This document shows, piece after piece, positions 1 to 64,000 of a stretch of DNA of 64,000 bases (position 1 is its first letter; each line of letters begins with the position of its first letter). The notes below the pieces were generated by a model that saw only the letters and a list, made by a program, of their open reading frames with translations, ran no database searches and was not told the DNA's origin. Made by a program: the position numbers and the translations under genes. Origin of the DNA: Flavobacterium sp. (lineage in GTDB: Bacteria; Bacteroidota; Bacteroidia; Flavobacteriales; Flavobacteriaceae); NCBI RefSeq assembly GCF_017744675.1, contig NZ_JAGIAV010000002.1:186001-250000 (forward strand), read 5' to 3'.

Positions 1-188
1 AAAATCAAAGCAAGCATTATCAGAATAAAAGCGCCCGAGGCAATTGATAGTTTTATTTTAAATACTCCATCAAAAGTCCCTATTGCGTATACAAATGCAA
101 TTACTAGTAAAATGCCAATTCCGCTAACATATAAAAGTAAGTTTAAGGTTTTCTTGGTGTTTCTGTAGAAATTTATTTCTTCATTCAT
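1..188 (-). CDS. Small membrane protein, partial (3' end outside window)
   Basis: An open frame on the minus strand begins at the ATG at 188 (MNEEINFYRNTKK) and runs off the left edge after 62 residues. After a short charged N-terminus it has two hydrophobic stretches (about residues 15-35 and 46-62), so it is probably a small inner-membrane protein. I do not recognise the family. It is transcribed away from the small protein at 466. Confidence 0.55.
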   Translation of the reverse strand, partial: MNEEINFYRNTKKTLNLLLYVSGIGILLVIAFVYAIGTFDGVFKIKLSIASGAFILIMLALI

Positions 189-465
189 GGTGCGTAGTAA
201 AAATTCTATTTGTTGTTAAGATTAAAAATGAAGAAGCAATTTACTACAAAATATTTTAAGAAAGCAAAAAACACCCGTAAGCACTGGCCTTATTAAAAAA
301 TCACTAATGAAGTATTTTAAGCAACTACACTTTCAAGCAACTATAAATCAATTTTTTATCCAACTGGAAATTGTATAACTTCTGCTTGAAATTAAATACT
401 TCCGAACGCCATCCTCATTTGTACCTTTATTATAAAATTAAATATTCACAATAAAAATATAGGTT
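189..465. other. Intergenic region between divergent genes
   Basis: These 277 bases separate two divergently transcribed small genes and must hold their promoters. I found no clear TAnnTTTG box, repeat or RNA gene here; the sequence is AT-rich and unremarkable. Confidence 0.4.
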
Positions 466-636
466 ATGGCAGAAATTAAAATCGAGAAAAAGAAGCCAAT
501 TTGGCCATGGATTGTAGCAGTCCTATTAATCTCGGCACTTGTATACTACGTTTTTTTAAGAGATGATCAAGTGCAAAATGAAAACAGAATGGAAATCGAA
601 AACAATTCTAGTGCAGATAGCACAGCAAATTATTAA
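466..636 (+). CDS. Small single-pass membrane protein, 56 aa
   Basis: A 56-codon frame starts at the ATG at 466 (MAEIKIEKKKPIWPW) and ends at TAA 634-636. A lysine-rich N-terminus is followed by one membrane segment (about residues 13-30), then an acidic, Asn/Ser-rich tail. The layout suggests an N-in membrane anchor with an exported tail. It lies 6 nt upstream of the PRC-barrel gene and is probably cotranscribed with it, possibly as part of an envelope stress or osmotic response unit. No specific function can be assigned. Confidence 0.6.
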   Translation: MAEIKIEKKKPIWPWIVAVLLISALVYYVFLRDDQVQNENRMEIENNSSADSTANY

Positions 637-642
637 GAAACT

Positions 643-1155
643 ATGGAAAATAAAGATAGAAATTTATACAGACTAGACGAGCTTTCTGATTATAAAGTCG
701 CTTCGAACTATTCTGATGTAAGAGGTTGGAAAATTGTAGACTCAGACAACCGCACAATAGGAAAAATTGACAATCTCTGGGTTAATAAAGATATGCAGCG
801 CGTTGTGTATCTCGATGTTAATCTAGACAAAGGATTAATTGAAGACAGCCGCAATGAGGTACACGATGCAATAGCTAATGACAACGGAAAAGAATTTGTA
901 TACAAAGATGGAAACAGCCATATCATTATACCAATTGGCTCTGTTAGCATAAATAAAGACACTAAGATTGTCATGGCCAATAATATTGGATATGACACAT
1001 TTAGAAAAACAAGCAGATACAACTTGCAAAATGATTTTGATAGGGAGTACGAAAGAAGAGTATTGAATTCTTATTATCCTACTGAAGAATCGCGCCTTGC
1101 ATCTGAAAGTAATGATGATACTTTTTACAAACGAAGAGAATTTGACAATTACTAA
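643..1155 (+). CDS. PRC-barrel domain protein
   Basis: A 170-residue soluble protein. Residues about 18-110 form a PRC-barrel-like beta domain (VRGWKIVDSDNRTIGKIDNLWV, in which the strand-turn-strand GKI/VxxLWV pattern is typical), with the strand HIIIPIGSVSINKDTKIV near residue 95. The C-terminal third is polar and rich in Arg, Tyr and Asp, and probably disordered. PRC-barrel proteins of this type are common in Bacteroidota and are often linked to stress or envelope functions, but their biochemical role is poorly known. It follows the 56-aa membrane protein after 6 nt and is followed by a hairpin terminator, so the two probably form one transcript. Confidence 0.75.
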   Translation: MENKDRNLYRLDELSDYKVASNYSDVRGWKIVDSDNRTIGKIDNLWVNKDMQRVVYLDVNLDKGLIEDSRNEVHDAIANDNGKEFVYKDGNSHIIIPIGSVSINKDTKIVMANNIGYDTFRKTSRYNLQNDFDREYERRVLNSYYPTEESRLASESNDDTFYKRREFDNY

Positions 1156-1190
1156 TACCTCTAATTGGCATTAAAAACAAACTCATAAAA

Positions 1191-1227
1191 AAAAGATCAA
1201 ACGTTTAAAATAGTTTGGTCTTTTTTT
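1191..1227 (+). terminator. Intrinsic terminator after PRC-barrel gene
   Basis: The inverted repeat AGATCAAAC / GTTTGGTCT (one wobble pair) has an A-run before it and a T-run after it, so it can act in both directions: for the PRC-barrel gene and for the reverse-strand tRNA cluster. Confidence 0.7.
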
Positions 1228-1279
1228 ATTTGGGTAAGGTTTCAAAACAAAAAAGCCACTCGATTTGAGTGGCTTCTTG

Positions 1280-1353
<74 letters not shown>

Positions 1354-1369
1354 ATTATTTCAATTGTAG

Positions 1370-1444
1370 TCGGGGTGGCAGGATTCGAACCTGCGGCCTC
1401 CTGCTCCCAAAGCAGGCGCGATAACCGGGCTACGCTACACCCCG
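1370..1444 (-). tRNA. tRNA-Pro (TGG)
   Basis: The reverse complement has acceptor stem CGGGGTG / CACCCCG with discriminator A, D-arm GTAGCGTAGCCCGG, anticodon loop TTTGGGA (anticodon TGG) and T-loop GGTTCGAATCC. It sits 14 nt downstream of tRNA-Ser and 16 nt upstream of tRNA-Arg in the same transcript. CCA is not encoded. Confidence 0.95.
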
Positions 1445-1458
1445 AGGCAAAATTTAAG

Positions 1459-1542
1459 CGGAGAGACAGGGACTCGAACCCTGGCGACGGTTACCCGTCG
1501 ACAGATTAGCAATCTGCTCCATTACCGCTCTGGCACCTCTCC
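1459..1542 (-). tRNA. tRNA-Ser (GCT)
   Basis: The reverse complement is an 84-nt class II tRNA with acceptor GGAGAGG / TCTCTCC, discriminator G and anticodon loop TTGCTAA (anticodon GCT). It has a long variable arm (GACGGGTAACCGTC) and T-loop GGTTCGAGTCC. It is the promoter-proximal gene of the tRNA cluster. Confidence 0.95.
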
Positions 1543-1574
1543 TTGCTCAAGGAATTGCTTCCGTTTTGCGAGTG

Positions 1575-1605
1575 CAAATGTATAACAACATTCCTTTTCT
1601 CACAA
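1575..1605 (-). promoter_or_regulatory. Promoter of the tRNA cluster
   Basis: On the minus strand a -7 box TACATTTG (1575-1582) is preceded, 20 nt upstream, by TTG (about 1603-1605). This is close to the Bacteroidota consensus and about 33 nt ahead of tRNA-Ser. Confidence 0.55.
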
Positions 1606-1725
1606 GCTTTTTTTTCAGTTTTTTTAGTTTTTTTTTATCTTTTTTCAAAACCACTTCACAATCAAACAAATAGAATTAACAAAAAATTGACCTTAAATTT
1701 AAAATCACACCTGTTCAATACAAAA

Positions 1726-1756
1726 TTTGAATTTATTCAAATAAACAGTAAATTTG
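1726..1756 (+). promoter_or_regulatory. Promoter of the thiolase gene
   Basis: TTTG at 1726-1729, exactly 19 nt, then TAAATTTG at 1749-1756: a full Bacteroidota promoter. It ends 25 nt before the thiolase ATG. Confidence 0.7.
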
Positions 1757-1781
1757 CTTACTAACTATTATTAAACAGAAA

Positions 1782-2960
1782 ATGAACAAAAGAGTTGTTA
1801 TCGTTTCTGCCGTTAGAACACCTATCGGAAGTTTCATGGGCGGGTTATCTACTGTACCTGCACCAAAATTAGGCGCTGCTGCTATAAAAGGAGCCCTTTC
1901 AAAAATTAATCTGGACCCAAAATTAGTCGATGAAGTTTTCATGGGGAATGTAATTCAGGCAGGTGTCGGACAAGCTCCAGCACGCCAGGCTGCATTATTT
2001 GCCGGATTATCAGAAGAAGTTGCGGCTACAACAGTAAACAAAGTCTGTGCTTCTGGAATGAAAGCCGTAATGTTTGCCGCACAAGCAATCGCATGTGGTG
2101 ACGCTGAAATTGTTGTGGCAGGCGGAATGGAAAGCATGAGCTTGATTCCTCACTATGTGCAAATGCGCGCTGGAAACAAATTTGGTCCTGCAACAATGTT
2201 GGACGGAATGCAAAAAGATGGCTTGACAGATGCTTACGACAACAACGCAATGGGAGTTTGCGCTGATTTATGTGCATCTGAATACAAAATCAGCCGTGAA
2301 GAACAAGACGCATTCGCCATCCAATCTTACGAAAGAAGTGCAAAAGCTTGGGACGCTGGAAAATTCGACAACGAAGTGGTTCCTGTTGAAGTGCCGCAAA
2401 GACGTGGTGAACCTGTTATATTTTCTAAAGACGAAGAATATACGAATGTGAAATTAGATAAAATTCCATCTTTAAGTCCAGTTTTCACCAAAGACGGAAC
2501 GGTAACTGCTGCAAATGCTTCAACAATAAATGACGGAGCTGCTGCTTTAGTTTTAATGTCTGAAGAAAAAGCAAATGCTTTAGGTTTAAAACCTCTTGCT
2601 TACATAAAAGGCTACGCAGATGCTGCACAAGAACCAAAATGGTTTACAACAAGTCCAGCAAAGGCATTGCCAAAAGCTTTAGACAAAGCAGGAATTTCAA
2701 TCTCAGACGTAGATTTCTTCGAATTTAACGAAGCATTCTCTGTAGTTGGACTTGCCAATGCAAAAATATTAAACCTAGATAACAATAAAATAAACGTAAA
2801 CGGTGGCGCTGTTTCTTTAGGACATCCTCTTGGAGCTTCTGGAGCACGTATCATTGTTACTTTACTAAATGTTTTAGAACAAAACAATGCTAAAACTGGA
2901 GCTGCTGCTATTTGCAACGGTGGCGGTGGCGCATCTGCAATTGTTATCGAAAGAGCTTAA
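1782..2960 (+). CDS. Acetyl-CoA C-acetyltransferase (thiolase II)
   Basis: A 392-residue cytosolic thiolase, the usual length for the family, that condenses two acetyl-CoA to acetoacetyl-CoA or runs the reverse reaction. The catalytic residues sit at canonical positions: nucleophile Cys89 in NKVCASGMKAV, His348 in GHPLGASGAR and general base Cys378 in CNGGGGASA. The biosynthetic type (AtoB/PhaA/ThlA) fits better than a beta-oxidation thiolase because no multifunctional FadB partner lies beside it. It has its own promoter and a strong terminator, so it is monocistronic. The physiological direction is not visible from sequence. Confidence 0.93.
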   Translation: MNKRVVIVSAVRTPIGSFMGGLSTVPAPKLGAAAIKGALSKINLDPKLVDEVFMGNVIQAGVGQAPARQAALFAGLSEEVAATTVNKVCASGMKAVMFAAQAIACGDAEIVVAGGMESMSLIPHYVQMRAGNKFGPATMLDGMQKDGLTDAYDNNAMGVCADLCASEYKISREEQDAFAIQSYERSAKAWDAGKFDNEVVPVEVPQRRGEPVIFSKDEEYTNVKLDKIPSLSPVFTKDGTVTAANASTINDGAAALVLMSEEKANALGLKPLAYIKGYADAAQEPKWFTTSPAKALPKALDKAGISISDVDFFEFNEAFSVVGLANAKILNLDNNKINVNGGAVSLGHPLGASGARIIVTLLNVLEQNNAKTGAAAICNGGGGASAIVIERA

Positions 2961-2971
2961 AACAATATCAC

Positions 2972-3008
2972 AAAAAATCAGGAGTTATACTTATACCTCC
3001 TGATTTTT
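2972..3008 (+). terminator. Intrinsic terminator after thiolase
   Basis: An AAAAATCAGGAG / CTCCTGATTTTT stem with an 11-13 nt loop, followed by T residues. It lies between the thiolase stop and the NlpC/P60 gene. Confidence 0.8.
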
Positions 3009-3028
3009 CAACTTATAAATTTCCTTAG

Positions 3029-3790
3029 ATGTTTGGAATTTGCAATTTAGCCATAGTACCCGTTCGAGCTGAAGCCAGCGACAGAAGTGAAATTGTCACA
3101 CAACTTTTGTTTGGCGAACATATCGAAATTTTAGAACGCAAAAATCAGTGGGCGCGAATTAGGATTCAGTTTGATGACTATGAAGGCTGGGTCGATTCTA
3201 AGCAATATCAGGAAATTTCCAAAGAGCAATTTGATCTTTTAAGCAAAGAGGCCATTATCTTAAATGCCGATTTAATTGACTATATCACGGCTCCTAACAA
3301 TTTATTGCTTCCAATTCCGCTTGGAGCTTCCTTATCTTTTTTAAACAATAACGAAATCAATACTTCCAATTTTGATTTTGAAGGAACCAAAACTAGCGGC
3401 ATCAAACCTAAAAGCGCTTTAATCAAAACGGCTTTTATGTATTTGAACGCTCCGTATTTATGGGGAGGAAAAACACCTTTCGGCATTGACTGTTCTGGTT
3501 TTACCCAAATGGTTTATAAATTAAACGGCTATAAAATTCATCGCGACGCCTCACAACAAGCACTTGAAGGAGATCCTTTAAGTTTTATTGAAGAATGCGA
3601 ACCAGGTGATTTGGCTTTCTTTGATAATGATGAAGGAAATATTACCCATGTCGGAATCATTATGGAGAATAATTATATCATTCACGCAAGCGGAAAAGTT
3701 CGTATTGACCGTTTGGATCATACTGGAATTTACAATCCAGAATTAAACAAACACACTCATAAACTTCGTGTAATTAAAAAGATTATCTAA
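3029..3790 (+). CDS. C40 peptidase: SH3 domain plus NlpC/P60
   Basis: A 253-residue peptidoglycan endopeptidase-type protein. Residues about 1-60 form a bacterial SH3 domain (GWVDSKQY marks its last strand), followed by a linker with a second SH3-like segment. The NlpC/P60 domain starts near residue 128. The catalytic Cys155 is in GIDCSGFTQMVYKL, His207 in THVGIIMENNYIIH, and His219 may be the third polar residue. Such enzymes cleave D-gamma-glutamyl-diaminopimelate bonds in cell-wall peptides. No signal peptide is visible, so it may act on recycled muropeptides in the cytoplasm, as YkfC-type enzymes do. It stands alone between a terminator and a repeat block. Confidence 0.85.
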   Translation: MFGICNLAIVPVRAEASDRSEIVTQLLFGEHIEILERKNQWARIRIQFDDYEGWVDSKQYQEISKEQFDLLSKEAIILNADLIDYITAPNNLLLPIPLGASLSFLNNNEINTSNFDFEGTKTSGIKPKSALIKTAFMYLNAPYLWGGKTPFGIDCSGFTQMVYKLNGYKIHRDASQQALEGDPLSFIEECEPGDLAFFDNDEGNITHVGIIMENNYIIHASGKVRIDRLDHTGIYNPELNKHTHKLRVIKKII

Positions 3791-3792
3791 AA

Positions 3793-3975
3793 AAAAGCAC
3801 GCGGATAAAACAGATTCGCTTTGCGAAAACACGGATTTATGCGGATTTTTTCTTTTTTCTCTCGCAGATTGAGCAGATTGCGCAGATTATTTTAAAAAAA
3901 AAATCTATTTAAATCTGCCTAAATCATATAAAATCTGTGTGAAATAAAATTAGTGCAAATCAGTGAAATTCGTGT
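3793..3975. repeat. Dispersed 'cagatt' intergenic repeat
   Basis: Degenerate tracts built on CGCAGATT, AATCTGC and AATCTGTGTGAAAT form an imperfect inverted repeat (GCAGATTGAGCAGATTGCGCAG against TTTAAATCTGCC). The same word family recurs at 8512-8770 and 59195-59275 in this window. It probably forms RNA hairpins at the ends of converging transcripts. Confidence 0.6.
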
Positions 3976-3977
3976 TT

Positions 3978-4823
3978 TTAAGCACTCAATCTAATCGTCT
4001 TTCTAAACTCAGATGGACTATTTCCTTTTTGTTTTTTAAAGAATTTATTAAAGTGGCTTTCATCCGTAAAACCAAACTCATAAGCAATTTCATTAATACG
4101 CTTATCGCTGAATTGCAAACGATGTTCAATCAGTTTTGTTTTATAATTACTGATATATTGTTGCATCGTTTCGCTAGCATGCTTCTTAAAATATCGACCT
4201 AAATAGGTATTCGAAATCCCGAAATAATCGCTGATCGATTCCGCCTTAATTTTTTCAGGGTAGTAAATATTGTTCTGAATGTATTGCAGAATATCCATTG
4301 CTTTGGCTTCTGTGTTTATCGTTACTTGCTCAGGAAGATATTTTGCAATATTTCTCGCCACAATAATAATAAGCGTATTTACTAATTGCTGAATCAATTC
4401 TTGATTATATACATCTTTATCCTGATGTTCGCGACAAATGGCTTCAATCATCACTTTTACCAAACATTTATCAGGATCATTTTTAAGAATACAGCCTGGC
4501 TGATGATTGGCATTTTGAAGAATATATTCCAATCGCTGAATATTTTCATTCTGCAAGCTCGAATTTTTCAAATAAATATCATTGAATCGCAAAAAGAAGA
4601 ATTTCGTTTCCGTTTCAATCGTGAAATTATGGCAATCCTCAGGCGTTAGTAAAAACAAATGCCCTGGATCGTATTCAAAAATATTCTTATTGATACACTG
4701 TCTTCCCGTTCCTTCTAAAATATAAACCAATTCGAAAAAATTATGGCGGTCTCCCACATCTGGATATTCATTCAGCGTTTCAAAAGAAACCGTAAACGGC
4801 TCGTATAAATTTTCTTTTTTCAT
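3978..4823 (-). CDS. AraC-family transcriptional regulator
   Basis: An AraC/XylS regulator. The N-terminal half is a cupin-like sensing domain (VGDRHNFFELVYILEGTG, DPGHLFLLTPEDCHNF). The C-terminal ~100 residues hold two helix-turn-helix motifs (ISDYFGISNTYLGRYFKKH and INEIAYEFGFTDESHFNKFFKK). A longer frame reaches an ATG at 4847, but a good -7 box lies across that ATG, so I take the next Met (MKKENLYEP, 4823), giving 281 residues. It is divergent from the aldo/keto reductase and very probably controls it. The effector is unknown. Confidence 0.85.
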   Translation of the reverse strand: MKKENLYEPFTVSFETLNEYPDVGDRHNFFELVYILEGTGRQCINKNIFEYDPGHLFLLTPEDCHNFTIETETKFFFLRFNDIYLKNSSLQNENIQRLEYILQNANHQPGCILKNDPDKCLVKVMIEAICREHQDKDVYNQELIQQLVNTLIIIVARNIAKYLPEQVTINTEAKAMDILQYIQNNIYYPEKIKAESISDYFGISNTYLGRYFKKHASETMQQYISNYKTKLIEHRLQFSDKRINEIAYEFGFTDESHFNKFFKKQKGNSPSEFRKTIRLSA

Positions 4824-4844
4824 AATTCCATTTATTTGAAGATG

Positions 4845-4906
4845 CAAATATACCTAAAAAAGACAAATATATACCAAATAAGAATCATAAAAACAGTATA
4901 ATTTTG
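4845..4906. promoter_or_regulatory. Divergent promoters, araC-type gene and aldo/keto reductase
   Basis: On the minus strand TATATTTG (4845-4852) serves the AraC gene. On the plus strand TAATTTTG (4899-4906) serves the reductase. The boxes are back to back within 62 bp, so one regulator bound between them could control both genes. Confidence 0.6.
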
Positions 4907-4939
4907 CCTCATCAATTTTAAACGAAAAAAATCAACATC

Positions 4940-5926
4940 ATGGAATATAGAAAATTAGGCAACTCAGAACTAGAATTATCAACCATCACATATGGTGCTT
5001 TTGCTATTGGCGGAACCATGTGGGGCGGAACAGAAAAGAAAGATTCAATCGACTCCATTCACGCTTCAATCGACCACGGTGTAACTACAATTGACACTGC
5101 TCCTTTTTACGGATTTGGTTTAAGCGAAGAAATGATTGGAGAGGCTATTAAAAGCCAAGACCGTTCTAAAGTGCAACTGCTTACTAAATTTGGTTTAGTT
5201 TGGGACGGAAGCAATAATGGAAAAGGCGATTTCTTTTTTGACGCAGACGACAATGGTAAAAAAGTTCCGGTTTACAAATATTCATCAAAAGCAAACGTTA
5301 TTAAAGAAGTAGAAGAAAGCTTAAAACGTCTTCAAACCGATTATATCGATTTACTTCAAATTCATTGGCCAGATTCCACTACTCCAATTTCTGAAACAAT
5401 GGAAGCCGTTGAAACTTTAATTCAGCAAGGAAAAATTAGAGCATTTGGAGTAAGCAATTACAGTATTGCACAAATTCAGGAAGCCCAAAAAACAGTTCAA
5501 ATCGCTTCAAACCAAGTGGCGTACAGTATGCTGAACCGTAAAATTGAAGACGAATTAATTCCTTTCACCGTAGCACAAAACATCGGAATCATTGCTTACA
5601 GTCCAATGGAAAGAGGTTTATTGACTGGAAAATATTTCACAGACAGCAAACTAAAAGAAAACGACCATAGAAACAGTTATTTCAGCCAGTTCGATCTTCA
5701 AAAAGTAAAAACTTTAGTGGAAGAATTAACTTCGTTAGCACATGCAAAAGAAGCAAGTTTATCTCAATTAGTTTTACGTTGGACTTCTTTACAAAAAGGA
5801 ATCGCAATTGTTTTAGCAGGAGCTAGAAATGCAGAACAAGCCATTTCAAATGCCAAAACAATGGATTTCGATTTATCAGCTTCAGAATTGGAATTCATCA
5901 ATCAAGCAATTGCTAAAATAAAATAA
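4940..5926 (+). CDS. Aldo/keto reductase
   Basis: A 328-residue (alpha/beta)8-barrel NADPH-dependent oxidoreductase of the aldo/keto reductase superfamily. The catalytic tetrad is complete: Asp52 and Tyr57 in IDTAPFYGFG, Lys83 in LLTKFG, and His142 in DLLQIHWPD. The cofactor-binding end includes GVSNY and AYSPMERGLLTGKY. The length and the GLVWDG insertion fit the plant-auxin-induced/YajO-like branch. It is divergent from the AraC regulator. The substrate cannot be told; stress-derived carbonyls or sugar aldehydes are typical. Confidence 0.88.
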   Translation: MEYRKLGNSELELSTITYGAFAIGGTMWGGTEKKDSIDSIHASIDHGVTTIDTAPFYGFGLSEEMIGEAIKSQDRSKVQLLTKFGLVWDGSNNGKGDFFFDADDNGKKVPVYKYSSKANVIKEVEESLKRLQTDYIDLLQIHWPDSTTPISETMEAVETLIQQGKIRAFGVSNYSIAQIQEAQKTVQIASNQVAYSMLNRKIEDELIPFTVAQNIGIIAYSPMERGLLTGKYFTDSKLKENDHRNSYFSQFDLQKVKTLVEELTSLAHAKEASLSQLVLRWTSLQKGIAIVLAGARNAEQAISNAKTMDFDLSASELEFINQAIAKIK

Positions 5927-5939
5927 TTCTCTTTTAAAA

Positions 5940-6086
5940 TTTTTAAACACATAGAAACATAGATCCCCTTTGTTTAAAAAGGCGTTTCACTTGCATAATC
6001 ACACATAGCTATGTGTTAGAAACTAGTTTCTTTCAATTCCCTTTTCAAGAAAGAAAAATCTATGTTTCTATGTGTTAAAACAAAAT
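5940..6086. repeat. 'acacatagaaacatag' inverted repeat element
   Basis: ACACATAGAAACATAG at the left is matched by CTATGTTTCTATGTGT at the right, with a smaller inner hairpin around ACACATAGCTATGTGT. The same family occurs at 35262-35405 and 44836-44985, and a partial copy at 59137-59155. It looks like a mobile or selfish palindromic repeat rather than a gene. Confidence 0.75.
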
Positions 6087-6104
6087 CTCAAAAAGTATAA
6101 TAAT

Positions 6105-6205
6105 TTGGGTGTGTTCGCCGCGGCGAACCGGGCTATCCGTTGCAATCTTTTATGCCGAACCCCGGCACAAAAGGATTTCCACTCCTATCCCTCACACATC
6201 CGTTT
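6105..6205. repeat. GC-rich dispersed repeat before mdaB-like gene
   Basis: This block is much richer in GC than its surroundings. It contains a perfect palindrome TTCGCCGCGGCGAA and a second hairpin GCCGAACCCCGGC, separated by GGGCTATCCGTTGCAATC and followed by AAGGATTTCCACTCCTATCC. It resembles a dispersed repeat seen in many Flavobacterium intergenic regions (from memory, not searched). It lies in the 5' untranslated region of the next gene and is open in its reading frame by chance. Confidence 0.6.
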
Positions 6206-6222
6206 TCATAAGAACAATTAAA

Positions 6223-6828
6223 ATGAAAAAGATATTTATAATCAACGGCGGACAAAAATTCGCGCATTCAGGAGGAAAATTCAACAAAACCGTTCAGGAT
6301 TGGACCGTTGAATTTCTTTCAAAAAACAACGATTACGAAATAAAAATAACTCATATTGAAGATGAAATTGATCTTCAAAAAGAAGTAGAAAAATTCGTTT
6401 GGGCAGATTTAATTATCTACCACACACCTGTTTGGTGGTTTCAATTGCCAAACCTTTTCAAGAAATACATCGATGATGTTTTTACTCAAGGACACAACAA
6501 CGGAATCTACAAAAGCGATGGAAGAAGCCGCGTGAACCCAGATATCAACTACGGAACTGGCGGACTTTTGCACGGACGCAAATACATGCTTACCACAAGC
6601 TGGAATGCACCTGCAACCGCTTTTACACTTCCTGGAGAATTCTTCGAAGAAACTTCTGTTGATGACGGCGTAATGTTCGGTTTCCATAAAATGAACAAAT
6701 TTACCGGAATGGAACGCATAAACGGATTTCATTTCCATGATGTAGAAAAAGGTGCTACACCAGAAAATATCGTTATCTTTAAGGAGAATTACACGAAACA
6801 TTTAGAGCAAACCTTTAAAAACTTATAA
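6223..6828 (+). CDS. mdaB: NAD(P)H quinone reductase, MdaB-like flavodoxin fold
   Basis: A flavodoxin-like fold FMN/FAD enzyme of about 201 residues. I start it at the ATG at 6223 (MKKIFIINGGQKFAHSGGK) because the upstream extension reads through a GC-rich repeat. Features are the phosphate-binding loop near residues 7-17, the flavin contact HTPVWWFQLPNLFKKYIDDV, and TTSWNAPATAF, a hallmark of the MdaB (modulator of drug activity B) branch. These enzymes reduce quinones by two electrons. It heads a small set with an ABM-domain monooxygenase-like protein and a DUF3291 protein, a common quinone/stress grouping. Confidence 0.85.
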   Translation: MKKIFIINGGQKFAHSGGKFNKTVQDWTVEFLSKNNDYEIKITHIEDEIDLQKEVEKFVWADLIIYHTPVWWFQLPNLFKKYIDDVFTQGHNNGIYKSDGRSRVNPDINYGTGGLLHGRKYMLTTSWNAPATAFTLPGEFFEETSVDDGVMFGFHKMNKFTGMERINGFHFHDVEKGATPENIVIFKENYTKHLEQTFKNL

Positions 6829-6830
6829 TT

Positions 6831-7109
6831 ATGATTTCGATTACAGCAATTTTAAAAAGTAAACCAGAGCATTTAATTGAAGTTCAAAACTTGATATCAC
6901 ATTTAGTAACCGAAACTAGAAAAGAAGCCGCTTGTATTCGCTACGATTTGCACACTTCAGAAAATGTTTTTATTCTTTGGGAAGAATGGAAAGACCAGCC
7001 TGGTTTAGATTTACATAACAGCCAGTCTTACCTACAAGATTTCATCAAAAAAACCGAAAATCTAGTTTCAAGTCCAATTCAGGTTTACAAAACAGCACAG
7101 ACACTATAA
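6831..7109 (+). CDS. Putative quinol monooxygenase (ABM domain)
   Basis: A 92-residue single-domain protein of the antibiotic biosynthesis monooxygenase (dimeric alpha+beta barrel) superfamily. The pattern matches YgiN: ITAILKSKPEHLIEVQNLI, then EAACIRYDLHTSENVFILWEEWKDQ. It starts 2 nt after the MdaB-like gene; MdaB and YgiN work as a quinol/quinone redox cycle in E. coli, which supports both calls. It needs no metal or cofactor in known members. Its activity is inferred. Confidence 0.82.
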   Translation: MISITAILKSKPEHLIEVQNLISHLVTETRKEAACIRYDLHTSENVFILWEEWKDQPGLDLHNSQSYLQDFIKKTENLVSSPIQVYKTAQTL

Positions 7110-7110
7110 G

Positions 7111-7195
7111 TTTTATAGCCACGAATTCACGAATTATTTTTTTTAATCTATGCGCAAATATTTTTAAATTAATTCGTGAATTCGTGGCTATAAAA
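7111..7195. repeat. Perfect 26-bp inverted repeat 'atagccacgaattcacg'
   Basis: Arms 7111-7136 and 7170-7195 are perfect reverse complements (TTTTATAGCCACGAATTCAC and onward) around a 33-nt loop. A second copy with one mismatch lies at 7694-7779, on the other side of the next gene. Confidence 0.85.
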
Positions 7196-7230
7196 AAGCT
7201 AAATTGCCTCTCATTCAGAAACACAAAACT

Positions 7231-7689
7231 ATGAGCCATTATCATCTTGCTGAAATTAATATTGCCAAAATGAAAGGAGTCGATATTAACGACCCCATAA
7301 TGAAAGAATTTGTAGATAATTTAGACGCTGTAAACACTTTAGCCGAACAAAGTGAAGGTTTTGTTTGGCGTTTAAAAGACGAAACCGACAATGCTACAAG
7401 TCTTAATCCGTACAATGACGAACAGGTTATCATCAATGTATCTGTTTGGGAAAGTATCGAAACATTAGAACATTATATGTACAAAACTTTTCATAGCGAA
7501 TTTTTAAAACGCCGAAAAGAATGGTTCCATAAATTCGGAAAAGCACATACCGCAATGTGGTGGATTCCTAAAGGACATATTCCAACACTTGAAGAAGCCG
7601 TAGAAAAATTAGATTACCTTCAAAAAAACGGCCCATCAGAATTAGTTTTCGACCTAAGAAACAAATACCCGATGCCAGTTAACGCATAG
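7231..7689 (+). CDS. DUF3291 domain protein
   Basis: A 152-residue soluble protein (start at 7231, MSHYHLAEINIAKMKG; a longer frame would start inside the repeat). It has the DUF3291 pattern: FVDNLDAVNTLAEQSEGFVW, then INVSVWESIETLEHYMYKT, and the HAMWWIPKGHIPTLEEA-type end. It belongs to the dimeric alpha+beta barrel superfamily like its neighbour, so it may be another small heme- or quinone-related monooxygenase-like protein. It is flanked on both sides by copies of the same inverted repeat. Function unknown. Confidence 0.8.
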   Translation: MSHYHLAEINIAKMKGVDINDPIMKEFVDNLDAVNTLAEQSEGFVWRLKDETDNATSLNPYNDEQVIINVSVWESIETLEHYMYKTFHSEFLKRRKEWFHKFGKAHTAMWWIPKGHIPTLEEAVEKLDYLQKNGPSELVFDLRNKYPMPVNA

Positions 7690-7693
7690 TTTT

Positions 7694-7779
7694 TTTTATA
7701 GCCACGAATTCACGAATTTTATTTTTTAAAAGCTATGCGCAAAGCTTTTAAATAAATTCGTGAATTCATGGCTATAAAA
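7694..7779. repeat. Second copy of 26-bp inverted repeat
   Basis: Arms 7694-7719 and 7754-7779 match the repeat at 7111-7195 with one mismatch (CATGGC instead of CGTGGC). It sits between converging genes and may serve as a bidirectional terminator for the DUF3291 and methyltransferase genes. Confidence 0.8.
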
Positions 7780-8487
7780 CTACTTAATCCCTCCAAAAGC
7801 TCCGAAACACATGTTTTTGTGTAAAATTTCAACTTTTGAAAAACCCACTTTTTTCATCAAATCCAATTGGTAATTCATAGATCTTGGAGAATCTTCTTTT
7901 TCAATATAATCTAAAACCTTCTGGCGATACTCTGCCCCTCCTATTCCTTCCAAATATTCTCCATAACGCTGCCAAGTATATTCATTCAATAAATCGGTGT
8001 CTTGTGTGATTAAATCAGAAATCATCAAACAGCCTTCTGGTTTTAATAATTTGAATAATTTAGCGAAAGTCATTTCCCAATCTTGATCATTTCTTAAATG
8101 ATGCAAAACAGCGCCCGCCAAAATAATATCAAAACTTTCTTCTTCTAAAGCCACTTCACGAATATCACCTTGTTTTATTTCTACTTTCCCGCTTGTTGCT
8201 GACGAAACTCTTTCAAAAGCACGATCCAACATTGGCAAACTCAAATCGACCAAAGTGCAATTTAAGTTCGGCACTTTAGACAACATCATTAAAGTATAAT
8301 TTCCTGCTCCACAACCTACATCTAAAATAGTCGTAGCATTCGGAACAATTCTTTTTGAAGCTTCCGTTATTAATTCTAAAGAAATAGTAGCGTCGATTGT
8401 GGCTACTTGTCCTGTTTCTAAGTTGGAAAATCGTTCGACATCATTGTCAAATCGTTCTTTGATTTCTGCAATAGTTGATTTTTTCAT
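7780..8487 (-). CDS. Class I SAM-dependent methyltransferase
   Basis: A Rossmann-fold methyltransferase of about 235 residues. I choose the Met at 8487 (MKKSTIAEIKERFDND); an in-frame Met lies 8 codons upstream. Motif I is ILDVGCGAGNYTLMML, the acidic end of strand beta2 is CTLVDLS, and motif IV is FDIILAGAVLHHL. The closest general match is the UbiE/type 11-25 group. The C-terminal part (EYLEGIGGAEYRQKVLDYIEKED) resembles small-molecule methyltransferases. The substrate is unknown. It converges with the DUF3291 gene across a hairpin repeat. Confidence 0.82.
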   Translation of the reverse strand: MKKSTIAEIKERFDNDVERFSNLETGQVATIDATISLELITEASKRIVPNATTILDVGCGAGNYTLMMLSKVPNLNCTLVDLSLPMLDRAFERVSSATSGKVEIKQGDIREVALEEESFDIILAGAVLHHLRNDQDWEMTFAKLFKLLKPEGCLMISDLITQDTDLLNEYTWQRYGEYLEGIGGAEYRQKVLDYIEKEDSPRSMNYQLDLMKKVGFSKVEILHKNMCFGAFGGIK

Positions 8488-8511
8488 GGTCTTTGTTTTT
8501 AATTTTTTCAC

Positions 8512-8775
8512 GCAGATTTAAAGGAGATTTAAAAATGATTTTCTTTTTTTATTCTTTCCGATTCAAATAAACAAATCTGCTTTGATCAGCTTAAATCTGC
8601 TAAATCTGTGTGAAACTTATTTTCCTTTTTCTTTAATCTCTCGCAGATTGAACAGATTAAGCGAATCTTTTTGCTATTATATGATCGGGATATTATTATG
8701 ATTAAAATGATTTATCTAAAAATTAATAATCTGCTCAATCTGTTTAAATCTGCGAGAGATTTATTTTTTTCATTT
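8512..8775. repeat. 'cagatt/aatctg' repeat block
   Basis: Runs of CACGCAGATTTAAAGGAGATT, AATCTGCTTTGATCAGC, AATCTGTGTGAAA, CTCGCAGATTGAACAGATTAAGCG and the reverse-complement AATCTGCTCAATCTGTTTAAATCTGCGAGAG. The last pairs with CTCTCGCAGATTGAACAGATT, giving a long imperfect hairpin (8637-8660 with 8730-8760). Same family as 3793-3975. No gene is visible in this gap, whose right end must hold the LysR promoter. Confidence 0.7.
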
Positions 8776-8845
8776 TCAAAACTACTTTATTAATATATAC
8801 TTTAAAAATACTATTTTTATCAATCATTAATACCTTAAAAGTATC

Positions 8846-9727
8846 ATGGAATTACGTCATCTAAAATATTTCTTAGCTGTAGCTGAAGAACTGAATTTTA
8901 CCAAAGCTTCAGAAAAACTCTTTATTTCTCAACCGCCGTTAAGCCGACAAATAGCGGAACTAGAAGAAGAACTTCAGGCAAAACTTTTTATTCGAAACAA
9001 TAAAAAAGTAGAATTGACCGAAGCGGGAAAATATTTTAAAGAAGAAATTATTGCTGTTTTTAAGAACCTAGATCGTATTGCCGCTAAAACAAAAAAGATT
9101 GCAGAGAACGTTTCGGGCGAATTCAGAATCGCTTATATCAGTTCGATTTATTCTTCCATCATTTCCGATTTAATAAAACATCTGAAAGCGCAATTTCCTT
9201 ACGTCAATTTCAAACTTTTCGAAATTTCCACCACCAAACAAATCGATGCTTTAGAACAAGGAAAAATAGAAATGGGAATCATTAGATCGCCCATCCACTC
9301 ACCGAAAATAAAATCGCACTTATGGTTTAAAGACGGATTTTCATTGGTTTACAATAAAAACGCTTTTCAGATAAAATCGGAAAACGATATTTTAAAACTC
9401 AAAAACGAAACCTTTGTTTTCTTTAATAAGGATTACGCGCCACATTATCATGAAGTTTTATTAGAACTTTGCGCTTTTTATGGCTTCACGCCGAAGATTA
9501 TTCACGAAGCCAATAATATCAATTCAATAGTGCAATTAGTCAAAAATGGATTAGGAATTTCGATTGTTCCGTCAAACATTGCGAAAAATAATCAGGATAC
9601 AGAGATTGCTTTTATCGAACTAAAAAAGGTTAATTTATTTACAAATGTGTCAATAATAACTTCAAAAGACGATCATTCTGAAATCACGCAATCTGCTGTT
9701 GAGTTTTTATTGCTACAAAGGCGCTAA
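8846..9727 (+). CDS. LysR-family transcriptional regulator
   Basis: A 293-residue LysR-type regulator of normal length. The N-terminal winged helix-turn-helix is classical: MELRHLKYFLAVAEELNFTKASEKL then ISQPPLSRQIAELEEEL. A linker helix and a periplasmic-binding-like effector domain follow from about residue 90. It is divergent from the methyltransferase across a 330-nt repeat-rich gap, so it may or may not control that gene. Its last four codons (CTA CAA AGG CGC) and stop are part of a 75-bp perfect inverted repeat, so the repeat may have replaced the original 3' end. Confidence 0.88.
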   Translation: MELRHLKYFLAVAEELNFTKASEKLFISQPPLSRQIAELEEELQAKLFIRNNKKVELTEAGKYFKEEIIAVFKNLDRIAAKTKKIAENVSGEFRIAYISSIYSSIISDLIKHLKAQFPYVNFKLFEISTTKQIDALEQGKIEMGIIRSPIHSPKIKSHLWFKDGFSLVYNKNAFQIKSENDILKLKNETFVFFNKDYAPHYHEVLLELCAFYGFTPKIIHEANNINSIVQLVKNGLGISIVPSNIAKNNQDTEIAFIELKKVNLFTNVSIITSKDDHSEITQSAVEFLLLQRR

Positions 9728-9889
9728 GTCACAAAGTTTTTTTGTCAAAGTAGTCATAAAGTATGCCTTCCTGAGCGAAGTCGAAGGACATGCACTGTAT
9801 GGATTCAGCATGCGGTCCTTCGACTTCGCTCAGGAAGGCATACTTTATGACTACTTTGACAAAAAAACTTTGTGACTTAGCGCCTTTGT
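9715..9889. repeat. 75-bp perfect inverted repeat with 25-nt loop
   Basis: Left arm 9715-9789 and right arm 9815-9889 are exact reverse complements over 75 bases; ATGC/GCAT inside the loop can extend the stem after a small bulge. The arms nest three repeat words used elsewhere here: GGCGCTAAGTCACAAAG, GTCATAAAGTATGCC and CCTGAGCGAAGTCGAAGGA. The left arm overlaps the end of the LysR gene. Confidence 0.95.
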
Positions 9890-9998
9890 GGCCATAACAA
9901 AAATTCGTTACAAATTAGTACAGAAATCCACATCAGAAAAAGAGAACTTTTAAATACCTTAGCAAACTATAATTCCATTCCATAAAAATCAATACAAA

Positions 9999-11291
9999 AT
10001 GGCTGAACAATCTTCAATTCAGTGTCCAAACTGCGGAACTCCTATCGATGTCAATGATGTTTTAAAACATCAATTGGAAGATAGCATCCGTAAAGAATTT
10101 CAACAGAAAGCAAACATTCAAAACCGTGAATTAGAGCTTAAAAATGAGCAATTGGAAAAAGCCAAAGCAGAGTTTGAAGCGAAGAAAAAACAAGAGAACG
10201 AACTTTTTGCTGAACGTTTGGAGCGCGAGAAAAAGACAGCTGAAAAAGAAATTTCAGAAAAATTAAAAGCCAAATTGGAAGAAGAAAACAGAGATCGTTT
10301 GTTATTGATGGAAAAAGAACTTTCTGAAAAGTCTGAAAAAATTAGGGAATTAAATAAAATGGAAGGTGAAATCGCAAAATTACAGCGCGAAAAACTGGAA
10401 ATGAAAGAAGCGATTCAGGCAGAAGCCGAAAAGCAGTTAAATGCTCAATTGGCTTTGGAACGTGAAAAAATCAGAAAACAAGAAGACGATAAAAACGAAC
10501 TGAAATTCAAAGAACTTCAGAAACAGCTGGAAGAACAAAAAAAGCTGACTGAAGAAATGAAACGCAAGCAAGAACAAGGTTCGATGCAATTGCAAGGCGA
10601 AGTAATGGAATTAGCAATTGAAGAATGGTTGGCCAACAATTTCCCTCTAGACAGTATTGACGAAATAAAAAAAGGTGCCAATGGTGCCGATTGTCTTCAA
10701 GTGGTAAACACAAGGGAACATCAAAATTGCGGTTCTATTTATTACGAAAGTAAAAGAACTAAAGCGTTTCAGCCATCTTGGATTGAGAAATTCAAAAACG
10801 ATATTAGAACCAAAAGAGCCAATATTGGAGTTCTAGTTACCGAAGTAATGCCTTCGGGAATGGACCGAATGGGAATGCGCGACGGAATCTGGATTTGCAC
10901 ATACGAAGAATTTAAAGGTTTAAGCGCGGTTTTACGTCAGTCTTTAATTCAAATTAATCAAGCGGTTCAGGCGCAAGAAAACAAAGGCGATAAAATGTCG
11001 ATGTTATACGATTTCCTTACAAGCAACGAATTCCGTTTGCAGATTGAAGGAATTGTAGAAGGTTTCACTCAAATGCAAAGTGATCTCGATTCTGAAAAAA
11101 GAGCCATGCAGAGAATCTGGAAACAAAGAGAAAAACAAATCGAAAAAGTAGTTCATAATACTTTAGGAATGTACGGCTCGATTCGCGGTATTGCTGGAAA
11201 TGCAGTTCAAAGCGTAAGAGCTTTGGAATTGGATTTTATTGAGGGAGAAGAATCAGAAAATGATGAAGAACCTAAGGAATTGTTTGAGTAA
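9999..11291 (+). CDS. DUF2130 domain protein with coiled coil
   Basis: A 430-residue cytosolic protein. Cys9 and Cys12 (CPNCGTPIDV) form half a zinc-ribbon-like knuckle. Residues about 30-200 are a long Lys/Glu coiled coil. Residues about 200-330 are the DUF2130 core (GEVMELAIEEWLANNFP, IYYESKRTKAFQPSWIEKFKNDI, GVLVTEVMP), which resembles a nuclease-type fold of the restriction-endonuclease-like class. Such a similarity could mean nucleic-acid binding, but the family has no firm function. It is monocistronic, between two hairpin repeats. Confidence 0.83.
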   Translation: MAEQSSIQCPNCGTPIDVNDVLKHQLEDSIRKEFQQKANIQNRELELKNEQLEKAKAEFEAKKKQENELFAERLEREKKTAEKEISEKLKAKLEEENRDRLLLMEKELSEKSEKIRELNKMEGEIAKLQREKLEMKEAIQAEAEKQLNAQLALEREKIRKQEDDKNELKFKELQKQLEEQKKLTEEMKRKQEQGSMQLQGEVMELAIEEWLANNFPLDSIDEIKKGANGADCLQVVNTREHQNCGSIYYESKRTKAFQPSWIEKFKNDIRTKRANIGVLVTEVMPSGMDRMGMRDGIWICTYEEFKGLSAVLRQSLIQINQAVQAQENKGDKMSMLYDFLTSNEFRLQIEGIVEGFTQMQSDLDSEKRAMQRIWKQREKQIEKVVHNTLGMYGSIRGIAGNAVQSVRALELDFIEGEESENDEEPKELFE

Positions 11292-11299
11292 AAGATCAA

Positions 11300-11420
11300 G
11301 TTTTGTCATTCCGAGGAACGAGGAATCACACTCGAAACTCCGCAAAGAATATTTTCAATCTTTGTCGACAAACTAGTGTGATTTCTCCTTTCAGTCGAAA
11401 TGACAACAGCAACTTGAAAC
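11300..11420. repeat. Inverted repeat 'gtcattccgaggaacgagg'
   Basis: Words of the type GTCATTCCGAGGAACGAGG, AATCACACT, then AGTGTGATT and TTTCAGTCGAAATGACAA form an imperfect inverted repeat between converging genes. It is followed by a CTTGAAACTTTAAACCTGAAAC tract that recurs at 28570-28740 and 37030-37100. Confidence 0.6.
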
Positions 11421-11450
11421 TTTAAACCTGAAACAAAACAAACAAAACCT

Positions 11451-12224
11451 TTAATCCACTTTCTTAAAAACAACCAATTTCCCTGAAGGATTCGACAAAG
11501 TCAATTGGTTATTTCCGATAGAATAGGTTGTTGTGCTTTGTAAAGCTTTTAAAAACTCACTTTCCTTATTTCCTTGCGGACAAGCCATTAAAGTAGAAAT
11601 GACTTTGGTAAAACGAAGGAGATCTTTTTCAAAGAAGATTTGTCCACTTACTGAATTACAACCGCCATATCCCATAAACTGATTTTCTGTTGAATTAATC
11701 TCAATTCTCGGAAATTCTTTTTGGAAATCAGTCGCAAAGACTTTATAGCCATTTAACTCCTCCAAAACCCAAATATCGTGAAGTCGATAATCCGTTAGAT
11801 ATTTTCCGCAACCGCTTAATTTCTTCGCTTCTAATTCTGAGTTATTTTTGATTTCAACTTTTACACTATATGGCGAAATCGCACCAGACATCGAATCCTG
11901 ACAATCCAATTGCTGAATTGTAATCGTCGCCGAAGTGGTTTCATTACTCACTTTATACATTTTCACATTAGCATCCATTGCTCTAACTGCTTCAACAGCA
12001 GGAAAAGTGATTTTTTCTTTTCCAGGAATTAATGATGTAAAAACGATTTCCTCATTTCCAATTTTGATTCCCCAAAACGGTTCATTTCCGGTTCCTTTAA
12101 AATAATATTTTAAATCTTCCTCTGTGGAACTTGTTGATGCAGTTGCGACAGAATCTTTGTTTGCAGCCGTTTTGCATCCTAACATTACGAATGATAACAA
12201 CAATATTGAAAGTACTTTTTTCAT
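11451..12224 (-). CDS. META domain lipoprotein (HslJ-like)
   Basis: A 257-residue exported lipoprotein: signal peptide with lipobox ending at Cys17 (SFVMLGC). Residues about 35-145 form a beta domain with the GNEPFWGIKIG motif, found in COG3650-type proteins. The C-terminal half is a META/HslJ domain (DIWVLEELNGYKV, FMGYGGCNSVSGQIF, STLMACPQG). In E. coli HslJ is heat-inducible and linked to novobiocin resistance; here the role is likely envelope maintenance. It points away from nirB across a 270-nt regulatory region. Confidence 0.85.
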   Translation of the reverse strand: MKKVLSILLLSFVMLGCKTAANKDSVATASTSSTEEDLKYYFKGTGNEPFWGIKIGNEEIVFTSLIPGKEKITFPAVEAVRAMDANVKMYKVSNETTSATITIQQLDCQDSMSGAISPYSVKVEIKNNSELEAKKLSGCGKYLTDYRLHDIWVLEELNGYKVFATDFQKEFPRIEINSTENQFMGYGGCNSVSGQIFFEKDLLRFTKVISTLMACPQGNKESEFLKALQSTTTYSIGNNQLTLSNPSGKLVVFKKVD

Positions 12225-12366
12225 GAGATTTCAGTTTAAAAATGCTCCTTTTTTATAAAACACCTATAAAATTCTTATGAATTTACGATATTTTTTTTGA
12301 ACACTTATTTAGAATCCTTTCAAATTTAAAAAAACTAAGTAAGTATAAAATTTATTTCAAACCCGT

Positions 12367-12470
12367 ACTACGTATGAGATTACAACAAAATACGTAGTCT
12401 TTAAAAACACATCAATATTAAAAATAAAAAATACTTACGTATTTTTATAAGTATAAATACTTATATTTGC
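12367..12470 (+). promoter_or_regulatory. nirB promoter with nitrate-box palindromes
   Basis: The -7 box is TATATTTG at 12463-12470; no TTTG lies at the proper distance upstream, suggesting activator dependence. An 18-nt perfect palindrome ATAAGTATAAATACTTAT (12448-12465) overlaps it, and ACTACGTA / TACGTAGT (12367-12374, 12391-12398) lies further upstream. Related half-sites precede narK, nasA and moeA. The half-site TACTTAT fits the E. coli NarL heptamer TACYYMT, although in divergent orientation here. Confidence 0.6.
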
Positions 12471-12495
12471 GTAGTAATACTTAATTAAAGAAATC

Positions 12496-15009
12496 ATGAT
12501 TAGAGTAATAGTAGTTGGAAACGGCATGGTTGGTTATAAATTTTGCGAAAAATTTGTTGCAAAATCAGGACAAGAAAAGTATCAAATCACAGTATTTGGA
12601 GAAGAACCGAGACGCGCTTACGACCGCGTTCATTTAAGCGAGTACTTTGGCGGAAAGACGGCAGACGATCTATCGCTCTCAACAACCGACTGGTATGCCG
12701 AAAACAATATTATTCTAAACACGTCTGAATTAATTACAGATATTAATCGTGATGTAAAAACCATACATACGCACTTAGGTAAAACACATACGTACGACTA
12801 CTTAGTTTTAGCCACAGGTTCTTCGGCTTTTGTTCCACCAATTGAAGGCGTAGAAAAAGAAGGTGTTTTTGTATATAGAACCATCGAAGATTTAGACGCT
12901 ATTATGTCTTACGCTAAAAAGATAAAGCAAAAAGGCGCGACTGAAGCCGCAGTTTTAGGTGGAGGATTATTAGGATTAGAAGCAGCAAAAGCGGTTCGCG
13001 ATCTAGGACTGAATCCGCATGTAGTGGAATTTGCACCGCGTTTGATGCCAAGACAATTGGATCAAGGCGCGAGCGATATGCTTCAATCCAAAATAGAAGA
13101 ATTAAATATTGGAATTCATCTGAACAAAGCAACACAATATATCGACGGAAAGGAAAGTATAACAGGAATGATGTTTGCGAACGACGAATTTTTAAAAGTA
13201 GACATGTTGGTTATATCTGCCGGAATTAAACCTCGCGATGAACTTGCCAGAGTTTCAGGACTTGAAGTTGGTGTAAGAGGCGGAATTGTGGTAAACAATC
13301 AAATGCAAACATCAGATCCTTCTATTTTTGCAATTGGCGAAGTGGCTCTTTACAACCATAACATTTACGGACTTGTTGCTCCAGGTTACGAAATGGCTGA
13401 TGTGGCTGCCGAGCAAATCTTACATGGCGATAAAACCATGAGAGAAACCATCGATATGTCGACACAACTGAAATTAATTGGTGTTGAAGTGGCGAGTTTT
13501 GGTGATCCTTTTATTGAAAACAATGACGTTACCGCTATTATTTACGAAAATAAACTAAGTGGCGTTTACAAAAGAATCAACGTTACCAAAGATTCTAAAA
13601 AACTTTTAGGTGGAATTTTAGTTGGAGATTCTAGCGATTACGGTTCGCTTTTCCAGATTTATATTAACGAAATGGCCTTGCCTAAAAATCCAGAAGATTT
13701 AATTTTAGGTTCTCGCGACGGTTCTGAAGGTTCTTCTTTAGGAAGCGTAATTGATTTGCCAGACACAGCGGTAATCTGTTCTTGCGAGAATGTGACCAAA
13801 GGCTCTATCTGCTGTAAAATTCTAGACGAATCTTGCGCTACTTTTTCAGATGTTGTAAAAGCAACAAAAGCAACTTCGGGTTGTGGAGGTTGCAAACCTA
13901 TGGTTTCTGACTTGGTAAAAGCCACTCAAAAATCTTTAGGAAAAGAAGTAAAAGAAGTTATTTGCGAGCATTTCGGCTATACGCGTCAAGAGTTATTCGA
14001 TTTGGTAAAAATCAATAAATATGAGAATTTCTACGATGTTCTGGATCATCACGGAAAAGGCGACGGATGCGAGGTTTGCAAACCAGTTGTGGCTTCAATC
14101 TTCTCTAGTATTTATAATGATACAGCGAATAAACATGTAACAACGCAAGATACAAACGATAGATTTTTAGCTAATATTCAGCGAAACGGAACCTATTCTG
14201 TTGTTCCGAGAGTTGCCGGGGGAGAAATTACAGCTGAAAAACTAATCGTAATTGGTGAAGTCGCAAAACAATTCGATTTGTATACTAAAATTACTGGAGC
14301 ACAAAGAGTAGACTTATTCGGAGCACACTTAAGCGACTTACCAAAAATCTGGAAAATCTTAATAGAAAATGGTTTTGAAAGCGGTCACGCTTACGGAAAA
14401 TCGCTTCGTGCTGTGAAAAGCTGTGTTGGAAATGCTTGGTGTCGTTACGGAATGGACGATAGCGCCGGATTTGCCATCGAACTAGAAAACAGATACAAAG
14501 GAATTCGTTCTCCTCATAAATTAAAAGGCGGTGTTTCTGCCTGCATTCGCGAATGCGCCGAAGCACGCGGAAAAGATTTCGGATTAATCGCTGTTGAAGG
14601 TGGATGGAATTTATACATCGCAGGAAACGGTGGTGCAAATCCAAAACATGCGGTTTTATTGGCTGAGAAAATCGACAAAGAAACGGTAATCAAATACATG
14701 GATCGTTTCTTAATGTATTACATCCGCACTGCTGGCCCACTGATTAGAACATCAACTTGGTTAGAAAAACTAGACGGTGGTTTAGAGTATTTAAAACAAG
14801 TCATTATTGAAGACAGCTTAGGAATTTGCGAAACCCTAGAGGCGGAAATGCAGACTTTGGTAAACACTTTCGAATGCGAATGGAAACAAGTTCTAGAAAA
14901 ACCAAGATTATTGAAACGTTTCAACCATTTCGTGAACTCTGATGAGAAAGATGACAATATCGCGTTTGTTCCGTTAAGAGATCAAAAAATGCCAAAAGCG
15001 TGGACTTAA
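12496..15009 (+). CDS. nirB: Nitrite reductase [NAD(P)H] large subunit
   Basis: An 837-residue cytosolic assimilatory nitrite reductase, near the length of E. coli NirB. Domains in order: FAD/NAD(P) pyridine-nucleotide-disulfide oxidoreductase (VVGNGMVGYKF at the start, GGGLLGLEAAKAV near 160), two BFD-like Cys clusters (CSCENVTKG near 428, CGGCKPM, then CEVCKPVV), a ferredoxin-like half domain, and the siroheme/[4Fe-4S] domain. The last has Cys643 and Cys649 (CVGNAWC) and Cys683 and Cys687 (CIREC). It reduces nitrite to ammonium with six electrons. nirD follows after a 231-nt repeat-containing gap, and siroheme supply is matched by cobA at 35.7 kb. The upstream palindromes suggest nitrate control. 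Confidence 0.96.
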   Translation: MIRVIVVGNGMVGYKFCEKFVAKSGQEKYQITVFGEEPRRAYDRVHLSEYFGGKTADDLSLSTTDWYAENNIILNTSELITDINRDVKTIHTHLGKTHTYDYLVLATGSSAFVPPIEGVEKEGVFVYRTIEDLDAIMSYAKKIKQKGATEAAVLGGGLLGLEAAKAVRDLGLNPHVVEFAPRLMPRQLDQGASDMLQSKIEELNIGIHLNKATQYIDGKESITGMMFANDEFLKVDMLVISAGIKPRDELARVSGLEVGVRGGIVVNNQMQTSDPSIFAIGEVALYNHNIYGLVAPGYEMADVAAEQILHGDKTMRETIDMSTQLKLIGVEVASFGDPFIENNDVTAIIYENKLSGVYKRINVTKDSKKLLGGILVGDSSDYGSLFQIYINEMALPKNPEDLILGSRDGSEGSSLGSVIDLPDTAVICSCENVTKGSICCKILDESCATFSDVVKATKATSGCGGCKPMVSDLVKATQKSLGKEVKEVICEHFGYTRQELFDLVKINKYENFYDVLDHHGKGDGCEVCKPVVASIFSSIYNDTANKHVTTQDTNDRFLANIQRNGTYSVVPRVAGGEITAEKLIVIGEVAKQFDLYTKITGAQRVDLFGAHLSDLPKIWKILIENGFESGHAYGKSLRAVKSCVGNAWCRYGMDDSAGFAIELENRYKGIRSPHKLKGGVSACIRECAEARGKDFGLIAVEGGWNLYIAGNGGANPKHAVLLAEKIDKETVIKYMDRFLMYYIRTAGPLIRTSTWLEKLDGGLEYLKQVIIEDSLGICETLEAEMQTLVNTFECEWKQVLEKPRLLKRFNHFVNSDEKDDNIAFVPLRDQKMPKAWT

Positions 15010-15014
15010 CAAGT

Positions 15015-15215
15015 CATTTTAATCTTGCAAAGACGCAAAGACGCAAAAAATTTAAATTATAAAACTTAAGAAAAAAACTTTGCGTCTTTGTGGCTTTGTG
15101 ACAAAACATAATCGCTCCAAAAAAAGAAAAAAAATCATTAAACGTTTGCTGTCCTTCTTACCCTCTTTTTTACTGCGCCATCATATCTCTCTTGATTGTA
15201 AAAAGAGGGCTAAGA
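15015..15215. repeat. Hairpins between nirB and nirD
   Basis: Two inverted repeats: TTGCAAAGACGCAAAGACGC against TTTGCGTCTTTGTGGC, and CCTCTTTTTTA against TAAAAAGAGG (about 15172-15210). The second, about 30-70 nt upstream of nirD, could modulate nirD expression or act as a partial terminator or processing site within the operon. Confidence 0.6.
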
Positions 15216-15240
15216 AACAGGAAACCTAAACGTAATCAAA

Positions 15241-15618
15241 ATGGAAGAAATCTTAAATCAATATGAAACAGTTCACGCGAGCGACGCGACAATTTGGTTC
15301 AAAGCTGGTAAAGTTGAAAATTTTCCAACTAACCGAGGAGGCTGCATCAAATACAAAAACAAACAAATCGCAATTTTCAATTTTACGCGCCGTAATGCAT
15401 GGTACGCTTGCCAAAATGCCTGTCCACACAAAATGGAAATGGTGCTTTCAAGAGGAATGACGGGTTCTGCCGATGATATCCCGAAAATTGCCTGCCCAAT
15501 GCATAAAAAAACTTTTTCTCTTGTTGATGGTTCAAATTTAAATGGCGAAGATTATAGTATTGCAACGTATCCGATTAAGATTGTTGAAGATGAAGTTTTT
15601 GTTGGTTTTGTTGACTAG
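15241..15618 (+). CDS. nirD: Nitrite reductase small subunit (Rieske type)
   Basis: A 125-residue NirD-like Rieske protein. The [2Fe-2S] ligands are complete: Cys61-x-His63 (NACPHK) and Cys85-x2-His88 (IACPMHKK). It therefore belongs to the Rieske-containing NirD type and can pass electrons, unlike E. coli NirD, which lost the ligands. It sits 231 nt after nirB in the same direction, and the pair should form NirBD for reduction of nitrite to ammonium. Confidence 0.92.
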   Translation: MEEILNQYETVHASDATIWFKAGKVENFPTNRGGCIKYKNKQIAIFNFTRRNAWYACQNACPHKMEMVLSRGMTGSADDIPKIACPMHKKTFSLVDGSNLNGEDYSIATYPIKIVEDEVFVGFVD

Positions 15619-15739
15619 TGAAATGTAAAAATGTGAAATGTGAGAAGTAAAAACATAACCTCCATCTAACATCTCACTTTTCACATTTAACTTCTCTACT
15701 AATTTCCATATCTTTGAAATCTATTATCCAACCAAAAAA
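15619..15739. repeat. Inverted repeat and promoter before DUF4202 gene
   Basis: GTGAAATGTGAGAAGT is matched by ACATCTCACTTTTCACAT, a hairpin that could end the nirD transcript. Just after it, TATCTTTG (15709-15716) is a plausible -7 box for the DUF4202-kinase transcript. Confidence 0.5.
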
Positions 15740-16324
15740 ATGAGTACACCTTTTCAAAAAGCAAGCGAATGGATAGATGCCGAAAACGCTCAAGATCCAA
15801 ATATCGAATTAGACCAAAACACCGAATATCCAAAAGAATTATTGTATTCGAACAGGATGTATGAAAAACTGATGCAGTTTGAACCAAATGCTTCAGAAGA
15901 AGTTCAGATTGCCTCAAAAGCACAGCACATCTGCCGTTGGAAAGTGGCCCGCGAATCGTACCCTATGGATCGGGTTGGCTATTTAAAATGGAGAGAAGAG
16001 CTAAAAAAATTCCACGCAAAAACTACTGCAGAAATATTAGAAAAGGCAGGATATAATCAAACTTTTATTGATCGTGTTTCTTTCTTAATTGAAAAAAAAC
16101 TGCTTAAAAAAGACGCTGAAACCCAATTACTGGAAGATGTAATTTGCTTGGTGTTTTTAGAATACTACTTAGAACCTTTTGTTGAAAAACATGATGAAGA
16201 AAAGCTAAAAAACATCATCAAGAAAACTTGGGACAAAATGTCTGATAAAGGACATCAGGAAGCTTTAAAAATCAAATATTCTGAAGAAAACTTAAACTTA
16301 ATAAAAGCTTCTTTAGGATTGTAA
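15740..16324 (+). CDS. DUF4202 domain protein
   Basis: A 194-residue soluble, mainly helical protein with the DUF4202 signature: FQKASEWIDAENAQDPN at the start, then HICRWKVARESYPMDRVGYLKWR and FLEYYLEPF. The conserved His and acidic residues resemble an HD-type helical hydrolase fold, which is an inference. Genes of this family are often found beside assimilatory nitrite or sulfite reductase genes, as here. It is 10 nt upstream of the sensor kinase. No reaction is known. Confidence 0.8.
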   Translation: MSTPFQKASEWIDAENAQDPNIELDQNTEYPKELLYSNRMYEKLMQFEPNASEEVQIASKAQHICRWKVARESYPMDRVGYLKWREELKKFHAKTTAEILEKAGYNQTFIDRVSFLIEKKLLKKDAETQLLEDVICLVFLEYYLEPFVEKHDEEKLKNIIKKTWDKMSDKGHQEALKIKYSEENLNLIKASLGL

Positions 16325-16334
16325 AAAGATTTAG

Positions 16335-18146
16335 ATGAAAAAAAGCAATCAGGAAGCTGCAGAAAAAATCACTTTCAAAAATTTACGACGACTGTATTTT
16401 TTTGCGCTTCTTACTATTGCCTTAACTATAATTATCAGTCAGTTTCTGGTTCAATACAACTTGAATCAGCAGTTAAGTGATTCTAAGATTATCAATTTTT
16501 CTGGAAAACAAAGAATGCTGAGTCAGAAAATCGTCAAAGAAGTACTGATTTTACACTACGTTTCAGACTCGGCTACAGCCAAAAAAACTTCTCACTTAAA
16601 AGAGGTTTTAGAACTTTGGAAGAAAAACCAAAATGCATTAGAAAACGGAAATGACAGCTTAGCTTTCCCAAAAGAAAAAAGTGAAACGCTAAACAAATTG
16701 TATCTGGGAATCAATCCGATTTTCAATAAAATTGCGCAGACGACCGATTCCTTTTTACTCAATTTACAACAGAAAAAATTAGCTTCTGAAAACCAAAAAC
16801 TAGTTCAGACTATTTTAGAAAACGAAGGAATCTTCCTTTCAAAAATGAATCAGATTGTAACCCAATACGATCTCGAAGCGCACGAAAAAGTAACCGAACA
16901 ACGCCGAATCGAATATTGGATTTTTGGTTTTACATTGCTCGTTCTTCTATTAGAATTCTTCTTCATTTTCAAACCAACCAATAAGAAAATCGAAAGGTTA
17001 ATTGCTCAGCTTTTATCCTCTGAAAAAAAGGCCTTAAAACTAGCATACGACACCGAAATATTAAGCGAAATCAAAGAAAACTCGGTAAAAGAACTGAAAT
17101 CGCTCAATTATGCAATGGAAAATACTTTATTGTATTGCCGAATTTCGCCAGATGGTTCTATCATTCATATTGGAGAAAAATTTGCTAAACTTTTAAATTA
17201 CACTAAGTTTTCATCTAATAAAAAATTCTCTGAAGTACTGACTGAAGACGAAAAAGAACAGGTCAATTTTGACCGCTTGATTTTCGAAAAACAGCGAAGT
17301 GGCTGGCAGGGCGAAATCAAGATTGTAAATAAAGACGAAAAAGAAATCTGGCTCGATTTATCAATGGTTCCCGTAATGATCAAAAAAGATGAACTAGAAC
17401 TTTTGATCGTTTGTTTCAACATCACCGAACGCAAAAAAGCGCAACGAGAAGTCGAACGATTAAACCTTGAAAACACAACTGAAAAAATCAATCAGCAGAA
17501 GATTATTTCGAGCAAAATTGTTGAAAATCAGGAAAACGAACAAAACCGAATTGCTAAAGAAATTCACGACGGAATCGGCCAAATGCTTACGGGTTTAAAA
17601 TTCAGTTTGGAAAGCATCAATCTAGATGACAGAGAAAAATCGGAACAAAAAATTGAGTACTTAAAGAAACTTTCTTTAGACATTATCAAAGGCGTTCGTA
17701 CGGCAACTTTCAACCTAATGCCTCCAGAATTAAGCGATCACGGAATTGTTTCTTCTCTTTCAAAACTAACTCAGGAACTTTCTAAATTAACCGGAAAAGA
17801 AATCCTTTTTTATAACAAGACCGATTTTGACCAGCGTTTAGATTCTCTAATCGAAATCAATATTTATCGCCTAACGCAAGAAGCAATCAACAACGCCATC
17901 AAATACGCCGAGTCGTCGCATATTATTGTACAACTTTCGCATAGTGACACTCTTTTAAGCATCATTGTAGACGACAACGGAAAAGGTTTCGACGTCAATT
18001 CTGTCCACAAAAAACGCAACAGCGAATCTGGAATGGGACTTTTGTTTATGAAAGAAAGAATCCAGTATATCAACGGGCGCGTTTTCATGAACTCGATTCC
18101 TGGCGAGGGAACTAGGATTACTTTTAACATTCCCATACTTAGATAA
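16335..18146 (+). CDS. Nitrate-type sensor histidine kinase (PilJ-PAS-HisKA_3)
   Basis: A 603-residue membrane kinase. A first membrane helix lies at about residues 20-40. The periplasmic domain begins with the PilJ/NarX-type motif INFSGKQRMLSQKIVKEV, whose conserved Arg and Ser-Gln resemble the nitrate-binding P-box region of NarX/NarQ. A second helix is at about 195-215, a PAS domain at about 250-365 (CRISPDGSIIHIGEKFA, FNITERKKAQ), the HisKA_3 phosphoacceptor His411 in KEIHDGIGQM, and the HATPase with VDDNGKGFD. Its partner is the NarL-type regulator at 18481. The context makes nitrate or nitrite the likely signal. Confidence 0.85.
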   Translation: MKKSNQEAAEKITFKNLRRLYFFALLTIALTIIISQFLVQYNLNQQLSDSKIINFSGKQRMLSQKIVKEVLILHYVSDSATAKKTSHLKEVLELWKKNQNALENGNDSLAFPKEKSETLNKLYLGINPIFNKIAQTTDSFLLNLQQKKLASENQKLVQTILENEGIFLSKMNQIVTQYDLEAHEKVTEQRRIEYWIFGFTLLVLLLEFFFIFKPTNKKIERLIAQLLSSEKKALKLAYDTEILSEIKENSVKELKSLNYAMENTLLYCRISPDGSIIHIGEKFAKLLNYTKFSSNKKFSEVLTEDEKEQVNFDRLIFEKQRSGWQGEIKIVNKDEKEIWLDLSMVPVMIKKDELELLIVCFNITERKKAQREVERLNLENTTEKINQQKIISSKIVENQENEQNRIAKEIHDGIGQMLTGLKFSLESINLDDREKSEQKIEYLKKLSLDIIKGVRTATFNLMPPELSDHGIVSSLSKLTQELSKLTGKEILFYNKTDFDQRLDSLIEINIYRLTQEAINNAIKYAESSHIIVQLSHSDTLLSIIVDDNGKGFDVNSVHKKRNSESGMGLLFMKERIQYINGRVFMNSIPGEGTRITFNIPILR

Positions 18147-18149
18147 ATT

Positions 18150-18420
18150 CCAATCTTTTAAAATTCCAAATTCCAATTCTGCGTAGTTCTGTCAGGCTGA
18201 GCGAAGTCGAAGCCTGCGCAAAAAAATTCCATAATCTAAATCGATAATCTTTGTCGAATCTCGCGTGAGATCCTTCGTTCCTCAGGATGACAAATTGGAC
18301 GGAAAGAACTTTGTCAAAGTTTGAAACTTTGACAAAGTTGGCTCAATCAGCTTTTGGAATTTGGAATTTTCAACATTAGAAATTTTAATATTGGAATTTA
18401 TTCTTAAAAAAAGTACGTAT
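18150..18420. repeat. Mosaic of dispersed repeats between kinase and regulator
   Basis: Nested hairpin words: AAATTCCAATCTTTTAAAATTCC against GGAATTTGGAATTTTCAA; GTCAGGCTGAGCGAAGTCGAAGCCTG; AGATCCTTCGTTCCTCAGGATGACAAA; and AACTTTGTCAAAGTTTGAAACTTTGACAAAGTT, which is itself a hairpin. The element separates the two-component pair by 334 nt with no gene in between. Confidence 0.7.
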
Positions 18421-18465
18421 ATTAGCGTCTTCTTTATAGATGAATATACGTAAAAATCTAGAATC
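18405..18465 (+). promoter_or_regulatory. Upstream region of response regulator with TACGTA boxes
   Basis: AGTACGTATATTAG and AATATACGTAAAAA place two TACGTA half-sites about 35 nt apart just before the regulator gene. TATATTAG is a weak -7 box. These match the half-sites at nirB, narK and nasA and suggest autoregulation. Confidence 0.4.
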
Positions 18466-18480
18466 TAAATTAAGTAAACT

Positions 18481-19140
18481 ATGAGCAATATCATTCGTGT
18501 AGTATTGGCAGATGACCATGTTTTTGTTAGAGACGGAATCAAATCTTTACTGGAAAACGAAGCAAACATCGAGGTTGTAGGCGAAGCTATTGATGGTGTT
18601 GATGCACTTGAGGTTGTTGCCGAAACAAAACCCGATTTACTTATAGCCGATATTCGTATGCCAAACATGACCGGTATAGAATTAGTAGAAAAACTTAGAA
18701 ACGAAAACAACAATGTAAAAATCATAATGCTTTCGATGCATGAATCGGAGGAATATGTATTGAAATCTATAAAAGCCGGAGCTGACGGTTATTTACTAAA
18801 AGGTTCGAGCAAAGAAGAATTTTTAAAAGCTTTACACAGTGTTGCTGCAGGCGGAAAATACTTTAGCGGTGATATTTCTTCAATCTTAATTAGTCAATTG
18901 ACCAATTCTTCTGCATCGTTAGAACCTAAACAAACTTTAGGCGAAGAAATGATGATTACTAAAAGAGAAAAAGAAATTCTTACTCTTTTATTGTCTGGAA
19001 AAGGAAATAAAGAAATCGCCGAAGCTTTGGATATTAGTAAACGAACTGCCGAAGTACACCGTTTCAATTTAATGAAAAAGCTGAAAGTAAAAAACCTAAT
19101 GGAACTTTCTAACAAAGCGGCTGAGTATTCTTTAATTTAA
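18481..19140 (+). CDS. NarL/LuxR-type response regulator
   Basis: A 219-residue response regulator. The receiver domain has Asp11 and Asp12, phosphoacceptor Asp57 (LLIADIRMPNMTG) and Lys in GADGYLLKGSSKEEF. A LuxR-type helix-turn-helix fills the C-terminus (MITKREKEILTLLLSGKGNKEIAEAL, then ISKRTAEVHRFNLMKKLKVKN). It is the obvious partner of the PilJ-type kinase. Placement between kinase and narK, with TACGTA boxes upstream and downstream, makes it a prime candidate for the regulator of nitrate assimilation here. Confidence 0.9.
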   Translation: MSNIIRVVLADDHVFVRDGIKSLLENEANIEVVGEAIDGVDALEVVAETKPDLLIADIRMPNMTGIELVEKLRNENNNVKIIMLSMHESEEYVLKSIKAGADGYLLKGSSKEEFLKALHSVAAGGKYFSGDISSILISQLTNSSASLEPKQTLGEEMMITKREKEILTLLLSGKGNKEIAEALDISKRTAEVHRFNLMKKLKVKNLMELSNKAAEYSLI

Positions 19141-19144
19141 AAAA

Positions 19145-19237
19145 TACGTATAAATACGTAATTATTTTTCAAAAACTGCGTTTTAGCAGGTTTTAACTAA
19201 GTTATAGTACTTATTTTTGCATAAAAATATAAGTACT
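19145..19237 (+). promoter_or_regulatory. narK promoter and nitrate boxes
   Basis: TACGTA-TAAA-TACGTA at 19145-19160 matches the nirB and nasA half-site arrangement. The -7 box TATTTTTG is at 19212-19219. It is embedded in an inverted repeat whose arms TAGTACTTAT and ATAAGTACTA flank the start site and reach the narK ATG, so the same sequence could act as an operator or as a 5' mRNA hairpin. Confidence 0.6.
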
Positions 19238-20722
19238 ATGAAAAATTCAAACTCACTATCGCAATCACACAAAATTTTATTTTTGAACACATTGGCATTT
19301 ACAGTGTGTTTTGCCTGCTGGACATTAAACGGGGTTCTGGTAACCTTTTTAGTAGATAACGGAATTTTCCATTGGGATGTTATTCAAGTAGGATGGCTTT
19401 TGGGTATTCCAATCCTGACGGGATCAATCATGCGCCTGCCAATCGGAATCCTGACAGATAAATTTGGCGGAAAATACGTTTTTTCTCTTTTATTACTCCT
19501 TTGTTCAATTCCGTTGTTTCTCCTTCCCTACTCTAACAGTTTTGCCATGTTTGCTTTACTAAGCTTTTTATTCGGAATGGTCGGAACCAGTTTTGCTGTT
19601 GGAATTGGCTACACTTCAATTTGGTACCCAAAAGAATGGCAAGGACGTGCATTGGGAATCTTCGGAATGGGAAATGCGGGAGCGGCAATCACCACTTTTT
19701 TAGCTCCATCCTTATTAAACCATTTTTCAATTGACGATCCGCAAAACGGCTGGAAAGTACTTCCTGTTATTTACGCTATTTCATTAGTCGTAATTGGCGT
19801 TGCTTTTTTAATTTTCGCTCAAAATAAAAAAATAGAAAGCAGTGGAAAAAGCATTTCACAAATGCTTATACCTTTAAAATCAGAAAGAGTTTGGCGATTT
19901 GGAGCTTATTATTTCCTAGTTTTCGGATGCTTCGTTGCCTATTCGCAATGGCTGTTGCCGAACTTTATGAATGTGTACCAAACCAGTTTGGTTATGGGCG
20001 GTTTATTCGCAACGATGTTCAGCTTGCCCTCTGGTGTTATTAGAGCCTTTGGAGGTTATCTATCTGATAAATTTGGAGCTAGAAAAGTAATGTATTGGGT
20101 GTTAGGTTCATCTGTAATTTTAAGTTCATTACTGTCAATTCCTAAAATGGAAATTACTACCTCTGGGCCTGGAATCTTAGCGGCAAAAAAAGGTGTTGTA
20201 AACGAAATCAGTGATAAAACAGTAAAAATTGGTGACAAAGAATATGCAATTGCTCAAAAGAAAGCCAGTACAATCGAAAATGCAATTTTCCCAACCACTT
20301 CAAGCTGGCAAGATGTTGTAGTAGCTCACAATCAAAGCGTGGCTAAAAAAGAACTGATTGCAAAAGGAGTTACCGTTATTAAATTTGATGCCAATATGTG
20401 GGTATTTCTGGTATTGGTAATTCTAATAGGAATTTCTTGGGGAATTGGCAAAGCGGCTGTTTACAAACATATTCCAGAATATTTCCCGAATGAAGTGGGT
20501 GTTGTAGGCGGAATGGTTGGAATGATCGGTGGTCTAGGTGGATTTTTCGGACCAATTATCTTTGGATATTTATTAACTGCAACAGGAATCTGGTCAAGTT
20601 CATGGATTTTCATTTTAATCTTTTCTACTATCTGTTTGGTTTGGATGCATTACACTATAACACAACTATCTAGGAAAAAAGAAGTCAAAGTTGCTAAAGC
20701 TAAATTAAAGCCAGCCTATTAG
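19238..20722 (+). CDS. narK: NarK-type nitrate/nitrite transporter (MFS)
   Basis: A 12-helix major facilitator of about 494 residues for nitrate uptake. The start at 19238 (MKNSNSLSQSHK) is preferred because a frame extension upstream begins inside the -7 box. Markers are CFACWTLNGVL in helix 1, the MFS loop RLPIGILTDKFGGKYVF, and the nitrate signature GIGYTSIWYPKEWQGRALGIFGMGNAGAA with a second GIGKAAVYKHIPEYFP. The insert at about residues 305-380 (ending VAKKELIAKGVTVIKFDAN) is a soluble loop, seen in several Bacteroidota NarK proteins. It sits between the two-component system and an outer-membrane channel. Confidence 0.92.
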   Translation: MKNSNSLSQSHKILFLNTLAFTVCFACWTLNGVLVTFLVDNGIFHWDVIQVGWLLGIPILTGSIMRLPIGILTDKFGGKYVFSLLLLLCSIPLFLLPYSNSFAMFALLSFLFGMVGTSFAVGIGYTSIWYPKEWQGRALGIFGMGNAGAAITTFLAPSLLNHFSIDDPQNGWKVLPVIYAISLVVIGVAFLIFAQNKKIESSGKSISQMLIPLKSERVWRFGAYYFLVFGCFVAYSQWLLPNFMNVYQTSLVMGGLFATMFSLPSGVIRAFGGYLSDKFGARKVMYWVLGSSVILSSLLSIPKMEITTSGPGILAAKKGVVNEISDKTVKIGDKEYAIAQKKASTIENAIFPTTSSWQDVVVAHNQSVAKKELIAKGVTVIKFDANMWVFLVLVILIGISWGIGKAAVYKHIPEYFPNEVGVVGGMVGMIGGLGGFFGPIIFGYLLTATGIWSSSWIFILIFSTICLVWMHYTITQLSRKKEVKVAKAKLKPAY

Positions 20723-20816
20723 ATTTAGATTAAAAAAAATTAGAAATATAACGGCAATCTTGGTATATGGCAACATTTTCTTATAAATTTACCTTCCATA
20801 TAAGCACAATAATTTT

Positions 20817-22076
20817 ATGAAAAAACTTAAACTAATTTTAATACTTATCCTCGGATTAAGTTTCGAAATCCAAGCACAAGAATTAGATGTTAATCTGCAG
20901 ATTAGGCCTCGTTTTGAATATCGTAACGGTTACAAAACGCTTCTGCCAGAAGGGCAAAAAGGAACTTCACAAATTTCACAGCGTTCTCGTCTAAATATTA
21001 ATTTCAAACAAGAAGATTTAATTTTAAAATTGACTTTCCAAAATACCAGAACATGGGGAGATGTGCCAACCACAGCAGTTGCAGATAAAAATGGTGTTGC
21101 TGTTTTTGAGGCTTGGGCACAATATAATTTTACTGAAAATTGGAGCGCCAGAATGGGGCGTCAAGTACTTTCTTATGACAATCAGCGTATTCTAGGCGAA
21201 ATGGATTGGGCGCAACAAGCACAAAGCCATGATGCGTTAACTATTTCCTTCCACAACGAAACTCAGAAATTAGATTTTGGAGGCGCTTACAATTCAAATG
21301 CAGAAAATGTGGTACAAACTCCCTATACGGTTGCCAATTACAAAGCAATGCAATATGCATGGTACCACAATCAGTTCAGCGAAAATTTAGGCGCAAGCTT
21401 TTTATTCCTCAATACAGGTTACGAATACGCTAACGCCGATGCCAAACTTTTGGTAGATTACAAACAGACTTTTGGTCCGTATGTAACTTATAAAACGGGC
21501 AAACTAGATACTAGCTTTTGGCTATATGGACAAACAGGAAAAAGTACCGATTTGCAAGTAAGCGCTTGGAATATCGCTGCTAATTTAGGATACAATGTAA
21601 CAGAAGCTTTTAAAGCAAGTCTTGGCTATGAGTTTTTATCTGGAAAAGCAACAAATGACGGAAGCACTGTAATTAAATCATTTAATCCCCTTTTTGGAAC
21701 CAACCATGGATTTAACGGTTATATGGATTATTTCTATGTTGGAAATCACTTAAACAGTGTTGGTTTGCAAGATGCTTTCTTAAAACTGAATTACAACATA
21801 AACAAATGGCAATTTGCTTTGATTCCTCACGTGTTCTTATCTGCAGCAGATGTTGTTACGCCTGCAAATGAAAAACTAGATTCGTATTTAGGCACTGAGA
21901 TCGATGCCACTTTCGGGTATAATTTCAAAAAAGACATCACTGTAACAGGCGGTTATTCTCAAATGTTTGGTTCTAAAACCATGGAGTTTATCAAAAAAGG
22001 AGATGCAAGCCACACTAACAACTGGGCCTGGCTGATGATTTCTGTGAATCCTAGAATTTTTACTTATAAAAAATAA
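20817..22076 (+). CDS. Alginate-export-type outer membrane beta-barrel
   Basis: A 419-residue outer-membrane protein with signal peptide MKKLKLILILILGLSFEIQAQ. It has amphipathic beta strands throughout and the alginate-export (AlgE-like) domain pattern: LNINFKQEDLILKLTFQNTRTWGD, WSARMGRQVLSYDNQRILGEMDW. In nitrate clusters of Bacteroidota such a porin commonly follows narK, so it probably lets nitrate or nitrite cross the outer membrane; alginate export is unlikely here as no alginate genes are present. It ends in a terminator. Confidence 0.82.
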   Translation: MKKLKLILILILGLSFEIQAQELDVNLQIRPRFEYRNGYKTLLPEGQKGTSQISQRSRLNINFKQEDLILKLTFQNTRTWGDVPTTAVADKNGVAVFEAWAQYNFTENWSARMGRQVLSYDNQRILGEMDWAQQAQSHDALTISFHNETQKLDFGGAYNSNAENVVQTPYTVANYKAMQYAWYHNQFSENLGASFLFLNTGYEYANADAKLLVDYKQTFGPYVTYKTGKLDTSFWLYGQTGKSTDLQVSAWNIAANLGYNVTEAFKASLGYEFLSGKATNDGSTVIKSFNPLFGTNHGFNGYMDYFYVGNHLNSVGLQDAFLKLNYNINKWQFALIPHVFLSAADVVTPANEKLDSYLGTEIDATFGYNFKKDITVTGGYSQMFGSKTMEFIKKGDASHTNNWAWLMISVNPRIFTYKK

Positions 22077-22105
22077 TATATCTGTAAAATTAACTTGTAA
22101 TTTTT

Positions 22106-22140
22106 ACCCTTTTACCATTTCGGAAAAAGGGTATTTTTTT
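22106..22140 (+). terminator. Intrinsic terminator after outer-membrane channel
   Basis: ACCCTTTT / AAAAGGGT stem with a short loop, followed by a T-run, 30 nt past the stop codon. Confidence 0.8.
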
Positions 22141-22176
22141 TAGTTGAAAAAACACTTTAGATAAGCTTTAATTATT

Positions 22177-22184
22177 TATATTTG
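22177..22184 (+). promoter_or_regulatory. -7 box of small exported protein gene
   Basis: TATATTTG 31 nt before the ATG at 22215. No clear TTTG lies 19 nt upstream. Confidence 0.45.
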
Positions 22185-22214
22185 AATCGATTATGAACCC
22201 CCAATTCTATCCTA

Positions 22215-22580
22215 ATGAAACCATTTTTAAAATTATCTATGTTGACCTTTTTGGTTAGCCAAACTGGTATTGCCCAAAAATTTAATGATGCCTTGATTTC
22301 AAAAAGCTCAGAAATTAATTTTGCCAAAACGCAAAAAAGAGGCATCAAGAGAAACAACATTGTCTATTATGTTGAAAACGACTTGCAAACCATATCTGCT
22401 TACAAAAGGAAGAAATTAAAATGGCAAACCAATGTCATTTCTGTTTGCGGAAAACCCAAAAAAGGAAATCCTGAAATAAGATATGTTGGCTATAACACAG
22501 ACAAACTTCTTATTGTAATGGGAAAACATCATTTTGCAGAAATTGATATCAATTGCGGCACAACAAGACTTGTTGGTTAA
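22215..22580 (+). CDS. Exported protein of unknown function, 121 aa
   Basis: Signal peptide MKPFLKLSMLTFLVSQTGIAQ, then a small basic domain with two Cys (VISVCGKPKKGNPE and DINCGTTRLVG) that may form a disulfide, and a strand-rich middle (NNIVYYVENDLQTISAYKRKK). I do not recognise the family. It has its own -7 box and terminator and so is monocistronic. It resembles small periplasmic beta proteins common in Flavobacterium. Confidence 0.7.
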   Translation: MKPFLKLSMLTFLVSQTGIAQKFNDALISKSSEINFAKTQKRGIKRNNIVYYVENDLQTISAYKRKKLKWQTNVISVCGKPKKGNPEIRYVGYNTDKLLIVMGKHHFAEIDINCGTTRLVG

Positions 22581-22614
22581 GAAATAAAACTATGATTAAA
22601 ATACATCTTTAATT

Positions 22615-22649
22615 TGCCTTTTTTCAGAATTGAGAAAAGGCATTTTTTT
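22615..22649 (+). terminator. Intrinsic terminator
   Basis: GCCTTTTTTC / GAGAAAAGGC stem followed by TTTTTTT, after the 121-aa exported protein. Confidence 0.8.
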
Positions 22650-22737
22650 GTTCTAGAAGAACTGATTTTAAACTTCTAAATTAAGTATATTTGATAAGGA
22701 TTTTGGTTATTCTTATTTCTTAAGAGCTATTTAAAAA

Positions 22738-23451
22738 ATGAAAATCATCACTTGGAATTGTAATATGGCATTCAGAAAAAAAGCTCAATTTCTTCAAGCT
22801 TTCAATCCTGATATTGTTGTAATTTCTGAGTGTGAAAATCCTCAAAAACTCCAATTCCCAGAAGGAACAAAACTACCTTCGGATATCCTTTGGTATGGAG
22901 CAAATCCGAATAAAGGAATTGGCGTTTTTTCTTATGGAGATTATCGATTTCGGCTTCTAGATTGCCATAACCCAGATTTCAAAAATATTCTTCCAATTGC
23001 TGTTACAGAAGGAAAAATCGATTTCACCCTATTTGCTATTTGGGCAAATAACCCAACAGATAAAGATGGGGCTTATGTAACTCAAATTTGGAAGGCGATC
23101 AATTACTACGAAGATTTAATTCGAGAAACCAAAACTATTTTAATTGGAGATTTTAATAGCAATACCATTTGGGACAAGCCGCGGAGAGAAGGAAATCATA
23201 CCACAGTGGTAAATAAATTAGCCGAAAAGAAAATTTTCAGCACCTATCATACATATTTCAATCAAGTTCAAGGCAAAGAAGAACATCCGACTTGGTATCT
23301 CTATCGCCATGAAAACAAACCGTATCATCTTGATTATTGTTTCGCTTCAAATGACTTTATCAAGGCTTTAGAACATGTCGAAATTGGAAGTTATCAAGAT
23401 TGGACTATGCATAGCGATCATAAACCTTTAATCATTAAATTCAATATATAA
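22738..23451 (+). CDS. Endonuclease/exonuclease/phosphatase family protein
   Basis: A 237-residue member of the EEP superfamily (metal-dependent phosphodiesterases related to ExoIII and DNase I). Motifs: [12 protein letters not shown] (Asn ligand), [10 protein letters not shown] (metal-binding Glu), [13 protein letters not shown] (Asp/Asn pair), and the C-terminal [12 protein letters not shown] (catalytic Asp-His). There is no signal peptide, so it acts in the cytoplasm. The substrate could be DNA or another phosphodiester. TATATTTG at 22686-22693 is a likely -7 box. It is followed after 5 nt by a methyltransferase gene. Confidence 0.83.
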
Positions 23452-23456
23452 ACCAA

Positions 23457-24080
23457 ATGAACAACACCTGGACTCAAAGATGGGACGACCGTTACAAAAG
23501 CGAAGAATTTGCATACGGCGAAGAACCCAACAATTATTTAAAAGAACAAATTGAAAAATTGGAAATCGGCACTATTCTTTTTCCTGCTGAAGGCGAAGGA
23601 AGAAATGCTATTTTCGCAGCAAAATTAGGCTGGGAAGTTTCGGCTTTTGATATTAGCGAAGAAGGAAGAAACAAAGCGCTCCGTTTAGCAGAAAGCAATA
23701 ATGTCTCAATCGATTATCAAGTTGGCGAACTAGAAACTTTAGATTTCCTAGAAAACCAATTTGATGTTATTGCTTTAATCTATGCACATTTTCCCGCCGC
23801 TATAAAATCTGAAATTCACAAACAATTGAATCAACTTTTGAAAAAAAATGGCATCATTATTTTTGAAGCTTTCAGCAAAAAGCATTTGGAATATGTAACT
23901 AAAAATGAAAAAGTTGGCGGACCAAAAGACATCGAGTCCTTATTTTCTATAGAAGAAATAAAAGCTGATTTCCCTAATTACGAAATCATCGAATTGGAAG
24001 AAAAAGAAATCGAACTCAACGAAGGTTTATTCCATAACGGAACTGGTTCTGTAATTCGATTTTTAGGAAGAAAAAAATAA
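23457..24080 (+). CDS. Class I SAM methyltransferase (TehB/TPMT-like)
   Basis: A 207-residue methyltransferase. The N-terminus [26 protein letters not shown] is typical of the TehB-like/thiopurine-methyltransferase-like group. Motif I is [19 protein letters not shown], followed by [10 protein letters not shown] and [12 protein letters not shown]. Members methylate small thiol, oxyanion or chalcogen compounds, but the substrate here is unknown. It is 5 nt after the EEP-family gene and converges with the Crp/Fnr regulator. Confidence 0.82.
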
Positions 24081-24085
24081 AAACA

Positions 24086-24150
24086 CGACGTAGAGACGCA
24101 CTGCAGTGCGTTTCTACAAACCTTTGCCCCTTTGTCACTTTGTTACTCTG
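24086..24150. repeat. Hairpin repeat between converging genes
   Basis: GTAGAGACGCACTGCAGTGCGTTTCTAC is a near-perfect palindrome (one mismatch), written here as two joined arms. It is followed by a CTTTGCCCCTTTGTCACTTTG tract typical of dispersed repeats. It may serve as bidirectional terminator. Confidence 0.7.
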
Positions 24151-24157
24151 CACCTCA

Positions 24158-24862
24158 CTAAAAATATTTATGCTCCATAATTTCAGATCGAAGTGCAGCA
24201 ACTTCCAAAATCCCCACTCGTTTTCCTTCTGTTTTAATCAAAGATTCCTTTTTAAGGCTTGATAAAATACGAATAGCCTGTTCTTCTGTAGTTCCGGCAA
24301 AATCGGCAATTTCCTTTCGCGAAAGCTCAATATCAATCAGACCATTTGTTTGTCCGAATTTGCGATGAATATAAAGCAGCAAATCAATCACACGCTCACG
24401 CACATTCATGTGTGCAATCTTGCGAATATTATTTTCGCTTTTGTTCAATTCATCGGCATAAAATAACATTAGAGCATAAGTAAATTCAGGAACGTGCTGT
24501 AAAATTTCTTTCATCGTTTCATTACTAAAATTGCACAAAACAGTGTCTTCTAGCGCATAAGCACCAATTAGATAGCGTTTGCTCGTTCCGAAGCCGCGGA
24601 AACCTACAATGTCTCCGTTCTTTGTTAAACGAACAATTTGTTCACGACCGTTAATTCCCGTTTTTACTGTTTTGGCTTTGCCCTTACAAATAAAATAAAG
24701 TCCTTGCAAAGGTGCTCCTTCTGTAATAAACTGATCTGACTTTTTACAGATTATATTCTGTTTTTTAGAAATATAGCTTGCCATCTGCGCCAAATGCAAA
24801 TGTTTCTTGATAAAACAATTCTTATTCTCGCAGGAATAACATACATCTTGTTCTTCTTTCAT
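24158..24862 (-). CDS. Crp/Fnr-family regulator with N-terminal Cys cluster
   Basis: A 234-residue Crp/Fnr protein. Cys8, Cys11 and Cys16 (VCYSCENKNCF) precede a cyclic-nucleotide-binding-like beta roll (FICKGKAKTV, NGDIVGFRGFG), a dimer helix, and a winged helix-turn-helix (SRKEIADFAGTTEEQAIRILSSLKKE). The Cys cluster suggests an Fe-S or redox/NO sensor of the FNR type, but a fourth ligand is not obvious. It is divergent from the nitrate reductase gene across 177 nt holding a TAAGTA-TTAA-TACGTA box, so it is a candidate regulator of that gene. Confidence 0.88.
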   Translation of the reverse strand: MKEEQDVCYSCENKNCFIKKHLHLAQMASYISKKQNIICKKSDQFITEGAPLQGLYFICKGKAKTVKTGINGREQIVRLTKNGDIVGFRGFGTSKRYLIGAYALEDTVLCNFSNETMKEILQHVPEFTYALMLFYADELNKSENNIRKIAHMNVRERVIDLLLYIHRKFGQTNGLIDIELSRKEIADFAGTTEEQAIRILSSLKKESLIKTEGKRVGILEVAALRSEIMEHKYF

Positions 24863-24946
24863 GAGTTCTCATTTTTAGCGTATTAAAAACTAATTTGTTG
24901 TTCCTCATTTATTTTTATCAAAAATAGAAAAAATAAAATCAAAAAA

Positions 24947-24978
24947 TAAGTATTAATACGTAAAAATACTTATTTTTG
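24947..24978 (+). promoter_or_regulatory. Nitrate reductase promoter with nitrate box
   Basis: TAAGTA-TTAA-TACGTA (24947-24962) is centred about 20 nt before the -7 box TATTTTTG (24971-24978). That places it near -30, where a class II activator would bind. TTTG is missing at the -33 position, again pointing to activation. Confidence 0.6.
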
Positions 24979-25039
24979 CGTAAGTATTTTTTCAAAAGTC
25001 AGACCATCCAATAAAAGTAGTATCTCTAAATAGAACTAA

Positions 25040-28000
25040 ATGCAAACTACGAAGATCAAAACTACCTGTTCTTACTGCGGCGTTGGCTGTGGCATAATCG
25101 TGACCAACGATGCCAAAAATGGTGTAATGGTCGAAGGCGATAAAGATCATCCTGTAAACAAAGGAATGTTGTGTTCTAAAGGAATGAACCTTCACTACGT
25201 AGTCAATGATACTTCAGATCGAATTTTATATCCAGAAATGCGTGGCAGCAAATCGTATCCGTTGGAACGCGTAAGTTGGGATACGGCTCTGGATCGTGCC
25301 GCAGCTGTTTTTTCTTCTATCATCAAAAAACACGGACCAGATAGTGTTGGTTTTTACATTTCAGGACAATGTTTAACAGAAGAATATTACTTAGTTAACA
25401 AGCTCGTAAAAGGTTTCTTGAAAACCAATAATATCGACACCAATTCTAGACTTTGCATGAGTTCGGCAGTTGTGGGTTATAAAAAAACGTTTGGAGAAGA
25501 TTCTGTTCCTATTGCTTATGATGATATCGAATTGGCAGATACTTTCCTGATTACAGGAGCAAATCCGGCTTGGTGCCACCCTATTCTTTTTAGAAGACTG
25601 GAAAAACATAAAGAGAAAAATCCGAAGACGAAAATCATCTGTATCGATCCAAGGCGGACCGATACGGCAGCTTTTGCCGATTTACATTTGCAGATTATTC
25701 CAGGTTCGGATATTATTTTATATCATGCCATTGCCAGACGAATTATCGAAAAAGGTTATGTGGATCATGATTTCGTTAAAAATCACGCTGAAAATTTCAA
25801 GCAATACAAAGACTTAGTTTTAGGAACTTCGCTAGAGAAAGCTTCTAAACTTTGCGGAATTTCGGTAAATGATATTAAGCTTGCAGCTGATATTATCGGA
25901 AAAGCAAAAGGATTTATTTCGCTTTGGGCAATGGGATTGAATCAAAGCGCGGTTGGCGTGGATAAAAATACGGCTTTACTGAATTTGTCTTTATTAACGG
26001 GACAAGTTGGAAAACCAGGTTCTGGACCATTTTCACTAACTGGTCAGCCAAACGCAATGGGCGGGCGCGAAGTGGGTGGCATGGCGACACTTTTGGCCGC
26101 GCATAAAGATATCGCTAATCCAACGCATCGCAAAGAAGTGGCAGACTTTTGGGGTGTCGACGAGATTTCAGACAAACCCGGTTTAACCGCCACAGAAATG
26201 TTTGAAGCTTTAGAATCAGGAAAAATGAAAGCCGTTTGGATTATTTGCACCAATCCATTAGTGAGTTTACCCGATTCCAGAAGAGCCGAAAAAGCACTTC
26301 AGAATGCTAAATTCGTTGTTGTCCAAGATATTTCGCACAATGCCGACACAGCCAAATTTGCCGATTTATTATTGCCTGCAGCGGGCTGGTTAGAGAAAGA
26401 AGGAACAATGACCAATTCGGAACGTCGTATTTCGTATTTGCCAAAAGGAATCAACGCCCCAGGCGAAGCACTTCCAGACATTGAAATCTTAATTCGTTTT
26501 GCTAAAAAAATGAATTTTAGCGGCTTCAATTTCAACAGTGCCGAAGAAATCTACAAAGAACATTGCGCGCTTACCAAAAATACCAATATTGATATTTCAT
26601 TTCTAAATTACAATCGTTTAAAAACTGAAGGCACTTTCCAGTGGCCCGTTCCAGATTACAATCATCCGGGAACTCCAAGGTTGTTTACCGATAAAAAATT
26701 CTACACGCCTTCTGGAAAAGCAATTTTTAATCTTCCAACTTCTATCGAAAATACTTCGGTGCAACCAAATGACGAATTTCCTTTTATTTTGACCACAGGG
26801 AGAATTCGCGATCAATGGCATACGATGACCAAGACCGGAAAAGTTTCAAGATTATTAACGCATATTCCGAGTCCCGTTTTAGAAATAAATCCGATTGATG
26901 CTTTTAAAAACGATATTAAAAATGGTGACATTGTGGTGGTTTCAAGCAAAAACGGAGAAGTTCGCGTAAAAGCAAAAGTTACGGATTCCATTAAAGAAAA
27001 AGTGGTTTTCCTGCCCATGCATTGGGGGAAACAGCTTCAAAACGATTTGAATAGAACCAATAATTTAACCAATACAGTTGTCGATCCGATTTCAAAAGAA
27101 CCCGACTTTAAGTTTACAACCGTTTCGATTAAAAAATATATAAAGCCATTTCAGAAAATTGCTATTATAGGTGCTGGAGCGGCCTCTTTCCGTTTCATAC
27201 AAAACTATCGAGAGTTCAATACAACCGATGAAATTATTGTATTTTCAAACGAAGCAAATCCGTTTTATAATCGCGTTTTACTTCCTGAATATATGACAGG
27301 AGAATTTACTTGGGAACAGCTTTTAAAAGTTAAAGACGGCGAAACTTTCAATAAACTAAAAATCACCATGAAAGTTGGAGTTTCTATTGACAAAATAGAT
27401 TCTAAGCTAAAAACAATTACCGATAGCCAAGGAGAAACGCATACATTCGATTCGCTGATTATGGCAACCGGAAGCCGTCCGTTCGTTCCAGAAAATGCAC
27501 AGCTTCATCTGCCAGGGCGTTTCACCGTGAGAAGAAAAGAAGATGCCGATCGTTTGAAAAAACATTTAGACAGCACCAATCTTCCACCAGAAGAACAGCA
27601 TGTGGTTATCATTGGTGGCGGATTATTAGGATTGGAATTAGCTGCAGCTTTAAAACATAAAAAAGTAAAAACTACGATTATTCAGCGTGCCTCACGTTTA
27701 ATGGAGCGTCAGTTAGATCGTATTTCAAGCAAATTATTGGCCGAAGAAGTACAGCTACGTGATATTCAGATTTACTTTGATAATGAAGTCAGTACGGTTT
27801 TTGAAACCGATAATCCGAATGAAATCGAAATTGCTTTAAAAAGCGGAAAAATTATTACAGCCAATGCAATTGTATATACGATTGGAACGATTCCGAATAT
27901 CGAAATTGCACGCGAAAGTGGTTTGGCGTGCGGACGTGGTGTAAAAGTAAATCAGTATTTGCAAACTTCAAATCCGAATATTTTTGCCATTGGAGAAATA

Positions 28001-28555
28001 GCCGAATTCAATAATAAACTTTTCGGAATCACTTCTGCTGCAGAAGAGCAAGCTGACATTCTAGCCAATTATCTTGCGGGCGACATCAGCAGCTACTACA
28101 AAGGTTCTATTTTAATGAATATTTTAAAACTAGAAGACATTAACCTTTGCAGTATTGGCGATATTGAAATTCCAGAAAATGATGATTCTTATGAAGAAAT
28201 TGTTTTTACTGATTTGAAAAAACGCTATTACAAAAAATGTATTGTAAAAGACGATCTTTTGGTCGGAGCGATTTTAATGGGCGACAAAAACGAGTTTGCC
28301 GAATTTAAAACCATGATTGAAAGCAAAATAGAATTGTCTGACAAACGAAATACGCTTTTAAGAGGAAGCTCAAATGCAAAACCTGTCTTAGGAAAATTGG
28401 TTTGTTCGTGCAGTCAAGTTGGAGCTGGAAACATCGAAGAAACGATTAAAAGCGGCGTAAACAATTTTACCGATTTATGCAAAAACACAGGTGCAGGTTT
28501 AGGCTGCGGAAGCTGTAAAACAGAAGTTAAAGAGATATTGGCGAAGTGTAAATAG
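25040..28555 (+). CDS. nasA: Assimilatory nitrate reductase fused to FAD and [2Fe-2S] modules
   Basis: A 1171-residue fusion. Residues 1-~690 are a molybdopterin nitrate reductase of the NasA/NarB type: [4Fe-4S] ligands Cys10, Cys13, Cys17 and Cys45, the Mo-bis-MGD core, and a C-terminal molydopterin-binding barrel (TTGRIRDQWHTMTKTG). From about 705 a FAD/NAD(P) oxidoreductase follows (IAIIGAGAASFRF, GGGLLGLELAAALKHKK). The tail (from about 1120) is a BFD-type [2Fe-2S] domain with CSCSQ and CGSC. The single protein could accept electrons from NAD(P)H and reduce nitrate to nitrite in the cytosol, work done by separate NasB/NasC subunits elsewhere. Its Mo cofactor genes lie at 31-39 kb. Confidence 0.94.
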   Translation: MQTTKIKTTCSYCGVGCGIIVTNDAKNGVMVEGDKDHPVNKGMLCSKGMNLHYVVNDTSDRILYPEMRGSKSYPLERVSWDTALDRAAAVFSSIIKKHGPDSVGFYISGQCLTEEYYLVNKLVKGFLKTNNIDTNSRLCMSSAVVGYKKTFGEDSVPIAYDDIELADTFLITGANPAWCHPILFRRLEKHKEKNPKTKIICIDPRRTDTAAFADLHLQIIPGSDIILYHAIARRIIEKGYVDHDFVKNHAENFKQYKDLVLGTSLEKASKLCGISVNDIKLAADIIGKAKGFISLWAMGLNQSAVGVDKNTALLNLSLLTGQVGKPGSGPFSLTGQPNAMGGREVGGMATLLAAHKDIANPTHRKEVADFWGVDEISDKPGLTATEMFEALESGKMKAVWIICTNPLVSLPDSRRAEKALQNAKFVVVQDISHNADTAKFADLLLPAAGWLEKEGTMTNSERRISYLPKGINAPGEALPDIEILIRFAKKMNFSGFNFNSAEEIYKEHCALTKNTNIDISFLNYNRLKTEGTFQWPVPDYNHPGTPRLFTDKKFYTPSGKAIFNLPTSIENTSVQPNDEFPFILTTGRIRDQWHTMTKTGKVSRLLTHIPSPVLEINPIDAFKNDIKNGDIVVVSSKNGEVRVKAKVTDSIKEKVVFLPMHWGKQLQNDLNRTNNLTNTVVDPISKEPDFKFTTVSIKKYIKPFQKIAIIGAGAASFRFIQNYREFNTTDEIIVFSNEANPFYNRVLLPEYMTGEFTWEQLLKVKDGETFNKLKITMKVGVSIDKIDSKLKTITDSQGETHTFDSLIMATGSRPFVPENAQLHLPGRFTVRRKEDADRLKKHLDSTNLPPEEQHVVIIGGGLLGLELAAALKHKKVKTTIIQRASRLMERQLDRISSKLLAEEVQLRDIQIYFDNEVSTVFETDNPNEIEIALKSGKIITANAIVYTIGTIPNIEIARESGLACGRGVKVNQYLQTSNPNIFAIGEIAEFNNKLFGITSAAEEQADILANYLAGDISSYYKGSILMNILKLEDINLCSIGDIEIPENDDSYEEIVFTDLKKRYYKKCIVKDDLLVGAILMGDKNEFAEFKTMIESKIELSDKRNTLLRGSSNAKPVLGKLVCSCSQVGAGNIEETIKSGVNNFTDLCKNTGAGLGCGSCKTEVKEILAKCK

Positions 28556-28559
28556 TTTA

Positions 28560-28745
28560 TTTTGTTTCAAGTTTCACGTTTCAAGTTATTGGAACGAGCA
28601 AAACTTGAAACTAAAGATAATGAAATGTCACCCTGAGCGGAGTCGAAGGGCGTTCCAATTGGAATCGGGCTTCGACTCCGCTCAGCCTGACAAACTTGAA
28701 ACAAAGAAAACCTGAAACTTCAAACCTGAAACATGAAACAAAGAA
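28560..28745. repeat. Repeat block 'gtttcaagtttcacg' and 'gagcggagtcgaagg'
   Basis: CAAGTTTCACGTTTCAAG and AACCTGAAACTTCAAACC tracts flank a hairpin formed by GTCACCCTGAGCGGAGTCGAAG and CTTCGACTCCGCTCAGCCTGAC. The same hairpin family is at 9760-9840, 18190-18215, 34060-34125 and 50245-50275. Confidence 0.75.
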
Positions 28746-28749
28746 AACT

Positions 28750-30180
28750 ATGGAGTTAACAAGATTAATAGTAAAAGGAGGTGTAATATCACCAGGAGAA
28801 CTTCGAGAAATTGTAAATATGGCAATGAATCAAGGTTTGGATTCAATTTCGTTTGGATCGAGACAGGATATTATTTTCCCAAAAGGTTTTAAGGATTTTG
28901 ACAAAGAAGATTTTGGCAAGTTTCATTTTGTTTATCCAGACCAAAAAAGCGGAAACAATATTGTTTCTTCTTATGTTTCGACCGATATTTTTAGAAATAC
29001 CAACTGGCTTACCGGAAACCGTTTTTTGTATATTCTAGAAGAGTTTAAAGAACAGCCAAAACTGAAAGTAAACATCACCGATCCGAAACAGCAATTGGTT
29101 CCTTTGTTTACAGGACATTTGAATTTTATTGCTTCAGAGCACGAAGATTATTGGTATTTGTACATTCGTCTTCCAAAATGGGAAAAAATAGAAGTGTATC
29201 CTGTTTTGCTTTACAGCTGGGATTTGGCTAAAATTTATTACGAAATCGAAAAAATATCTGAAGAAGATGCTGTTGATATCGAAATGCTTTTCACTTTCGT
29301 TAGCGAAGCTTTAGACACCAATAATAGAACCATTGATAAACCGTTAAATATTCCGTTTTATCCATTTCCATATTACGAAGGAATGAATAGAATGGGAATC
29401 GATCAATATTGGTTGGGATTGTATTGGCGAAATAATCTTTACGATTTGGATTTTTTAAAAGAAATGTGCGATTTGTGTTTTGAATGCAAAATCGGGAAAA
29501 TCTGTATCACGCCTTGGAAATCCTTCATTATAAAAGGAATTCCGAAAGATAGAAAATTAGAATGGGAGAAATTCTTAGGCAAGAGGGGAATCAACGTTCG
29601 TCATTCTTTACTGGAATTAAACTGGCACTTGCCCGTTGCAATGGAATGGGCTTTAAATCTAAAAACACTTTTAGTTCGTACGCTAGACCAATTCGATATC
29701 AGTACATACGGATTGAATTTCGGCATTTCAGAATACAACCGTGACGGACATTATTTCACTTCAATTGTCATCGAAAAAAATGAACTTCCCGCAGCTTTAG
29801 AATCCATTAAAATTAGAGATACCTATAATGTATTGTTTGCAAAGAATTTCGACTCGAATACACGCGAATATATTGTGCATTCTCAGGATATTGACAAACT
29901 GGAACTTCCAACGATTTTAATAGAATTAAGCCGAAAATATTTTGAAGAACTTGGGAATACAGCTTCAGAAACGGCAGAGAATCTACAAAAAAAAGAAAAA
30001 CCACAATTAGACGTTTACCAATGCCAAGAATGCTTAACGCTTTATAATTCTGAATATGGAGATGAACCACAAGGAATTCCAAAAGGTCTTTTATTTGAAA
30101 ATCTCCCAGAAACCTATTGCTGCTCTCTTTGCGAAGCCCCAAAAAGTAATTTTAGAATTTTGGAAGCCGTTGAAAATTAA
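28750..30180 (+). CDS. Sulfite/nitrite-reductase-like protein with C-terminal rubredoxin
   Basis: A chimeric redox protein of about 476 residues; start chosen at 28750 (MELTRLIVKGGVISPGELREIV), since the upstream extension is repeat-derived. The N-terminal ~70 residues resemble the ferredoxin-like half domain of sulfite/nitrite reductases. A Cys cluster MCDLCFECKIGKIC lies near residue 239. The C-terminus is a rubredoxin-like domain with CQEC (Cys425, Cys428) and YCCSLC near 457. It lies directly after the nitrate reductase fusion and is probably an electron carrier for nitrate or nitrite reduction. No complete siroheme ligand set is visible, so I do not call it a reductase. Confidence 0.75.
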   Translation: MELTRLIVKGGVISPGELREIVNMAMNQGLDSISFGSRQDIIFPKGFKDFDKEDFGKFHFVYPDQKSGNNIVSSYVSTDIFRNTNWLTGNRFLYILEEFKEQPKLKVNITDPKQQLVPLFTGHLNFIASEHEDYWYLYIRLPKWEKIEVYPVLLYSWDLAKIYYEIEKISEEDAVDIEMLFTFVSEALDTNNRTIDKPLNIPFYPFPYYEGMNRMGIDQYWLGLYWRNNLYDLDFLKEMCDLCFECKIGKICITPWKSFIIKGIPKDRKLEWEKFLGKRGINVRHSLLELNWHLPVAMEWALNLKTLLVRTLDQFDISTYGLNFGISEYNRDGHYFTSIVIEKNELPAALESIKIRDTYNVLFAKNFDSNTREYIVHSQDIDKLELPTILIELSRKYFEELGNTASETAENLQKKEKPQLDVYQCQECLTLYNSEYGDEPQGIPKGLLFENLPETYCCSLCEAPKSNFRILEAVEN

Positions 30181-30319
30181 TGACTTCTAAAAATCGTCTT
30201 ATTTTGTATTCAAAAATTGCGTATATTTAACTTAACTAAGAATTTGCATTAAAACATCACACTTCAATAGCTTTAAAACCACTTGGTTAACATCTATTTA
30301 CTCAATAAAAAATACAGTT

Positions 30320-30988
30320 ATGATAAAACGAAATCCAAGCACACCTGCTGTAACTAACACTGATATTCCAGCAGAAATAGCTGTAGAAACTACTACAGAA
30401 GTGCAGCCAGAAACTAAAACAACCGTTAAAAGAACGACTAGAACTGCTGCAAAAACACCCACTACTAAAGCACCTGCAACAAAAGCGACTGCTACAAAGG
30501 CACCCGCAACAAAAACAGCAACTACACGAACAGCAACTACAAAAGCGCCTGCAGCCACAGTAAAACCTGCTGTAAAAACGCCTGTGAGCGCAGCTTCTAA
30601 AACGACTCCTAAAGCGACTGTAAAAAAAGCAGCAACAACACCTGCAAAAACAGCACCTATTGTTTCTGAAATTGTGGAAATTAAAACTAATGATACAGAA
30701 AACAAACCTATTGTAACTGTCGAAAAAATTGGTAAAGACAAAAACGATATCAAGTCTAAGCTGAAAGCTAAACTGAAAGCCAAAAAAGAGAAGGAAAAGA
30801 AAAGAGAAAAAGCGATTAAGGCTGTTATCAAAAAATTAGAGAAAGCTAAAAAAGCGAAACTAAAAGTTGCCGAAAAGAAAAAAGAAAAAGCGAAAAAAGC
30901 AAAAGCAAAAGAACAGGCTAAAAAAGCAGCTGAAAAAAAAGCGAAAGCTTTGAAAAAGTCTAAAGCAAAAGCTAAAAAGAAAAAATAA
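30320..30988 (+). CDS. Lys/Ala/Thr-rich histone H1-like protein
   Basis: A 222-residue low-complexity basic protein. Residues about 28-115 consist of irregular repeats of the type TKAPATKATATKAPATK. Residues about 120-150 are more mixed (VSEIVEIKTNDTENKPIVT). The last ~75 are a highly charged Lys/Ala/Glu helix ending in KAKAKKKK. The composition matches eukaryotic H1 C-tails and bacterial H1-like/AlgP-type proteins that bind DNA without sequence specificity. It stands alone between the nitrate and Mo-cofactor blocks. An architectural or storage role is inferred, and the direction is clear because the reverse frame is only its mirror. Confidence 0.78.
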   Translation: MIKRNPSTPAVTNTDIPAEIAVETTTEVQPETKTTVKRTTRTAAKTPTTKAPATKATATKAPATKTATTRTATTKAPAATVKPAVKTPVSAASKTTPKATVKKAATTPAKTAPIVSEIVEIKTNDTENKPIVTVEKIGKDKNDIKSKLKAKLKAKKEKEKKREKAIKAVIKKLEKAKKAKLKVAEKKKEKAKKAKAKEQAKKAAEKKAKALKKSKAKAKKKK

Positions 30989-31084
30989 TTGGAAGAAAGG
31001 TTTGACGTAATGTTGAGCCTTTTTTGTTGTCGTTACAAAGAAAGAAGCAATCACACCAGAAATTCCAGAAAGAGATCGTGATTT

Positions 31085-31188
31085 TTGTCATCCTGACGAA
31101 GGAAGGATCTTCGCAAGTAACTCGGTACAGTAATTCGCCAATCTTTGTAGAGCTCCTCGTGGAGATCCTTCCTTCGTCAGGATGACAA
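31085..31188. repeat. 26-bp perfect inverted repeat
   Basis: Arms 31085-31110 and 31163-31188 (TTGTCATCCTGACGAAGG and onward) are exact reverse complements with a 52-nt loop that carries GAGCTCCTCGTGGAGATCC. It lies between converging genes and probably ends both transcripts. Confidence 0.85.
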
Positions 31189-31207
31189 ACTAGACGAAAA
31201 AAAAAGA

Positions 31208-32215
31208 TTACCCTCCAATTGCAATCATACTACGATTATCAAAATGAAGAGTGGGATCGTTAATTTCAGAAACGGTTGCCATTCCTGCCCTAACTTTCTT
31301 TTTATTTTGAATGGATTCTGAAATCAAGCTCTCAATAGATTCTCCGTTTCTAAACGCTGTCAACAAGTCTGTTTCTGAATTAGAGAAAAGGCAGTTTTTT
31401 ATTTTACCGTCAGCCGTCAAGCGGATGCGGTTGCAGCTGTCACAAAACGGATTGGTTATCGAACTGATGATTCCGAAATTGCCTTGAAATCCTTTTATTT
31501 TATAAGTTCTAGCCGTGAAGTTTTTTTCGTCTTCTAATTTTTGAATGTCACCTGCTGAAAATTGAGTTTCAACCAAAGATAAAATCTCTTTTTGCGAAAC
31601 CATTTTGCTTCTGTCCCAATCGTTTCCTGCAAAAGGCATAAATTCGATAAAGCGAACAGAAATAGGTATAAACTGAGTGAGTTTTACAAAATCGATAATT
31701 TCATTATCATTAAAACCTTTCATCAAAACGACATTTACTTTTACTTCAAAATCATTATTCAAAAGCAAATGCAGGTTATCAATTACTTTCTCAAACTGAT
31801 CTCTGAGCGTTATCGTATGAAATTTAGAAGAAACCAAAGTATCTAAACTCAAATTGATTTTTTTGACCTTAAATTGCTTTAAAACATCAATGTGCCGATC
31901 GATTAAGATTCCGTTTGTTGTGATAGAAAGTGAAACATTCAGATCTGATAATTTAGAAACTATTTCAGGAAAATCTTTTCTCAGCAAAGGCTCGCCACCC
32001 GTTAATCGTATTTTATCAACACCATTTTTTACGAAAGTTTCGGCAATAGCAAAAATCTCTTCTGCCGTCATTAAACTGGCTTTTGGAGATAAAGCGATTC
32101 CATCTGCTGGCATGCAATACGTACAACGCAGGTTGCATTTTTCTAGCAGGGAAATGCGCAAATAATTGTGTTTGCGCCCGAAACCATCTGTCAAAATAGT
32201 GTTAGAGGTTGTCAT
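31208..32215 (-). CDS. moaA: GTP 3',8-cyclase
   Basis: A 335-residue radical SAM enzyme for the first step of molybdopterin synthesis. The N-terminal [4Fe-4S] ligands are Cys27, Cys31 and Cys34 (CNLRCTYC). The C-terminal cluster is in NPFCDSCNRIRLTADGKIKNCLF. The protein ends in Gly-Gly (IAIGG), as active MoaA does. Its start overlaps the stop of moaC-moaB by 14 nt on the same strand, so the two are translationally coupled. It closes the Mo-cofactor operon that serves the nitrate reductase. Confidence 0.96.
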   Translation of the reverse strand: MTTSNTILTDGFGRKHNYLRISLLEKCNLRCTYCMPADGIALSPKASLMTAEEIFAIAETFVKNGVDKIRLTGGEPLLRKDFPEIVSKLSDLNVSLSITTNGILIDRHIDVLKQFKVKKINLSLDTLVSSKFHTITLRDQFEKVIDNLHLLLNNDFEVKVNVVLMKGFNDNEIIDFVKLTQFIPISVRFIEFMPFAGNDWDRSKMVSQKEILSLVETQFSAGDIQKLEDEKNFTARTYKIKGFQGNFGIISSITNPFCDSCNRIRLTADGKIKNCLFSNSETDLLTAFRNGESIESLISESIQNKKKVRAGMATVSEINDPTLHFDNRSMIAIGG

Positions 32216-33116
32216 GGTTTTTACCTTTTAAAATATGAAAAACGTGCAATACATGCGGAAAAACAGCATCCATTGATTCTCTTACTCCGTTTGTTGAACC
32301 TGGCAAAGCCAAAACCAATGTCTTTCCTAAGGTTCCTACAACGCTTCTAGAAAGCATTGCATAAGGCATTCTTTGCTGGCCGTAATTGCGAATCGCTTCT
32401 TCAATTCCTGGAATTCTGCTTTCTAATAATGGTGTCAAAGCTTCTGGTGTAACATCTCTTGGAGATAGTCCCGTTCCGCCCGTAAAAATGACCAGCTGAT
32501 TTTCTTTAGCGAAAGCTTTTGTTTTTTCCTGAATGATATCCAATTCGTCCGGAATGATTTCGTAATGAGAAGTTTCGACTCCATACGAATCCAATTTTTC
32601 TACAATCACTTTTCCTGATCGATCTTCTTTATCGCCTGCAAAAATCGAATCGGAACACACGAAAACTGCGGCTTTAATTGCATTCGGAAATTTATTTCTG
32701 AAAGACGATTTCCCGCCTTCTTTATTGATTAATTTGATGGTCGAAATTTCGATTTCTTTATCAATTGGCTTTAGCATATCATACATTGTCAACGCCACAA
32801 TCGATGCGCCGTGCATGGCTTCAACCTCAACTCCGGTTTTGTAAACGGTTTTTACTTTGAAAATAATATGAATGTCTAAACCCTCAATATTATATTCTAC
32901 CGAAGTAAATTCAATAGGAAGCGGATGACAATCTGGAATAGATAAATGCGTGTTTTTTACCGCAAATAATCCGGCAGTTTTTGCCATTTCGAACACGTTT
33001 CCTTTTGGCACTAAATTATTGACAACAGCATCAATTGTTTCTTGTTTGCTGACTTTTACAATTGCGGTTGCGGTTGCAACTCTTAAAGTACTTATTTTAT
33101 GCGTAATATCTACCAT
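32202..33116 (-). CDS. moaCB: Bifunctional MoaC-MoaB molybdopterin synthesis protein
   Basis: A 304-residue fusion. Residues 1-~150 are MoaC, the cyclic pyranopterin monophosphate synthase (MVDITHKISTLRVATA, CHPLPIEFTSVEYN, EVEAMHGASIVALTMYDMLK). Residues ~160-304 are a MoaB/MogA-type molybdopterin adenylyltransferase (AVFVCSDSIFAGDKEDRSG, VIFTGGTGLSPRDVTPEAL). Fusion of an early and a late step in one chain is known in Bacteroidota. It lies between moaE and moaA and overlaps moaA by 14 nt. Confidence 0.93.
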   Translation of the reverse strand: MVDITHKISTLRVATATAIVKVSKQETIDAVVNNLVPKGNVFEMAKTAGLFAVKNTHLSIPDCHPLPIEFTSVEYNIEGLDIHIIFKVKTVYKTGVEVEAMHGASIVALTMYDMLKPIDKEIEISTIKLINKEGGKSSFRNKFPNAIKAAVFVCSDSIFAGDKEDRSGKVIVEKLDSYGVETSHYEIIPDELDIIQEKTKAFAKENQLVIFTGGTGLSPRDVTPEALTPLLESRIPGIEEAIRNYGQQRMPYAMLSRSVVGTLGKTLVLALPGSTNGVRESMDAVFPHVLHVFHILKGKNHDNL

Positions 33117-33125
33117 TATAATTTT

Positions 33126-33557
33126 TTAGGTATTTTGTTTCCAAGTGAAGGTATCGTTTTCAAACATTTCTTTGCCAAAAATTGGCACATCGGTTTTAAT
33201 CCAATTGACTATCGCTTCTGTCGCTTCATAAACTTGTTTACGACGTGTTGCCGAAACAAAGACAAACAAACAGATCTCACCTGCTTTTACAACACCCAAA
33301 CTGTGGTAAATGTGCATGCAGGTTAAATCGAATTTAGCGAAAGCTTTTTCACGAATCGCATACAAAGCTTCATTTGCCATGTCTTTATAAGCCGAATAGT
33401 CAATTGCTACAACAGTATTGTCATGAATAACATCGGCACGAACTTGCCCTAGAAAAATATTGTGCGCTCCAATTGTATGTTTGGATTGGTGTTTGGCGAT
33501 CGATTCTGCGATAAATTCTGGAGAAATCGATCCTTCTACAAATACATTTTTACTCAT
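33126..33557 (-). CDS. moaE: Molybdopterin synthase catalytic subunit
   Basis: A 143-residue MoaE. Hallmarks are GAHNIFLGQVRADV, IDYSAYKDMANEAL, CMHIYHSLGVVKAGEICLFVFVSATRRKQVYEA and the Lys-rich end (WIKTDVPIFGKEMF). It inserts the dithiolene sulfurs carried by MoaD (35417). It is 9 nt upstream of moaC-moaB on the minus strand. Confidence 0.94.
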   Translation of the reverse strand: MSKNVFVEGSISPEFIAESIAKHQSKHTIGAHNIFLGQVRADVIHDNTVVAIDYSAYKDMANEALYAIREKAFAKFDLTCMHIYHSLGVVKAGEICLFVFVSATRRKQVYEATEAIVNWIKTDVPIFGKEMFENDTFTWKQNT

Positions 33558-33639
33558 TTTTATGTTTTTTTTTCTGCCACGAATGCACGAATCTTATTTT
33601 TTCAATTTTATGAATTTATTGATGCAAATTTTATTTTAA

Positions 33640-33993
33640 TTAAAAACCTTCTAACAAACTTTTCAATTCTTTAGTTCTAGTCAAAGTTATCTGCATTCTA
33701 CAATCTGCGTACATTTTATTTGATATTACTCCGCCAGAACCTTCTGGATAAGTTTTGAATTTACAATTTGAATCTCTAAATTTTATCCAGTCTTTTTGAG
33801 AAGTTACTAATGCTGTTTGATCTTTAGTTCCTAATTTGTTTTTTAGCTGATTATAGACTTTATTCAATTCTTTATCAGCCTTTTCGTAAGCATCATAAAT
33901 TTCTGTTTCTCCTGTAGCATCTACATTTTTTTGGGAAAAAGAAAGTTGTGTAAAACATAAAAACAAAAAGAAACCAAACAATGCTTTTTTCAT
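33640..33993 (-). CDS. LprI/DUF1311-family exported protein
   Basis: A 117-residue exported protein: signal peptide MKKALFGFFLFLCFTQLSFSQ, then the LprI (DUF1311) domain ADKELNKVYNQLKNKL, LVTSQKDWIKFRDSNCKF and CRMQITLTRTKEL. The paired Cys residues probably form a disulfide. Family members include lysozyme inhibitors of Mycobacterium. It interrupts the Mo-cofactor run between moeB and moaE and has no visible link to it. Confidence 0.82.
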   Translation of the reverse strand: MKKALFGFFLFLCFTQLSFSQKNVDATGETEIYDAYEKADKELNKVYNQLKNKLGTKDQTALVTSQKDWIKFRDSNCKFKTYPEGSGGVISNKMYADCRMQITLTRTKELKSLLEGF

Positions 33994-34039
33994 ATTTCAA
34001 ATCATTAAAAATCAAATAATTATTTTCCTTTCTATAAAT

Positions 34040-34135
34040 TCTATATTTGTTTTTGTTAGGCTGAGTGAAGTCGAAGCCCGATCCCAACTGGAGCGCCCTT
34101 CGACTTCGCTCAGGGTGACAAATCCAAATTATAAT
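34040..34135. repeat. 'gaagtcgaag' hairpin repeat
   Basis: GTTAGGCTGAGTGAAGTCGAAG and CTTCGACTTCGCTCAGGGTGAC form a hairpin around CCCGATCCCAACTGGAGCGCC. Same family as 28620-28690. Confidence 0.75.
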
Positions 34136-34159
34136 CTTTCTAATCTGTGTAATCTGTGG

Positions 34160-35233
34160 CTATATCTTTTCTTCTTTTAATAATTGTTTCATTGCCAAAG
34201 CGCCGCCAACAATACTTTTTACATTTTGAAATTGATTTTTCTGAAGCAATTCAGCTGCCACTTTACTTCTAATTCCAGATTGGCAGAAAACGTAAATCGT
34301 TTGACTTGAATTCAGTTTTTTTATTTCGTTCTCTAAATTCATTAACGCAATCTGAATGCTATTTTTTAATTTCATTTTTGGCAATTCGTCTTCATTACGA
34401 ACGTCTAAAAACAAAACGGCATCGTTTTCTATTTCATCCAAAAGATGTTCAAATTTTATTTCTTCTATTTGATTTTGAGCTTTATTGTATTTTTTATCAA
34501 AATCTTCTTTAGTCATTTCTACCGTTGAACTTTTTTCGAAATCATATTTCTGCTGTTCGTTTTTCAGGACATTATAAACTAATATTTTTCCGCTTAGAAC
34601 TTCTCCTATTTCGAGAATCATTTTTATGACTTCGTTGGCTTGAAACATTCCGATAATTCCAACCGAAACTCCAACGACACCAGCATCTTCACAAGTTGCT
34701 GCGTTCGAATTTTCATCTGGATACAAACATTTGTAAGTTGGTCCGTTTTGATAATTGAAAACCGAAACTTGCCCTTGAAATCTAAAAATAGAACCGTAAA
34801 CCATCGGTTTATTGGTTACAAGACAAGCATCATTGATTAAATATTTGATAAAAATATTATCTGTTGCGTCAACAATGATATCGTAATTTTCGAATAAAGA
34901 AATAGCATTTTTTCCAGATAATTTCTCCGCAAAAACATTTACCTTCACTTGCGGATTCAGTTCTGAGATCATGGCTTTGGCTTCAGCCACTTTTCCTTTC
35001 CCAACAGCCGAAGTTTTATAAATTACTTGCCTTTGAAGATTTGAAACTTCGATTAAATCATCATCTACAATCCCGATTTCGCCAATTCCTGCACCTGCTA
35101 AATAAGGCAGAATTGAGGCTGCAAGACCTCCTGCACCAATTACCAAAACTTTCGATTTCAATAATTTGTACTGGCCTGCATCTCCTATTTCAGGAAGAAT
35201 GATTTGTCGGTTATATCGTGTTGATTCTTTCAT
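34160..35233 (-). CDS. moeB: MoeB/ThiF-type adenylyltransferase with rhodanese domain
   Basis: A 357-residue two-domain protein. Residues 1-~245 are a ThiF/MoeB/HesA adenylyltransferase (nucleotide loop GAGGLAASILPYLAGAGIG, IVDDDLIEVSNLQRQ, DATDNIFIKYLIND) that activates the C-terminal Gly-Gly of MoaD. Residues ~260-357 are a rhodanese domain with catalytic Cys in YVFCQSGIRSK, which can supply the sulfur. A typical zinc CxxC pair is not obvious. Such MoeB-rhodanese fusions (MOCS3-like) join activation and sulfur transfer. It lies in the Mo-cofactor run upstream of moaE. Confidence 0.92.
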   Translation of the reverse strand: MKESTRYNRQIILPEIGDAGQYKLLKSKVLVIGAGGLAASILPYLAGAGIGEIGIVDDDLIEVSNLQRQVIYKTSAVGKGKVAEAKAMISELNPQVKVNVFAEKLSGKNAISLFENYDIIVDATDNIFIKYLINDACLVTNKPMVYGSIFRFQGQVSVFNYQNGPTYKCLYPDENSNAATCEDAGVVGVSVGIIGMFQANEVIKMILEIGEVLSGKILVYNVLKNEQQKYDFEKSSTVEMTKEDFDKKYNKAQNQIEEIKFEHLLDEIENDAVLFLDVRNEDELPKMKLKNSIQIALMNLENEIKKLNSSQTIYVFCQSGIRSKVAAELLQKNQFQNVKSIVGGALAMKQLLKEEKI

Positions 35234-35261
35234 TACTTCTTTAGCTCAGCCGTCGATTATA

Positions 35262-35405
35262 TTTTTTTTAAACACATAGAAATATAGTTTTTGCAACTTT
35301 AAAAAAGGCGTTTCACTACTCTAAATACACATAGATTATCTATGTGTGGAAACTTGTTTCTTCTAATCTCTTTTTCAAGATAAAGAACTATGTTTCTATG
35401 TTAAG
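35262..35405. repeat. 'acacatagaaatatag' inverted repeat element
   Basis: ACACATAGAAATATAG and CTATGTTTCTATG are the outer arms; ACACATAGATTATCTATGTGT is an inner hairpin, next to GGCGTTTCAC. Same family as 5940-6086 and 44836-44985. It separates moaD from moeB. Confidence 0.75.
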
Positions 35406-35416
35406 TTTTTTTCACA

Positions 35417-35656
35417 TTACCCTCCAGCAAACGGTGGCAATAAAGCCACAATATCGCTAGTCTGCAAAGTATAATCTGCCGATTTTGAAACTATTTTTTG
35501 ATTTACTGCAACGCTAAAAGTCAGTGATTCGAACTCGTATTTTTCGTTTAAATCCTGCAATAATTTTTGCAGTGATAGTTCTTCAGAAAAAGTTAGTTTT
35601 TCGAATTCACATTTTGTTTTTTCGGCAACAGCTCCAAAATATTTTACCTCGATCAT
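35417..35656 (-). CDS. moaD: Molybdopterin synthase sulfur carrier
   Basis: A 79-residue ubiquitin-like protein (MIEVKYFGAVAEKTKCEFE) with the required C-terminal Gly-Gly (ALLPPFAGG). It carries thiocarboxylate sulfur to MoaE after activation by the MoeB-rhodanese protein. It lies 1 nt after cobA on the minus strand. Confidence 0.93.
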   Translation of the reverse strand: MIEVKYFGAVAEKTKCEFEKLTFSEELSLQKLLQDLNEKYEFESLTFSVAVNQKIVSKSADYTLQTSDIVALLPPFAGG

Positions 35657-35657
35657 T

Positions 35658-36446
35658 TTATAAATTTAAATTTTGAAAAATGAATTCATCATCAAAATGT
35701 TCTTGAAAATATTCGGTCAATTTTGATGTATTTTTCACCACTTCACCAATAACAATAATAGCTGGTGATGAAATGTTTTTTTCGGATACCAATTTAGTAA
35801 TTGTGTTGATAGTTCCGATTACTTTTTGCTCTGAATTTTTCGTTCCGTTCTGAATAATCGCAACTGGAAGATCGTCTGTTCTATTCTTTTGATAAATCGA
35901 AATAATTTCATCCAGTTTATGCATTCCCATCAAAATCACTACTGTTGCAGCCGATTTTGATGCCAAATGAATATCATTCGACAATTTGTGATTGGAAGTT
36001 GTTCCTGTAATTACCCAAAAACTCTCTGCAATTTTACGTTCCGTCAGGCTAATTCCGGCACTAGCAGGAACACCCAAAGCAGACGAAATTCCTGGAACAA
36101 CAGCCGTTTCTAAACCAAATTTCACAGCATAATCAATTTCTTCGCTTCCTCTTCCAAAAACAAAAGAATCGCCGCCTTTTAAACGCACCACATGTCCGTA
36201 ACGGTTTGCCATCGAAACAATCAATTCGTTAATCTGATCTTGTGTATACGCATGGCAACCTAATCGTTTTCCAACAAAAACAATTTCTGCATTTGATGCA
36301 TATTCTAGCAACTCTTCGTTTACGAGGGCATCGTACAAAACGACATCGGCACTTTCTAAAGCTTTAATTGCTTTTAATGTGATCAATTCCACATCACCTG
36401 GACCTGCGCCTACAATCGTCAATTTTGGTGTTTTTAAACTTCGCAT
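35658..36446 (-). CDS. cobA: Uroporphyrinogen-III C-methyltransferase
   Basis: A 262-residue SUMT for the first step of siroheme synthesis. Motifs: LTIVGAGPGDVELITLKAIKAL, VLYDALVN, VVRLKGGDSFVFGRG and VPGISSALGVPASAGISLT. Siroheme is the prosthetic group of NirB, which explains its place in the Mo-cofactor run. The dehydrogenase/ferrochelatase partner (Met8/CysG-like) is not in the window. It starts 5 nt after mobA. Confidence 0.94.
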   Translation of the reverse strand: MRSLKTPKLTIVGAGPGDVELITLKAIKALESADVVLYDALVNEELLEYASNAEIVFVGKRLGCHAYTQDQINELIVSMANRYGHVVRLKGGDSFVFGRGSEEIDYAVKFGLETAVVPGISSALGVPASAGISLTERKIAESFWVITGTTSNHKLSNDIHLASKSAATVVILMGMHKLDEIISIYQKNRTDDLPVAIIQNGTKNSEQKVIGTINTITKLVSEKNISSPAIIVIGEVVKNTSKLTEYFQEHFDDEFIFQNLNL

Positions 36447-36451
36447 AGCCT

Positions 36452-37021
36452 CTAGGTTAAATTGATATTCAGGTCGTTTAATTCATCAGTAGAATTAATA
36501 TTGGTTAAATGAAAGTTTTCGCTTTCTTCGATATTGATAATCTGATGCGGCAGTTTCGCCAGCAAATCCATCATTTTTAATTCGTTTGAATCAATCGCTT
36601 CTTTAATGATTGGAACTATATTTTTAGAATAAATTCCGATTAACGGATGTGTTTTGCTTTCTGAGGCAAAAACTGTTATTTCAGCTTCTTTGGTATGTTT
36701 TGAAATTAACTCTTGCAACAATTCGGTCGAAATTAACGGAATATCACAGCTTAAAATCAGATTGAATTCGGTTTCAGAATGCGACAATGCCGTGTAAATT
36801 CCGCCCAACGGACCTTTATCTACAATTAAATCTGGAATTTTTTCATATTCCAAATAATCGTATTCTTTTGATGCCGTAACTAATTTAATGTTATCGGTAA
36901 TTGGTAAAATCGCCTGAATGATGTGCTCGATAAATGGTTTATCCTGAAACAAAACCAATCCTTTCTCTGACTGCATTCTGGTGCTTTTTCCTCCGCAAAG
37001 AATAAATACTGATATTTTCAT
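36452..37021 (-). CDS. mobA: Molybdenum cofactor guanylyltransferase
   Basis: A MobA of about 189 residues, started at 37021 (MKISVFILCGGKSTRMQSEKG); an in-frame Met seven codons upstream lies in repeat-like sequence. The nucleotide-binding motif LCGGKSTRM, DKGPLGGIYTAL and LSCDIPLIS are typical. It converts Mo-molybdopterin to the guanine dinucleotide form needed by bis-MGD enzymes such as the nitrate reductase at 25 kb. Confidence 0.92.
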   Translation of the reverse strand: MKISVFILCGGKSTRMQSEKGLVLFQDKPFIEHIIQAILPITDNIKLVTASKEYDYLEYEKIPDLIVDKGPLGGIYTALSHSETEFNLILSCDIPLISTELLQELISKHTKEAEITVFASESKTHPLIGIYSKNIVPIIKEAIDSNELKMMDLLAKLPHQIINIEESENFHLTNINSTDELNDLNINLT

Positions 37022-37024
37022 GGT

Positions 37025-37215
37025 TTCTTCTTTTTGTTTCATGTTTCACGTTTCATGTTTCAAATTTCAAGTTTCACGTTTCAAGTTTCAAGTTCCAAGT
37101 TTTCTCGGCTTGCGTTCCAGTGGCTGAAACCACTGGTTATGTTCAAAATATTTTCGTTTTCTATTTTTAACATAGCCCAAGGTTTCAACCTTGGGTACAC
37201 AATGCTCCTCATTTT
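37025..37215. repeat. Repeat mosaic before mobA
   Basis: A tandem-like CATGTTTCACGTTTCATGTTTCAAATTTC tract (given here only as a description of repeated GTTTCA words). It is followed by AACCACTGGTTATG and ACATAGCCCAAGGTTTCAACC hairpin words of the type often found in Flavobacterium intergenic DNA. No gene seen. Confidence 0.6.
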
Positions 37216-37229
37216 TTAATCTAAATTAT

Positions 37230-37976
37230 TTAAGGAAAAATCAATTTAACGCTTGCCATTAAAATCACTGTTCCTAAAACCATTTTTAATGTTCTGTTCG
37301 AAAAAGAACCGCTTCCGTAAAATCCGCCTAGCATTCCTCCGATAACTGCAATCGGAACTAAATAGAAACTTTCCATCGGAATTGTTTTTCCTCCTAGAAA
37401 GAATCCTAACATCCCAGCGAAAGAATTCACAAAAATGAATAAACTCGAAATTGCTGCTGATTCTTTAACCGAAGCCCATCCTAAAAACAATAGAATCGGA
37501 CTTAAAATAATTCCGCCGCCAATGCCTAACATTCCAGATAATAATCCGATAGCAAAACCAATGGTTAAGGCAAACGGAAGATTGATTTTTACTTCTTCTT
37601 TTTCTTTAAAATTAAATACCCCAAACAACCTCAACGCTGCAAAAACGAGTACAAGTCCTAAAACAATTTTATAAATCGCATTATCTAAAGTGATAAAACC
37701 TCCGATAAATGCCGCTGGAATCGACGCAATGGCAAACGGGTAAAAGAGTTTAGGCTTGAAATAATTATTTTTATAGTAAAACAAAAACGAAATACTAGAA
37801 ACAAACAAGTTTAGAAGCAACGCCGATGGTTTCATAATTGAAACCGGAAATGCAAAAATGCTCATCAACGCCAAATATCCTGAAGCTCCGCCATGTCCAA
37901 CGCTAGAATATAAAAATGCAATTACAATTAAGGCAAAGCTGAATAATAGTATATTTTCGGAACTTAGAAGATTCAT
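37230..37976 (-). CDS. TauE/SafE-family anion exporter
   Basis: A 248-residue membrane protein with about eight hydrophobic segments and the TauE/SafE internal repeat: SSVGHGGASGYLALMSIF near residue 25 and GMLGIGGGIILSPILLFLGW near 150. The family exports sulfite, sulfoacetate and other small anions. Its place between moeA and mobA suggests handling of nitrite, sulfite or molybdenum-related anions, but that is inference. Confidence 0.85.
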   Translation of the reverse strand: MNLLSSENILLFSFALIVIAFLYSSVGHGGASGYLALMSIFAFPVSIMKPSALLLNLFVSSISFLFYYKNNYFKPKLFYPFAIASIPAAFIGGFITLDNAIYKIVLGLVLVFAALRLFGVFNFKEKEEVKINLPFALTIGFAIGLLSGMLGIGGGIILSPILLFLGWASVKESAAISSLFIFVNSFAGMLGFFLGGKTIPMESFYLVPIAVIGGMLGGFYGSGSFSNRTLKMVLGTVILMASVKLIFP

Positions 37977-38098
37977 TTTTTTTGTTTGTTTTTGTTTTTG
38001 TTTTTGTTTGTTTCAGGTTTCAAGTTAAATGCGATATGTTTTTATTTATATAGCGCTCTTTATTCTTTATTCTTTATTCTTTATTCTTCAAAAAAACT

Positions 38099-39271
38099 CT
38101 AATCAATAGGCAGAATCGTAACCGACGCGCCTTTCTTTATACTTTCTATATCATGCGGAACGATTACTAAGCCATTCGCTACAGCGAAAGAATTCAGCAT
38201 GGCAGAACTTTGTCCGTCCAGAATTTCAACACTATTTTCATTGTACAATGCTTTTAAGAAAAGTGTTTTTCCGGTTGCATTCGTTATATCGTTATCTAGT
38301 TTTCGAACAATTTTCGGCAGGTGCGTATTAGAGAATCCCATTTTGTTTTTGACTGCAGGATATACATAAATATAAAAATTAGTCAATGATGACGCTGGAT
38401 TTCCTGGAAGCGCAAATACCAAAGTATCTTTTTTAGCTCCAAAAAACATTGGTTTTCCTGGTTTCTGATTGATCTTGTAAAAAAGTTCTTCAACTCCATT
38501 TTTCAATAACGCGTCTTTTACAAAATCATAATCTCCTACTGAAATTCCGCCAGAAATTAATACAATATCGTTCTTTTTTAAGATTGGCTGCAACGCTTTC
38601 TTTGTCGCTTTTAAATTGTCTTTAACTGTATGAACTTTTATTTTAGTAATTCCGATCGTCTGAAGCGCAGCTTGCAGCATTACGGAATTACTTTCGTAAA
38701 TTTTTCCTTTCGGAAGTTTTTTACCCGGTTTTACCAATTCGTTTCCTGTCACTAAAATAGCCACTTTAGGCTTTCTGTAAACCGTTATTTCTGTTATTCC
38801 TAAACAGGCTAAAAAACCAATTGCTGCTGGAGTAATTAAGGTATTGGCATCAAAAACAAGATCTTCTGCATTAATCTGTTCGCCTTTACTTCTTACATTG
38901 GCAAAAGTTTCTGGCATTTTTGCAATTAAAATAGAATCTCCATTTACCATTACATCCTCTTGCATTACTACAGTATCTGCATTTTTAGGAACATAAGCTC
39001 CAGTAAAAATACGAACAGCTTCGTTTTCTTTTAGTTTTATATTCTTATGGTCTCCTGCCTGAGAAATTCCCACGATGTCGAATTGATGTCTAATAGAACG
39101 AGTAAAAGCATAGCCATCCATGGCAGATTGGCGAAATGGAGGCATTGAAATTGGCGAATAAATCGTTTCTGCCAAAATATATCCTAATGCCTTATGAACA
39201 GGTATTTTTTGAGTTGACAAAACGGAACTATTTGCTGCTACAATTTCTAGCGCTTCTTTTACTTCTATCAT
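38099..39271 (-). CDS. moeA: Molybdopterin molybdotransferase
   Basis: A 390-residue MoeA that inserts molybdate into adenylated molybdopterin. Motifs: PPFRQSAMDGYAF, RIFTGAYVPKNADTVVMQED, SGGISVGDYDFVKDAL and ALPGNPASSLTNFY. It is the first gene of the minus-strand Mo-cofactor run and has the nitrate-box promoter at 39290-39316, so the run is probably coregulated with nirB, narK and nasA. Confidence 0.95.
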   Translation of the reverse strand: MIEVKEALEIVAANSSVLSTQKIPVHKALGYILAETIYSPISMPPFRQSAMDGYAFTRSIRHQFDIVGISQAGDHKNIKLKENEAVRIFTGAYVPKNADTVVMQEDVMVNGDSILIAKMPETFANVRSKGEQINAEDLVFDANTLITPAAIGFLACLGITEITVYRKPKVAILVTGNELVKPGKKLPKGKIYESNSVMLQAALQTIGITKIKVHTVKDNLKATKKALQPILKKNDIVLISGGISVGDYDFVKDALLKNGVEELFYKINQKPGKPMFFGAKKDTLVFALPGNPASSLTNFYIYVYPAVKNKMGFSNTHLPKIVRKLDNDITNATGKTLFLKALYNENSVEILDGQSSAMLNSFAVANGLVIVPHDIESIKKGASVTILPID

Positions 39272-39289
39272 TTTTTCTTATTATAAAAC

Positions 39290-39316
39290 TAAGTAAAAAT
39301 ACTTAATACAAATATA
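39290..39316 (-). promoter_or_regulatory. moeA promoter with nitrate box
   Basis: On the minus strand the -7 box TATATTTG (39309-39316) is followed by the palindrome TAAGTA-N4-TACTTA (39290-39305), which would overlap the start site. That position suggests repression or a different geometry from nasA. Confidence 0.55.
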
Positions 39317-39676
39317 AGTATTTATCATTAGGTTGGTTAAAAATTTAAGTTTCTTTTTAAGAGTCTATAAAATTACTCTAATTTATTCAAAATCAACTTT
39401 AAATTTAGATTTAGATTTTACAAATTAAAGTAGCCAAACTGGCATTTTACGACTTTTTAAATCTATTTCTTCAATTAAGAAATCTATTTAAAGCTTTTCT
39501 AGCGTTTAAAAATAAGTATAAAATACTACAATTTTAATTACCAGCTAAACTTTTTTTTAACATTTGTTTCAAACTCCAATATAGCGTTAAGTCTTTTAAA
39601 ATAAGGCAACACACAAGTATATAGCTCTTACACCACCTTTACAAAAGCATATTTTTCAAAAAAAAATCAACAAACT
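39317..39676. other. AT-rich intergenic region without a gene
   Basis: 360 bases between the divergent moeA and SusC units. I see only AT-rich DNA with scattered TTTAAA words and no credible ORF, repeat or RNA gene. Confidence 0.5.
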
Positions 39677-39731
39677 TTTGGTTTTTATTATATAAAATTT
39701 AACTTTGTCTATAGGATTAGTAGAGTTTAAA
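39677..39731 (+). promoter_or_regulatory. Sulfur-leader promoter and start-site element, copy 1
   Basis: TTTG (39677-39680), 19 nt, TAACTTTG (39700-39707), then TCTATAGGATTAGTAGAG and TTTAAA (39708-39731) over the expected start site. The element contains a loose inverted repeat CTAT-N7-GTAG. The same arrangement, with identical spacing, stands at 54191 and 61212. Confidence 0.85.
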
Positions 39732-39762
39732 AATAATATTTCAAACCATAAAAACTATTATT

Positions 39763-39849
39763 GTGAAAACAACAGAAAGCATATCGCATTACATTCTTCC
39801 TAAAAATTACACTTATAACACTATTTGTTGTATGTGTATCTGTTGTTAA
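39763..39849 (+). CDS. Cys-rich leader peptide, copy 1 (28 aa)
   Basis: A GTG-started 28-codon ORF, too short for routine calling. The peptide begins MKTTESISHY, continues ILPKNYTYNT and ends ICCMCICC. Two paralogues at 54262 and 61284 have exactly the same length and align without gaps (MKT start, SH, PKN/PKK, TYN, MC, CC end). Several differences are synonymous (TAC/TAT, ACT/ACA, ACT/ACG, TGT/TGC), which supports translation. The Cys codons form the 3' arm of a conserved hairpin (39811-39820 with 39826-39835). It precedes the first SusC/SusD-sulfatase operon. Ribosome stalling on Cys codons at low cysteine is the simplest model; a thiol- or metal-sensing peptide is an alternative. No ATG or Shine-Dalgarno is present. 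Confidence 0.72.
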   Translation: MKTTESISHYILPKNYTYNTICCMCICC

Positions 39850-40036
39850 TAATCTACTTTTTTATTTTGTTTGCCTTTAGAGTACATATCGAAGCAAATC
39901 ATAAAAAACACCACCAAAAATATTTACTGGATTTAACTAAAGAATTCTTCCGATGCATTCAAATGTATGGGGTCAGATTCTTGAAAGTATATCTAATATT
40001 CAACATTTTAAATAACTAACAACTAAAAAAACTAAA

Positions 40037-40069
40037 ATGAAAACAATGCAAACCTGTTGCTGTAAATAA
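40037..40069 (+). CDS. Second short Cys ORF in SusC leader 1 (MKTMQTCCCK)
   Basis: A ten-codon ORF from ATG to TAA encoding three consecutive Cys. The codons TGT TGC TGT are complementary (with one G:U pair) to CGGCAACAG in the following hairpin, so translation could change that fold. A ten-codon ORF lies at the same place in copy 2 but has one Cys only. Confidence 0.4.
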   Translation: MKTMQTCCCK

Positions 40070-40074
40070 AAAAA

Positions 40075-40143
40075 GCCATTTCTGCGGCAACAGAAATGGC
40101 AAGGCTTAAAGAACATTTATCACTAAATCAAGAACACTTTTAG
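40075..40143 (+). promoter_or_regulatory. Start-sequestering hairpin and uORF (MARLKEHLSL type), copy 1
   Basis: GCCATTTCTG (40075-40084) pairs perfectly with CAGAAATGGC (40091-40100), which contains the ATG of a 15-codon ORF (40096-40143, MARLKEHLSLNQEHF). The first ten residues are conserved in copy 2 with two synonymous changes (AGG/AGA, CTT/CTC), arguing for translation. Its stop touches a second hairpin, GAGTGCTG/CAGTGCTC (40143-40164). SusC starts 60 nt after the stop. Confidence 0.5.
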
Positions 40144-40202
40144 AGTGCTGTATAAACAGTGCTCAGGGCGTCTTGTTAATTACTTAAAACCAACACAAAG
40201 AA

Positions 40203-43200
40203 ATGAAAAAAAAGTTAAACATACACATACTGCTGTTTCTACTCTTGACAACGGCAGGAATACAAGCCCAGAATACCACCCCACTTATTCAATCCAAACT
40301 AGACGGAACTGTTGTAGATGCTATTACAAATCAGCCAATTATAGGAGCTTCTGTTACGATTAAAGGAACAACGCACGGAGTTGTGACAGATACAGAGGGA
40401 AAATTTTATTTTCAGACGGGACAGAAATTTCCTTATACTTTGATTGTAAGTTACATCGGATATAAAAAACTAGAAATAGTTGTGGAGAAAAATCCAGTTA
40501 TTATTAATCTTAAAGAAGAACGCCAAGAACTAGACGAACTAGTTGTTGTGGGTTACGGAACTCAAAAGAGAAAAGACATTACAGGATCTGTGGCTTCGGT
40601 TCCAAAAGCCAATTTGTCTCAGGTAACTTCTTCTGCAGACAATTTATTAAGAGGTGCTGTAGCCGGAGTTGTAGTTACACAAAGTTCTGGCCGTCCAGGC
40701 GCTTCTTCAAGTGTACGTATTCGCGGAGGAAACTCGATTACTGCTGGTAACGAACCGCTTTATGTGGTTGACGGAATCTTAATTTACAACGATAACAGCA
40801 ATAGTTCGGCAGGAGTAACTTATGCAGGTGCCTCTGTAAACGTTCTTTCTACTATTAATCCTGCTGATATTGAGTCTATAGAAGTTCTGAAAGACGCCTC
40901 GGCAACTGCTATTTATGGTTCTCGTGGTGCAAATGGTGTTGTAATTATTACGACTAAAAAAGGAACAAAAGGACAAGATAATATTTCGTACCAAGGCTAT
41001 TTCGGATTCCAAAATATTTCAAAGAAATTAAGACTAATGAACGCTAGCGAATGGGCAAGTTTAAGAAACGACGTTCAGGCTAGTATTGGTCAGGCTCCTT
41101 CTTTTTCTCCTGCGCAAATCGAAGCTTTAAAAACTTCTGGAAATTACGATTGGCAATCGGCAGCTTTTGTTACTGCAGCACCTGTTCAAAATCATAATTT
41201 ATCTTTCTCTGGAGGTGACGAAAAATCAAGATATGCCGTTTCTGCTGGGTATTTTGATCAGGATGGTATCGTTTTAGGATCTGATTTTAAACGTATTTCG
41301 CTTCGTGCCAACTATGAAAGAAACTATTCTCAAAAATTTAAATTTGGCGTAAATGCCAACTACACCAATTCAATTGCAAATGGTGTGGGAACCAATGGAG
41401 GTGCAGCAGCCGGAAGAAACCCAAACCCATTGGTTAGTGTGGTTTTGAATGCTCCAGTAGTCCCTATTAAAAATGCAGACGGAAGCTATAATGTAACCAA
41501 CAATCCTTATGCAACTTCTGTAAATGGATATGTTCCAAATCCGATTAATGATTTGGATAATACGACAAACGAAACCAAATTAAACCGAATCTTAACGAGT
41601 TTATTTGGCGAATATAAATTCAATAAAGAATTAACAGCAAAAGTGGCAGTAAGCGGTGACGTTTTAAATACAAAACAAAATTACTACGCACCATCGAACA
41701 CTACTACAGGTGCAGGAACAAAAGGATTAGCTTCTATTGGAGAAAGATTAGTGACTTCTGTTTTAAATGAAAACACGCTTACCTATAACACCAATTTCGG
41801 TCAAGATCATAAATTCACCGCTTTAGGAGGATACACGCTTCAATATACAAAAGGTGAAGTGGTCAATGCAGGAGCACAAACTTTTGTAAATGACAATACA
41901 ACTTACAATTCCATTCAGGATGGTGTTGCCGTAAAACCATATAGTGAAGCTTATGAAAGCGTACTAAAATCTTGGCTGGCCAGAGTAAACTATTCTTATA
42001 AAGGAAAATACAATTTCACATTATCTGGTCGTGCAGACGGTTCTTCTAGATTTGGTTCAGAATCGCTTTGGGGCTACTTCCCTTCTGCTGGATTTTCTTG
42101 GAATATTACTGATGAAGAATTTGCCAACAACATAAAAGGCGTAACGGAAGCAAAACTGAGAATTACAGCGGGAACAACAGGAAACCAAGAAATTGGAAAT
42201 TACCTTCCGCTAGCTTCAATGGGTTCTGTAAATTATTCTTTTGGAGGAACTTTATATACAGGTCTTGCTCCTACTCGATTGGCAAATCCAGATTTGAAAT
42301 GGGAAAAAACAAATCAGTATAATGTTGGATTGGATTTATCCTTATTAGACCGAAAAATCAATTTTGTTTTTGATGTGTATTACAAAAAGACAAAAGATTT
42401 ATTAATCAACGTTCCAGTGCCTTTGAGTTCTGGTTATGCAACAGTGCTTCAAAATATTGGCGGAGTTGAAAATAAAGGTTTCGAATTTGGTTTAACGACA
42501 GAAAATGTAAAAACAGAAAACTTTGCTTGGAATTCTAATCTTGTGTTTTCTCTTAACCGAAATAAAGTTACTGAGATTGGAAATGGTGTAGATCAGTTTT
42601 TTCCAGTAGTGCCAAACGGTTCTTTATTGCAACAGCAGCCTGTCACAGTAAAAGTAGGTTTGCCATTAGGAACTTTCTGGGGATACAGAACGAACGGAAT
42701 TTTCCAGACTCAGGAAGAAGTCAACACACAGCCAAAAATCAACAGTTTGGCCAACACAAAAGTGGGAGACAGAAAATATGTTGATACAAACGGAGATGGT
42801 GTAATTACAGCTCTTGATAAAGGAAATCTAGGAACTTCTCAGCCAAAATTTGTTGGAAGTTTCAGTAACACAGTTTCGTACAATGACTTTGATTTGAATT
42901 TCTCTTTTCAAGGAGCTTATGGAGGAAAAATCTTCAATGCTTTAAATCAGCAATTAGAAATTTCTACACTTGGAACTAACGCGGCAGCCACTTTAAATGA
43001 CCGTTGGACACCAACAAATCCAAGTAATGAAATTCCGAGAGCTTCTAGTTCGCCGCTTGGAATTGTTTCTGAACGCTACGTAGAAGATGCTTCTTTCCTA
43101 AGATTAAAATTAATCACTTTAGGATATACTTTGCCAAAAAGCACTTCTAAAAAATTAGGTGTAAAAGCGGTAAAAATATATGTATCAGCAGAAAATCTAG

Positions 43201-43334
43201 TTACATGGACCAAATATACTGGCTATGATCCGGAGGTAAGTTCATACGAACAAAACAATTTATATCCGGGAATTGACTTTGGTTCTTATCCAAACTCCAA
43301 AACATTCATCTCGGGCTTGAACGTAACTTTCTAA
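40203..43334 (+). CDS. SusC/RagA-type TonB-linked outer membrane transporter
   Basis: A 1043-residue TonB-dependent transporter. After the signal peptide (MKKKLNIHILLFLLLTTAGIQAQ) come a carboxypeptidase-D-like regulatory domain (TVVDAITNQPIIGASVTIKG), a TonB-box-like segment, and the plug with LRGAVAGVVVTQSSGRPGAS and VLKDASATAIYGSRGANGVVIITTK. The 22-strand barrel ends in a Phe-terminated last strand (GLNVTF). It works with SusD (43351) to import a ligand; the sulfatases downstream suggest a sulfate ester. It is preceded by the Cys-rich leader, unlike usual polysaccharide loci, which have sigma/anti-sigma or hybrid sensors. Confidence 0.93.
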   Translation: MKKKLNIHILLFLLLTTAGIQAQNTTPLIQSKLDGTVVDAITNQPIIGASVTIKGTTHGVVTDTEGKFYFQTGQKFPYTLIVSYIGYKKLEIVVEKNPVIINLKEERQELDELVVVGYGTQKRKDITGSVASVPKANLSQVTSSADNLLRGAVAGVVVTQSSGRPGASSSVRIRGGNSITAGNEPLYVVDGILIYNDNSNSSAGVTYAGASVNVLSTINPADIESIEVLKDASATAIYGSRGANGVVIITTKKGTKGQDNISYQGYFGFQNISKKLRLMNASEWASLRNDVQASIGQAPSFSPAQIEALKTSGNYDWQSAAFVTAAPVQNHNLSFSGGDEKSRYAVSAGYFDQDGIVLGSDFKRISLRANYERNYSQKFKFGVNANYTNSIANGVGTNGGAAAGRNPNPLVSVVLNAPVVPIKNADGSYNVTNNPYATSVNGYVPNPINDLDNTTNETKLNRILTSLFGEYKFNKELTAKVAVSGDVLNTKQNYYAPSNTTTGAGTKGLASIGERLVTSVLNENTLTYNTNFGQDHKFTALGGYTLQYTKGEVVNAGAQTFVNDNTTYNSIQDGVAVKPYSEAYESVLKSWLARVNYSYKGKYNFTLSGRADGSSRFGSESLWGYFPSAGFSWNITDEEFANNIKGVTEAKLRITAGTTGNQEIGNYLPLASMGSVNYSFGGTLYTGLAPTRLANPDLKWEKTNQYNVGLDLSLLDRKINFVFDVYYKKTKDLLINVPVPLSSGYATVLQNIGGVENKGFEFGLTTENVKTENFAWNSNLVFSLNRNKVTEIGNGVDQFFPVVPNGSLLQQQPVTVKVGLPLGTFWGYRTNGIFQTQEEVNTQPKINSLANTKVGDRKYVDTNGDGVITALDKGNLGTSQPKFVGSFSNTVSYNDFDLNFSFQGAYGGKIFNALNQQLEISTLGTNAAATLNDRWTPTNPSNEIPRASSSPLGIVSERYVEDASFLRLKLITLGYTLPKSTSKKLGVKAVKIYVSAENLVTWTKYTGYDPEVSSYEQNNLYPGIDFGSYPNSKTFISGLNVTF

Positions 43335-43350
43335 GTAAAAAAATATCAAA

Positions 43351-44823
43351 ATGAAAAAGATAATTATAACATTCCTTTTTAGTGCCGGACTATTAATATC
43401 GTGCACCGATCTTGAGGTAACGCCTACCTCTTTTGTAACCGAAGACAATTATTTTGTAACTCAAGATGATGCTACGGCTAGTGTAACTGCGGTTTACGCC
43501 TCTTTAAGTATTGATCCGGGCGAGCAGAGTTTGTTTGGACGAAATCTGTATTTCTTAACCGATATGGGATCTGATTATGCAGCGGCCGGAGTTTCTGCTA
43601 CAAACCCACAAGTTAGAGCAATGAGCAGTTTAACGCACGATGCTACTAATGACCGTGTTCAGGTAGCTTGGAGACAAATTTATAACGGAATCAATAGAGC
43701 TAATGTTTCGATTGATAATATTCCGAAAGTATCAGGTTCTGAAGTAATCAAAACTAGATTGATCAATGAAGCTAAATTCATCAGAGCATTACTTTATTTT
43801 CAAGCTGTTCGTCTTTGGGGCGGAGTACCGATTGTTTTACACGAATCAAAATCAATCAATTTAGGAGATTTAAAAACCAATCGTTCTACGGCTGAAGAGG
43901 TTTACACTCAAATCATAAAAGATTTAACCGATGCTGAAGCATTGCCAAAAACCTATACAGCGGCAGATGCTGGCCGTGCAACTTCTGGTGCTGCAAAAGC
44001 CATTTTAGCAAAAGTATACCTGACTAGAAAAGATTGGCCAAATGCTATTGCAAAATCAAGAGAAGTAATTAATGGCGGTTACGGATATGCTTTGTTTGAA
44101 GATTTTCAAGATATTTTCACTAAAACAAAAAAGAACGGAAAAGAGCATATTTTCTCTGTTCAATTTGAGCCAAATCAGGCTGGAAACGGATCGAGCGGAA
44201 GTACTTTCCAATCTACTTCTTTTACCGGATTTACAGCAACAGAACCAGCCGATATTATTTCAGATGTTGCGTTGTTTTACGATATCTATGCACCTGGAGA
44301 CAAAAGAAGAGATGTAAGTTATGCCAAACAGCTGCTAAATCCATCAACAGGAACGCTTTATACATTTCCTAAACCAATCTTCAAAAAATACTTGGATTTA
44401 AGCAATCTGGCAACTCCTGGAAATGTCGCGATCAACTTTCCTGTTATTCGTTATGCAGATATCCTTTTGTCTTTAGCGGAAGCTATAAATGAACAAGGCG
44501 CACCAACTGCGGAAGCTTACGAGCTAATCAATCAAGTGAGAAGAAGAGCATTCGGCAAACCCATCACAACTCCAGATCCTACAGTAGATCTTGTAGGATT
44601 AAATCAGACCACTTTTAGAGCTGCTATTCAGGAAGAGCGCAAAAAAGAATTTGTTCAAGAAGGACAGCGCTGGTACGATTTGGTAAGATGGGGAACATTG
44701 GTTACTGAAGTGAAAAAAGTAACAGCCAAAAACTCAGTTTCAGAAAGAAATAATCTGTATCCGATTCCGCAAAGCGAAAGAAATATCAATCCTGACGGTT
44801 TGCCTCAGAATCCTGGGTACTAA
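43351..44823 (+). CDS. SusD/RagB-type surface lipoprotein
   Basis: A 490-residue SusD-like protein, lipoprotein signal ending at Cys18 (SAGLLISCTDLEV). It has the helical TPR-type scaffold (INRANVSIDNIPKV, LINEAKFIRALLYFQAVRLWGGVPIV) and the C-terminal RagB signature (IQEERKKEFVQEGQRWYDLVRWG, LYPIPQSERNINP). It binds substrate on the cell surface as the lid of the SusC transporter that starts the operon, 16 nt upstream. Confidence 0.93.
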   Translation: MKKIIITFLFSAGLLISCTDLEVTPTSFVTEDNYFVTQDDATASVTAVYASLSIDPGEQSLFGRNLYFLTDMGSDYAAAGVSATNPQVRAMSSLTHDATNDRVQVAWRQIYNGINRANVSIDNIPKVSGSEVIKTRLINEAKFIRALLYFQAVRLWGGVPIVLHESKSINLGDLKTNRSTAEEVYTQIIKDLTDAEALPKTYTAADAGRATSGAAKAILAKVYLTRKDWPNAIAKSREVINGGYGYALFEDFQDIFTKTKKNGKEHIFSVQFEPNQAGNGSSGSTFQSTSFTGFTATEPADIISDVALFYDIYAPGDKRRDVSYAKQLLNPSTGTLYTFPKPIFKKYLDLSNLATPGNVAINFPVIRYADILLSLAEAINEQGAPTAEAYELINQVRRRAFGKPITTPDPTVDLVGLNQTTFRAAIQEERKKEFVQEGQRWYDLVRWGTLVTEVKKVTAKNSVSERNNLYPIPQSERNINPDGLPQNPGY

Positions 44824-44835
44824 ATCATTAAATTT

Positions 44836-44985
44836 TAAACATATAGAAACATAGAATTTATTCCTTAGATAAAAGAGTTAAGAGAGAAACACATTTCTAA
44901 CACATAGATTGCTATGTGAATTGAAATAAGTGAAACGCCTTTTTAAGACAAAGCAAATCTATAACTCTATGTGTTTAGAAAAATC
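44836..44985. repeat. 'acatatagaaacatag' inverted repeat element
   Basis: ACATATAGAAACATAG and TATAACTCTATGTGTTT form the outer arms, ACACATAGATTGCTATGTG the inner hairpin, with GTGAAACGCC. It is the third copy of the 5940-6086 family and lies inside the operon, where it may attenuate the sulfatase mRNA. Confidence 0.7.
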
Positions 44986-45027
44986 TGATCATTTAAAAAG
45001 AACCTTTAACTAAAAAAATTATAGACT

Positions 45028-46944
45028 ATGAAAAATTTTAAAAATAACATTGCTGTCAAAAGTCCGAAGAAAGGGCTTTTGCTTACGGCATTCCTGATTG
45101 CCCAATTAGGAATAGCCCAGGAAAAAACAGAGTTTAAAGGAACAATTGGTAAAACTTTAGCCGATTCTAAAGAATATTGGCCAGATCCTGTAACAGCTCC
45201 AAAAGGTGCTCCAAATATTGTTTGGATTTTATTGGATGATGTTGGATATGGAGCTGCAAGCGCTTTTGGAGGATTAATCAATACACCAACTTTTGATAAT
45301 CTGGCAAACAACGGACTTCGTTATACGAACTTCCATACAACTGCAATTTGTGCTCCTACCCGCGCCGCTTTATTAACGGGAAGAAACTCTGGAAGAGTTC
45401 ACGTAAGCGGTTTTTCTCATACCATTCTTTCAGCAGGTTTTCCTGGTTGGGACGGAAGAATTCCTGCTGATAAAGGAACTATTGCAGAAATCTTGCGCGA
45501 CAACGGCTACAATACATTCGCAGTTGGAAAATATGGAGTTACGCCAGACGAAGATGCAACAGATGCTGGTCCGTTTGACAGATGGCCTACAGGAAAAGGA
45601 TTCGATCATTTCTATGGATTCTTAGGTTCTCAAACCGATCAATACAATCCTGATCTGGTAGAAGACCAAGCTCATATTAAACCAGACGGACGCCATTTAA
45701 ATGAATTGATTACCGACAAAGCCATTAGCTATATTCAGAAACAGAAAAAAGCGGCTCCAGAAAAACCATTCTTCTTGTATTATGCGCCGGGAGCAGTTCA
45801 TGCACCTCATCAAGTGGCTGAAAAATGGGTTGAACCATACAAAGGCAAATTTGACGAAGGTTGGGATGTTTACCGCGAAAAAGTATTGGCAAACCAAAAA
45901 AAATTGGGTGTGATTCCTCAAAATGCTATTTTGCCAGATCGTAACGCCTTAATTACAGAATGGAAAAAATTAACTCCAGATCAAAAGAAAGTCTATGCAA
46001 GATTCATGGAAGTTTATGCTGGATATTTAACCTATACCGATTACGAAATTGGAAGAGTAGTAAATTATCTGAAAGAAAGCGGACAGTTGGATAACACTTT
46101 AATCTTTGTTGCAATTGGAGATAACGGAGCAAGTAAGGAAGGAACTTTGCAGGGAACTATCAACCAGAGTTTATTTGCTCAAGGTAAAACAGACGAAGAA
46201 AACTTTGAGAGTAATTTAAAAAACATTGGAGAAATCGGAACAGCTAAAGGTTTAAATACCAATTATCCTTTAGGATGGGCTCAGGCAACAAATGCTCCTT
46301 TCAAAAACTGGAAACAAGATGCGCAGTCTGAAGGCGGAACACGCAACCCGCTGATTGTATTTTATCCGAACGGAATTAAAGACAAAGGCGGCATCAGAAA
46401 TCAGTACAACCACGTAACCGATCTTTTGCCTACAACTTTGGATATTGTTGGAATTAAAGCTCCAGAATACATCAAAAATATCAAACAAGATATTATTCAA
46501 GGTTCAACTTTCAAAGCTTCTTTAGACAATCCGAAAGCAGAATCGTTGCATAAAGTGCAGTATTACTACATCTTTGGAAACAGAGCCATTTACAAAGACG
46601 GATGGAAAGCTTCTGCTGCTCATTTACCAGATTCTTTTGCTGTGAAAAAATCTTTAGGAAGCAACGAAAAACCTGCTCCAAGCAACTTCGACACGGATGT
46701 TTGGGAATTGTACAATCTAAACGAAGATTTTAACGAACGTAATAATCTAGCGAAAAAATATCCTGAAAAACTGGCTGAGCTTCAAAAATTATTTGACGAA
46801 CAGGCAAAAGAAAACAATCTATATCCATTGATCGATTGGCAGGATGTTTACAACAGAAGAATTCATAATACAGGAGCCGACAAAGGAAAAACAGTTTCTG
46901 ATTTAATCAAACAGGCGACAAAACCTGGAGGAACAAATAATTAA
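45028..46944 (+). CDS. Arylsulfatase (formylglycine type)
   Basis: A 638-residue exported type I sulfatase with signal peptide ending near AQLGIAQ. The metal site is WILLDDVGYG near residue 66. The maturation motif is Cys108 in CAPTRAALLTGR, where C-x-P-x-R is converted to formylglycine. Other active-site blocks are GKYGVTPDED, FVAIGDNGASKEG and WKQDAQSEGGTRNP. The large inserts fit the aryl/alkyl-type sulfatases related to Pseudomonas arylsulfatase. It releases sulfate from organic esters in the periplasm, downstream of SusC/SusD. No maturase (anSME or FGE) lies in the window. Confidence 0.92.
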   Translation: MKNFKNNIAVKSPKKGLLLTAFLIAQLGIAQEKTEFKGTIGKTLADSKEYWPDPVTAPKGAPNIVWILLDDVGYGAASAFGGLINTPTFDNLANNGLRYTNFHTTAICAPTRAALLTGRNSGRVHVSGFSHTILSAGFPGWDGRIPADKGTIAEILRDNGYNTFAVGKYGVTPDEDATDAGPFDRWPTGKGFDHFYGFLGSQTDQYNPDLVEDQAHIKPDGRHLNELITDKAISYIQKQKKAAPEKPFFLYYAPGAVHAPHQVAEKWVEPYKGKFDEGWDVYREKVLANQKKLGVIPQNAILPDRNALITEWKKLTPDQKKVYARFMEVYAGYLTYTDYEIGRVVNYLKESGQLDNTLIFVAIGDNGASKEGTLQGTINQSLFAQGKTDEENFESNLKNIGEIGTAKGLNTNYPLGWAQATNAPFKNWKQDAQSEGGTRNPLIVFYPNGIKDKGGIRNQYNHVTDLLPTTLDIVGIKAPEYIKNIKQDIIQGSTFKASLDNPKAESLHKVQYYYIFGNRAIYKDGWKASAAHLPDSFAVKKSLGSNEKPAPSNFDTDVWELYNLNEDFNERNNLAKKYPEKLAELQKLFDEQAKENNLYPLIDWQDVYNRRIHNTGADKGKTVSDLIKQATKPGGTNN

Positions 46945-46953
46945 AAAAAACTT

Positions 46954-46986
46954 TTTCAGAGCTATTTATTTCGAATAGCTCTGAAA
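46954..46986 (+). terminator. 13-bp hairpin between sulfatase and DUF1254-like gene
   Basis: TTTCAGAGCTATT and AATAGCTCTGAAA are perfect arms with a 7-nt loop, 10 nt after the sulfatase stop. There is no strong T-run, so it may be a partial terminator or RNA processing site. Confidence 0.55.
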
Positions 46987-47003
46987 TTTAAATTAAGTAA
47001 AAG

Positions 47004-47555
47004 ATGGCAGCAGCAAAACCAATTATTAAAAAAAGCATTTTCGCTTTGGTTCTTGTAGTAATTGCAGTAAGTTTTTACTACCTGACAATATGGGCAACGC
47101 CTTATTATGTGCAGCATAAATTTGCTTCAAAAAACGAAGGTTACGAAAATACGCCTCGATTTGGCGATCAGCCCAATGCAGAAAACAGCAGAGTGATTCC
47201 TTTACCAAATCCTGATTTTTTATACTCTACAATTAATTACGATCTGAAAGAGAACATTCTCAAAATTTCTGGAGTTGTTCCCGATTCAACCTATTGGTCA
47301 ATATCGGCTTATCAGGAAAATACAACCAATTATTTTGTTGAAAACGAAGAAAAAGTGAAATCAAAATTTGAATATTATCTAGCTCCGCAAGGAAGTACTT
47401 CTGCAGCTTTGAAAGATATTCCAAAAGAAAAAATCATTTACAGCCCTACGACAAAAGGATTAATACTTTTTCGCTATTTAGTTTCAAAGGCTTATCCGGT
47501 ACAAACATTAGCACAATTACAGCACGGCGTAACAGTAGAAAAAATAGCGAACTAA
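47004..47555 (+). CDS. DUF1254-like membrane-anchored protein
   Basis: A 183-residue protein with one N-terminal membrane helix (about residues 11-31) and an exported beta-rich domain. VIPLPNPDFLYSTINYDL matches the 'NxDTLYS' core of DUF1254 proteins and YWSISAYQENTTNYF resembles the DUF1214 partner motif, so it may be a shortened relative. It is 25 nt upstream of the DUF1214 gene. In other bacteria these are one long protein, so here the two halves look split. Function unknown; the operon links it to sulfate ester use. Confidence 0.65.
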   Translation: MAAAKPIIKKSIFALVLVVIAVSFYYLTIWATPYYVQHKFASKNEGYENTPRFGDQPNAENSRVIPLPNPDFLYSTINYDLKENILKISGVVPDSTYWSISAYQENTTNYFVENEEKVKSKFEYYLAPQGSTSAALKDIPKEKIIYSPTTKGLILFRYLVSKAYPVQTLAQLQHGVTVEKIAN

Positions 47556-47580
47556 TATTTAAACTTTAAAATCAATTCAA

Positions 47581-48174
47581 ATGGCTTTAAATCAAAAAAT
47601 AAAGAAAATAGCATCCGGACTAGGATTAGTTCTTTTGGCTATACTTTTAGGAAGCGGTGTTGGCATTTATAACATAGCATCAGGAAAAAGCGATTCGCAA
47701 CGCACTATTGGAAACTGGAAAACGGTCGATAAAGACAAAGACTTAAACACAGCCGATTTGCTTACAATTGCCCAAGTTGCCGTTTACGGACCTTATGCAC
47801 TAACTAAAAAAGAAGTAATTTATTTAAGCACAAGTACCGATAGCGAAGGAAATGCAATAGACCCAAAATCAGATTACATTATTAACGGGAAAAAGCTGGA
47901 TGCAAAATACTGGAGCATTACCGCTTATGACGAAAATGGCTTTTTGATTAAAAACCCAATCAATAAGTACAGCTACAATCTAGAAGATGTCAAATATGAA
48001 GCAGACAGCACTTCTTATAAAATCAACCTTTCGGGTTCAGAAAAGAAAGAAAACTGGCTTCCAATCCAGAATGTACAGAAAGCAACTTTGGTCATCCGTT
48101 TGTATTTGCCTTCAGAAAAATTAAGAGAGAACCTAACAGTTGAAACGCTGCCAAGCATTCAAAAAGTGAAATAA
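47581..48174 (+). CDS. DUF1214 domain protein, membrane-anchored
   Basis: A 197-residue protein with an N-terminal membrane helix (about residues 10-32) and a DUF1214-type domain: AKYWSITAYDENGFLIKNPINKYSYN is the family core, followed by SGSEKKENWLPIQ and ATLVIRLYLPSE. The DUF1254/DUF1214 group is a beta-sandwich fold of unknown activity that often accompanies sulfatases and hydrolases. It follows the DUF1254-like gene by 25 nt. Confidence 0.75.
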   Translation: MALNQKIKKIASGLGLVLLAILLGSGVGIYNIASGKSDSQRTIGNWKTVDKDKDLNTADLLTIAQVAVYGPYALTKKEVIYLSTSTDSEGNAIDPKSDYIINGKKLDAKYWSITAYDENGFLIKNPINKYSYNLEDVKYEADSTSYKINLSGSEKKENWLPIQNVQKATLVIRLYLPSEKLRENLTVETLPSIQKVK

Positions 48175-48214
48175 AAATAAAAATTATAACAAAAAACTAA
48201 AAAAATAAATGATT

Positions 48215-48245
48215 AAATTCTACTATATCTATAGAATTAGAAGTT
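48215..48245 (+). promoter_or_regulatory. Partial copy of the sulfur start-site element
   Basis: TATCTATAGAATTAGAAG resembles the first part of TCTATAGRATTRGTAGAG found at the three leader promoters. It lacks the TAACTTTG box and no leader ORF follows. It may mark an internal promoter before the 39-aa membrane protein and the hydroxylase. Confidence 0.3.
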
Positions 48246-48288
48246 ATTTTATTTATTTTTACATTAAAGAATTAAAATTCAGAGAGAT

Positions 48289-48408
48289 ATGAAACGAGTA
48301 GATTATGAAATTATAGGAAAAAAGATTGTCGTTGGGATAATCTTATTTTTGGTTCCGCTGGCCATTTTAGCTGGAGGATTATCACTAGTAAATCAATTTT
48401 TAAAATAA
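48289..48408 (+). CDS. Small single-pass membrane protein, 39 aa
   Basis: A 39-codon frame from ATG 48289 to TAA 48406-48408: a charged start (MKRVDYEIIGKK), a strong hydrophobic helix (VVGIILFLVPLAILAGG) and a short polar end. It lies 6 nt before the hydroxylase gene and may be a small partner subunit. No family recognised. Confidence 0.55.
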   Translation: MKRVDYEIIGKKIVVGIILFLVPLAILAGGLSLVNQFLK

Positions 48409-48414
48409 GAAATC

Positions 48415-49473
48415 ATGGCAATAGTTCAAAAAGAAAAATTAACAAGAGACTTAACAATAAGCTTCTTTATTTATTCATTGCCGGTTGTGGCAATTTACCT
48501 TTATTTTAAGTTGACAGGCGGAGCTATAAGCGAATCGCACTTAACATTACCTCCTTTTTTAGAGTTTGCACAACCTGTTTTTGCTAATATCAGAACTTGG
48601 GGATTAACGGTATTTATGATCGTTTTAGGAATTATAGAATTTGCCGCAGGCTTGTACGATGACGAATGGACTGGTGAAGAACGCAAAATAGATATTGTTT
48701 GTTTCTTAGCGCCAAAATTGCTTCTGCCTCCTGTAATTGCTTTTTTCAGTTTAACAGCTTTACCTTATTTATTGCCAAATTTGGCCAACTCCTTATCATG
48801 GGTTCCTTTTTGGGGCGGCTTTTTCTTAATCGCAATTGCAGATGATTTAACGCAATATTGGTATCATAGATTGCACCATCAAGTTCCGTTTTTATGGCGT
48901 TTTCATAGAACGCATCATTCTGCTCCTTATATGGGAATGGCAATGGCTTCTAGACAAAATTTTATCTATACGGTTTTCTTCTCTCAGATTTATTTGACCG
49001 CTACTTTAACCTATTTGGGCTTAGGATTACCAGCTTTATTCGTATTGGTAATCAAAAGTTTCATCACTTTAGGAGCACACTCAAGCATTCCGTGGGATAA
49101 GCCTTTTTACAAATACAAAGTGCTGCACCCAATTGCATGGGTTTTAGAGCGATTAATTTCGACTCCTGCAACACATCACGCACATCACGCAGATACAAGC
49201 GGAGATGGTGTTGGACATTTTAAAGGAAACTTCGGAAACATGTTCTTTATCTGGGATGTTATTTTCGGAACGGGATTAATCACTCGTCAATACCCAAAAT
49301 CTTTTGGAACAAAATCATACAAACAAGAAGAATGGTATGCGCAGTTTCTTTGGCCAATTTTCAAATCTAAAAAAGAAGGAAGTTCTCTTGCCGAAGGAGT
49401 ACTAGCACTTCCGTTAAAACCTAAAGCTGTAGCAGTAGAAGAAAATCCTGCACCAGTATTAGAACAAGTATAA
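48415..49473 (+). CDS. Sterol desaturase / fatty acid hydroxylase family protein
   Basis: A 352-residue membrane di-iron hydroxylase. The histidine clusters are present: YHRLHHQVPFLWRFHRTHHS (about residues 146-165) and THHAHHADTSGDGVGH (about 257-272). There are four to six membrane helices around them. Family members hydroxylate or desaturate sterols, carotenoids and fatty acids. Within a sulfatase operon it may process the organic part of the sulfate ester, for example a long-chain alkyl or terpenoid alcohol. That is inference. Confidence 0.85.
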   Translation: MAIVQKEKLTRDLTISFFIYSLPVVAIYLYFKLTGGAISESHLTLPPFLEFAQPVFANIRTWGLTVFMIVLGIIEFAAGLYDDEWTGEERKIDIVCFLAPKLLLPPVIAFFSLTALPYLLPNLANSLSWVPFWGGFFLIAIADDLTQYWYHRLHHQVPFLWRFHRTHHSAPYMGMAMASRQNFIYTVFFSQIYLTATLTYLGLGLPALFVLVIKSFITLGAHSSIPWDKPFYKYKVLHPIAWVLERLISTPATHHAHHADTSGDGVGHFKGNFGNMFFIWDVIFGTGLITRQYPKSFGTKSYKQEEWYAQFLWPIFKSKKEGSSLAEGVLALPLKPKAVAVEENPAPVLEQV

Positions 49474-49485
49474 TACTTCTTTGAC

Positions 49486-50202
49486 ATGAAAAATCAAATC
49501 TTAAAAACCAGTATAACAGCAATTGCCTTTTTATGGGCAGTTGCTGCTTTTTCGCAAAATGAAATTCACAGTTCTTTATCGTTAGATTCATTTTATTCGA
49601 AAATAAAAAGCCAGCAGCATCCGCAGATTGTTGATGCTAGAACCCCAGAAGAATTTGCCTTAAATCACATTGAAGGAGCGGTAAATTTCAATCTTCAATC
49701 TGATAATTATGTGCAATCTGTTGCCAAATTAGACAAATCTAAACCTGTTTTTATTTATTCTATTGGAGCTGGAAGAAGTGTCGCTTTAGAGAAAGAATTA
49801 TTAAAAAATGGTTTCGCAGAAGCTTACAGTTTAGAAGGCGGAATTGCCAATTGGATTGGAAACGGAAAACCTTTTTATTCTAACCTAAAAAGCAAATTAT
49901 CGCTAGCAGAATTCAATAAAATAGTTGCCGATAATAAAACCGTTTTGGTTGATATTGGTTCGAAATATTGCGCTCCTTGTAAAAAAGTAAAACCTGTTTT
50001 GGAAACCATCAGATCAGAATACGGAAGCAACTTAAAAATCGTAGAAATCGAGCTAGAAGACAGTCCGCAGGTTATTGCCGATTTAAAAACGGTAAAAGTT
50101 TTCCCGACTTTAATTTTATATCAAAACGGAAAAATTGTTTATAAAAAAGAAGGGATAAATGACTTGAAGAATGAGGTTGATGTTGCACTGGCTTCAAAGT
50201 AA
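49486..50202 (+). CDS. Periplasmic rhodanese-like / thioredoxin fusion
   Basis: A 238-residue exported protein (signal MKNQILKTSITAIAFLWAVAAFSQ). Residues ~30-130 are a rhodanese fold (IVDARTPEEFALNHIEGAVNF, EGGIANWIGNGKPFY), but the catalytic Cys is replaced: the loop reads FIYSIGAGRS with Ser92. Residues ~138-238 are a thioredoxin domain with an intact redox pair Cys162 and Cys165 (YCAPCKKV). It can probably exchange disulfides in the periplasm but not transfer sulfur by the usual rhodanese route. It is 12 nt after the hydroxylase gene. Confidence 0.85.
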   Translation: MKNQILKTSITAIAFLWAVAAFSQNEIHSSLSLDSFYSKIKSQQHPQIVDARTPEEFALNHIEGAVNFNLQSDNYVQSVAKLDKSKPVFIYSIGAGRSVALEKELLKNGFAEAYSLEGGIANWIGNGKPFYSNLKSKLSLAEFNKIVADNKTVLVDIGSKYCAPCKKVKPVLETIRSEYGSNLKIVEIELEDSPQVIADLKTVKVFPTLILYQNGKIVYKKEGINDLKNEVDVALASK

Positions 50203-50214
50203 CGCTTTTAAGCT

Positions 50215-50405
50215 TTGTCAAAGTTTTCTATAAACGTACAGTTTCTCAGGCTGAGCGAAGTCGAAGCCCTGCAATCAAAATCGCCAACCTTCGCGGAGTT
50301 ACTCGTGGAGATTTGCTCTATCGCTCGGGTCTCCTTCACCGAAATGACAAAAAATGCGCGTAAAACTTTGTCTAAGTTTGAAACTTTGACAAAGTTCCTA
50401 TAGAC
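50215..50405. repeat. Repeat mosaic between rhodanese-thioredoxin and sulfatase genes
   Basis: AGCTTTGTCAAAGTTTTCTATA and AACTTTGACAAAGTTCCTATAGA form the outer arms. TCTCAGGCTGAGCGAAGTCGAAG and CTCGTGGAGATTTGCTC words lie between. It is built from the same modules as 18150-18420. Confidence 0.7.
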
Positions 50406-50436
50406 AATTCCATTCAAAAACTAACCAAAACCTCAT

Positions 50437-52056
50437 ATGGCAACCTATAAAAAAAGAACCAAAATCGTTATCTCCATTTTGATAGTGCTGCTCCTTATAG
50501 CAGTATTTTTATTCTGGCCCATTAATACCGATGGAACATTAGTAAAAGAAGACCAAAAACTAGCAGAAGGCAAAAAAGAGTTTTTAGCTTCAAAACCTCT
50601 TGATTCTATTGCTGAAAAAAAGCCTAACATCATTATCCTATTAGCTGATGATTTAGGCAAATATGATATTTCGCTCTACGGCGGAAAATCGACTCCTACT
50701 CCTCAAATTGATTCTTTAGCCGCATCTGGAGCGACTTTTACTGACGGTTATGCATCTGCTGCAATCTGTTCGCCGTCGAGAGCAGGGCTAATTACCGGAA
50801 GATATCAGGAACGTTTTGGGCACGAATATCAGCCAGGAGACCGTTATCCGAAAAACAATCTCGAATATTATGCCTTTAAATACTTAATCAATACAAATGG
50901 CTGGAGATTAAATGATAAAATCGATTATCCAAATGAAGCTTCTATTAAAACACAAGGACTGCCAAAATCTGAAATCACTTTTGCTGACTTAGCCAAAAGA
51001 CAAGGCTACAGCACAGGAATAATCGGAAAATGGCATTTGGGTCACAACAAAGGCTTTTTTCCTCTAGATCGCGGTTTCGATTACCATTACGGATTTTATC
51101 AAGCTTTTTCGCTTTATGCGCTAGAAGATAACAATCCCGACATCATTAATCACCATCACAGAGATTTTACAGATAAAACCATTTGGGGCAACGGCCGTGT
51201 TGGAATTGGTCAAATTCGTCGCGATACCACTATTATTGACGAAAAAGCTTATCTAACCGAAAAATTTGCTGATGAAGCAGAAGCCTTTATTGATAAAAAT
51301 AAAAACAAACCTTTTTTGCTTTATATTCCGTTTAATGCGCCTCACACGCCATTTCAAGTTCGCAAAAAATATTACGATCGTTTTCCGAATGTAAAAGACG
51401 AAAACAAACGTGTTTATTTTGCCATGATTAGCGCTCTGGATGATGCGATTGGAAGAATTCGCGAAAAAGTCAAAAAAGAAGGTTTAGAAGACAATACCTT
51501 AATCATTTTTGCAAGTGATAATGGCGGTGCCGATTATACTTTTGCTACAACAAATGCTCCACTTAAAGGCGGGAAATTTTCTCATTTTGAAGGCGGAATT
51601 AATGTTCCTTTTGCACTTTCGTGGAAAGGAAAAATCAAACCGCATACGGTTTACAAAACTCCGGTAAGCACTTTGGATATTTTTACCACAATTGCTTCGG
51701 CGATTGGTTCTGATCTGCCAAAAGACCGAGTTTATGACGGTGTTGATTTGATTAAAACAGTAAATGAAAATAAAATCGCCCATAACGATTTATACTGGCG
51801 TTCTGGCGATGCAAAAGCAGTTAGAAGCGGTGACTGGAAATTGGTCATTAGCGGCAAAACACACGAAAAATGGCTTTATAATCTTGCTAAAGATAAATCG
51901 GAAAACAAAGACCTCTCACAACTAAATCCTGAAAAAGTAAAAGAGCTGGAAACAGCTTTGCAAAATTGGGAAAAAGGTTTAATCAAACCGCTTTGGCCTA
52001 ATTTGACTTATTACGAATTCGACTTTGGTAAACAAAAATACTTTGTTGATTTGTAG
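50437..52056 (+). CDS. Sulfatase (formylglycine type), membrane-anchored
   Basis: A 539-residue sulfatase with an N-terminal membrane helix (about residues 9-27) in place of a cleaved signal. Metal site IIILLADDLGKYD, maturation motif Cys111 in CSPSRAGLITGRY, GIIGKWHLGHNKGFFPLDRGFDYHYG, ASDNGGADYTF and LKGGKFSHFEGGINVPF. The fold matches the glycan- and aryl-sulfatase class of S1 sulfatases. It probably acts in the periplasm beside the first sulfatase on a different ester. No maturase in the window. Confidence 0.92.
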   Translation: MATYKKRTKIVISILIVLLLIAVFLFWPINTDGTLVKEDQKLAEGKKEFLASKPLDSIAEKKPNIIILLADDLGKYDISLYGGKSTPTPQIDSLAASGATFTDGYASAAICSPSRAGLITGRYQERFGHEYQPGDRYPKNNLEYYAFKYLINTNGWRLNDKIDYPNEASIKTQGLPKSEITFADLAKRQGYSTGIIGKWHLGHNKGFFPLDRGFDYHYGFYQAFSLYALEDNNPDIINHHHRDFTDKTIWGNGRVGIGQIRRDTTIIDEKAYLTEKFADEAEAFIDKNKNKPFLLYIPFNAPHTPFQVRKKYYDRFPNVKDENKRVYFAMISALDDAIGRIREKVKKEGLEDNTLIIFASDNGGADYTFATTNAPLKGGKFSHFEGGINVPFALSWKGKIKPHTVYKTPVSTLDIFTTIASAIGSDLPKDRVYDGVDLIKTVNENKIAHNDLYWRSGDAKAVRSGDWKLVISGKTHEKWLYNLAKDKSENKDLSQLNPEKVKELETALQNWEKGLIKPLWPNLTYYEFDFGKQKYFVDL

Positions 52057-52071
52057 TTTTCAGTTAAAGAA

Positions 52072-52102
52072 AACCCGATAGTTTTTTTTAACCTGTCGGG
52101 TT
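52072..52102 (+). terminator. Hairpin terminator after sulfatase 2
   Basis: AACCCGA and TCGGGTT arms with a T-rich loop, just past the stop. A longer version of the same hairpin (AAACCCGACAGGTTT / AAACCTGTCGGGTTT) is at 53814-53846. Confidence 0.6.
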
Positions 52103-52139
52103 CAAAACTAAAGAAATAATTTTTCAAATAACAATACCA

Positions 52140-52272
52140 AACTCAATTGCCTCCAGCTTTAGCTCGAGGTTCTAATTGTCTCAGAAAAGGGCTTTAGCCA
52201 AAATCGGATTCGGCTAAAGCCTCTTTATATGCAAATCTTTGACCTCCAGCTAAAGCTGGAGGCAATCCAAAA
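52140..52272. repeat. 'cctccagctttagct' inverted repeat, left copy
   Basis: ATTGCCTCCAGCTTTAGCT and AGCTAAAGCTGGAGGCAAT form the arms; GGCTTTAGCCAAAATCGG and TTCGGCTAAAGCC form an inner hairpin. A second copy with the same plan is at 53578-53703, so the pair brackets the transporter gene. Confidence 0.85.
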
Positions 52273-52290
52273 TAAAACCCTTCAAATAAA

Positions 52291-53559
52291 ATGTCAACTT
52301 CAACCAAACAATTTAATCTTCACGAAGACTGGACAGTCGTTATTCTCGGCTTTCTAATTATCGGGATTTCGCTTTTTATTTATCTTCCTGAAGTTCCTGT
52401 TTTCAAATGGACAAACGGAACAGATTTACTAACAAATGTTTTCAACTTTGGAAACCTAAAAATCATTGCTTTTCAATTTCTTTATTTTCTTTTTATTGGA
52501 AGTATCGGAATCTTTTTGGTTGGAAAATCGATCAAAAATTTCATTATCGGATTTCCTATAATTTACGTTTTAACGGTTCTAGCTCTAATTATTGCCGGAA
52601 ATACGGAAGTAAAAGCGCTCAATCTAGAAGCCGTAATTTTCAGTTTAGCCATTGGTTTGCTCATTGGCAATTTATTTACACTTCCAGAATGGTTTCGTTC
52701 TGCTTTATCCACCGAACTTTTTGTCAAAATCGGATTGGTTTTATTGGGAACCAGCGTGATTTTCTCCGATATTTTAAAAGCGGGCTCGTTAGGTTTAATA
52801 CAGGCTTTAATAGTGGTTTTATCGGTTTGGTATTTTGCTTTTTGGCTTTGCAAAAAATTAAAAGTCGATGACGAATTAACGATGATGATTTCCAGCGCAG
52901 TTTCCATCTGTGGCGTTTCGGCTGCGATTGCTACGTCTGGAGCCATAAAAGGCGATTCTAAAAAATTGTCTTATGTTATTTCGATGGTTTTAGTAACCGC
53001 CATCCCGATGATGATCTTTATGCCAATTATAGCAAGTCATTTTAATTTTCCCGAAGAAGTTACGGGCGCTTGGCTTGGAGGAAGCATCGATACTTCTGGT
53101 GCTGTTGTAGCTTCTGGAACTTTGGTTGGCGAAACGGCTTTAAAAATCAGTACAATTGTAAAATTTTCGCAGAATGTTCTATTGGGTATAGCCGCTTTTG
53201 CCATTTCAATTTATTGGACTTATACGCATAATCAGTCTTCAGAAGTTCAGAATTCTAAACCCACTCTTGGCGTCATTTGGGAACGTTTCCCGAAGTTTGT
53301 TCTCGGGTTTATTGGAGCTTCAATTCTTTTCTCTTTTTTTATTGCTCCAGAAACGCGTGATACTATAAAAGAGAATTTAAAAAATCTGCAAGGACTTTGG
53401 TTTGCATTGGCCTTTACCAGTATTGGTCTTGAAACCAATTTCAAAGATTTGCTTCAAAATAATAGCAAAAAACCTTTGATAGCTTTTCTTACAGCCCAAT
53501 TCTTTAATATCATTATTACTTTGATTATTGCATTTTTGCTTTTTAATCCTTTAAAATAA
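52291..53559 (+). CDS. YeiH-type putative sulfate exporter
   Basis: A 422-residue membrane protein of the YeiH/UPF0324 (Cons_hypoth698) family with about ten helices. Conserved segments: FSLAIGLLIGNLFTLPEWF, VKIGLVLLGTSVIFSDI, SSAVSICGVSAAIATSGAI and GGSIDTSGAVVASG. The family is annotated as putative sulfate exporters, which suits a locus where sulfatases release sulfate. Direction and substrate are not proven. It has its own flanking repeats and may be a separate transcript. Confidence 0.85.
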   Translation: MSTSTKQFNLHEDWTVVILGFLIIGISLFIYLPEVPVFKWTNGTDLLTNVFNFGNLKIIAFQFLYFLFIGSIGIFLVGKSIKNFIIGFPIIYVLTVLALIIAGNTEVKALNLEAVIFSLAIGLLIGNLFTLPEWFRSALSTELFVKIGLVLLGTSVIFSDILKAGSLGLIQALIVVLSVWYFAFWLCKKLKVDDELTMMISSAVSICGVSAAIATSGAIKGDSKKLSYVISMVLVTAIPMMIFMPIIASHFNFPEEVTGAWLGGSIDTSGAVVASGTLVGETALKISTIVKFSQNVLLGIAAFAISIYWTYTHNQSSEVQNSKPTLGVIWERFPKFVLGFIGASILFSFFIAPETRDTIKENLKNLQGLWFALAFTSIGLETNFKDLLQNNSKKPLIAFLTAQFFNIIITLIIAFLLFNPLK

Positions 53560-53577
53560 AGTAGAGCCAAATCTTGT

Positions 53578-53703
53578 TCAATTGCTTCCAGATTTAGCTG
53601 GAGATAATTGATTAGTATAAAAAAAGGCTTTAGCCAAACCTCGTGTTCGGCTAAAGCCTTTTTCTTTGAAATTTTAAACCTCCAGCTAAAGCTGGAGGCA
53701 ATT
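53578..53703. repeat. 'cctccagctttagct' inverted repeat, right copy
   Basis: ATTGCTTCCAGATTTAGCTGGAG and CCTCCAGCTAAAGCTGGAGGCAAT arms; inner hairpin AGGCTTTAGCCAAACC and TTCGGCTAAAGCCT. The left arm has drifted relative to the copy at 52140. Confidence 0.8.
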
Positions 53704-53719
53704 CAAAAAAAATCTTCAT

Positions 53720-54030
53720 AATTTCATTCCGTAGGAATGTCTCGTCGGTAGCCCCAAATTTGAATTGCGGTTATACGTTCCGTAGGAACGTTTGGATTAT
53801 TAATTTTACAGCTAAACCCGACAGGTTTCAAAAACCTGTCGGGTTTTATATTCTCTTATCGTAAAAATCAGATGTCCCTACAGGACACACTAACTCTGCT
53901 CAATATTTTCTACCGACCAGATATTCCTATGGAATATGAAATTTTTGGCGTTATATAAATAACCCTCTATTCTACCCACACATACTGCATATTTTTCTGC
54001 CGACAAAATATTCCTACGGAATATGAATAA
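53720..54030. repeat. 'attccgtaggaat' repeat block
   Basis: Several short palindromes in a row: CATTCCGTAGGAATG, ACGTTCCGTAGGAACGT, AAACCCGACAGGTTT paired with AAACCTGTCGGGTTT, TGTCCCTACAGGACA, ATATTCCTATGGAATAT and ATATTCCTACGGAATAT, with TCGTCGGTAG and CTACCGACCAG words. This kind of block is common in Bacteroidota. No gene is visible. Confidence 0.75.
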
Positions 54031-54190
54031 TTAAAAAGCAAGTAAAAACTGCTTAAAGAATATGTTTTTTTCATTTTTTACTGCTTTTTACAAACGTAAA
54101 TAAAACACTAATAAACAAATAGTTAAAGCAACAACAAATCAAATATAAGCCTCATATTATACACTAGGCTCCAAAAAAATTAAATAATCT

Positions 54191-54245
54191 TTTGGTTTTC
54201 ATTATAATAAAATTAACTTTGTCTATAGGATTAGTAGAGTTTAAA
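54191..54245 (+). promoter_or_regulatory. Sulfur-leader promoter and start-site element, copy 2
   Basis: TTTG (54191-54194), 19 nt, TAACTTTG (54214-54221), then TCTATAGGATTAGTAGAG and TTTAAA to 54245. The element is identical to copy 1; the spacer has diverged. Confidence 0.85.
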
Positions 54246-54261
54246 CTATAAAAACTGCATT

Positions 54262-54348
54262 TTGAAAACAACAGCTTATACATCACATTACATTCTTCCT
54301 AAAAAAAACACTTATAACATCTTTGGTTATATGTGCATGTGCTGTTAA
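54262..54348 (+). CDS. Cys-rich leader peptide, copy 2 (28 aa)
   Basis: A TTG-started 28-codon ORF: MKTTAYTSHY, ILPKKNTYNI, FGYMCMCC. It is in exact register with copies 1 and 3. Cys22 and Cys23 of copy 1 are replaced by Gly-Tyr, while Cys25, Cys27 and Cys28 are kept, partly with different codons (TGC for TGT). The hairpin around the Cys codons is kept (54310-54318 with 54326-54334, one mismatch). It precedes the second SusC/SusD-sulfatase operon. Confidence 0.72.
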   Translation: MKTTAYTSHYILPKKNTYNIFGYMCMCC

Positions 54349-54464
54349 AAATCCTATTCTATTTTCATTTTATATTCAAAATGAAATCAAACTAAAATTT
54401 ATATTGGCAAATCACGATGTCAAACCGTATAACTAAAAAAAATAATAACTAAATCAAGATTACA

Positions 54465-54497
54465 ATGACCATAATGCACTGCCCTATTCTTTCATAA
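54465..54497 (+). CDS. Second short ORF in SusC leader 2 (MTIMHCPILS)
   Basis: A ten-codon ORF at the same distance from the start-sequestering hairpin as the Cys-triplet ORF of copy 1. It has one Cys. Equal length and position suggest common origin, but the sequence is weakly conserved, so translation is uncertain. Confidence 0.3.
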   Translation: MTIMHCPILS

Positions 54498-54504
54498 CAA
54501 AAAA

Positions 54505-54620
54505 CCATTTCTGCGGCAACAGAAATGGCAAGACTCAAAGAACATTTATCACTAAAGAAAGCCTCGGGAATTGAAGTCTCAATTTCTCGTAAAGCTTTAT
54601 TATTTAAATCCAAAAAAGTA
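54505..54620 (+). promoter_or_regulatory. Start-sequestering hairpin and in-frame uORF, copy 2
   Basis: CCATTTCTG (54505-54513) pairs with CAGAAATGG (54520-54528), which holds an ATG. That ATG opens a 32-codon in-frame extension (MARLKEHLSLKKASG and on) that runs into the SusC gene. The first ten residues equal the separate uORF of copy 1. I treat it as a regulatory leader, as it would bury the SusC signal peptide. Confidence 0.5.
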
Positions 54621-57600
54621 ATGAACAAGCAATTACACGCCTTTTTGTGGTTTTTTGCATTTTTAGTTTCAACTGAAATTAAAGCACAAAATACACAGCC
54701 ATTAATTAATTCGACCTTAAATGGTACCGTAGTAGATCAGGTAACCAATCAGCCTATTCCTGGCGTAACTATTCAAATCAAAGGAACAACTCACAGTTCG
54801 GTGACCGATTTAGATGGAAAATTCTATTTTCAGACAGGTCAAAAATTCCCTTATACTTTAATTGTTAGCTATTTAGGCTACGTTACAGCAGAGCATATAG
54901 CGACCAAAGATTTTATACAGATTTCATTAAAAGAAGACGTAAAAGAATTAAATGAAATCGTAATTATCGGATACGGCAGCACTTCTAAAAAAGATTATAC
55001 TGGAGCTGCCGAAACCGTGGCACAAATGTCATTAAAAGCAACCCAAAAAACACTCGAAAGTTCCCTGCAAGGTTCTGTTGCAGGAGTTAATGTAACACAG
55101 ACTTCGGGTCAGCCAGGCGCTGGAATGAGCATTCGTATTCGTGGCGGAAGCTCGATTCAAGGCGGAAACGAACCTTTGTACGTAATTGATGGTTTCCCAT
55201 TATACAATTCTGAAGTAACTTCTGGTGTTTTGAGCGGTACGCCAACCAATCCGCTTTCAACGATAAATCCGTCAGATATCGAATCGATTACGGTTTTAAA
55301 AGATGCTTCTTCAACTGCCATTTACGGTTCTAGAGGAGCAAACGGAGTGGTTATTATTACGACCAAAAAAGGCTCAAATAATGCTACAACTGTAAATTAC
55401 GATTTTACAATTGGTCAGCAATCGGTTCGCAAAAAAGTCGACGTGTTAGACGCGCAAGGATTTTCTAGATTGCGAAATGCGGCATTATACGATTCTAATC
55501 CGTCAGGCGGAACAAATCAATATCTAAGCGATGCCCAGATTGCGCAATTAGCAAAAGGAACCGATTGGCAGGACGCCGCTTTTCAGAAAGGCCTAACACA
55601 AAATCATCAATTGAGTGTTTCTGGCGGAAATAATCAAACGAAATATGCAGTTTCTGGAAACTATTACAATCAAGAAGGAATTATAAAAAATACAGGTTTT
55701 GAGCGTTTCAGCGGACGTGTAAACTTAAATTCTAAAATAAGCAGCAAAGCCCGATTCGGATTGAATTTAACTGTTGCAGAAACCAAATCTAAAGTTGCTC
55801 CAACTGGATTGGTAACCGCTTTATTAAGCATGCCTCCAACAGCAACGATTTACGAACCAGATGGAAGCTATACCTTAAGAAATCCGTTTGAGAATATTTT
55901 TGCCAATCCAATTGCGACTTTAAACGAGCGTAAAAACCAATCTATTACTGATCGTATTTTAGGAACTGTTTATGGCGAATATGACATTTTGAAAAATCTA
56001 GTCTTGAAAGTTTCATTTGGAACCGATATGATTTTCAACAAAGAAAAAAGTTATTTGCCGTCTAGCATTTACGAAGGTTCAATCACGAACGGAGAAGGAA
56101 AAATTGGAAATGCCGAATCTAGAAGCTGGTTAAACGAAAATACTTTGACCTACACGACTGTATTTGGCGAAAAACATCATTTGAATGCTCTGGCGGGTTA
56201 CACGCAGCAAAGTTCTACAAGAGAATTTAATACTTCGGGCTCGCAGCAATTTGTAAATGATATTACGTCTTATTATAGTTTACAAAGCGGAAATGTGGCA
56301 CTAATGCCAACTTCTGGCGAGAGCACTTGGGCGTTAAATTCTTTCTTAACCAGAGTAAATTACAATTACGATTCAAAATATTTCTTAACAGGAAGTTTAA
56401 GAGCCGATGGTTCTTCTCGTTTTGGAAAAGACAATAAATGGGGCTACTTCCCTTCTGTTGCGGCAGCTTGGCAAATCAGTAATGAAAATTTCTTTGCTCC
56501 TGTAAAAGACGTTGTGAATAGTTTAAAAATTAGAACGAGCTGGGGTACTACAGGAAATCAGGAAATTGGAGAATATCAGTCTTTATCGACTTTAACAAGC
56601 GTAAAATATCTTTTTGGAGATCAGATCTATACAGGTTTTACGCCTACGCGAATTGCAAACGACAATCTGGGTTGGGAATTAACCAATCAGTTTGATGCTG
56701 GTGTTGACGTTGGATTTTTCAATGATAAATTAAACTTGACTGTCGATGTTTATCGCAAAACGACAAAAGATTTATTGTTAGACGTTCAGCTTCCGTACAC
56801 GACTGGATTTACTTCTTCTTTACAGAATTTTGGTTCTGTTCGAAATCAGGGAGTCGAGTTTGGTTTGAATGCTTCTCTTGGCAATACGGCTTTCTCTTGG
56901 ACTTCGAACTTTAATATTGCCTTCAACCAAAACAAAATTATTGCTTTAGGAAATGGTGCCGAATATTACACTTTCGGAAATTATATTTTAAAAGTAGGAC
57001 AATCTCTAGGAACTTTTTACGGAGCGGTTACAGACGGAATTTTACAAACGAATGAAGTGGCTACAAAAGGCGTTTATACCGGAAATGCTACTCCAAAAGC
57101 AGGAGATCGTTTGTACAAAGACATCAATGGCGACGGTACTTTTACAACTGCCGCAGACAGAACAAGCATTGGCGATGCACAGCCAGATTTCGTTTTCGGA
57201 TTTTCAAACAACTTCACTTACAGAGGTTTTGAATTGGCCATTTTAGTAAATGGTTCTGTTGGAAATAAAATCCTTAACGGAAACCTGCAAGCGCTAGAAT
57301 TGTACAACGGACAGCAAAATGCTTCTACCTCAGCTCTAGATGCTTGGACACCAACAAATCCGAGTAATACAACCCCTAGAGCAAAATTAGATCCTGCACC
57401 TGTTTTTTCTAACCGATTTGTAGAAGATGGTTCATTTGTTCGTTTGAAAAATATCGCTTTGAGTTACAATCTACCGAAAAAAGTATCGGAGAAATTGAGT
57501 TTAACATCAGTAAAATTCCGTGTTATTGGAGAGAACTTATTGACTTGGACAAAATACACAGGTTACGATCCTGAAGTAACCAACGGAACCACGATTTCTC

Positions 57601-57668
57601 CAGGTACAGATACTGGAATTTATCCGGCTTCTAAAACCATTTCTGGCGGTTTAATTGTAACATTCTAA
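54621..57668 (+). CDS. SusC/RagA-type TonB-linked outer membrane transporter (second locus)
   Basis: A 1015-residue TonB-dependent transporter, started at 54621 where a proper signal peptide begins (MNKQLHAFLWFFAFLVSTEI, cleavage near KAQ). An in-frame ATG 96 nt upstream lies in the leader hairpin. Domains: carboxypeptidase-D-like (TVVDQVTNQPIPGVTIQIKG), plug (LQGSVAGVNVTQTSGQPGAG, VLKDASSTAIYGSRGANGVVIITTK), and barrel ending in GLIVTF. It is clearly paralogous to the first SusC, both in protein and leader. The ligand is probably a sulfate ester, given the sulfatase at 59348. Confidence 0.92.
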   Translation: MNKQLHAFLWFFAFLVSTEIKAQNTQPLINSTLNGTVVDQVTNQPIPGVTIQIKGTTHSSVTDLDGKFYFQTGQKFPYTLIVSYLGYVTAEHIATKDFIQISLKEDVKELNEIVIIGYGSTSKKDYTGAAETVAQMSLKATQKTLESSLQGSVAGVNVTQTSGQPGAGMSIRIRGGSSIQGGNEPLYVIDGFPLYNSEVTSGVLSGTPTNPLSTINPSDIESITVLKDASSTAIYGSRGANGVVIITTKKGSNNATTVNYDFTIGQQSVRKKVDVLDAQGFSRLRNAALYDSNPSGGTNQYLSDAQIAQLAKGTDWQDAAFQKGLTQNHQLSVSGGNNQTKYAVSGNYYNQEGIIKNTGFERFSGRVNLNSKISSKARFGLNLTVAETKSKVAPTGLVTALLSMPPTATIYEPDGSYTLRNPFENIFANPIATLNERKNQSITDRILGTVYGEYDILKNLVLKVSFGTDMIFNKEKSYLPSSIYEGSITNGEGKIGNAESRSWLNENTLTYTTVFGEKHHLNALAGYTQQSSTREFNTSGSQQFVNDITSYYSLQSGNVALMPTSGESTWALNSFLTRVNYNYDSKYFLTGSLRADGSSRFGKDNKWGYFPSVAAAWQISNENFFAPVKDVVNSLKIRTSWGTTGNQEIGEYQSLSTLTSVKYLFGDQIYTGFTPTRIANDNLGWELTNQFDAGVDVGFFNDKLNLTVDVYRKTTKDLLLDVQLPYTTGFTSSLQNFGSVRNQGVEFGLNASLGNTAFSWTSNFNIAFNQNKIIALGNGAEYYTFGNYILKVGQSLGTFYGAVTDGILQTNEVATKGVYTGNATPKAGDRLYKDINGDGTFTTAADRTSIGDAQPDFVFGFSNNFTYRGFELAILVNGSVGNKILNGNLQALELYNGQQNASTSALDAWTPTNPSNTTPRAKLDPAPVFSNRFVEDGSFVRLKNIALSYNLPKKVSEKLSLTSVKFRVIGENLLTWTKYTGYDPEVTNGTTISPGTDTGIYPASKTISGGLIVTF

Positions 57669-57678
57669 AAGATTTATC

Positions 57679-59127
57679 ATGAAAAAGACACTTATATTCA
57701 GTTTCGCGGCGCTCTTTTTAATTAGTGCCTGCAATTCTTTAGACGAAGATCCAAAAGCATTCATTTCGTCTACCAATTTCTATAAAACAACCGAAGATGC
57801 CGATGCAGCCGTTATTGCCATTCATAATGCGATCAACAGTTCGACGCATACGCTATACAATAGATTAATTCAGATTGCGACCGAAATGGCAACCGACGAT
57901 TATGAAGCGGGACCAAGAGCCAGAAATGCACACGTTAGAGCTTTGTCTAATTTGACTCACGATGCCTCAAACGACCGTATGATCGAGTTATGGAGACAAA
58001 GTTATGACGGAATCAACAGAGCAAATGTTGCAATAGATAATATCACAAAAAACCCAAATCTAAACTCGCAAAAAGATAAAGATTTGATTAATGAAGCAAA
58101 GTTTTTAAGAGCACTTTTATACTTCAATTTGGTAAGATGGTTTGGCGATGTTCCGTTGGTTTTACACGAAACCACTGTTCTTACGCCAGAAGCGATTAAC
58201 GTAAGCAATACGCCAGAAGCCGATGTTTACATTCAAATAGAAAAAGATTTGATCGATGCAGAAGCACTTCCTGTCGTTCAGCAAAATAAAGGACGCGTAA
58301 CTGCAGGCGCCGCAAAAAGTATTTTGGCAAAAGTATATTTAACAGAAAAAAAATGGCAGAAAGCCGCCGAAAAAAGCAAAGAAATCATTGACAGTAAAGT
58401 GTATGATTTGTTCGAAAATTTTGCTGACGTATTTAATGTGGCAACCAAAAACGGAAAAGAGCATATCTTCTCTGCTCAGTTTAAAGGTTTAACCAACTGG
58501 AACGGAAATATGTTGGCCTCAACTGCGGCGCCAACTTCAGTTCCTGGAATTGCAGGAGATCAAGCCGATGCTTTGCATAAAGAAGGCGGACTTTTTGAAG
58601 CTTTTGCTGAAAATGACAAAAGAAAGTACATCACTTTTGCAGTAGAATTTGTGAGTCCGACAGATGGAAAAACGTATAAAGTAACACCTCACTTCAATAA
58701 ATATTTTGATCCATCAACTCCAGCATCGCCTGGACAATCTTCTAAAAACACGCCAATTATCAGATTTGCAGAAGTATTGCTGATTTATGCAGAAGCTTTA
58801 AACGAACAATATAGTGGGCCAACAGCAGAAGCCTATGCCGCAATAGACCGCGTGAGAACAAGAGCAGGAATTCCACTTTTATCTGAAACTTCGCCAGCAT
58901 TAAGTCAGAACGATTTTAGAGAAGCGGTTTTTGAAGAAAGAAGAAAAGAATTGGTTTACGAATACCAGCGTTGGTTTGATTTGGCAAGAAGAGGCCCAGA
59001 TTATTTTGTAGCAAAATTAAAAGCCGCAGGAAAAACCAATGCACAGCCCAAACACGTTCACTTTCCTATTCCACAGAGAGAATTGGATTTGAATCCGAAT
59101 TTAAAGCAAGTTCCAGCTTGGAGGTAA
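57679..59127 (+). CDS. SusD/RagB-type surface lipoprotein (second locus)
   Basis: A 482-residue SusD-like lipoprotein; the signal ends at Cys18 (LFLISACNSLDED). Helical scaffold INRANVAIDNITKN and LINEAKFLRALLYFNLVRWFGDVPLV; C-terminal RagB signature FEERRKELVYEYQRWFDLARRG and HFPIPQRELDLNP. It follows SusC by 10 nt and is paralogous to the protein at 43351. Confidence 0.92.
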   Translation: MKKTLIFSFAALFLISACNSLDEDPKAFISSTNFYKTTEDADAAVIAIHNAINSSTHTLYNRLIQIATEMATDDYEAGPRARNAHVRALSNLTHDASNDRMIELWRQSYDGINRANVAIDNITKNPNLNSQKDKDLINEAKFLRALLYFNLVRWFGDVPLVLHETTVLTPEAINVSNTPEADVYIQIEKDLIDAEALPVVQQNKGRVTAGAAKSILAKVYLTEKKWQKAAEKSKEIIDSKVYDLFENFADVFNVATKNGKEHIFSAQFKGLTNWNGNMLASTAAPTSVPGIAGDQADALHKEGGLFEAFAENDKRKYITFAVEFVSPTDGKTYKVTPHFNKYFDPSTPASPGQSSKNTPIIRFAEVLLIYAEALNEQYSGPTAEAYAAIDRVRTRAGIPLLSETSPALSQNDFREAVFEERRKELVYEYQRWFDLARRGPDYFVAKLKAAGKTNAQPKHVHFPIPQRELDLNPNLKQVPAWR

Positions 59128-59134
59128 AAAATTT

Positions 59135-59300
59135 AAACACATAGAAACATAGTTTTTAAATATTTTAAAAATCTAATTAATCAGCCAAAATCTTTTAAAT
59201 CTGCGTGAAAAAAACTCTGGAGAAAAAGTATTTCACGCAGATTTAAAAAGATTAAAGCAGATAAACACAGATTAAATCTAACTATGCTTCTATCATGAGA
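59135..59300. repeat. Composite of two repeat families
   Basis: A half copy of the ACACATAGAAACATAG element, then AAATCTGCGTGAAA paired with TTTCACGCAGATTT (about 59197-59212 with 59229-59244) and further AGATTAAAGCAGAT words. It lies between SusD and the sulfatase, the same position as the 44836 repeat in the first locus. Confidence 0.7.
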
Positions 59301-59347
59301 AGACATTTTACAAATTAAAAATATACTAATAGTAAATTATAAATAAG

Positions 59348-61000
59348 ATGAATAAAAGAATAAACATTTTATTTTCTGTCTTATTGACAGGAATAATAGG
59401 CACGTACGAAGCCGATGCGCAAACTGCATCATCAAAACCAAACGTCATTTTGATTCTGGTGGATGATATGGGATATTCAGATTTAGGAAATTATGGATCT
59501 GAGATTAAGACCCCAAACCTAGACCGTTTAGCCAAAGAAGGAACACGCTTGCGTGAATTTTACAACAACTCCATTTGTGCTCCTACAAGAGCTTCATTAT
59601 TAACAGGACAATATCAGCATAAAGCTGGAGTTGGTTATTTTGATGTGAATTTAGGTTTGCCGGCTTACCAAGGTTATTTGAATAAAGAATCTCTGACCTT
59701 GGGAGAAGTCTTCCGTTCTGGAGGTTACAGCACTTTAATGTCTGGTAAATGGCACGTTGGTTCTGAAGATCAAGCGCAATGGCCGAATCAAAGAGGTTTC
59801 GATAAGTTTTACGGAATCTTAAAAGGTGCGTCGAATTATTTTGATACTAAACCGCTTCCTTTCGGTAAAACGCCTTATCCGGTAAAATTAATTCGCAACA
59901 ACGAAGAACTGCATCCAAAAGACGATTCTTACTACTTTACAGACGAAATTGGAAACAATGCGGTTACTTTCTTAGAGGAACAAAACAAAGAAAATAAACC
60001 TTTCTTCTTGTATTTAGCTTTTACGGCACCGCACTGGCCATTGCAAGCAAAACAAGTTGACATCGCTAAATACAGAGGAAAATTTGATGAAGGTTGGGAT
60101 GTTTTAAGAGAAAAAAGAATCCAAAAATTAAGAGAAAGCGGCATTATCCTTCCAAACCAAACCATTTCACCACGTGATCCAGAAGTTCCAGAATGGGATA
60201 AATTAACGTATGACGAAAAACAGTTCTGGAAAGCTAAAATGGAGGTTTACGCCGCAATGGTAGACAACATGGACCAAAACGTGGGTAAAGTTTTAGACAA
60301 ATTGAAAGCGTTGAAGAAAGACAAAAACACCTTAATCATTTTCATTGCAGATAATGGTGCTCAAGGCGGTTTTAATACTTACAATCCGTTAAGAAGAGGT
60401 TTAGTTCGAAATGACGGACCTGTGGGTTCTTCTGGATCTTTTGATTATCAAGAGCAAAACTGGGCTTATTTATCCAATACTCCGTTACAGGATTATAAAA
60501 ACAATATGCACGAAGGCGGATTCAGTTCTCCATTTATCGCTTGGTATCCTTCAAAAATTAAAGCAGGAAGAATCGATAAAGGAACAGGACATATTATTGA
60601 CTTAGCTCCTACTTTTTACGAATTGGCGGGAATTGAATATCCGAAAACTTTAAACGGTGTAAATTCTAATCCGCTTGCTGGAAAAAGTTTACTGCCAGTT
60701 TTATTCGACAATGCTTCTGAGGTAAATCGTGGTGCTCCATTATTCTGGGAAAGAGCTGGAAATAGAGCGGTTAGAGAAGGCAAATGGAAATTGGTTTCTA
60801 CCTATCCTACTTACCAATGGGAACTTTACGATCTTGAAGCAGACCGTGGAGAGACTACAGACGTCGCGGCTCAAAACCCTAAAATTGTAAATGACCTTTC
60901 AGCAAAATATTTTGATTGGGCAGACAAAACAGGCGTTGTAGAATACGGCAAATTCAAACAAAAAGGAGAATTAATTCCGGGTGCCGCACCAAAGAAATAA
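59348..61000 (+). CDS. Arylsulfatase (formylglycine type), second locus
   Basis: A 550-residue exported sulfatase with signal peptide ending near EADAQ. Metal site ILILVDDMGYSDLGNYG; maturation motif Cys77 in CAPTRASLLTGQY; GKWHVGSEDQAQWPNQRGFDKFYG; FIADNGAQGGF; MHEGGFSSPFIAWYP. It fits the large AslA/arylsulfatase-A-like group. The last gene of the SusC/SusD/sulfatase operon before a strong terminator. Sulfate release in the periplasm would supply sulfur. Confidence 0.93.
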   Translation: MNKRINILFSVLLTGIIGTYEADAQTASSKPNVILILVDDMGYSDLGNYGSEIKTPNLDRLAKEGTRLREFYNNSICAPTRASLLTGQYQHKAGVGYFDVNLGLPAYQGYLNKESLTLGEVFRSGGYSTLMSGKWHVGSEDQAQWPNQRGFDKFYGILKGASNYFDTKPLPFGKTPYPVKLIRNNEELHPKDDSYYFTDEIGNNAVTFLEEQNKENKPFFLYLAFTAPHWPLQAKQVDIAKYRGKFDEGWDVLREKRIQKLRESGIILPNQTISPRDPEVPEWDKLTYDEKQFWKAKMEVYAAMVDNMDQNVGKVLDKLKALKKDKNTLIIFIADNGAQGGFNTYNPLRRGLVRNDGPVGSSGSFDYQEQNWAYLSNTPLQDYKNNMHEGGFSSPFIAWYPSKIKAGRIDKGTGHIIDLAPTFYELAGIEYPKTLNGVNSNPLAGKSLLPVLFDNASEVNRGAPLFWERAGNRAVREGKWKLVSTYPTYQWELYDLEADRGETTDVAAQNPKIVNDLSAKYFDWADKTGVVEYGKFKQKGELIPGAAPKK

Positions 61001-61046
61001 TAAGAAATTATAAAAATTCACCTTTTTGAATTTTTAAAAAGCATTT

Positions 61047-61104
61047 AAAGATCGAAAAATAAGTGTAAAAAGGATATTCTTTACTTATTTTTCGATCTTT
61101 TTAT
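61047..61104 (+). terminator. Strong intrinsic terminator after second sulfatase locus
   Basis: AAAGATCGAAAAATAAGT pairs with ACTTATTTTTCGATCTTT, 18 bp, and is followed by T residues. It separates the second sulfatase operon from the encapsulin unit. Confidence 0.85.
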
Positions 61105-61211
61105 TTCGTTAAAACCAAAACACAAAACACTAATTAACAATATACTACAAACAACAAAACAGATTTATAACCTATTAATTTCATCTCGTTTCAAATAAAT
61201 TTCAAAAAAGA

Positions 61212-61266
61212 TTTGGATTTTATTTTAATAAATTTAACTTTGTCTATAGAATTGGTAGAGTTTAAA
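61212..61266 (+). promoter_or_regulatory. Sulfur-leader promoter and start-site element, copy 3
   Basis: TTTG (61212-61215), 19 nt, TAACTTTG (61235-61242), then TCTATAGAATTGGTAGAG and TTTAAA to 61266. It differs from copies 1 and 2 at two positions in the element. It drives the serine acetyltransferase-encapsulin unit. Confidence 0.85.
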
Positions 61267-61283
61267 CAATTAAAGACTACATT

Positions 61284-61370
61284 TTGAAAACAGCAGAAAA
61301 AATATCGTCTCACATTTTTCCTAAAAATTATACATATAACACGCTTTGTTATATGTGTTTCTGTTGTTAA
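61284..61370 (+). CDS. Cys-rich leader peptide, copy 3 (28 aa)
   Basis: A TTG-started 28-codon ORF: MKTAEKISSH, IFPKNYTYNT, LCYMCFCC. Identity to copy 1 is high from PKN onward, with synonymous changes in Tyr16, Thr17 and Thr20. A perfect 10-bp hairpin (61332-61341 with 61347-61356) has the Cys22-Cys25 codons in its 3' arm. It lies 189 nt before the serine acetyltransferase gene, whose product starts cysteine synthesis, so a cysteine-responsive leader makes metabolic sense. Confidence 0.74.
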   Translation: MKTAEKISSHIFPKNYTYNTLCYMCFCC

Positions 61371-61391
61371 TTCTTCCAACCTTTAGTTTAG

Positions 61392-61410
61392 CCGATGCGA
61401 CTTTCATCGG
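61392..61410 (+). promoter_or_regulatory. Leader hairpin upstream of serine acetyltransferase
   Basis: CCGATG and CATCGG pair perfectly around a 7-nt loop, 21 nt after the leader stop. There is no T-run, so a role in leader folding rather than termination is more likely. Confidence 0.4.
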
Positions 61411-61485
61411 ATCGTAAAACGAAATCTTTCATTCAAACACTTTCTTTCCGAACATCGATTTGTTTTGAGGCATTTCTGTTTCAAA

Positions 61486-61515
61486 ATGACAACATGTTGT
61501 CTGAAAGATATTTAA
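61486..61515 (+). CDS. Second short Cys ORF in encapsulin leader (MTTCCLKDI)
   Basis: A nine-codon ORF with two adjacent Cys codons. Its ATG lies in the 3' arm of a short hairpin (CATTT / AAATG) that resembles the CCATTTCTG hairpin of copies 1 and 2. It ends 44 nt before the serine acetyltransferase ATG. Expression is unproven. Confidence 0.35.
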   Translation: MTTCCLKDI

Positions 61516-61559
61516 GTTGATTTTCCCTGAAATTTATTACCAACTAAAAACATTCTGAC

Positions 61560-62444
61560 ATGAATTTATTTTACCAGAAAATAGCAAAGCAACATCAAGA
61601 ATTGGCGATTCTTCCTGAGAAAAAATTAATACATGAGTTTATAGATAATCTGTTTGCAATATTGTTTTCTAATACGTCAAAATCATTTGAATTTGAAGAA
61701 ACAATCAAATTTAAATTCAATCAGCTTGAAAAACAGTTTGACGAATTGGTTTCGAATTTTTCATCCAAAAAAGAACAGAAACAGCAGACAAAAATATTCT
61801 TTAATGCGATTCCACATTTGCATTACACAGCCATAAATGATGCCCAAACTATTTTTGCCAAAGATCCAGCTGCAAAGTCATTAGAAGAAGTGTTGTATTC
61901 TTATCCTGGATTTTTCGCTATTTCAATGTATCGATTTTCCCATCAATTATGGAAACAAGATTTAAGAATTTTAGCCCGGACGCTTTCAGAATATGCGCAT
62001 ATTAAAACAAGTATCGATATTCATCCAGGAGCTCAAATTGGAAATGATTTTGCAATCGATCACGGAACTGGAGTTGTTATTGGCGAAACCTCAATTATTG
62101 GCAACAATGTGCAAATTTATCATGGTGTCACTCTCGGTGCTTTGACAGTAAAAAAAGAAGATGCTTTTACAAAAAGGCATCCTACAATAGAAGACAATGT
62201 TATCATATATGCCAACAGTACTATCCTTGGCGGCCAGACCACAGTTGGAAAAGACTCTATTATTGGCGGCAATGTGTGTCTAACTTATAGTATTCCTTCT
62301 AATTCTGTTGTTTACCATAAAAATGAAATCAAAGTTAAAACTTTATCAAGAGAACCAAAAGGCATTGCTACAGACCATACGCTGCTAACTCTTAACTACG
62401 GCACAACCGAAAGATATTTATCTGTCAACGAGTCTTTTGAATAA
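61560..62444 (+). CDS. epsC: Serine O-acetyltransferase (EpsC type)
   Basis: A 294-residue enzyme that makes O-acetylserine from serine and acetyl-CoA, the carbon skeleton for cysteine. An all-helical N-terminal part (about residues 1-165) precedes a left-handed hexapeptide beta-helix with GAQIGNDFAIDHGTGVVIG, NNVQIYHGVTLG and GGQTTVGKDSIIGGN. His and Asp of DHGTG and His of YHGVTLG are the catalytic residues of the family. EpsC-type enzymes are frequent partners of family 2A encapsulins. It is 60 nt upstream of the shell gene and downstream of the Cys-rich leader. Confidence 0.92.
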   Translation: MNLFYQKIAKQHQELAILPEKKLIHEFIDNLFAILFSNTSKSFEFEETIKFKFNQLEKQFDELVSNFSSKKEQKQQTKIFFNAIPHLHYTAINDAQTIFAKDPAAKSLEEVLYSYPGFFAISMYRFSHQLWKQDLRILARTLSEYAHIKTSIDIHPGAQIGNDFAIDHGTGVVIGETSIIGNNVQIYHGVTLGALTVKKEDAFTKRHPTIEDNVIIYANSTILGGQTTVGKDSIIGGNVCLTYSIPSNSVVYHKNEIKVKTLSREPKGIATDHTLLTLNYGTTERYLSVNESFE

Positions 62445-62504
62445 AAATTATGAATAACTTTAAGGAATCAAAAAATAAATTATAAACCTATTAAAACTCA
62501 AAAA

Positions 62505-63425
62505 ATGGCAGAAACAAAACCACAGCAGACCGCATTAGGCGATGTTGCAGCAAGACAACTCGCAATAGCAACTCGTACCGTTCCTCAAATTGGAACTGTA
62601 ACTCCAAGATGGCTAACGCATCTATTGCATTGGACACCAGTAGAATCGGGAGTATTTCGTTTAAACAAAGTAAAAAACGCCAACCATATCGAAGTAGATT
62701 GTTCGGCTCGTGACGAGAGAGTTTTACCTAACACTTTTGTCGATTATATCGATAATCCTAGAGAATATAATCTGGCCGCCGTACAAACTATTGTTGACGT
62801 TCACACTCGTGTTTCTGACTTATACAGCAAGCCTTACAATCAAATTTCAGAACAATTGCGTTTGGCTATCGAAACTATTAAGGAACGTCAGGAAAGCGAA
62901 TTAATCAATAATAAAGATTATGGTTTGCTTAATAATGTTGTGCCTTCACAAATTATTAAAACACGCACGGGAGCACCAACTCCAGACGATTTAGACGAAT
63001 TGCTTACCAAAGTCTGGAAAGAGCCAGGATTCTTTTTATTGCATCCTTTAGCCATTGCCGCTTTTGGCCGCGAATGTACACGCAGAGGTGTCCCTCCTCC
63101 TACTACCTCTTTATTCGGATCTCAGTTTTTAACTTGGAGAGGAATTCCGCTTATTCCATCAGATAAATTGCCAATTAAAAACGGAAAATCAAAAATCATC
63201 TTATTGCGTACGGGCGAAAGCCGTCAAGGCGTGATCGGATTGATTCAGCCAGGATTACAAGGCGAACAGTCTCCAGGATTATCGGTTCGTTTTATGGGAA
63301 TCAACGAAAAAGCCATTGCCTCTTATCTGGTTTCACTTTATTGCTCACTAGCCATCTTAGTTGATGATGCAATAGCCGTTTTAGAAGACGTAGAAATAGG
63401 AAAGTATCATGAGTATAAATACTAA
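62505..63425 (+). CDS. Family 2A encapsulin shell protein (SrpI-like)
   Basis: A 306-residue HK97-fold shell protein. Family 2A marks: an N-terminal arm (ALGDVAARQLAIATRTVPQ), TPRWLTHLLHWTPVESGVFRLN, the E-loop/P-domain region, FLLHPLAIAAFGRECTRRGVPPPTTSLFGSQFLTWRGIPLIPSDK, and the A-domain ending LVSLYCSLAILVDDAIAVLEDV. Known SrpI-type shells package a cysteine desulfurase and help store sulfur. It lies between epsC and the cargo gene, overlapping the latter by 17 nt, which implies coupled translation. No cyclic-nucleotide-binding insertion is present, so it is 2A, not 2B. Confidence 0.95.
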   Translation: MAETKPQQTALGDVAARQLAIATRTVPQIGTVTPRWLTHLLHWTPVESGVFRLNKVKNANHIEVDCSARDERVLPNTFVDYIDNPREYNLAAVQTIVDVHTRVSDLYSKPYNQISEQLRLAIETIKERQESELINNKDYGLLNNVVPSQIIKTRTGAPTPDDLDELLTKVWKEPGFFLLHPLAIAAFGRECTRRGVPPPTTSLFGSQFLTWRGIPLIPSDKLPIKNGKSKIILLRTGESRQGVIGLIQPGLQGEQSPGLSVRFMGINEKAIASYLVSLYCSLAILVDDAIAVLEDVEIGKYHEYKY

Positions 63426-64000
63426 CACAAACGGTTTACCAAATATAGACGATTTGCAAAATTTAGCAAACGAGCTGTTCAGTGCCTTGCCCAACGAATT
63501 TCCAAAAGAAATTTCGTTAAGTCCAGACAAAAGCGAACATCCTCGTGCAACTAAAATTGCAGAAACGCTTTTGAATTCCGGAAATGCAGAATCTTTATCT
63601 TCATTTTCTGAGCAAAGTCCGTTGCAGGTAATATCGGTTCCGCAAACTTCGTTTAGTGGTCTTGGAGCTTCTCCAACTGCCGCTGCCAATTATGGAAATA
63701 CAGTATCATCATCGGCTTTATACCCAAATGCTGGTGCTGGATTTTCTCCGCAAAATGAAAAAATTTCGTATGAAGCTCCAAAAGAAAAGACGCTCAACAT
63801 TGAGGATCCACACACCGGTTTTCATGATATTAATCTAAAAAGCACTGGCGTACCTCAACTCAATGAAGAATCCTTCTTTTCGCCATTCTTTTTAAACCAT
63901 AATTATCTTCCTTTTCAAGGCGGCAATTCTTCTTTTGAAGCAGAACTCAAAGCCGCATTAGAAAGCGTTGATACTTATTTTAAAAAACGAATTGATTTTC
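63409..64000 (+). CDS. Family 2A encapsulin cargo, cysteine desulfurase (N-terminal part)
   Basis: The frame opens at ATG 63409 within the encapsulin gene end and runs off the window after 197 codons. The start reads MSINTNTNGLPNIDDLQNLA then NELFSALPNEF, the pattern of desulfurase cargo N-termini of family 2A systems. Then follow ~140 residues of Pro/Ser/Gly/Asn-rich, disordered sequence with short conserved islands (LGASPTAAANYG, EDPHTGFHDIN, SFFSPFFLNHNYLPF). This long unstructured extension is the part known to load cargo in SrpI-type shells. The PLP domain is not yet reached, so the enzyme identity rests on this region plus context. Confidence 0.82.
   Translation, partial: MSINTNTNGLPNIDDLQNLANELFSALPNEFPKEISLSPDKSEHPRATKIAETLLNSGNAESLSSFSEQSPLQVISVPQTSFSGLGASPTAAANYGNTVSSSALYPNAGAGFSPQNEKISYEAPKEKTLNIEDPHTGFHDINLKSTGVPQLNEESFFSPFFLNHNYLPFQGGNSSFEAELKAALESVDTYFKKRIDF

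What the first reader, a model, noticed from the sequence alone, without database searches (positions are those of the whole stretch)
39763..39849. A previously unannotated Cys-rich 28-aa leader peptide family; copy 1 before a SusC/SusD-sulfatase operon
Three ORFs (39763, 54262, 61284) of exactly 28 codons, in gap-free alignment, lie just after three matching promoters. All start with GTG or TTG followed by AAA ACA, keep SH, PK, TYN and MC, and end in Cys-Cys-stop. Differences include synonymous third-base changes, which point to translated ORFs rather than only structured RNA. Copy 1 ends ICCMCICC: five Cys among the last seven residues. The Cys codons form the 3' arm of a hairpin that a stalled ribosome would break. 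Cys-codon leader peptides are known as a principle (polycysteine leader ORFs in mycobacteria); I do not know of this family being described in Bacteroidota.
Basis: partly seen in the sequence, partly recalled or inferred. Interest (0 to 1): 0.93.

Follow-up and report, generated by a model that had tools for sequence, protein, structure and literature searches.

The report
Cysteine-counting leader mini-genes in Flavobacterium
Flavobacterium genomes carry, just upstream of sulfur-scavenging genes, a conserved 28-codon mini-gene that ends in cysteine codons and likely works as a switch, predicted to let those genes be made only when the cell runs short of cysteine.

Summary
All three 28-codon ORFs are real, and they are the only short ORFs of their kind in the window (3 found; Markov control mean 0.27). 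Relatives occur in part of one genus. Of 63 distinct sites with the same promoter-proximal block, 58 carry the ORF, each upstream of a SusC transporter (32), a sulfatase (17) or the serine acetyltransferase EpsC (9). Of 57 read without a Cys filter, 54 are 28 codons and the rest 27 or 29; starts are TTG or GTG; 56 end Cys-Cys.

Three things were missed. (1) The block by the promoters looks like a DNA operator: its best matches in the sulfate-assimilation cluster lie before an Rrf2-regulator gene and the cysHDN operon, where I found no such leader ORF. (2) 33 of 38 SusC-linked copies have a second, shorter cysteine mini-ORF (for example MKTMQTCCCK) just before a near-invariant hairpin, D. (3) The ORF2 cysteine codons can pair with D in an alternative fold.

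Best reading: a cysteine-responsive leader-peptide attenuator, doubled before most SusC genes. Cysteine response, ribosome stalling and termination are untested. Cysteine attenuators are known in mycobacteria; the open-access papers searched described none in Bacteroidota.

The parts
39700..39707 (+). -7 box TAACTTTG of the copy 1 promoter
   Evidence: sequence; TAnnTTTG at -12 to -5 is the sigma-A -7 box in F. psychrophilum (passage of PMC9723704)
39707..39724 (+). predicted Rrf2-type operator GTCTATAGGATTAGTAGA, copy 1
   Evidence: 18-column matrix from 52 leader sites; its three best hits in the 19-kb cys cluster are before the Rrf2 gene and in the TauE/TauE-cysHDN intergenic region
39763..39849 (+). 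ORF1 copy 1, VKTTESISHYILPKNYTYNTICCMCICC*
39870..39898 (+). hairpin after ORF1 (outer stem TTTGC/GCAAA; TTCGT/ACGAA in relatives)
   Evidence: 2 of 5 pairs have changes on both sides, 93.8% of cells paired in 16 sequences; mean best-helix score of 53 copies 16.1 against 12.6 (sd 3.0) shuffled
40037..40069 (+). ORF2 copy 1, MKTMQTCCCK*
   Evidence: 33 of 38 SusC-linked D modules have an upstream mini-ORF with adjacent Cys codons; TGT 55, TGC 36
40075..40100 (+). hairpin D, GCCATTTCTG-CGGCAA-CAGAAATGGC
   Evidence: exact 18-base core in 31 of 150 genus genomes
40129..40175 (+). helix P (CAAGA/TCTTG) enclosing hairpin F (40143-40164)
   Evidence: F: 4 of 9 pairs with changes on both sides, 99.3% of cells paired; P: 1 of 5, 97.5%
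40203..43334 (+). SusC-type TonB receptor; then SusD (43351-44823) and sulfatase (45028-46944)
   Evidence: Pfam
54214..54221 (+). -7 box, copy 2; operator 54221-54238
54262..54348 (+). ORF1 copy 2, LKTTAYTSHYILPKKNTYNIFGYMCMCC*
54465..54497 (+). ORF2 position, copy 2, MTIMHCPILS* (one Cys only: degenerate or diverged)
54505..54528 (+). hairpin D, copy 2
54525..57668 (+). SusC-type receptor as listed (the longest start lies inside D; an in-frame ATG at 54621 is likelier); SusD 57679-59127; sulfatase 59348-61000
   Evidence: Pfam; frame check
61235..61242 (+). -7 box, copy 3; operator 61242-61259
61284..61370 (+). ORF1 copy 3, LKTAEKISSHIFPKNYTYNTLCYMCFCC*
61392..61410 (+). hairpin after ORF1, copy 3 (CCGATG/CATCGG)
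61560..62444 (+). serine O-acetyltransferase EpsC/CysE; then family 2A encapsulin shell (62505-63425) and an aminotransferase class-V gene from 63409 (cysteine-desulfurase-type by inference)
   Evidence: NCBIfam and Pfam

Best explanation
The three ORFs belong to a Flavobacterium family of 27- to 29-codon leader ORFs ending in cysteine codons, which likely act as cysteine sensors: a ribosome short of charged tRNA-Cys would pause on those codons and is predicted to let transcription or translation proceed into the sulfur-scavenging operon. Shown by comparison: the reading frame, the Cys-Cys ending and the place before SusC, sulfatase or EpsC genes are conserved; a motif shared with the sulfate-assimilation cluster and its Rrf2 gene overlaps the predicted start of transcription; a hairpin with covarying pairs follows ORF1 in the SusC group. 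Inferred: an Rrf2 regulator gates initiation; with cysteine plentiful, the ribosome would leave ORF1 quickly, the hairpin and C-rich, G-poor RNA after it would favour premature termination (Rho or intrinsic, undecided), and a pause on the Cys codons would block this. Before most SusC genes there is a second stage: ORF2 with two to four Cys codons ends 7-12 nt before the CATTTCTG arm of hairpin D, and those same codons can pair with D's loop and 3' arm instead, so the ribosome's position would decide which fold forms. Which fold favours expression is not known.
For: 58 of 63 distinct operator regions carry ORF1, before SusC 32, sulfatase 17, EpsC 9; the 5 without it are the cysH-cluster site (2), a fourth SusC locus that has ORF2+D only (2), and one unidentified gene. 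The unbiased pattern search found 53 places in 30 genomes; the 30 fetched, one per genome, are all of these three kinds. Lengths 28:54, 29:2, 27:1; last two residues CC in 56 and CF in 1 of 57; starts TTG 46, GTG 11, ATG 0, although ATG was allowed. Other sense frames have stops in 53 and 52 of 53 unique 28-codon ORFs. pS/pN 0.375/0.186 in 51 unique ORFs, against 0.203/0.223 and 0.308/0.195 read in the other two frames; 0.51/0.11 in codons 21-28; stops TAA 50, TAG 2, TGA 1 of 53. ORF2 with adjacent Cys codons in 33 of 38 SusC-linked D modules, with synonymous TGT/TGC swaps. Structure in 16 leaders: 96.2% of cells paired; covariation score 0.198 against 0.138 shuffled, 0 of 500 as high, and 0.055-0.062 slid. 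The two drawn folds of the D region lie within 3 kcal/mol in 11 of 18 sequences: -29.6 and -31.5 in copy 1.
Against: No expression, ribosome-profiling or cysteine-response data. No strong intrinsic terminator: the hairpin after ORF1 is AU-rich and its U-tract is weak or absent in many copies; its fold energy is only mildly below shuffles (mean z -1.0; 25 of 53 below -1). C>G after ORF1 is modest (17.1% C, 10.7% G; 28 intergenic controls 14.8% and 13.6%) and is seen in ORF1 itself (17.1%, 12.0%). No antiterminator partner was found for that hairpin. In one search the number of pairs changed on both sides (10 against 9.0) and of pair types (29 against 32.6) do not exceed shuffles; only the cell counts and the score do, and the structure was derived from these sequences. 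Pairing of ORF2 codons with D3' has no pair changed on both sides in 18 sequences and looks lost in L124 (by eye). The two folds differ by over 3 kcal/mol in 7 of 18, and the computed minimum is lower than both drawings. ORF2 lacks CC in 5 of 38 SusC copies, including copy 2, and in 14 of 14 sulfatase copies. The ORF1 stem shows little covariation. Coding signal in codons 2-20 is mild (pS 0.34, pN 0.22), and differences by codon position are 4.7, 6.2, 6.9. ATG is invariant at codon 24 (53 of 53), so a 5-codon ORF MCxCC* could be the translated unit.
Confidence: 0.72

Rival explanations
1. Arrest peptide: the nascent chain itself (conserved ILPKKYTYN..CYMCxCC) stalls the ribosome in response to a small sulfur metabolite, as TnaC does with tryptophan, rather than the ribosome waiting for charged tRNA-Cys.
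For: Residues well before the Cys codons are also conserved (K2, T3 and M24 invariant in the 16 of A1; ILP, K, TYN frequent) and Cys codons sit directly before the stop.
Against: Codons 2-20 are only mildly constrained (pN 0.22, pS 0.34); part of TYN..CYM also forms an RNA hairpin (helix 2); the RMCCCC subtype (L008, L021, L033) keeps little upstream of M24; the ORF of L102 has Ile at position 2 (read by eye).
Confidence: 0.12
2. The ORF is a small functional protein (for example a metal- or redox-binding Cys peptide), not a regulator.
For: Frame and Cys residues conserved.
Against: In 58 of 58 a gene for SusC, sulfatase or EpsC starts 215-552 nt after the start of the operator match; non-ATG start in the 57 read; no family match; Cys number varies from 2 to 6.
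Confidence: 0.06
3. Control is entirely by the Rrf2-type operator at initiation and by the structured RNA near SusC; the Cys ORFs are by-products of RNA or DNA constraint.
For: The operator is strongly conserved; hairpins D, P and F are conserved and part of them covary; parts of ORF1 fold.
Against: TGC/TGT swaps with Cys kept at ORF1 columns 25 (25/24), 27 (6/45) and 28 (12/39) and in ORF2 while D stays unchanged (L022, L080, L081); in-frame-only length changes.
Confidence: 0.08

Closest known systems
Polycysteine-encoding leaderless short ORFs of mycobacteria (Canestrari 2020; title and one citing sentence seen in passages of PMC13236596; the paper itself is not held)
   Same: By its title: short ORFs with Cys codons that act as cysteine-responsive attenuators of operons.
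   Different: Here the ORF starts about 36-51 nt after the predicted transcription start with TTG/GTG, not leaderless. The organism is a Flavobacterium; the targets include SusC/SusD uptake, sulfatases and an encapsulin operon; most SusC copies have a second Cys ORF, and there is a predicted Rrf2-type operator.
Tandem attenuators of Salmonella mgtCBR (mgtM, mgtP; PMC3641672, abstract and outline seen)
   Same: Two short ORFs in one leader, one rich in codons for one amino acid, each tied to stem-loops.
   Different: There the two ORFs answer two signals (ATP, proline); here both ORFs point to cysteine. No sequence relation was tested.
Leader-peptide attenuation inferred in Flavobacterium psychrophilum (PMC9723704, section 19 and passages read)
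   Same: Same genus; attenuation by leader peptides proposed from transcriptome data for amino-acid biosynthesis operons.
   Different: That section names no cysteine leader, sulfatase or SusC case; its supplements were not read.
E. coli tnaC (recalled; the PMC8429421 listing seen)
   Same: Sensor residues near the end of the ORF; regulation by a ribosome parked near the stop (recalled).
   Different: tnaC senses free tryptophan through the nascent chain; Rho dependence here is a guess.

Membership tests
Amino-acid-codon leader-peptide attenuators (trp/his type) | short translated-looking ORF with clustered codons for the pathway's amino acid | tested here: met
Amino-acid-codon leader-peptide attenuators (trp/his type) | lies in the leader of genes for that amino acid's metabolism | tested here: met
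   58 of 58 before SusC/sulfatase/EpsC; EpsC makes the cysteine precursor (established knowledge); the sulfur role of SusC is inferred from its sulfatase neighbours
Amino-acid-codon leader-peptide attenuators (trp/his type) | mutually exclusive terminator and antiterminator controlled by ribosome position | tested here: inconclusive
   hairpin after ORF1 but weak U-tract and no antiterminator found; alternative D pairing in the ORF2 region
Amino-acid-codon leader-peptide attenuators (trp/his type) | expression rises on starvation for the amino acid | not testable with these tools
   no expression data
Mycobacterial polycysteine leaderless sORFs | leaderless: start codon at the transcription start | tested here: not met
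   predicted start of transcription 36-51 nt before TTG/GTG in the three copies (spacing from PMC9723704); the transcription start itself is a prediction
Mycobacterial polycysteine leaderless sORFs | cluster of Cys codons | tested here: met
   4 or more Cys in 52 of 57
NCBIfam/Pfam small-peptide families | match of any of 16 family members | tested here: not met
   no match at E up to 1
Known Rfam cis-regulatory RNA | match in the leader region | tested here: not met
   none in the three leaders at gathering score; for copy 1 only two sub-threshold hits, E 2.1 and 4.1, over 39600-40300
Rrf2-type operator (shared block) | same motif at the regulator's own gene and at sulfur-assimilation promoters | tested here: inconclusive
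   top three hits of 19 kb lie at L129:6258 (before Rrf2), 7963 and 7749 (scores 10.6, 8.4, 6.7), but the highest of 20 shuffles is 8.6, so only the first exceeds it; similar sites at the cysH locus of L134-L136, L138 and L139, weaker in L133 and L137, absent in the rest of 15 relatives. Binding untested.

The most novel reading that the evidence does not exclude
A two-gate sulfur circuit new to Bacteroidota: an Rrf2 regulator licenses transcription of organosulfur uptake, sulfatase and sulfur-storage encapsulin operons, and tandem cysteine-codon mini-ORFs then check cysteine charging twice. In front of SusC the second ORF's Cys codons do double duty as the sensor codons and as one strand of a bistable RNA switch with hairpin D.
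Probability: 0.42. Interest if true: 0.86.

Novelty: new variant of a known kind. Interest (0 to 1): 0.74.

Why it matters
To my knowledge (recalled, not searched exhaustively) how Bacteroidota control sulfur scavenging is poorly known, and SusC/SusD systems are usually thought of as answering to sugars. A leader-peptide switch tied to cysteine would link a SusC/SusD uptake system, sulfatases and an encapsulin operon of the sulfur type to the cell's own cysteine supply. It makes a directly testable prediction in easily grown soil flavobacteria, and offers a compact cysteine-responsive control element.

Tried and rejected
RNA-only reading of the promoter-proximal block: dropped, because similar motifs sit before the Rrf2 gene and cysHDN, where no Cys-ending ORF was seen. 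Hits outside the genus: G240 and G176 (R1, E 2e-4 and 3.5e-4), G549 (R1, 9.2e-4) and G211 (R2, 9.5e-4) were read and lie in or at the start of other genes or in unrelated sequence, with no Cys-ending ORF seen. The peptide profile gave 34 non-genus genomes at E 0.006-0.1; 13 loci (L150-L162) were fetched and read, none a full ORF ending CC; the rest were not read. D as an intrinsic terminator: dropped, no U-tract. D as a repeat scattered in the genome: dropped, since exact D occurs in 31 of 150 genus genomes, the 30 with an operator match plus G091, whose operator has an inserted base and which also has ORF1. One-mismatch D hits read in L104, L105 and L106 show no leader context; not all one-mismatch hits were read. 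Rfam on L101/L103: nothing at E up to 0.1. One search listed sequences for an alignment that was not made (6 loci left out). Searches used ORFs pre-filtered for a Cys in the last three residues; one search repeats the length, ending and start counts without that filter. Its stop counts use only 28-codon ORFs, which are open in frame by construction. Its start-motif search missed L033, added by hand (57+1) and counted. Alignments used subsets: A1 16 peptides, A2 27 of 53 unique ORFs, A3 20 of 52 D regions, A4 16 and A5 18 SusC leaders. EpsC-linked loci L034-L068 were fetched by an EpsC query, so the share of EpsC (9) is not an unbiased frequency. In one search the D loops admitted were three that I had already seen.

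Full report
What is there. The window is a 64-kb stretch of a 5.5-Mb genome (G000, contig C11) whose relatives by EpsC search are mostly Flavobacterium species. The three ORFs of the finding are exactly as described, apart from one register slip ('SH' in copy 3). They are the only ORFs of 15-45 codons in the window that end Cys-Cys with three or more Cys in the last seven residues; 30 random second-order Markov sequences of the same size give 0.27 on average.

Surroundings. Copy 1 precedes SusC, SusD and a sulfatase; further on come a DUF1254/DUF1214 pair, a fatty-acid-hydroxylase-like gene, a rhodanese-thioredoxin protein, a second sulfatase and a YeiH-type transporter. Copy 2 precedes another SusC, SusD and sulfatase. 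Copy 3 precedes serine O-acetyltransferase (EpsC), a family 2A encapsulin shell protein and an aminotransferase class-V protein. An encapsulin family of sulfur metabolism has been described (PMC8049743; title, start of abstract and term counts seen); that its cargo is a cysteine desulfurase is recalled.

The family. A promoter-proximal pattern at up to 3 mismatches finds 53 places in 30 of 150 genus genomes, and no reversed-pattern control match in the list. Among all loci collected there are 63 distinct sites at up to 6 mismatches; 58 are followed by ORF1. The first downstream gene is SusC in 32, sulfatase in 17 and EpsC in 9. The five others are two cysH-cluster sites, two copies of a fourth SusC locus (below) and one unidentified gene. 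Without any Cys filter, 57 start motifs give lengths 28 (54), 29 (2) and 27 (1), all in-frame changes; 56 end CC and one CF; starts are TTG 46, GTG 11, ATG 0. The other two sense frames hold stops in 53 and 52 of 53 unique 28-codon ORFs. On the Cys-filtered set (51 ORFs) pS is 0.375 and pN 0.186; read in the other frames 0.203/0.223 and 0.308/0.195; for codons 2-20, 0.34 and 0.22; for codons 21-28, 0.51 and 0.11. Cys codon 25 is TGC in 25 and TGT in 24. Outside the genus I found no credible relative: R1 in 199 family and 246 order genomes, R2 in 249, the peptide profile in 249 (overlapping samples); the four model hits outside the genus and 13 of the profile hits were read and rejected.

The promoter block is probably an operator. 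TAnnTTTG is the flavobacterial sigma-A -7 box at -12 to -5 (PMC9723704), which puts the start of transcription inside CTATAGRATTAGTAGA. A matrix from 52 leader sites was run over a 19-kb stretch around cysH in the same genome. Its three best hits lie before an Rrf2-family regulator gene (PF02082, E 4e-37; the site overlaps the end of the gene upstream) and in the intergenic region of divergent TauE and TauE-cysH-cysD-cysN genes. Only the first exceeds the best of 20 shuffles (10.6, 8.4, 6.7 against 8.6), but position, and recurrence at the cysH locus of five of 15 relatives, support all three. No Cys-ending ORF was seen between these sites and the Rrf2 and TauE-cysHDN starts, and ORF1 models find only the three window copies in this genome. 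I infer that one Rrf2 regulator controls both sets; binding is untested.

The second module. Between ORF1 and SusC lies a hairpin, D (GCCATTTCTG-CGGCAA-CAGAAATGGC). Its 18-base core is found exactly in 31 of 150 genus genomes: the same 30 that have the operator pattern, plus G091, which has the ORF and an operator with an inserted base. Before D, 33 of 38 SusC-linked modules have a mini-ORF with adjacent Cys codons (MKTMQTCCCK, MKLMCCK, MKKRMCCR, MKRSCC), stop codon 7-12 nt from the CATTTCTG arm; none of 14 sulfatase-linked modules does. EpsC copies read had no D. The own genome has a fourth SusC locus (C13:466164) with an operator at 4 mismatches, no ORF1, ORF2 MKKRMCCR and a D variant. In G060 an ORF2-D module (L124) lies inside an operon between sulfatase and SusC. 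Window copy 2 has a diverged ORF2 with one Cys.

RNA structure. In 16 SusC leaders, eight helices were counted. The hairpin after ORF1, a hairpin further on, helix P and hairpin F near SusC have pairs changed on both sides; D never varies in this set, but base pairs at its foot covary in a wider set (3 of 10 pairs in 20 sequences). Covariation score 0.198 against 0.138 shuffled (0 of 500 as high) and 0.055-0.062 when slid; the numbers of double-changed pairs (10 against 9.0) and of pair types (29 against 32.6) do not exceed shuffles. In the D-to-start region the favoured consensus is a different fold, in which the Cys codons of ORF2 pair with D's loop and 3' arm (11 pairs, 96.5% of cells paired, no double changes). 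The two drawn folds lie within 3 kcal/mol in 11 of 18 sequences (-29.6 and -31.5 in copy 1). The unconstrained minimum, lower than both, has D in 13 of 18; blocking everything up to D, as a paused ribosome might, gives D in 18 of 18.

How it most likely works. Cysteine shortage would slow the ribosome at the end of ORF1, next to the hairpin and the C-rich, G-poor stretch (C>G in 51 of 53, mean 17.1% and 10.7%; controls 14.8% and 13.6%), and so spare the transcript from premature termination; before most SusC genes the same question is put again by ORF2 and D. The sense of the D switch and the type of termination are not settled. The invariant ATG at codon 24 leaves open that only MCxCC* is translated.

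Known or new. Cys-codon attenuators are known in mycobacteria and tandem attenuators in Salmonella; in Flavobacterium, leader-peptide attenuation has been proposed for amino-acid operons. Paper searches on cysteine leaders in Bacteroidetes/Flavobacterium (open-access library only, listings read) gave no description of this family. I rate it a new variant of a known kind.

Noticed in passing
G000 C13:466164 (L101, L131): Fourth SusC locus outside the window with an operator-like site, ORF2 MKKRMCCR and a D variant but no ORF1.
   Followed up: partly
window 40096-40143 and 54525-54620: A third short ORF starting with the ATG in D's 3' arm (MARLKEHLSL..) is in frame with SusC in copy 2; it is not kept in several sulfatase-type loci, so probably not coding.
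   Followed up: partly
window 62505-63425 and beyond: EpsC, family 2A encapsulin and an aminotransferase class-V gene in a row: a sulfur-storage-type operon by inference.
   Followed up: partly
window 6122-6199 (-): Flavo-1 RNA (Rfam RF01705, 57.5 bits), overlapping a listed ORF on the other strand.
   Followed up: no
window 25040-39271: Molybdopterin oxidoreductase-reductase fusion, a rubredoxin protein with a weak sulfite/nitrite-reductase half domain, and molybdenum-cofactor genes beside a TauE-type exporter, next to the sulfur cluster.
   Followed up: no
ORF1 codon 24 and ORF2: A Met codon sits at codon 24, just before the last Cys group, in 53 of 53 unique 28-codon ORF1, and inside most ORF2; it may be a second sulfur-amino-acid sensor codon or an internal start.
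   Followed up: no
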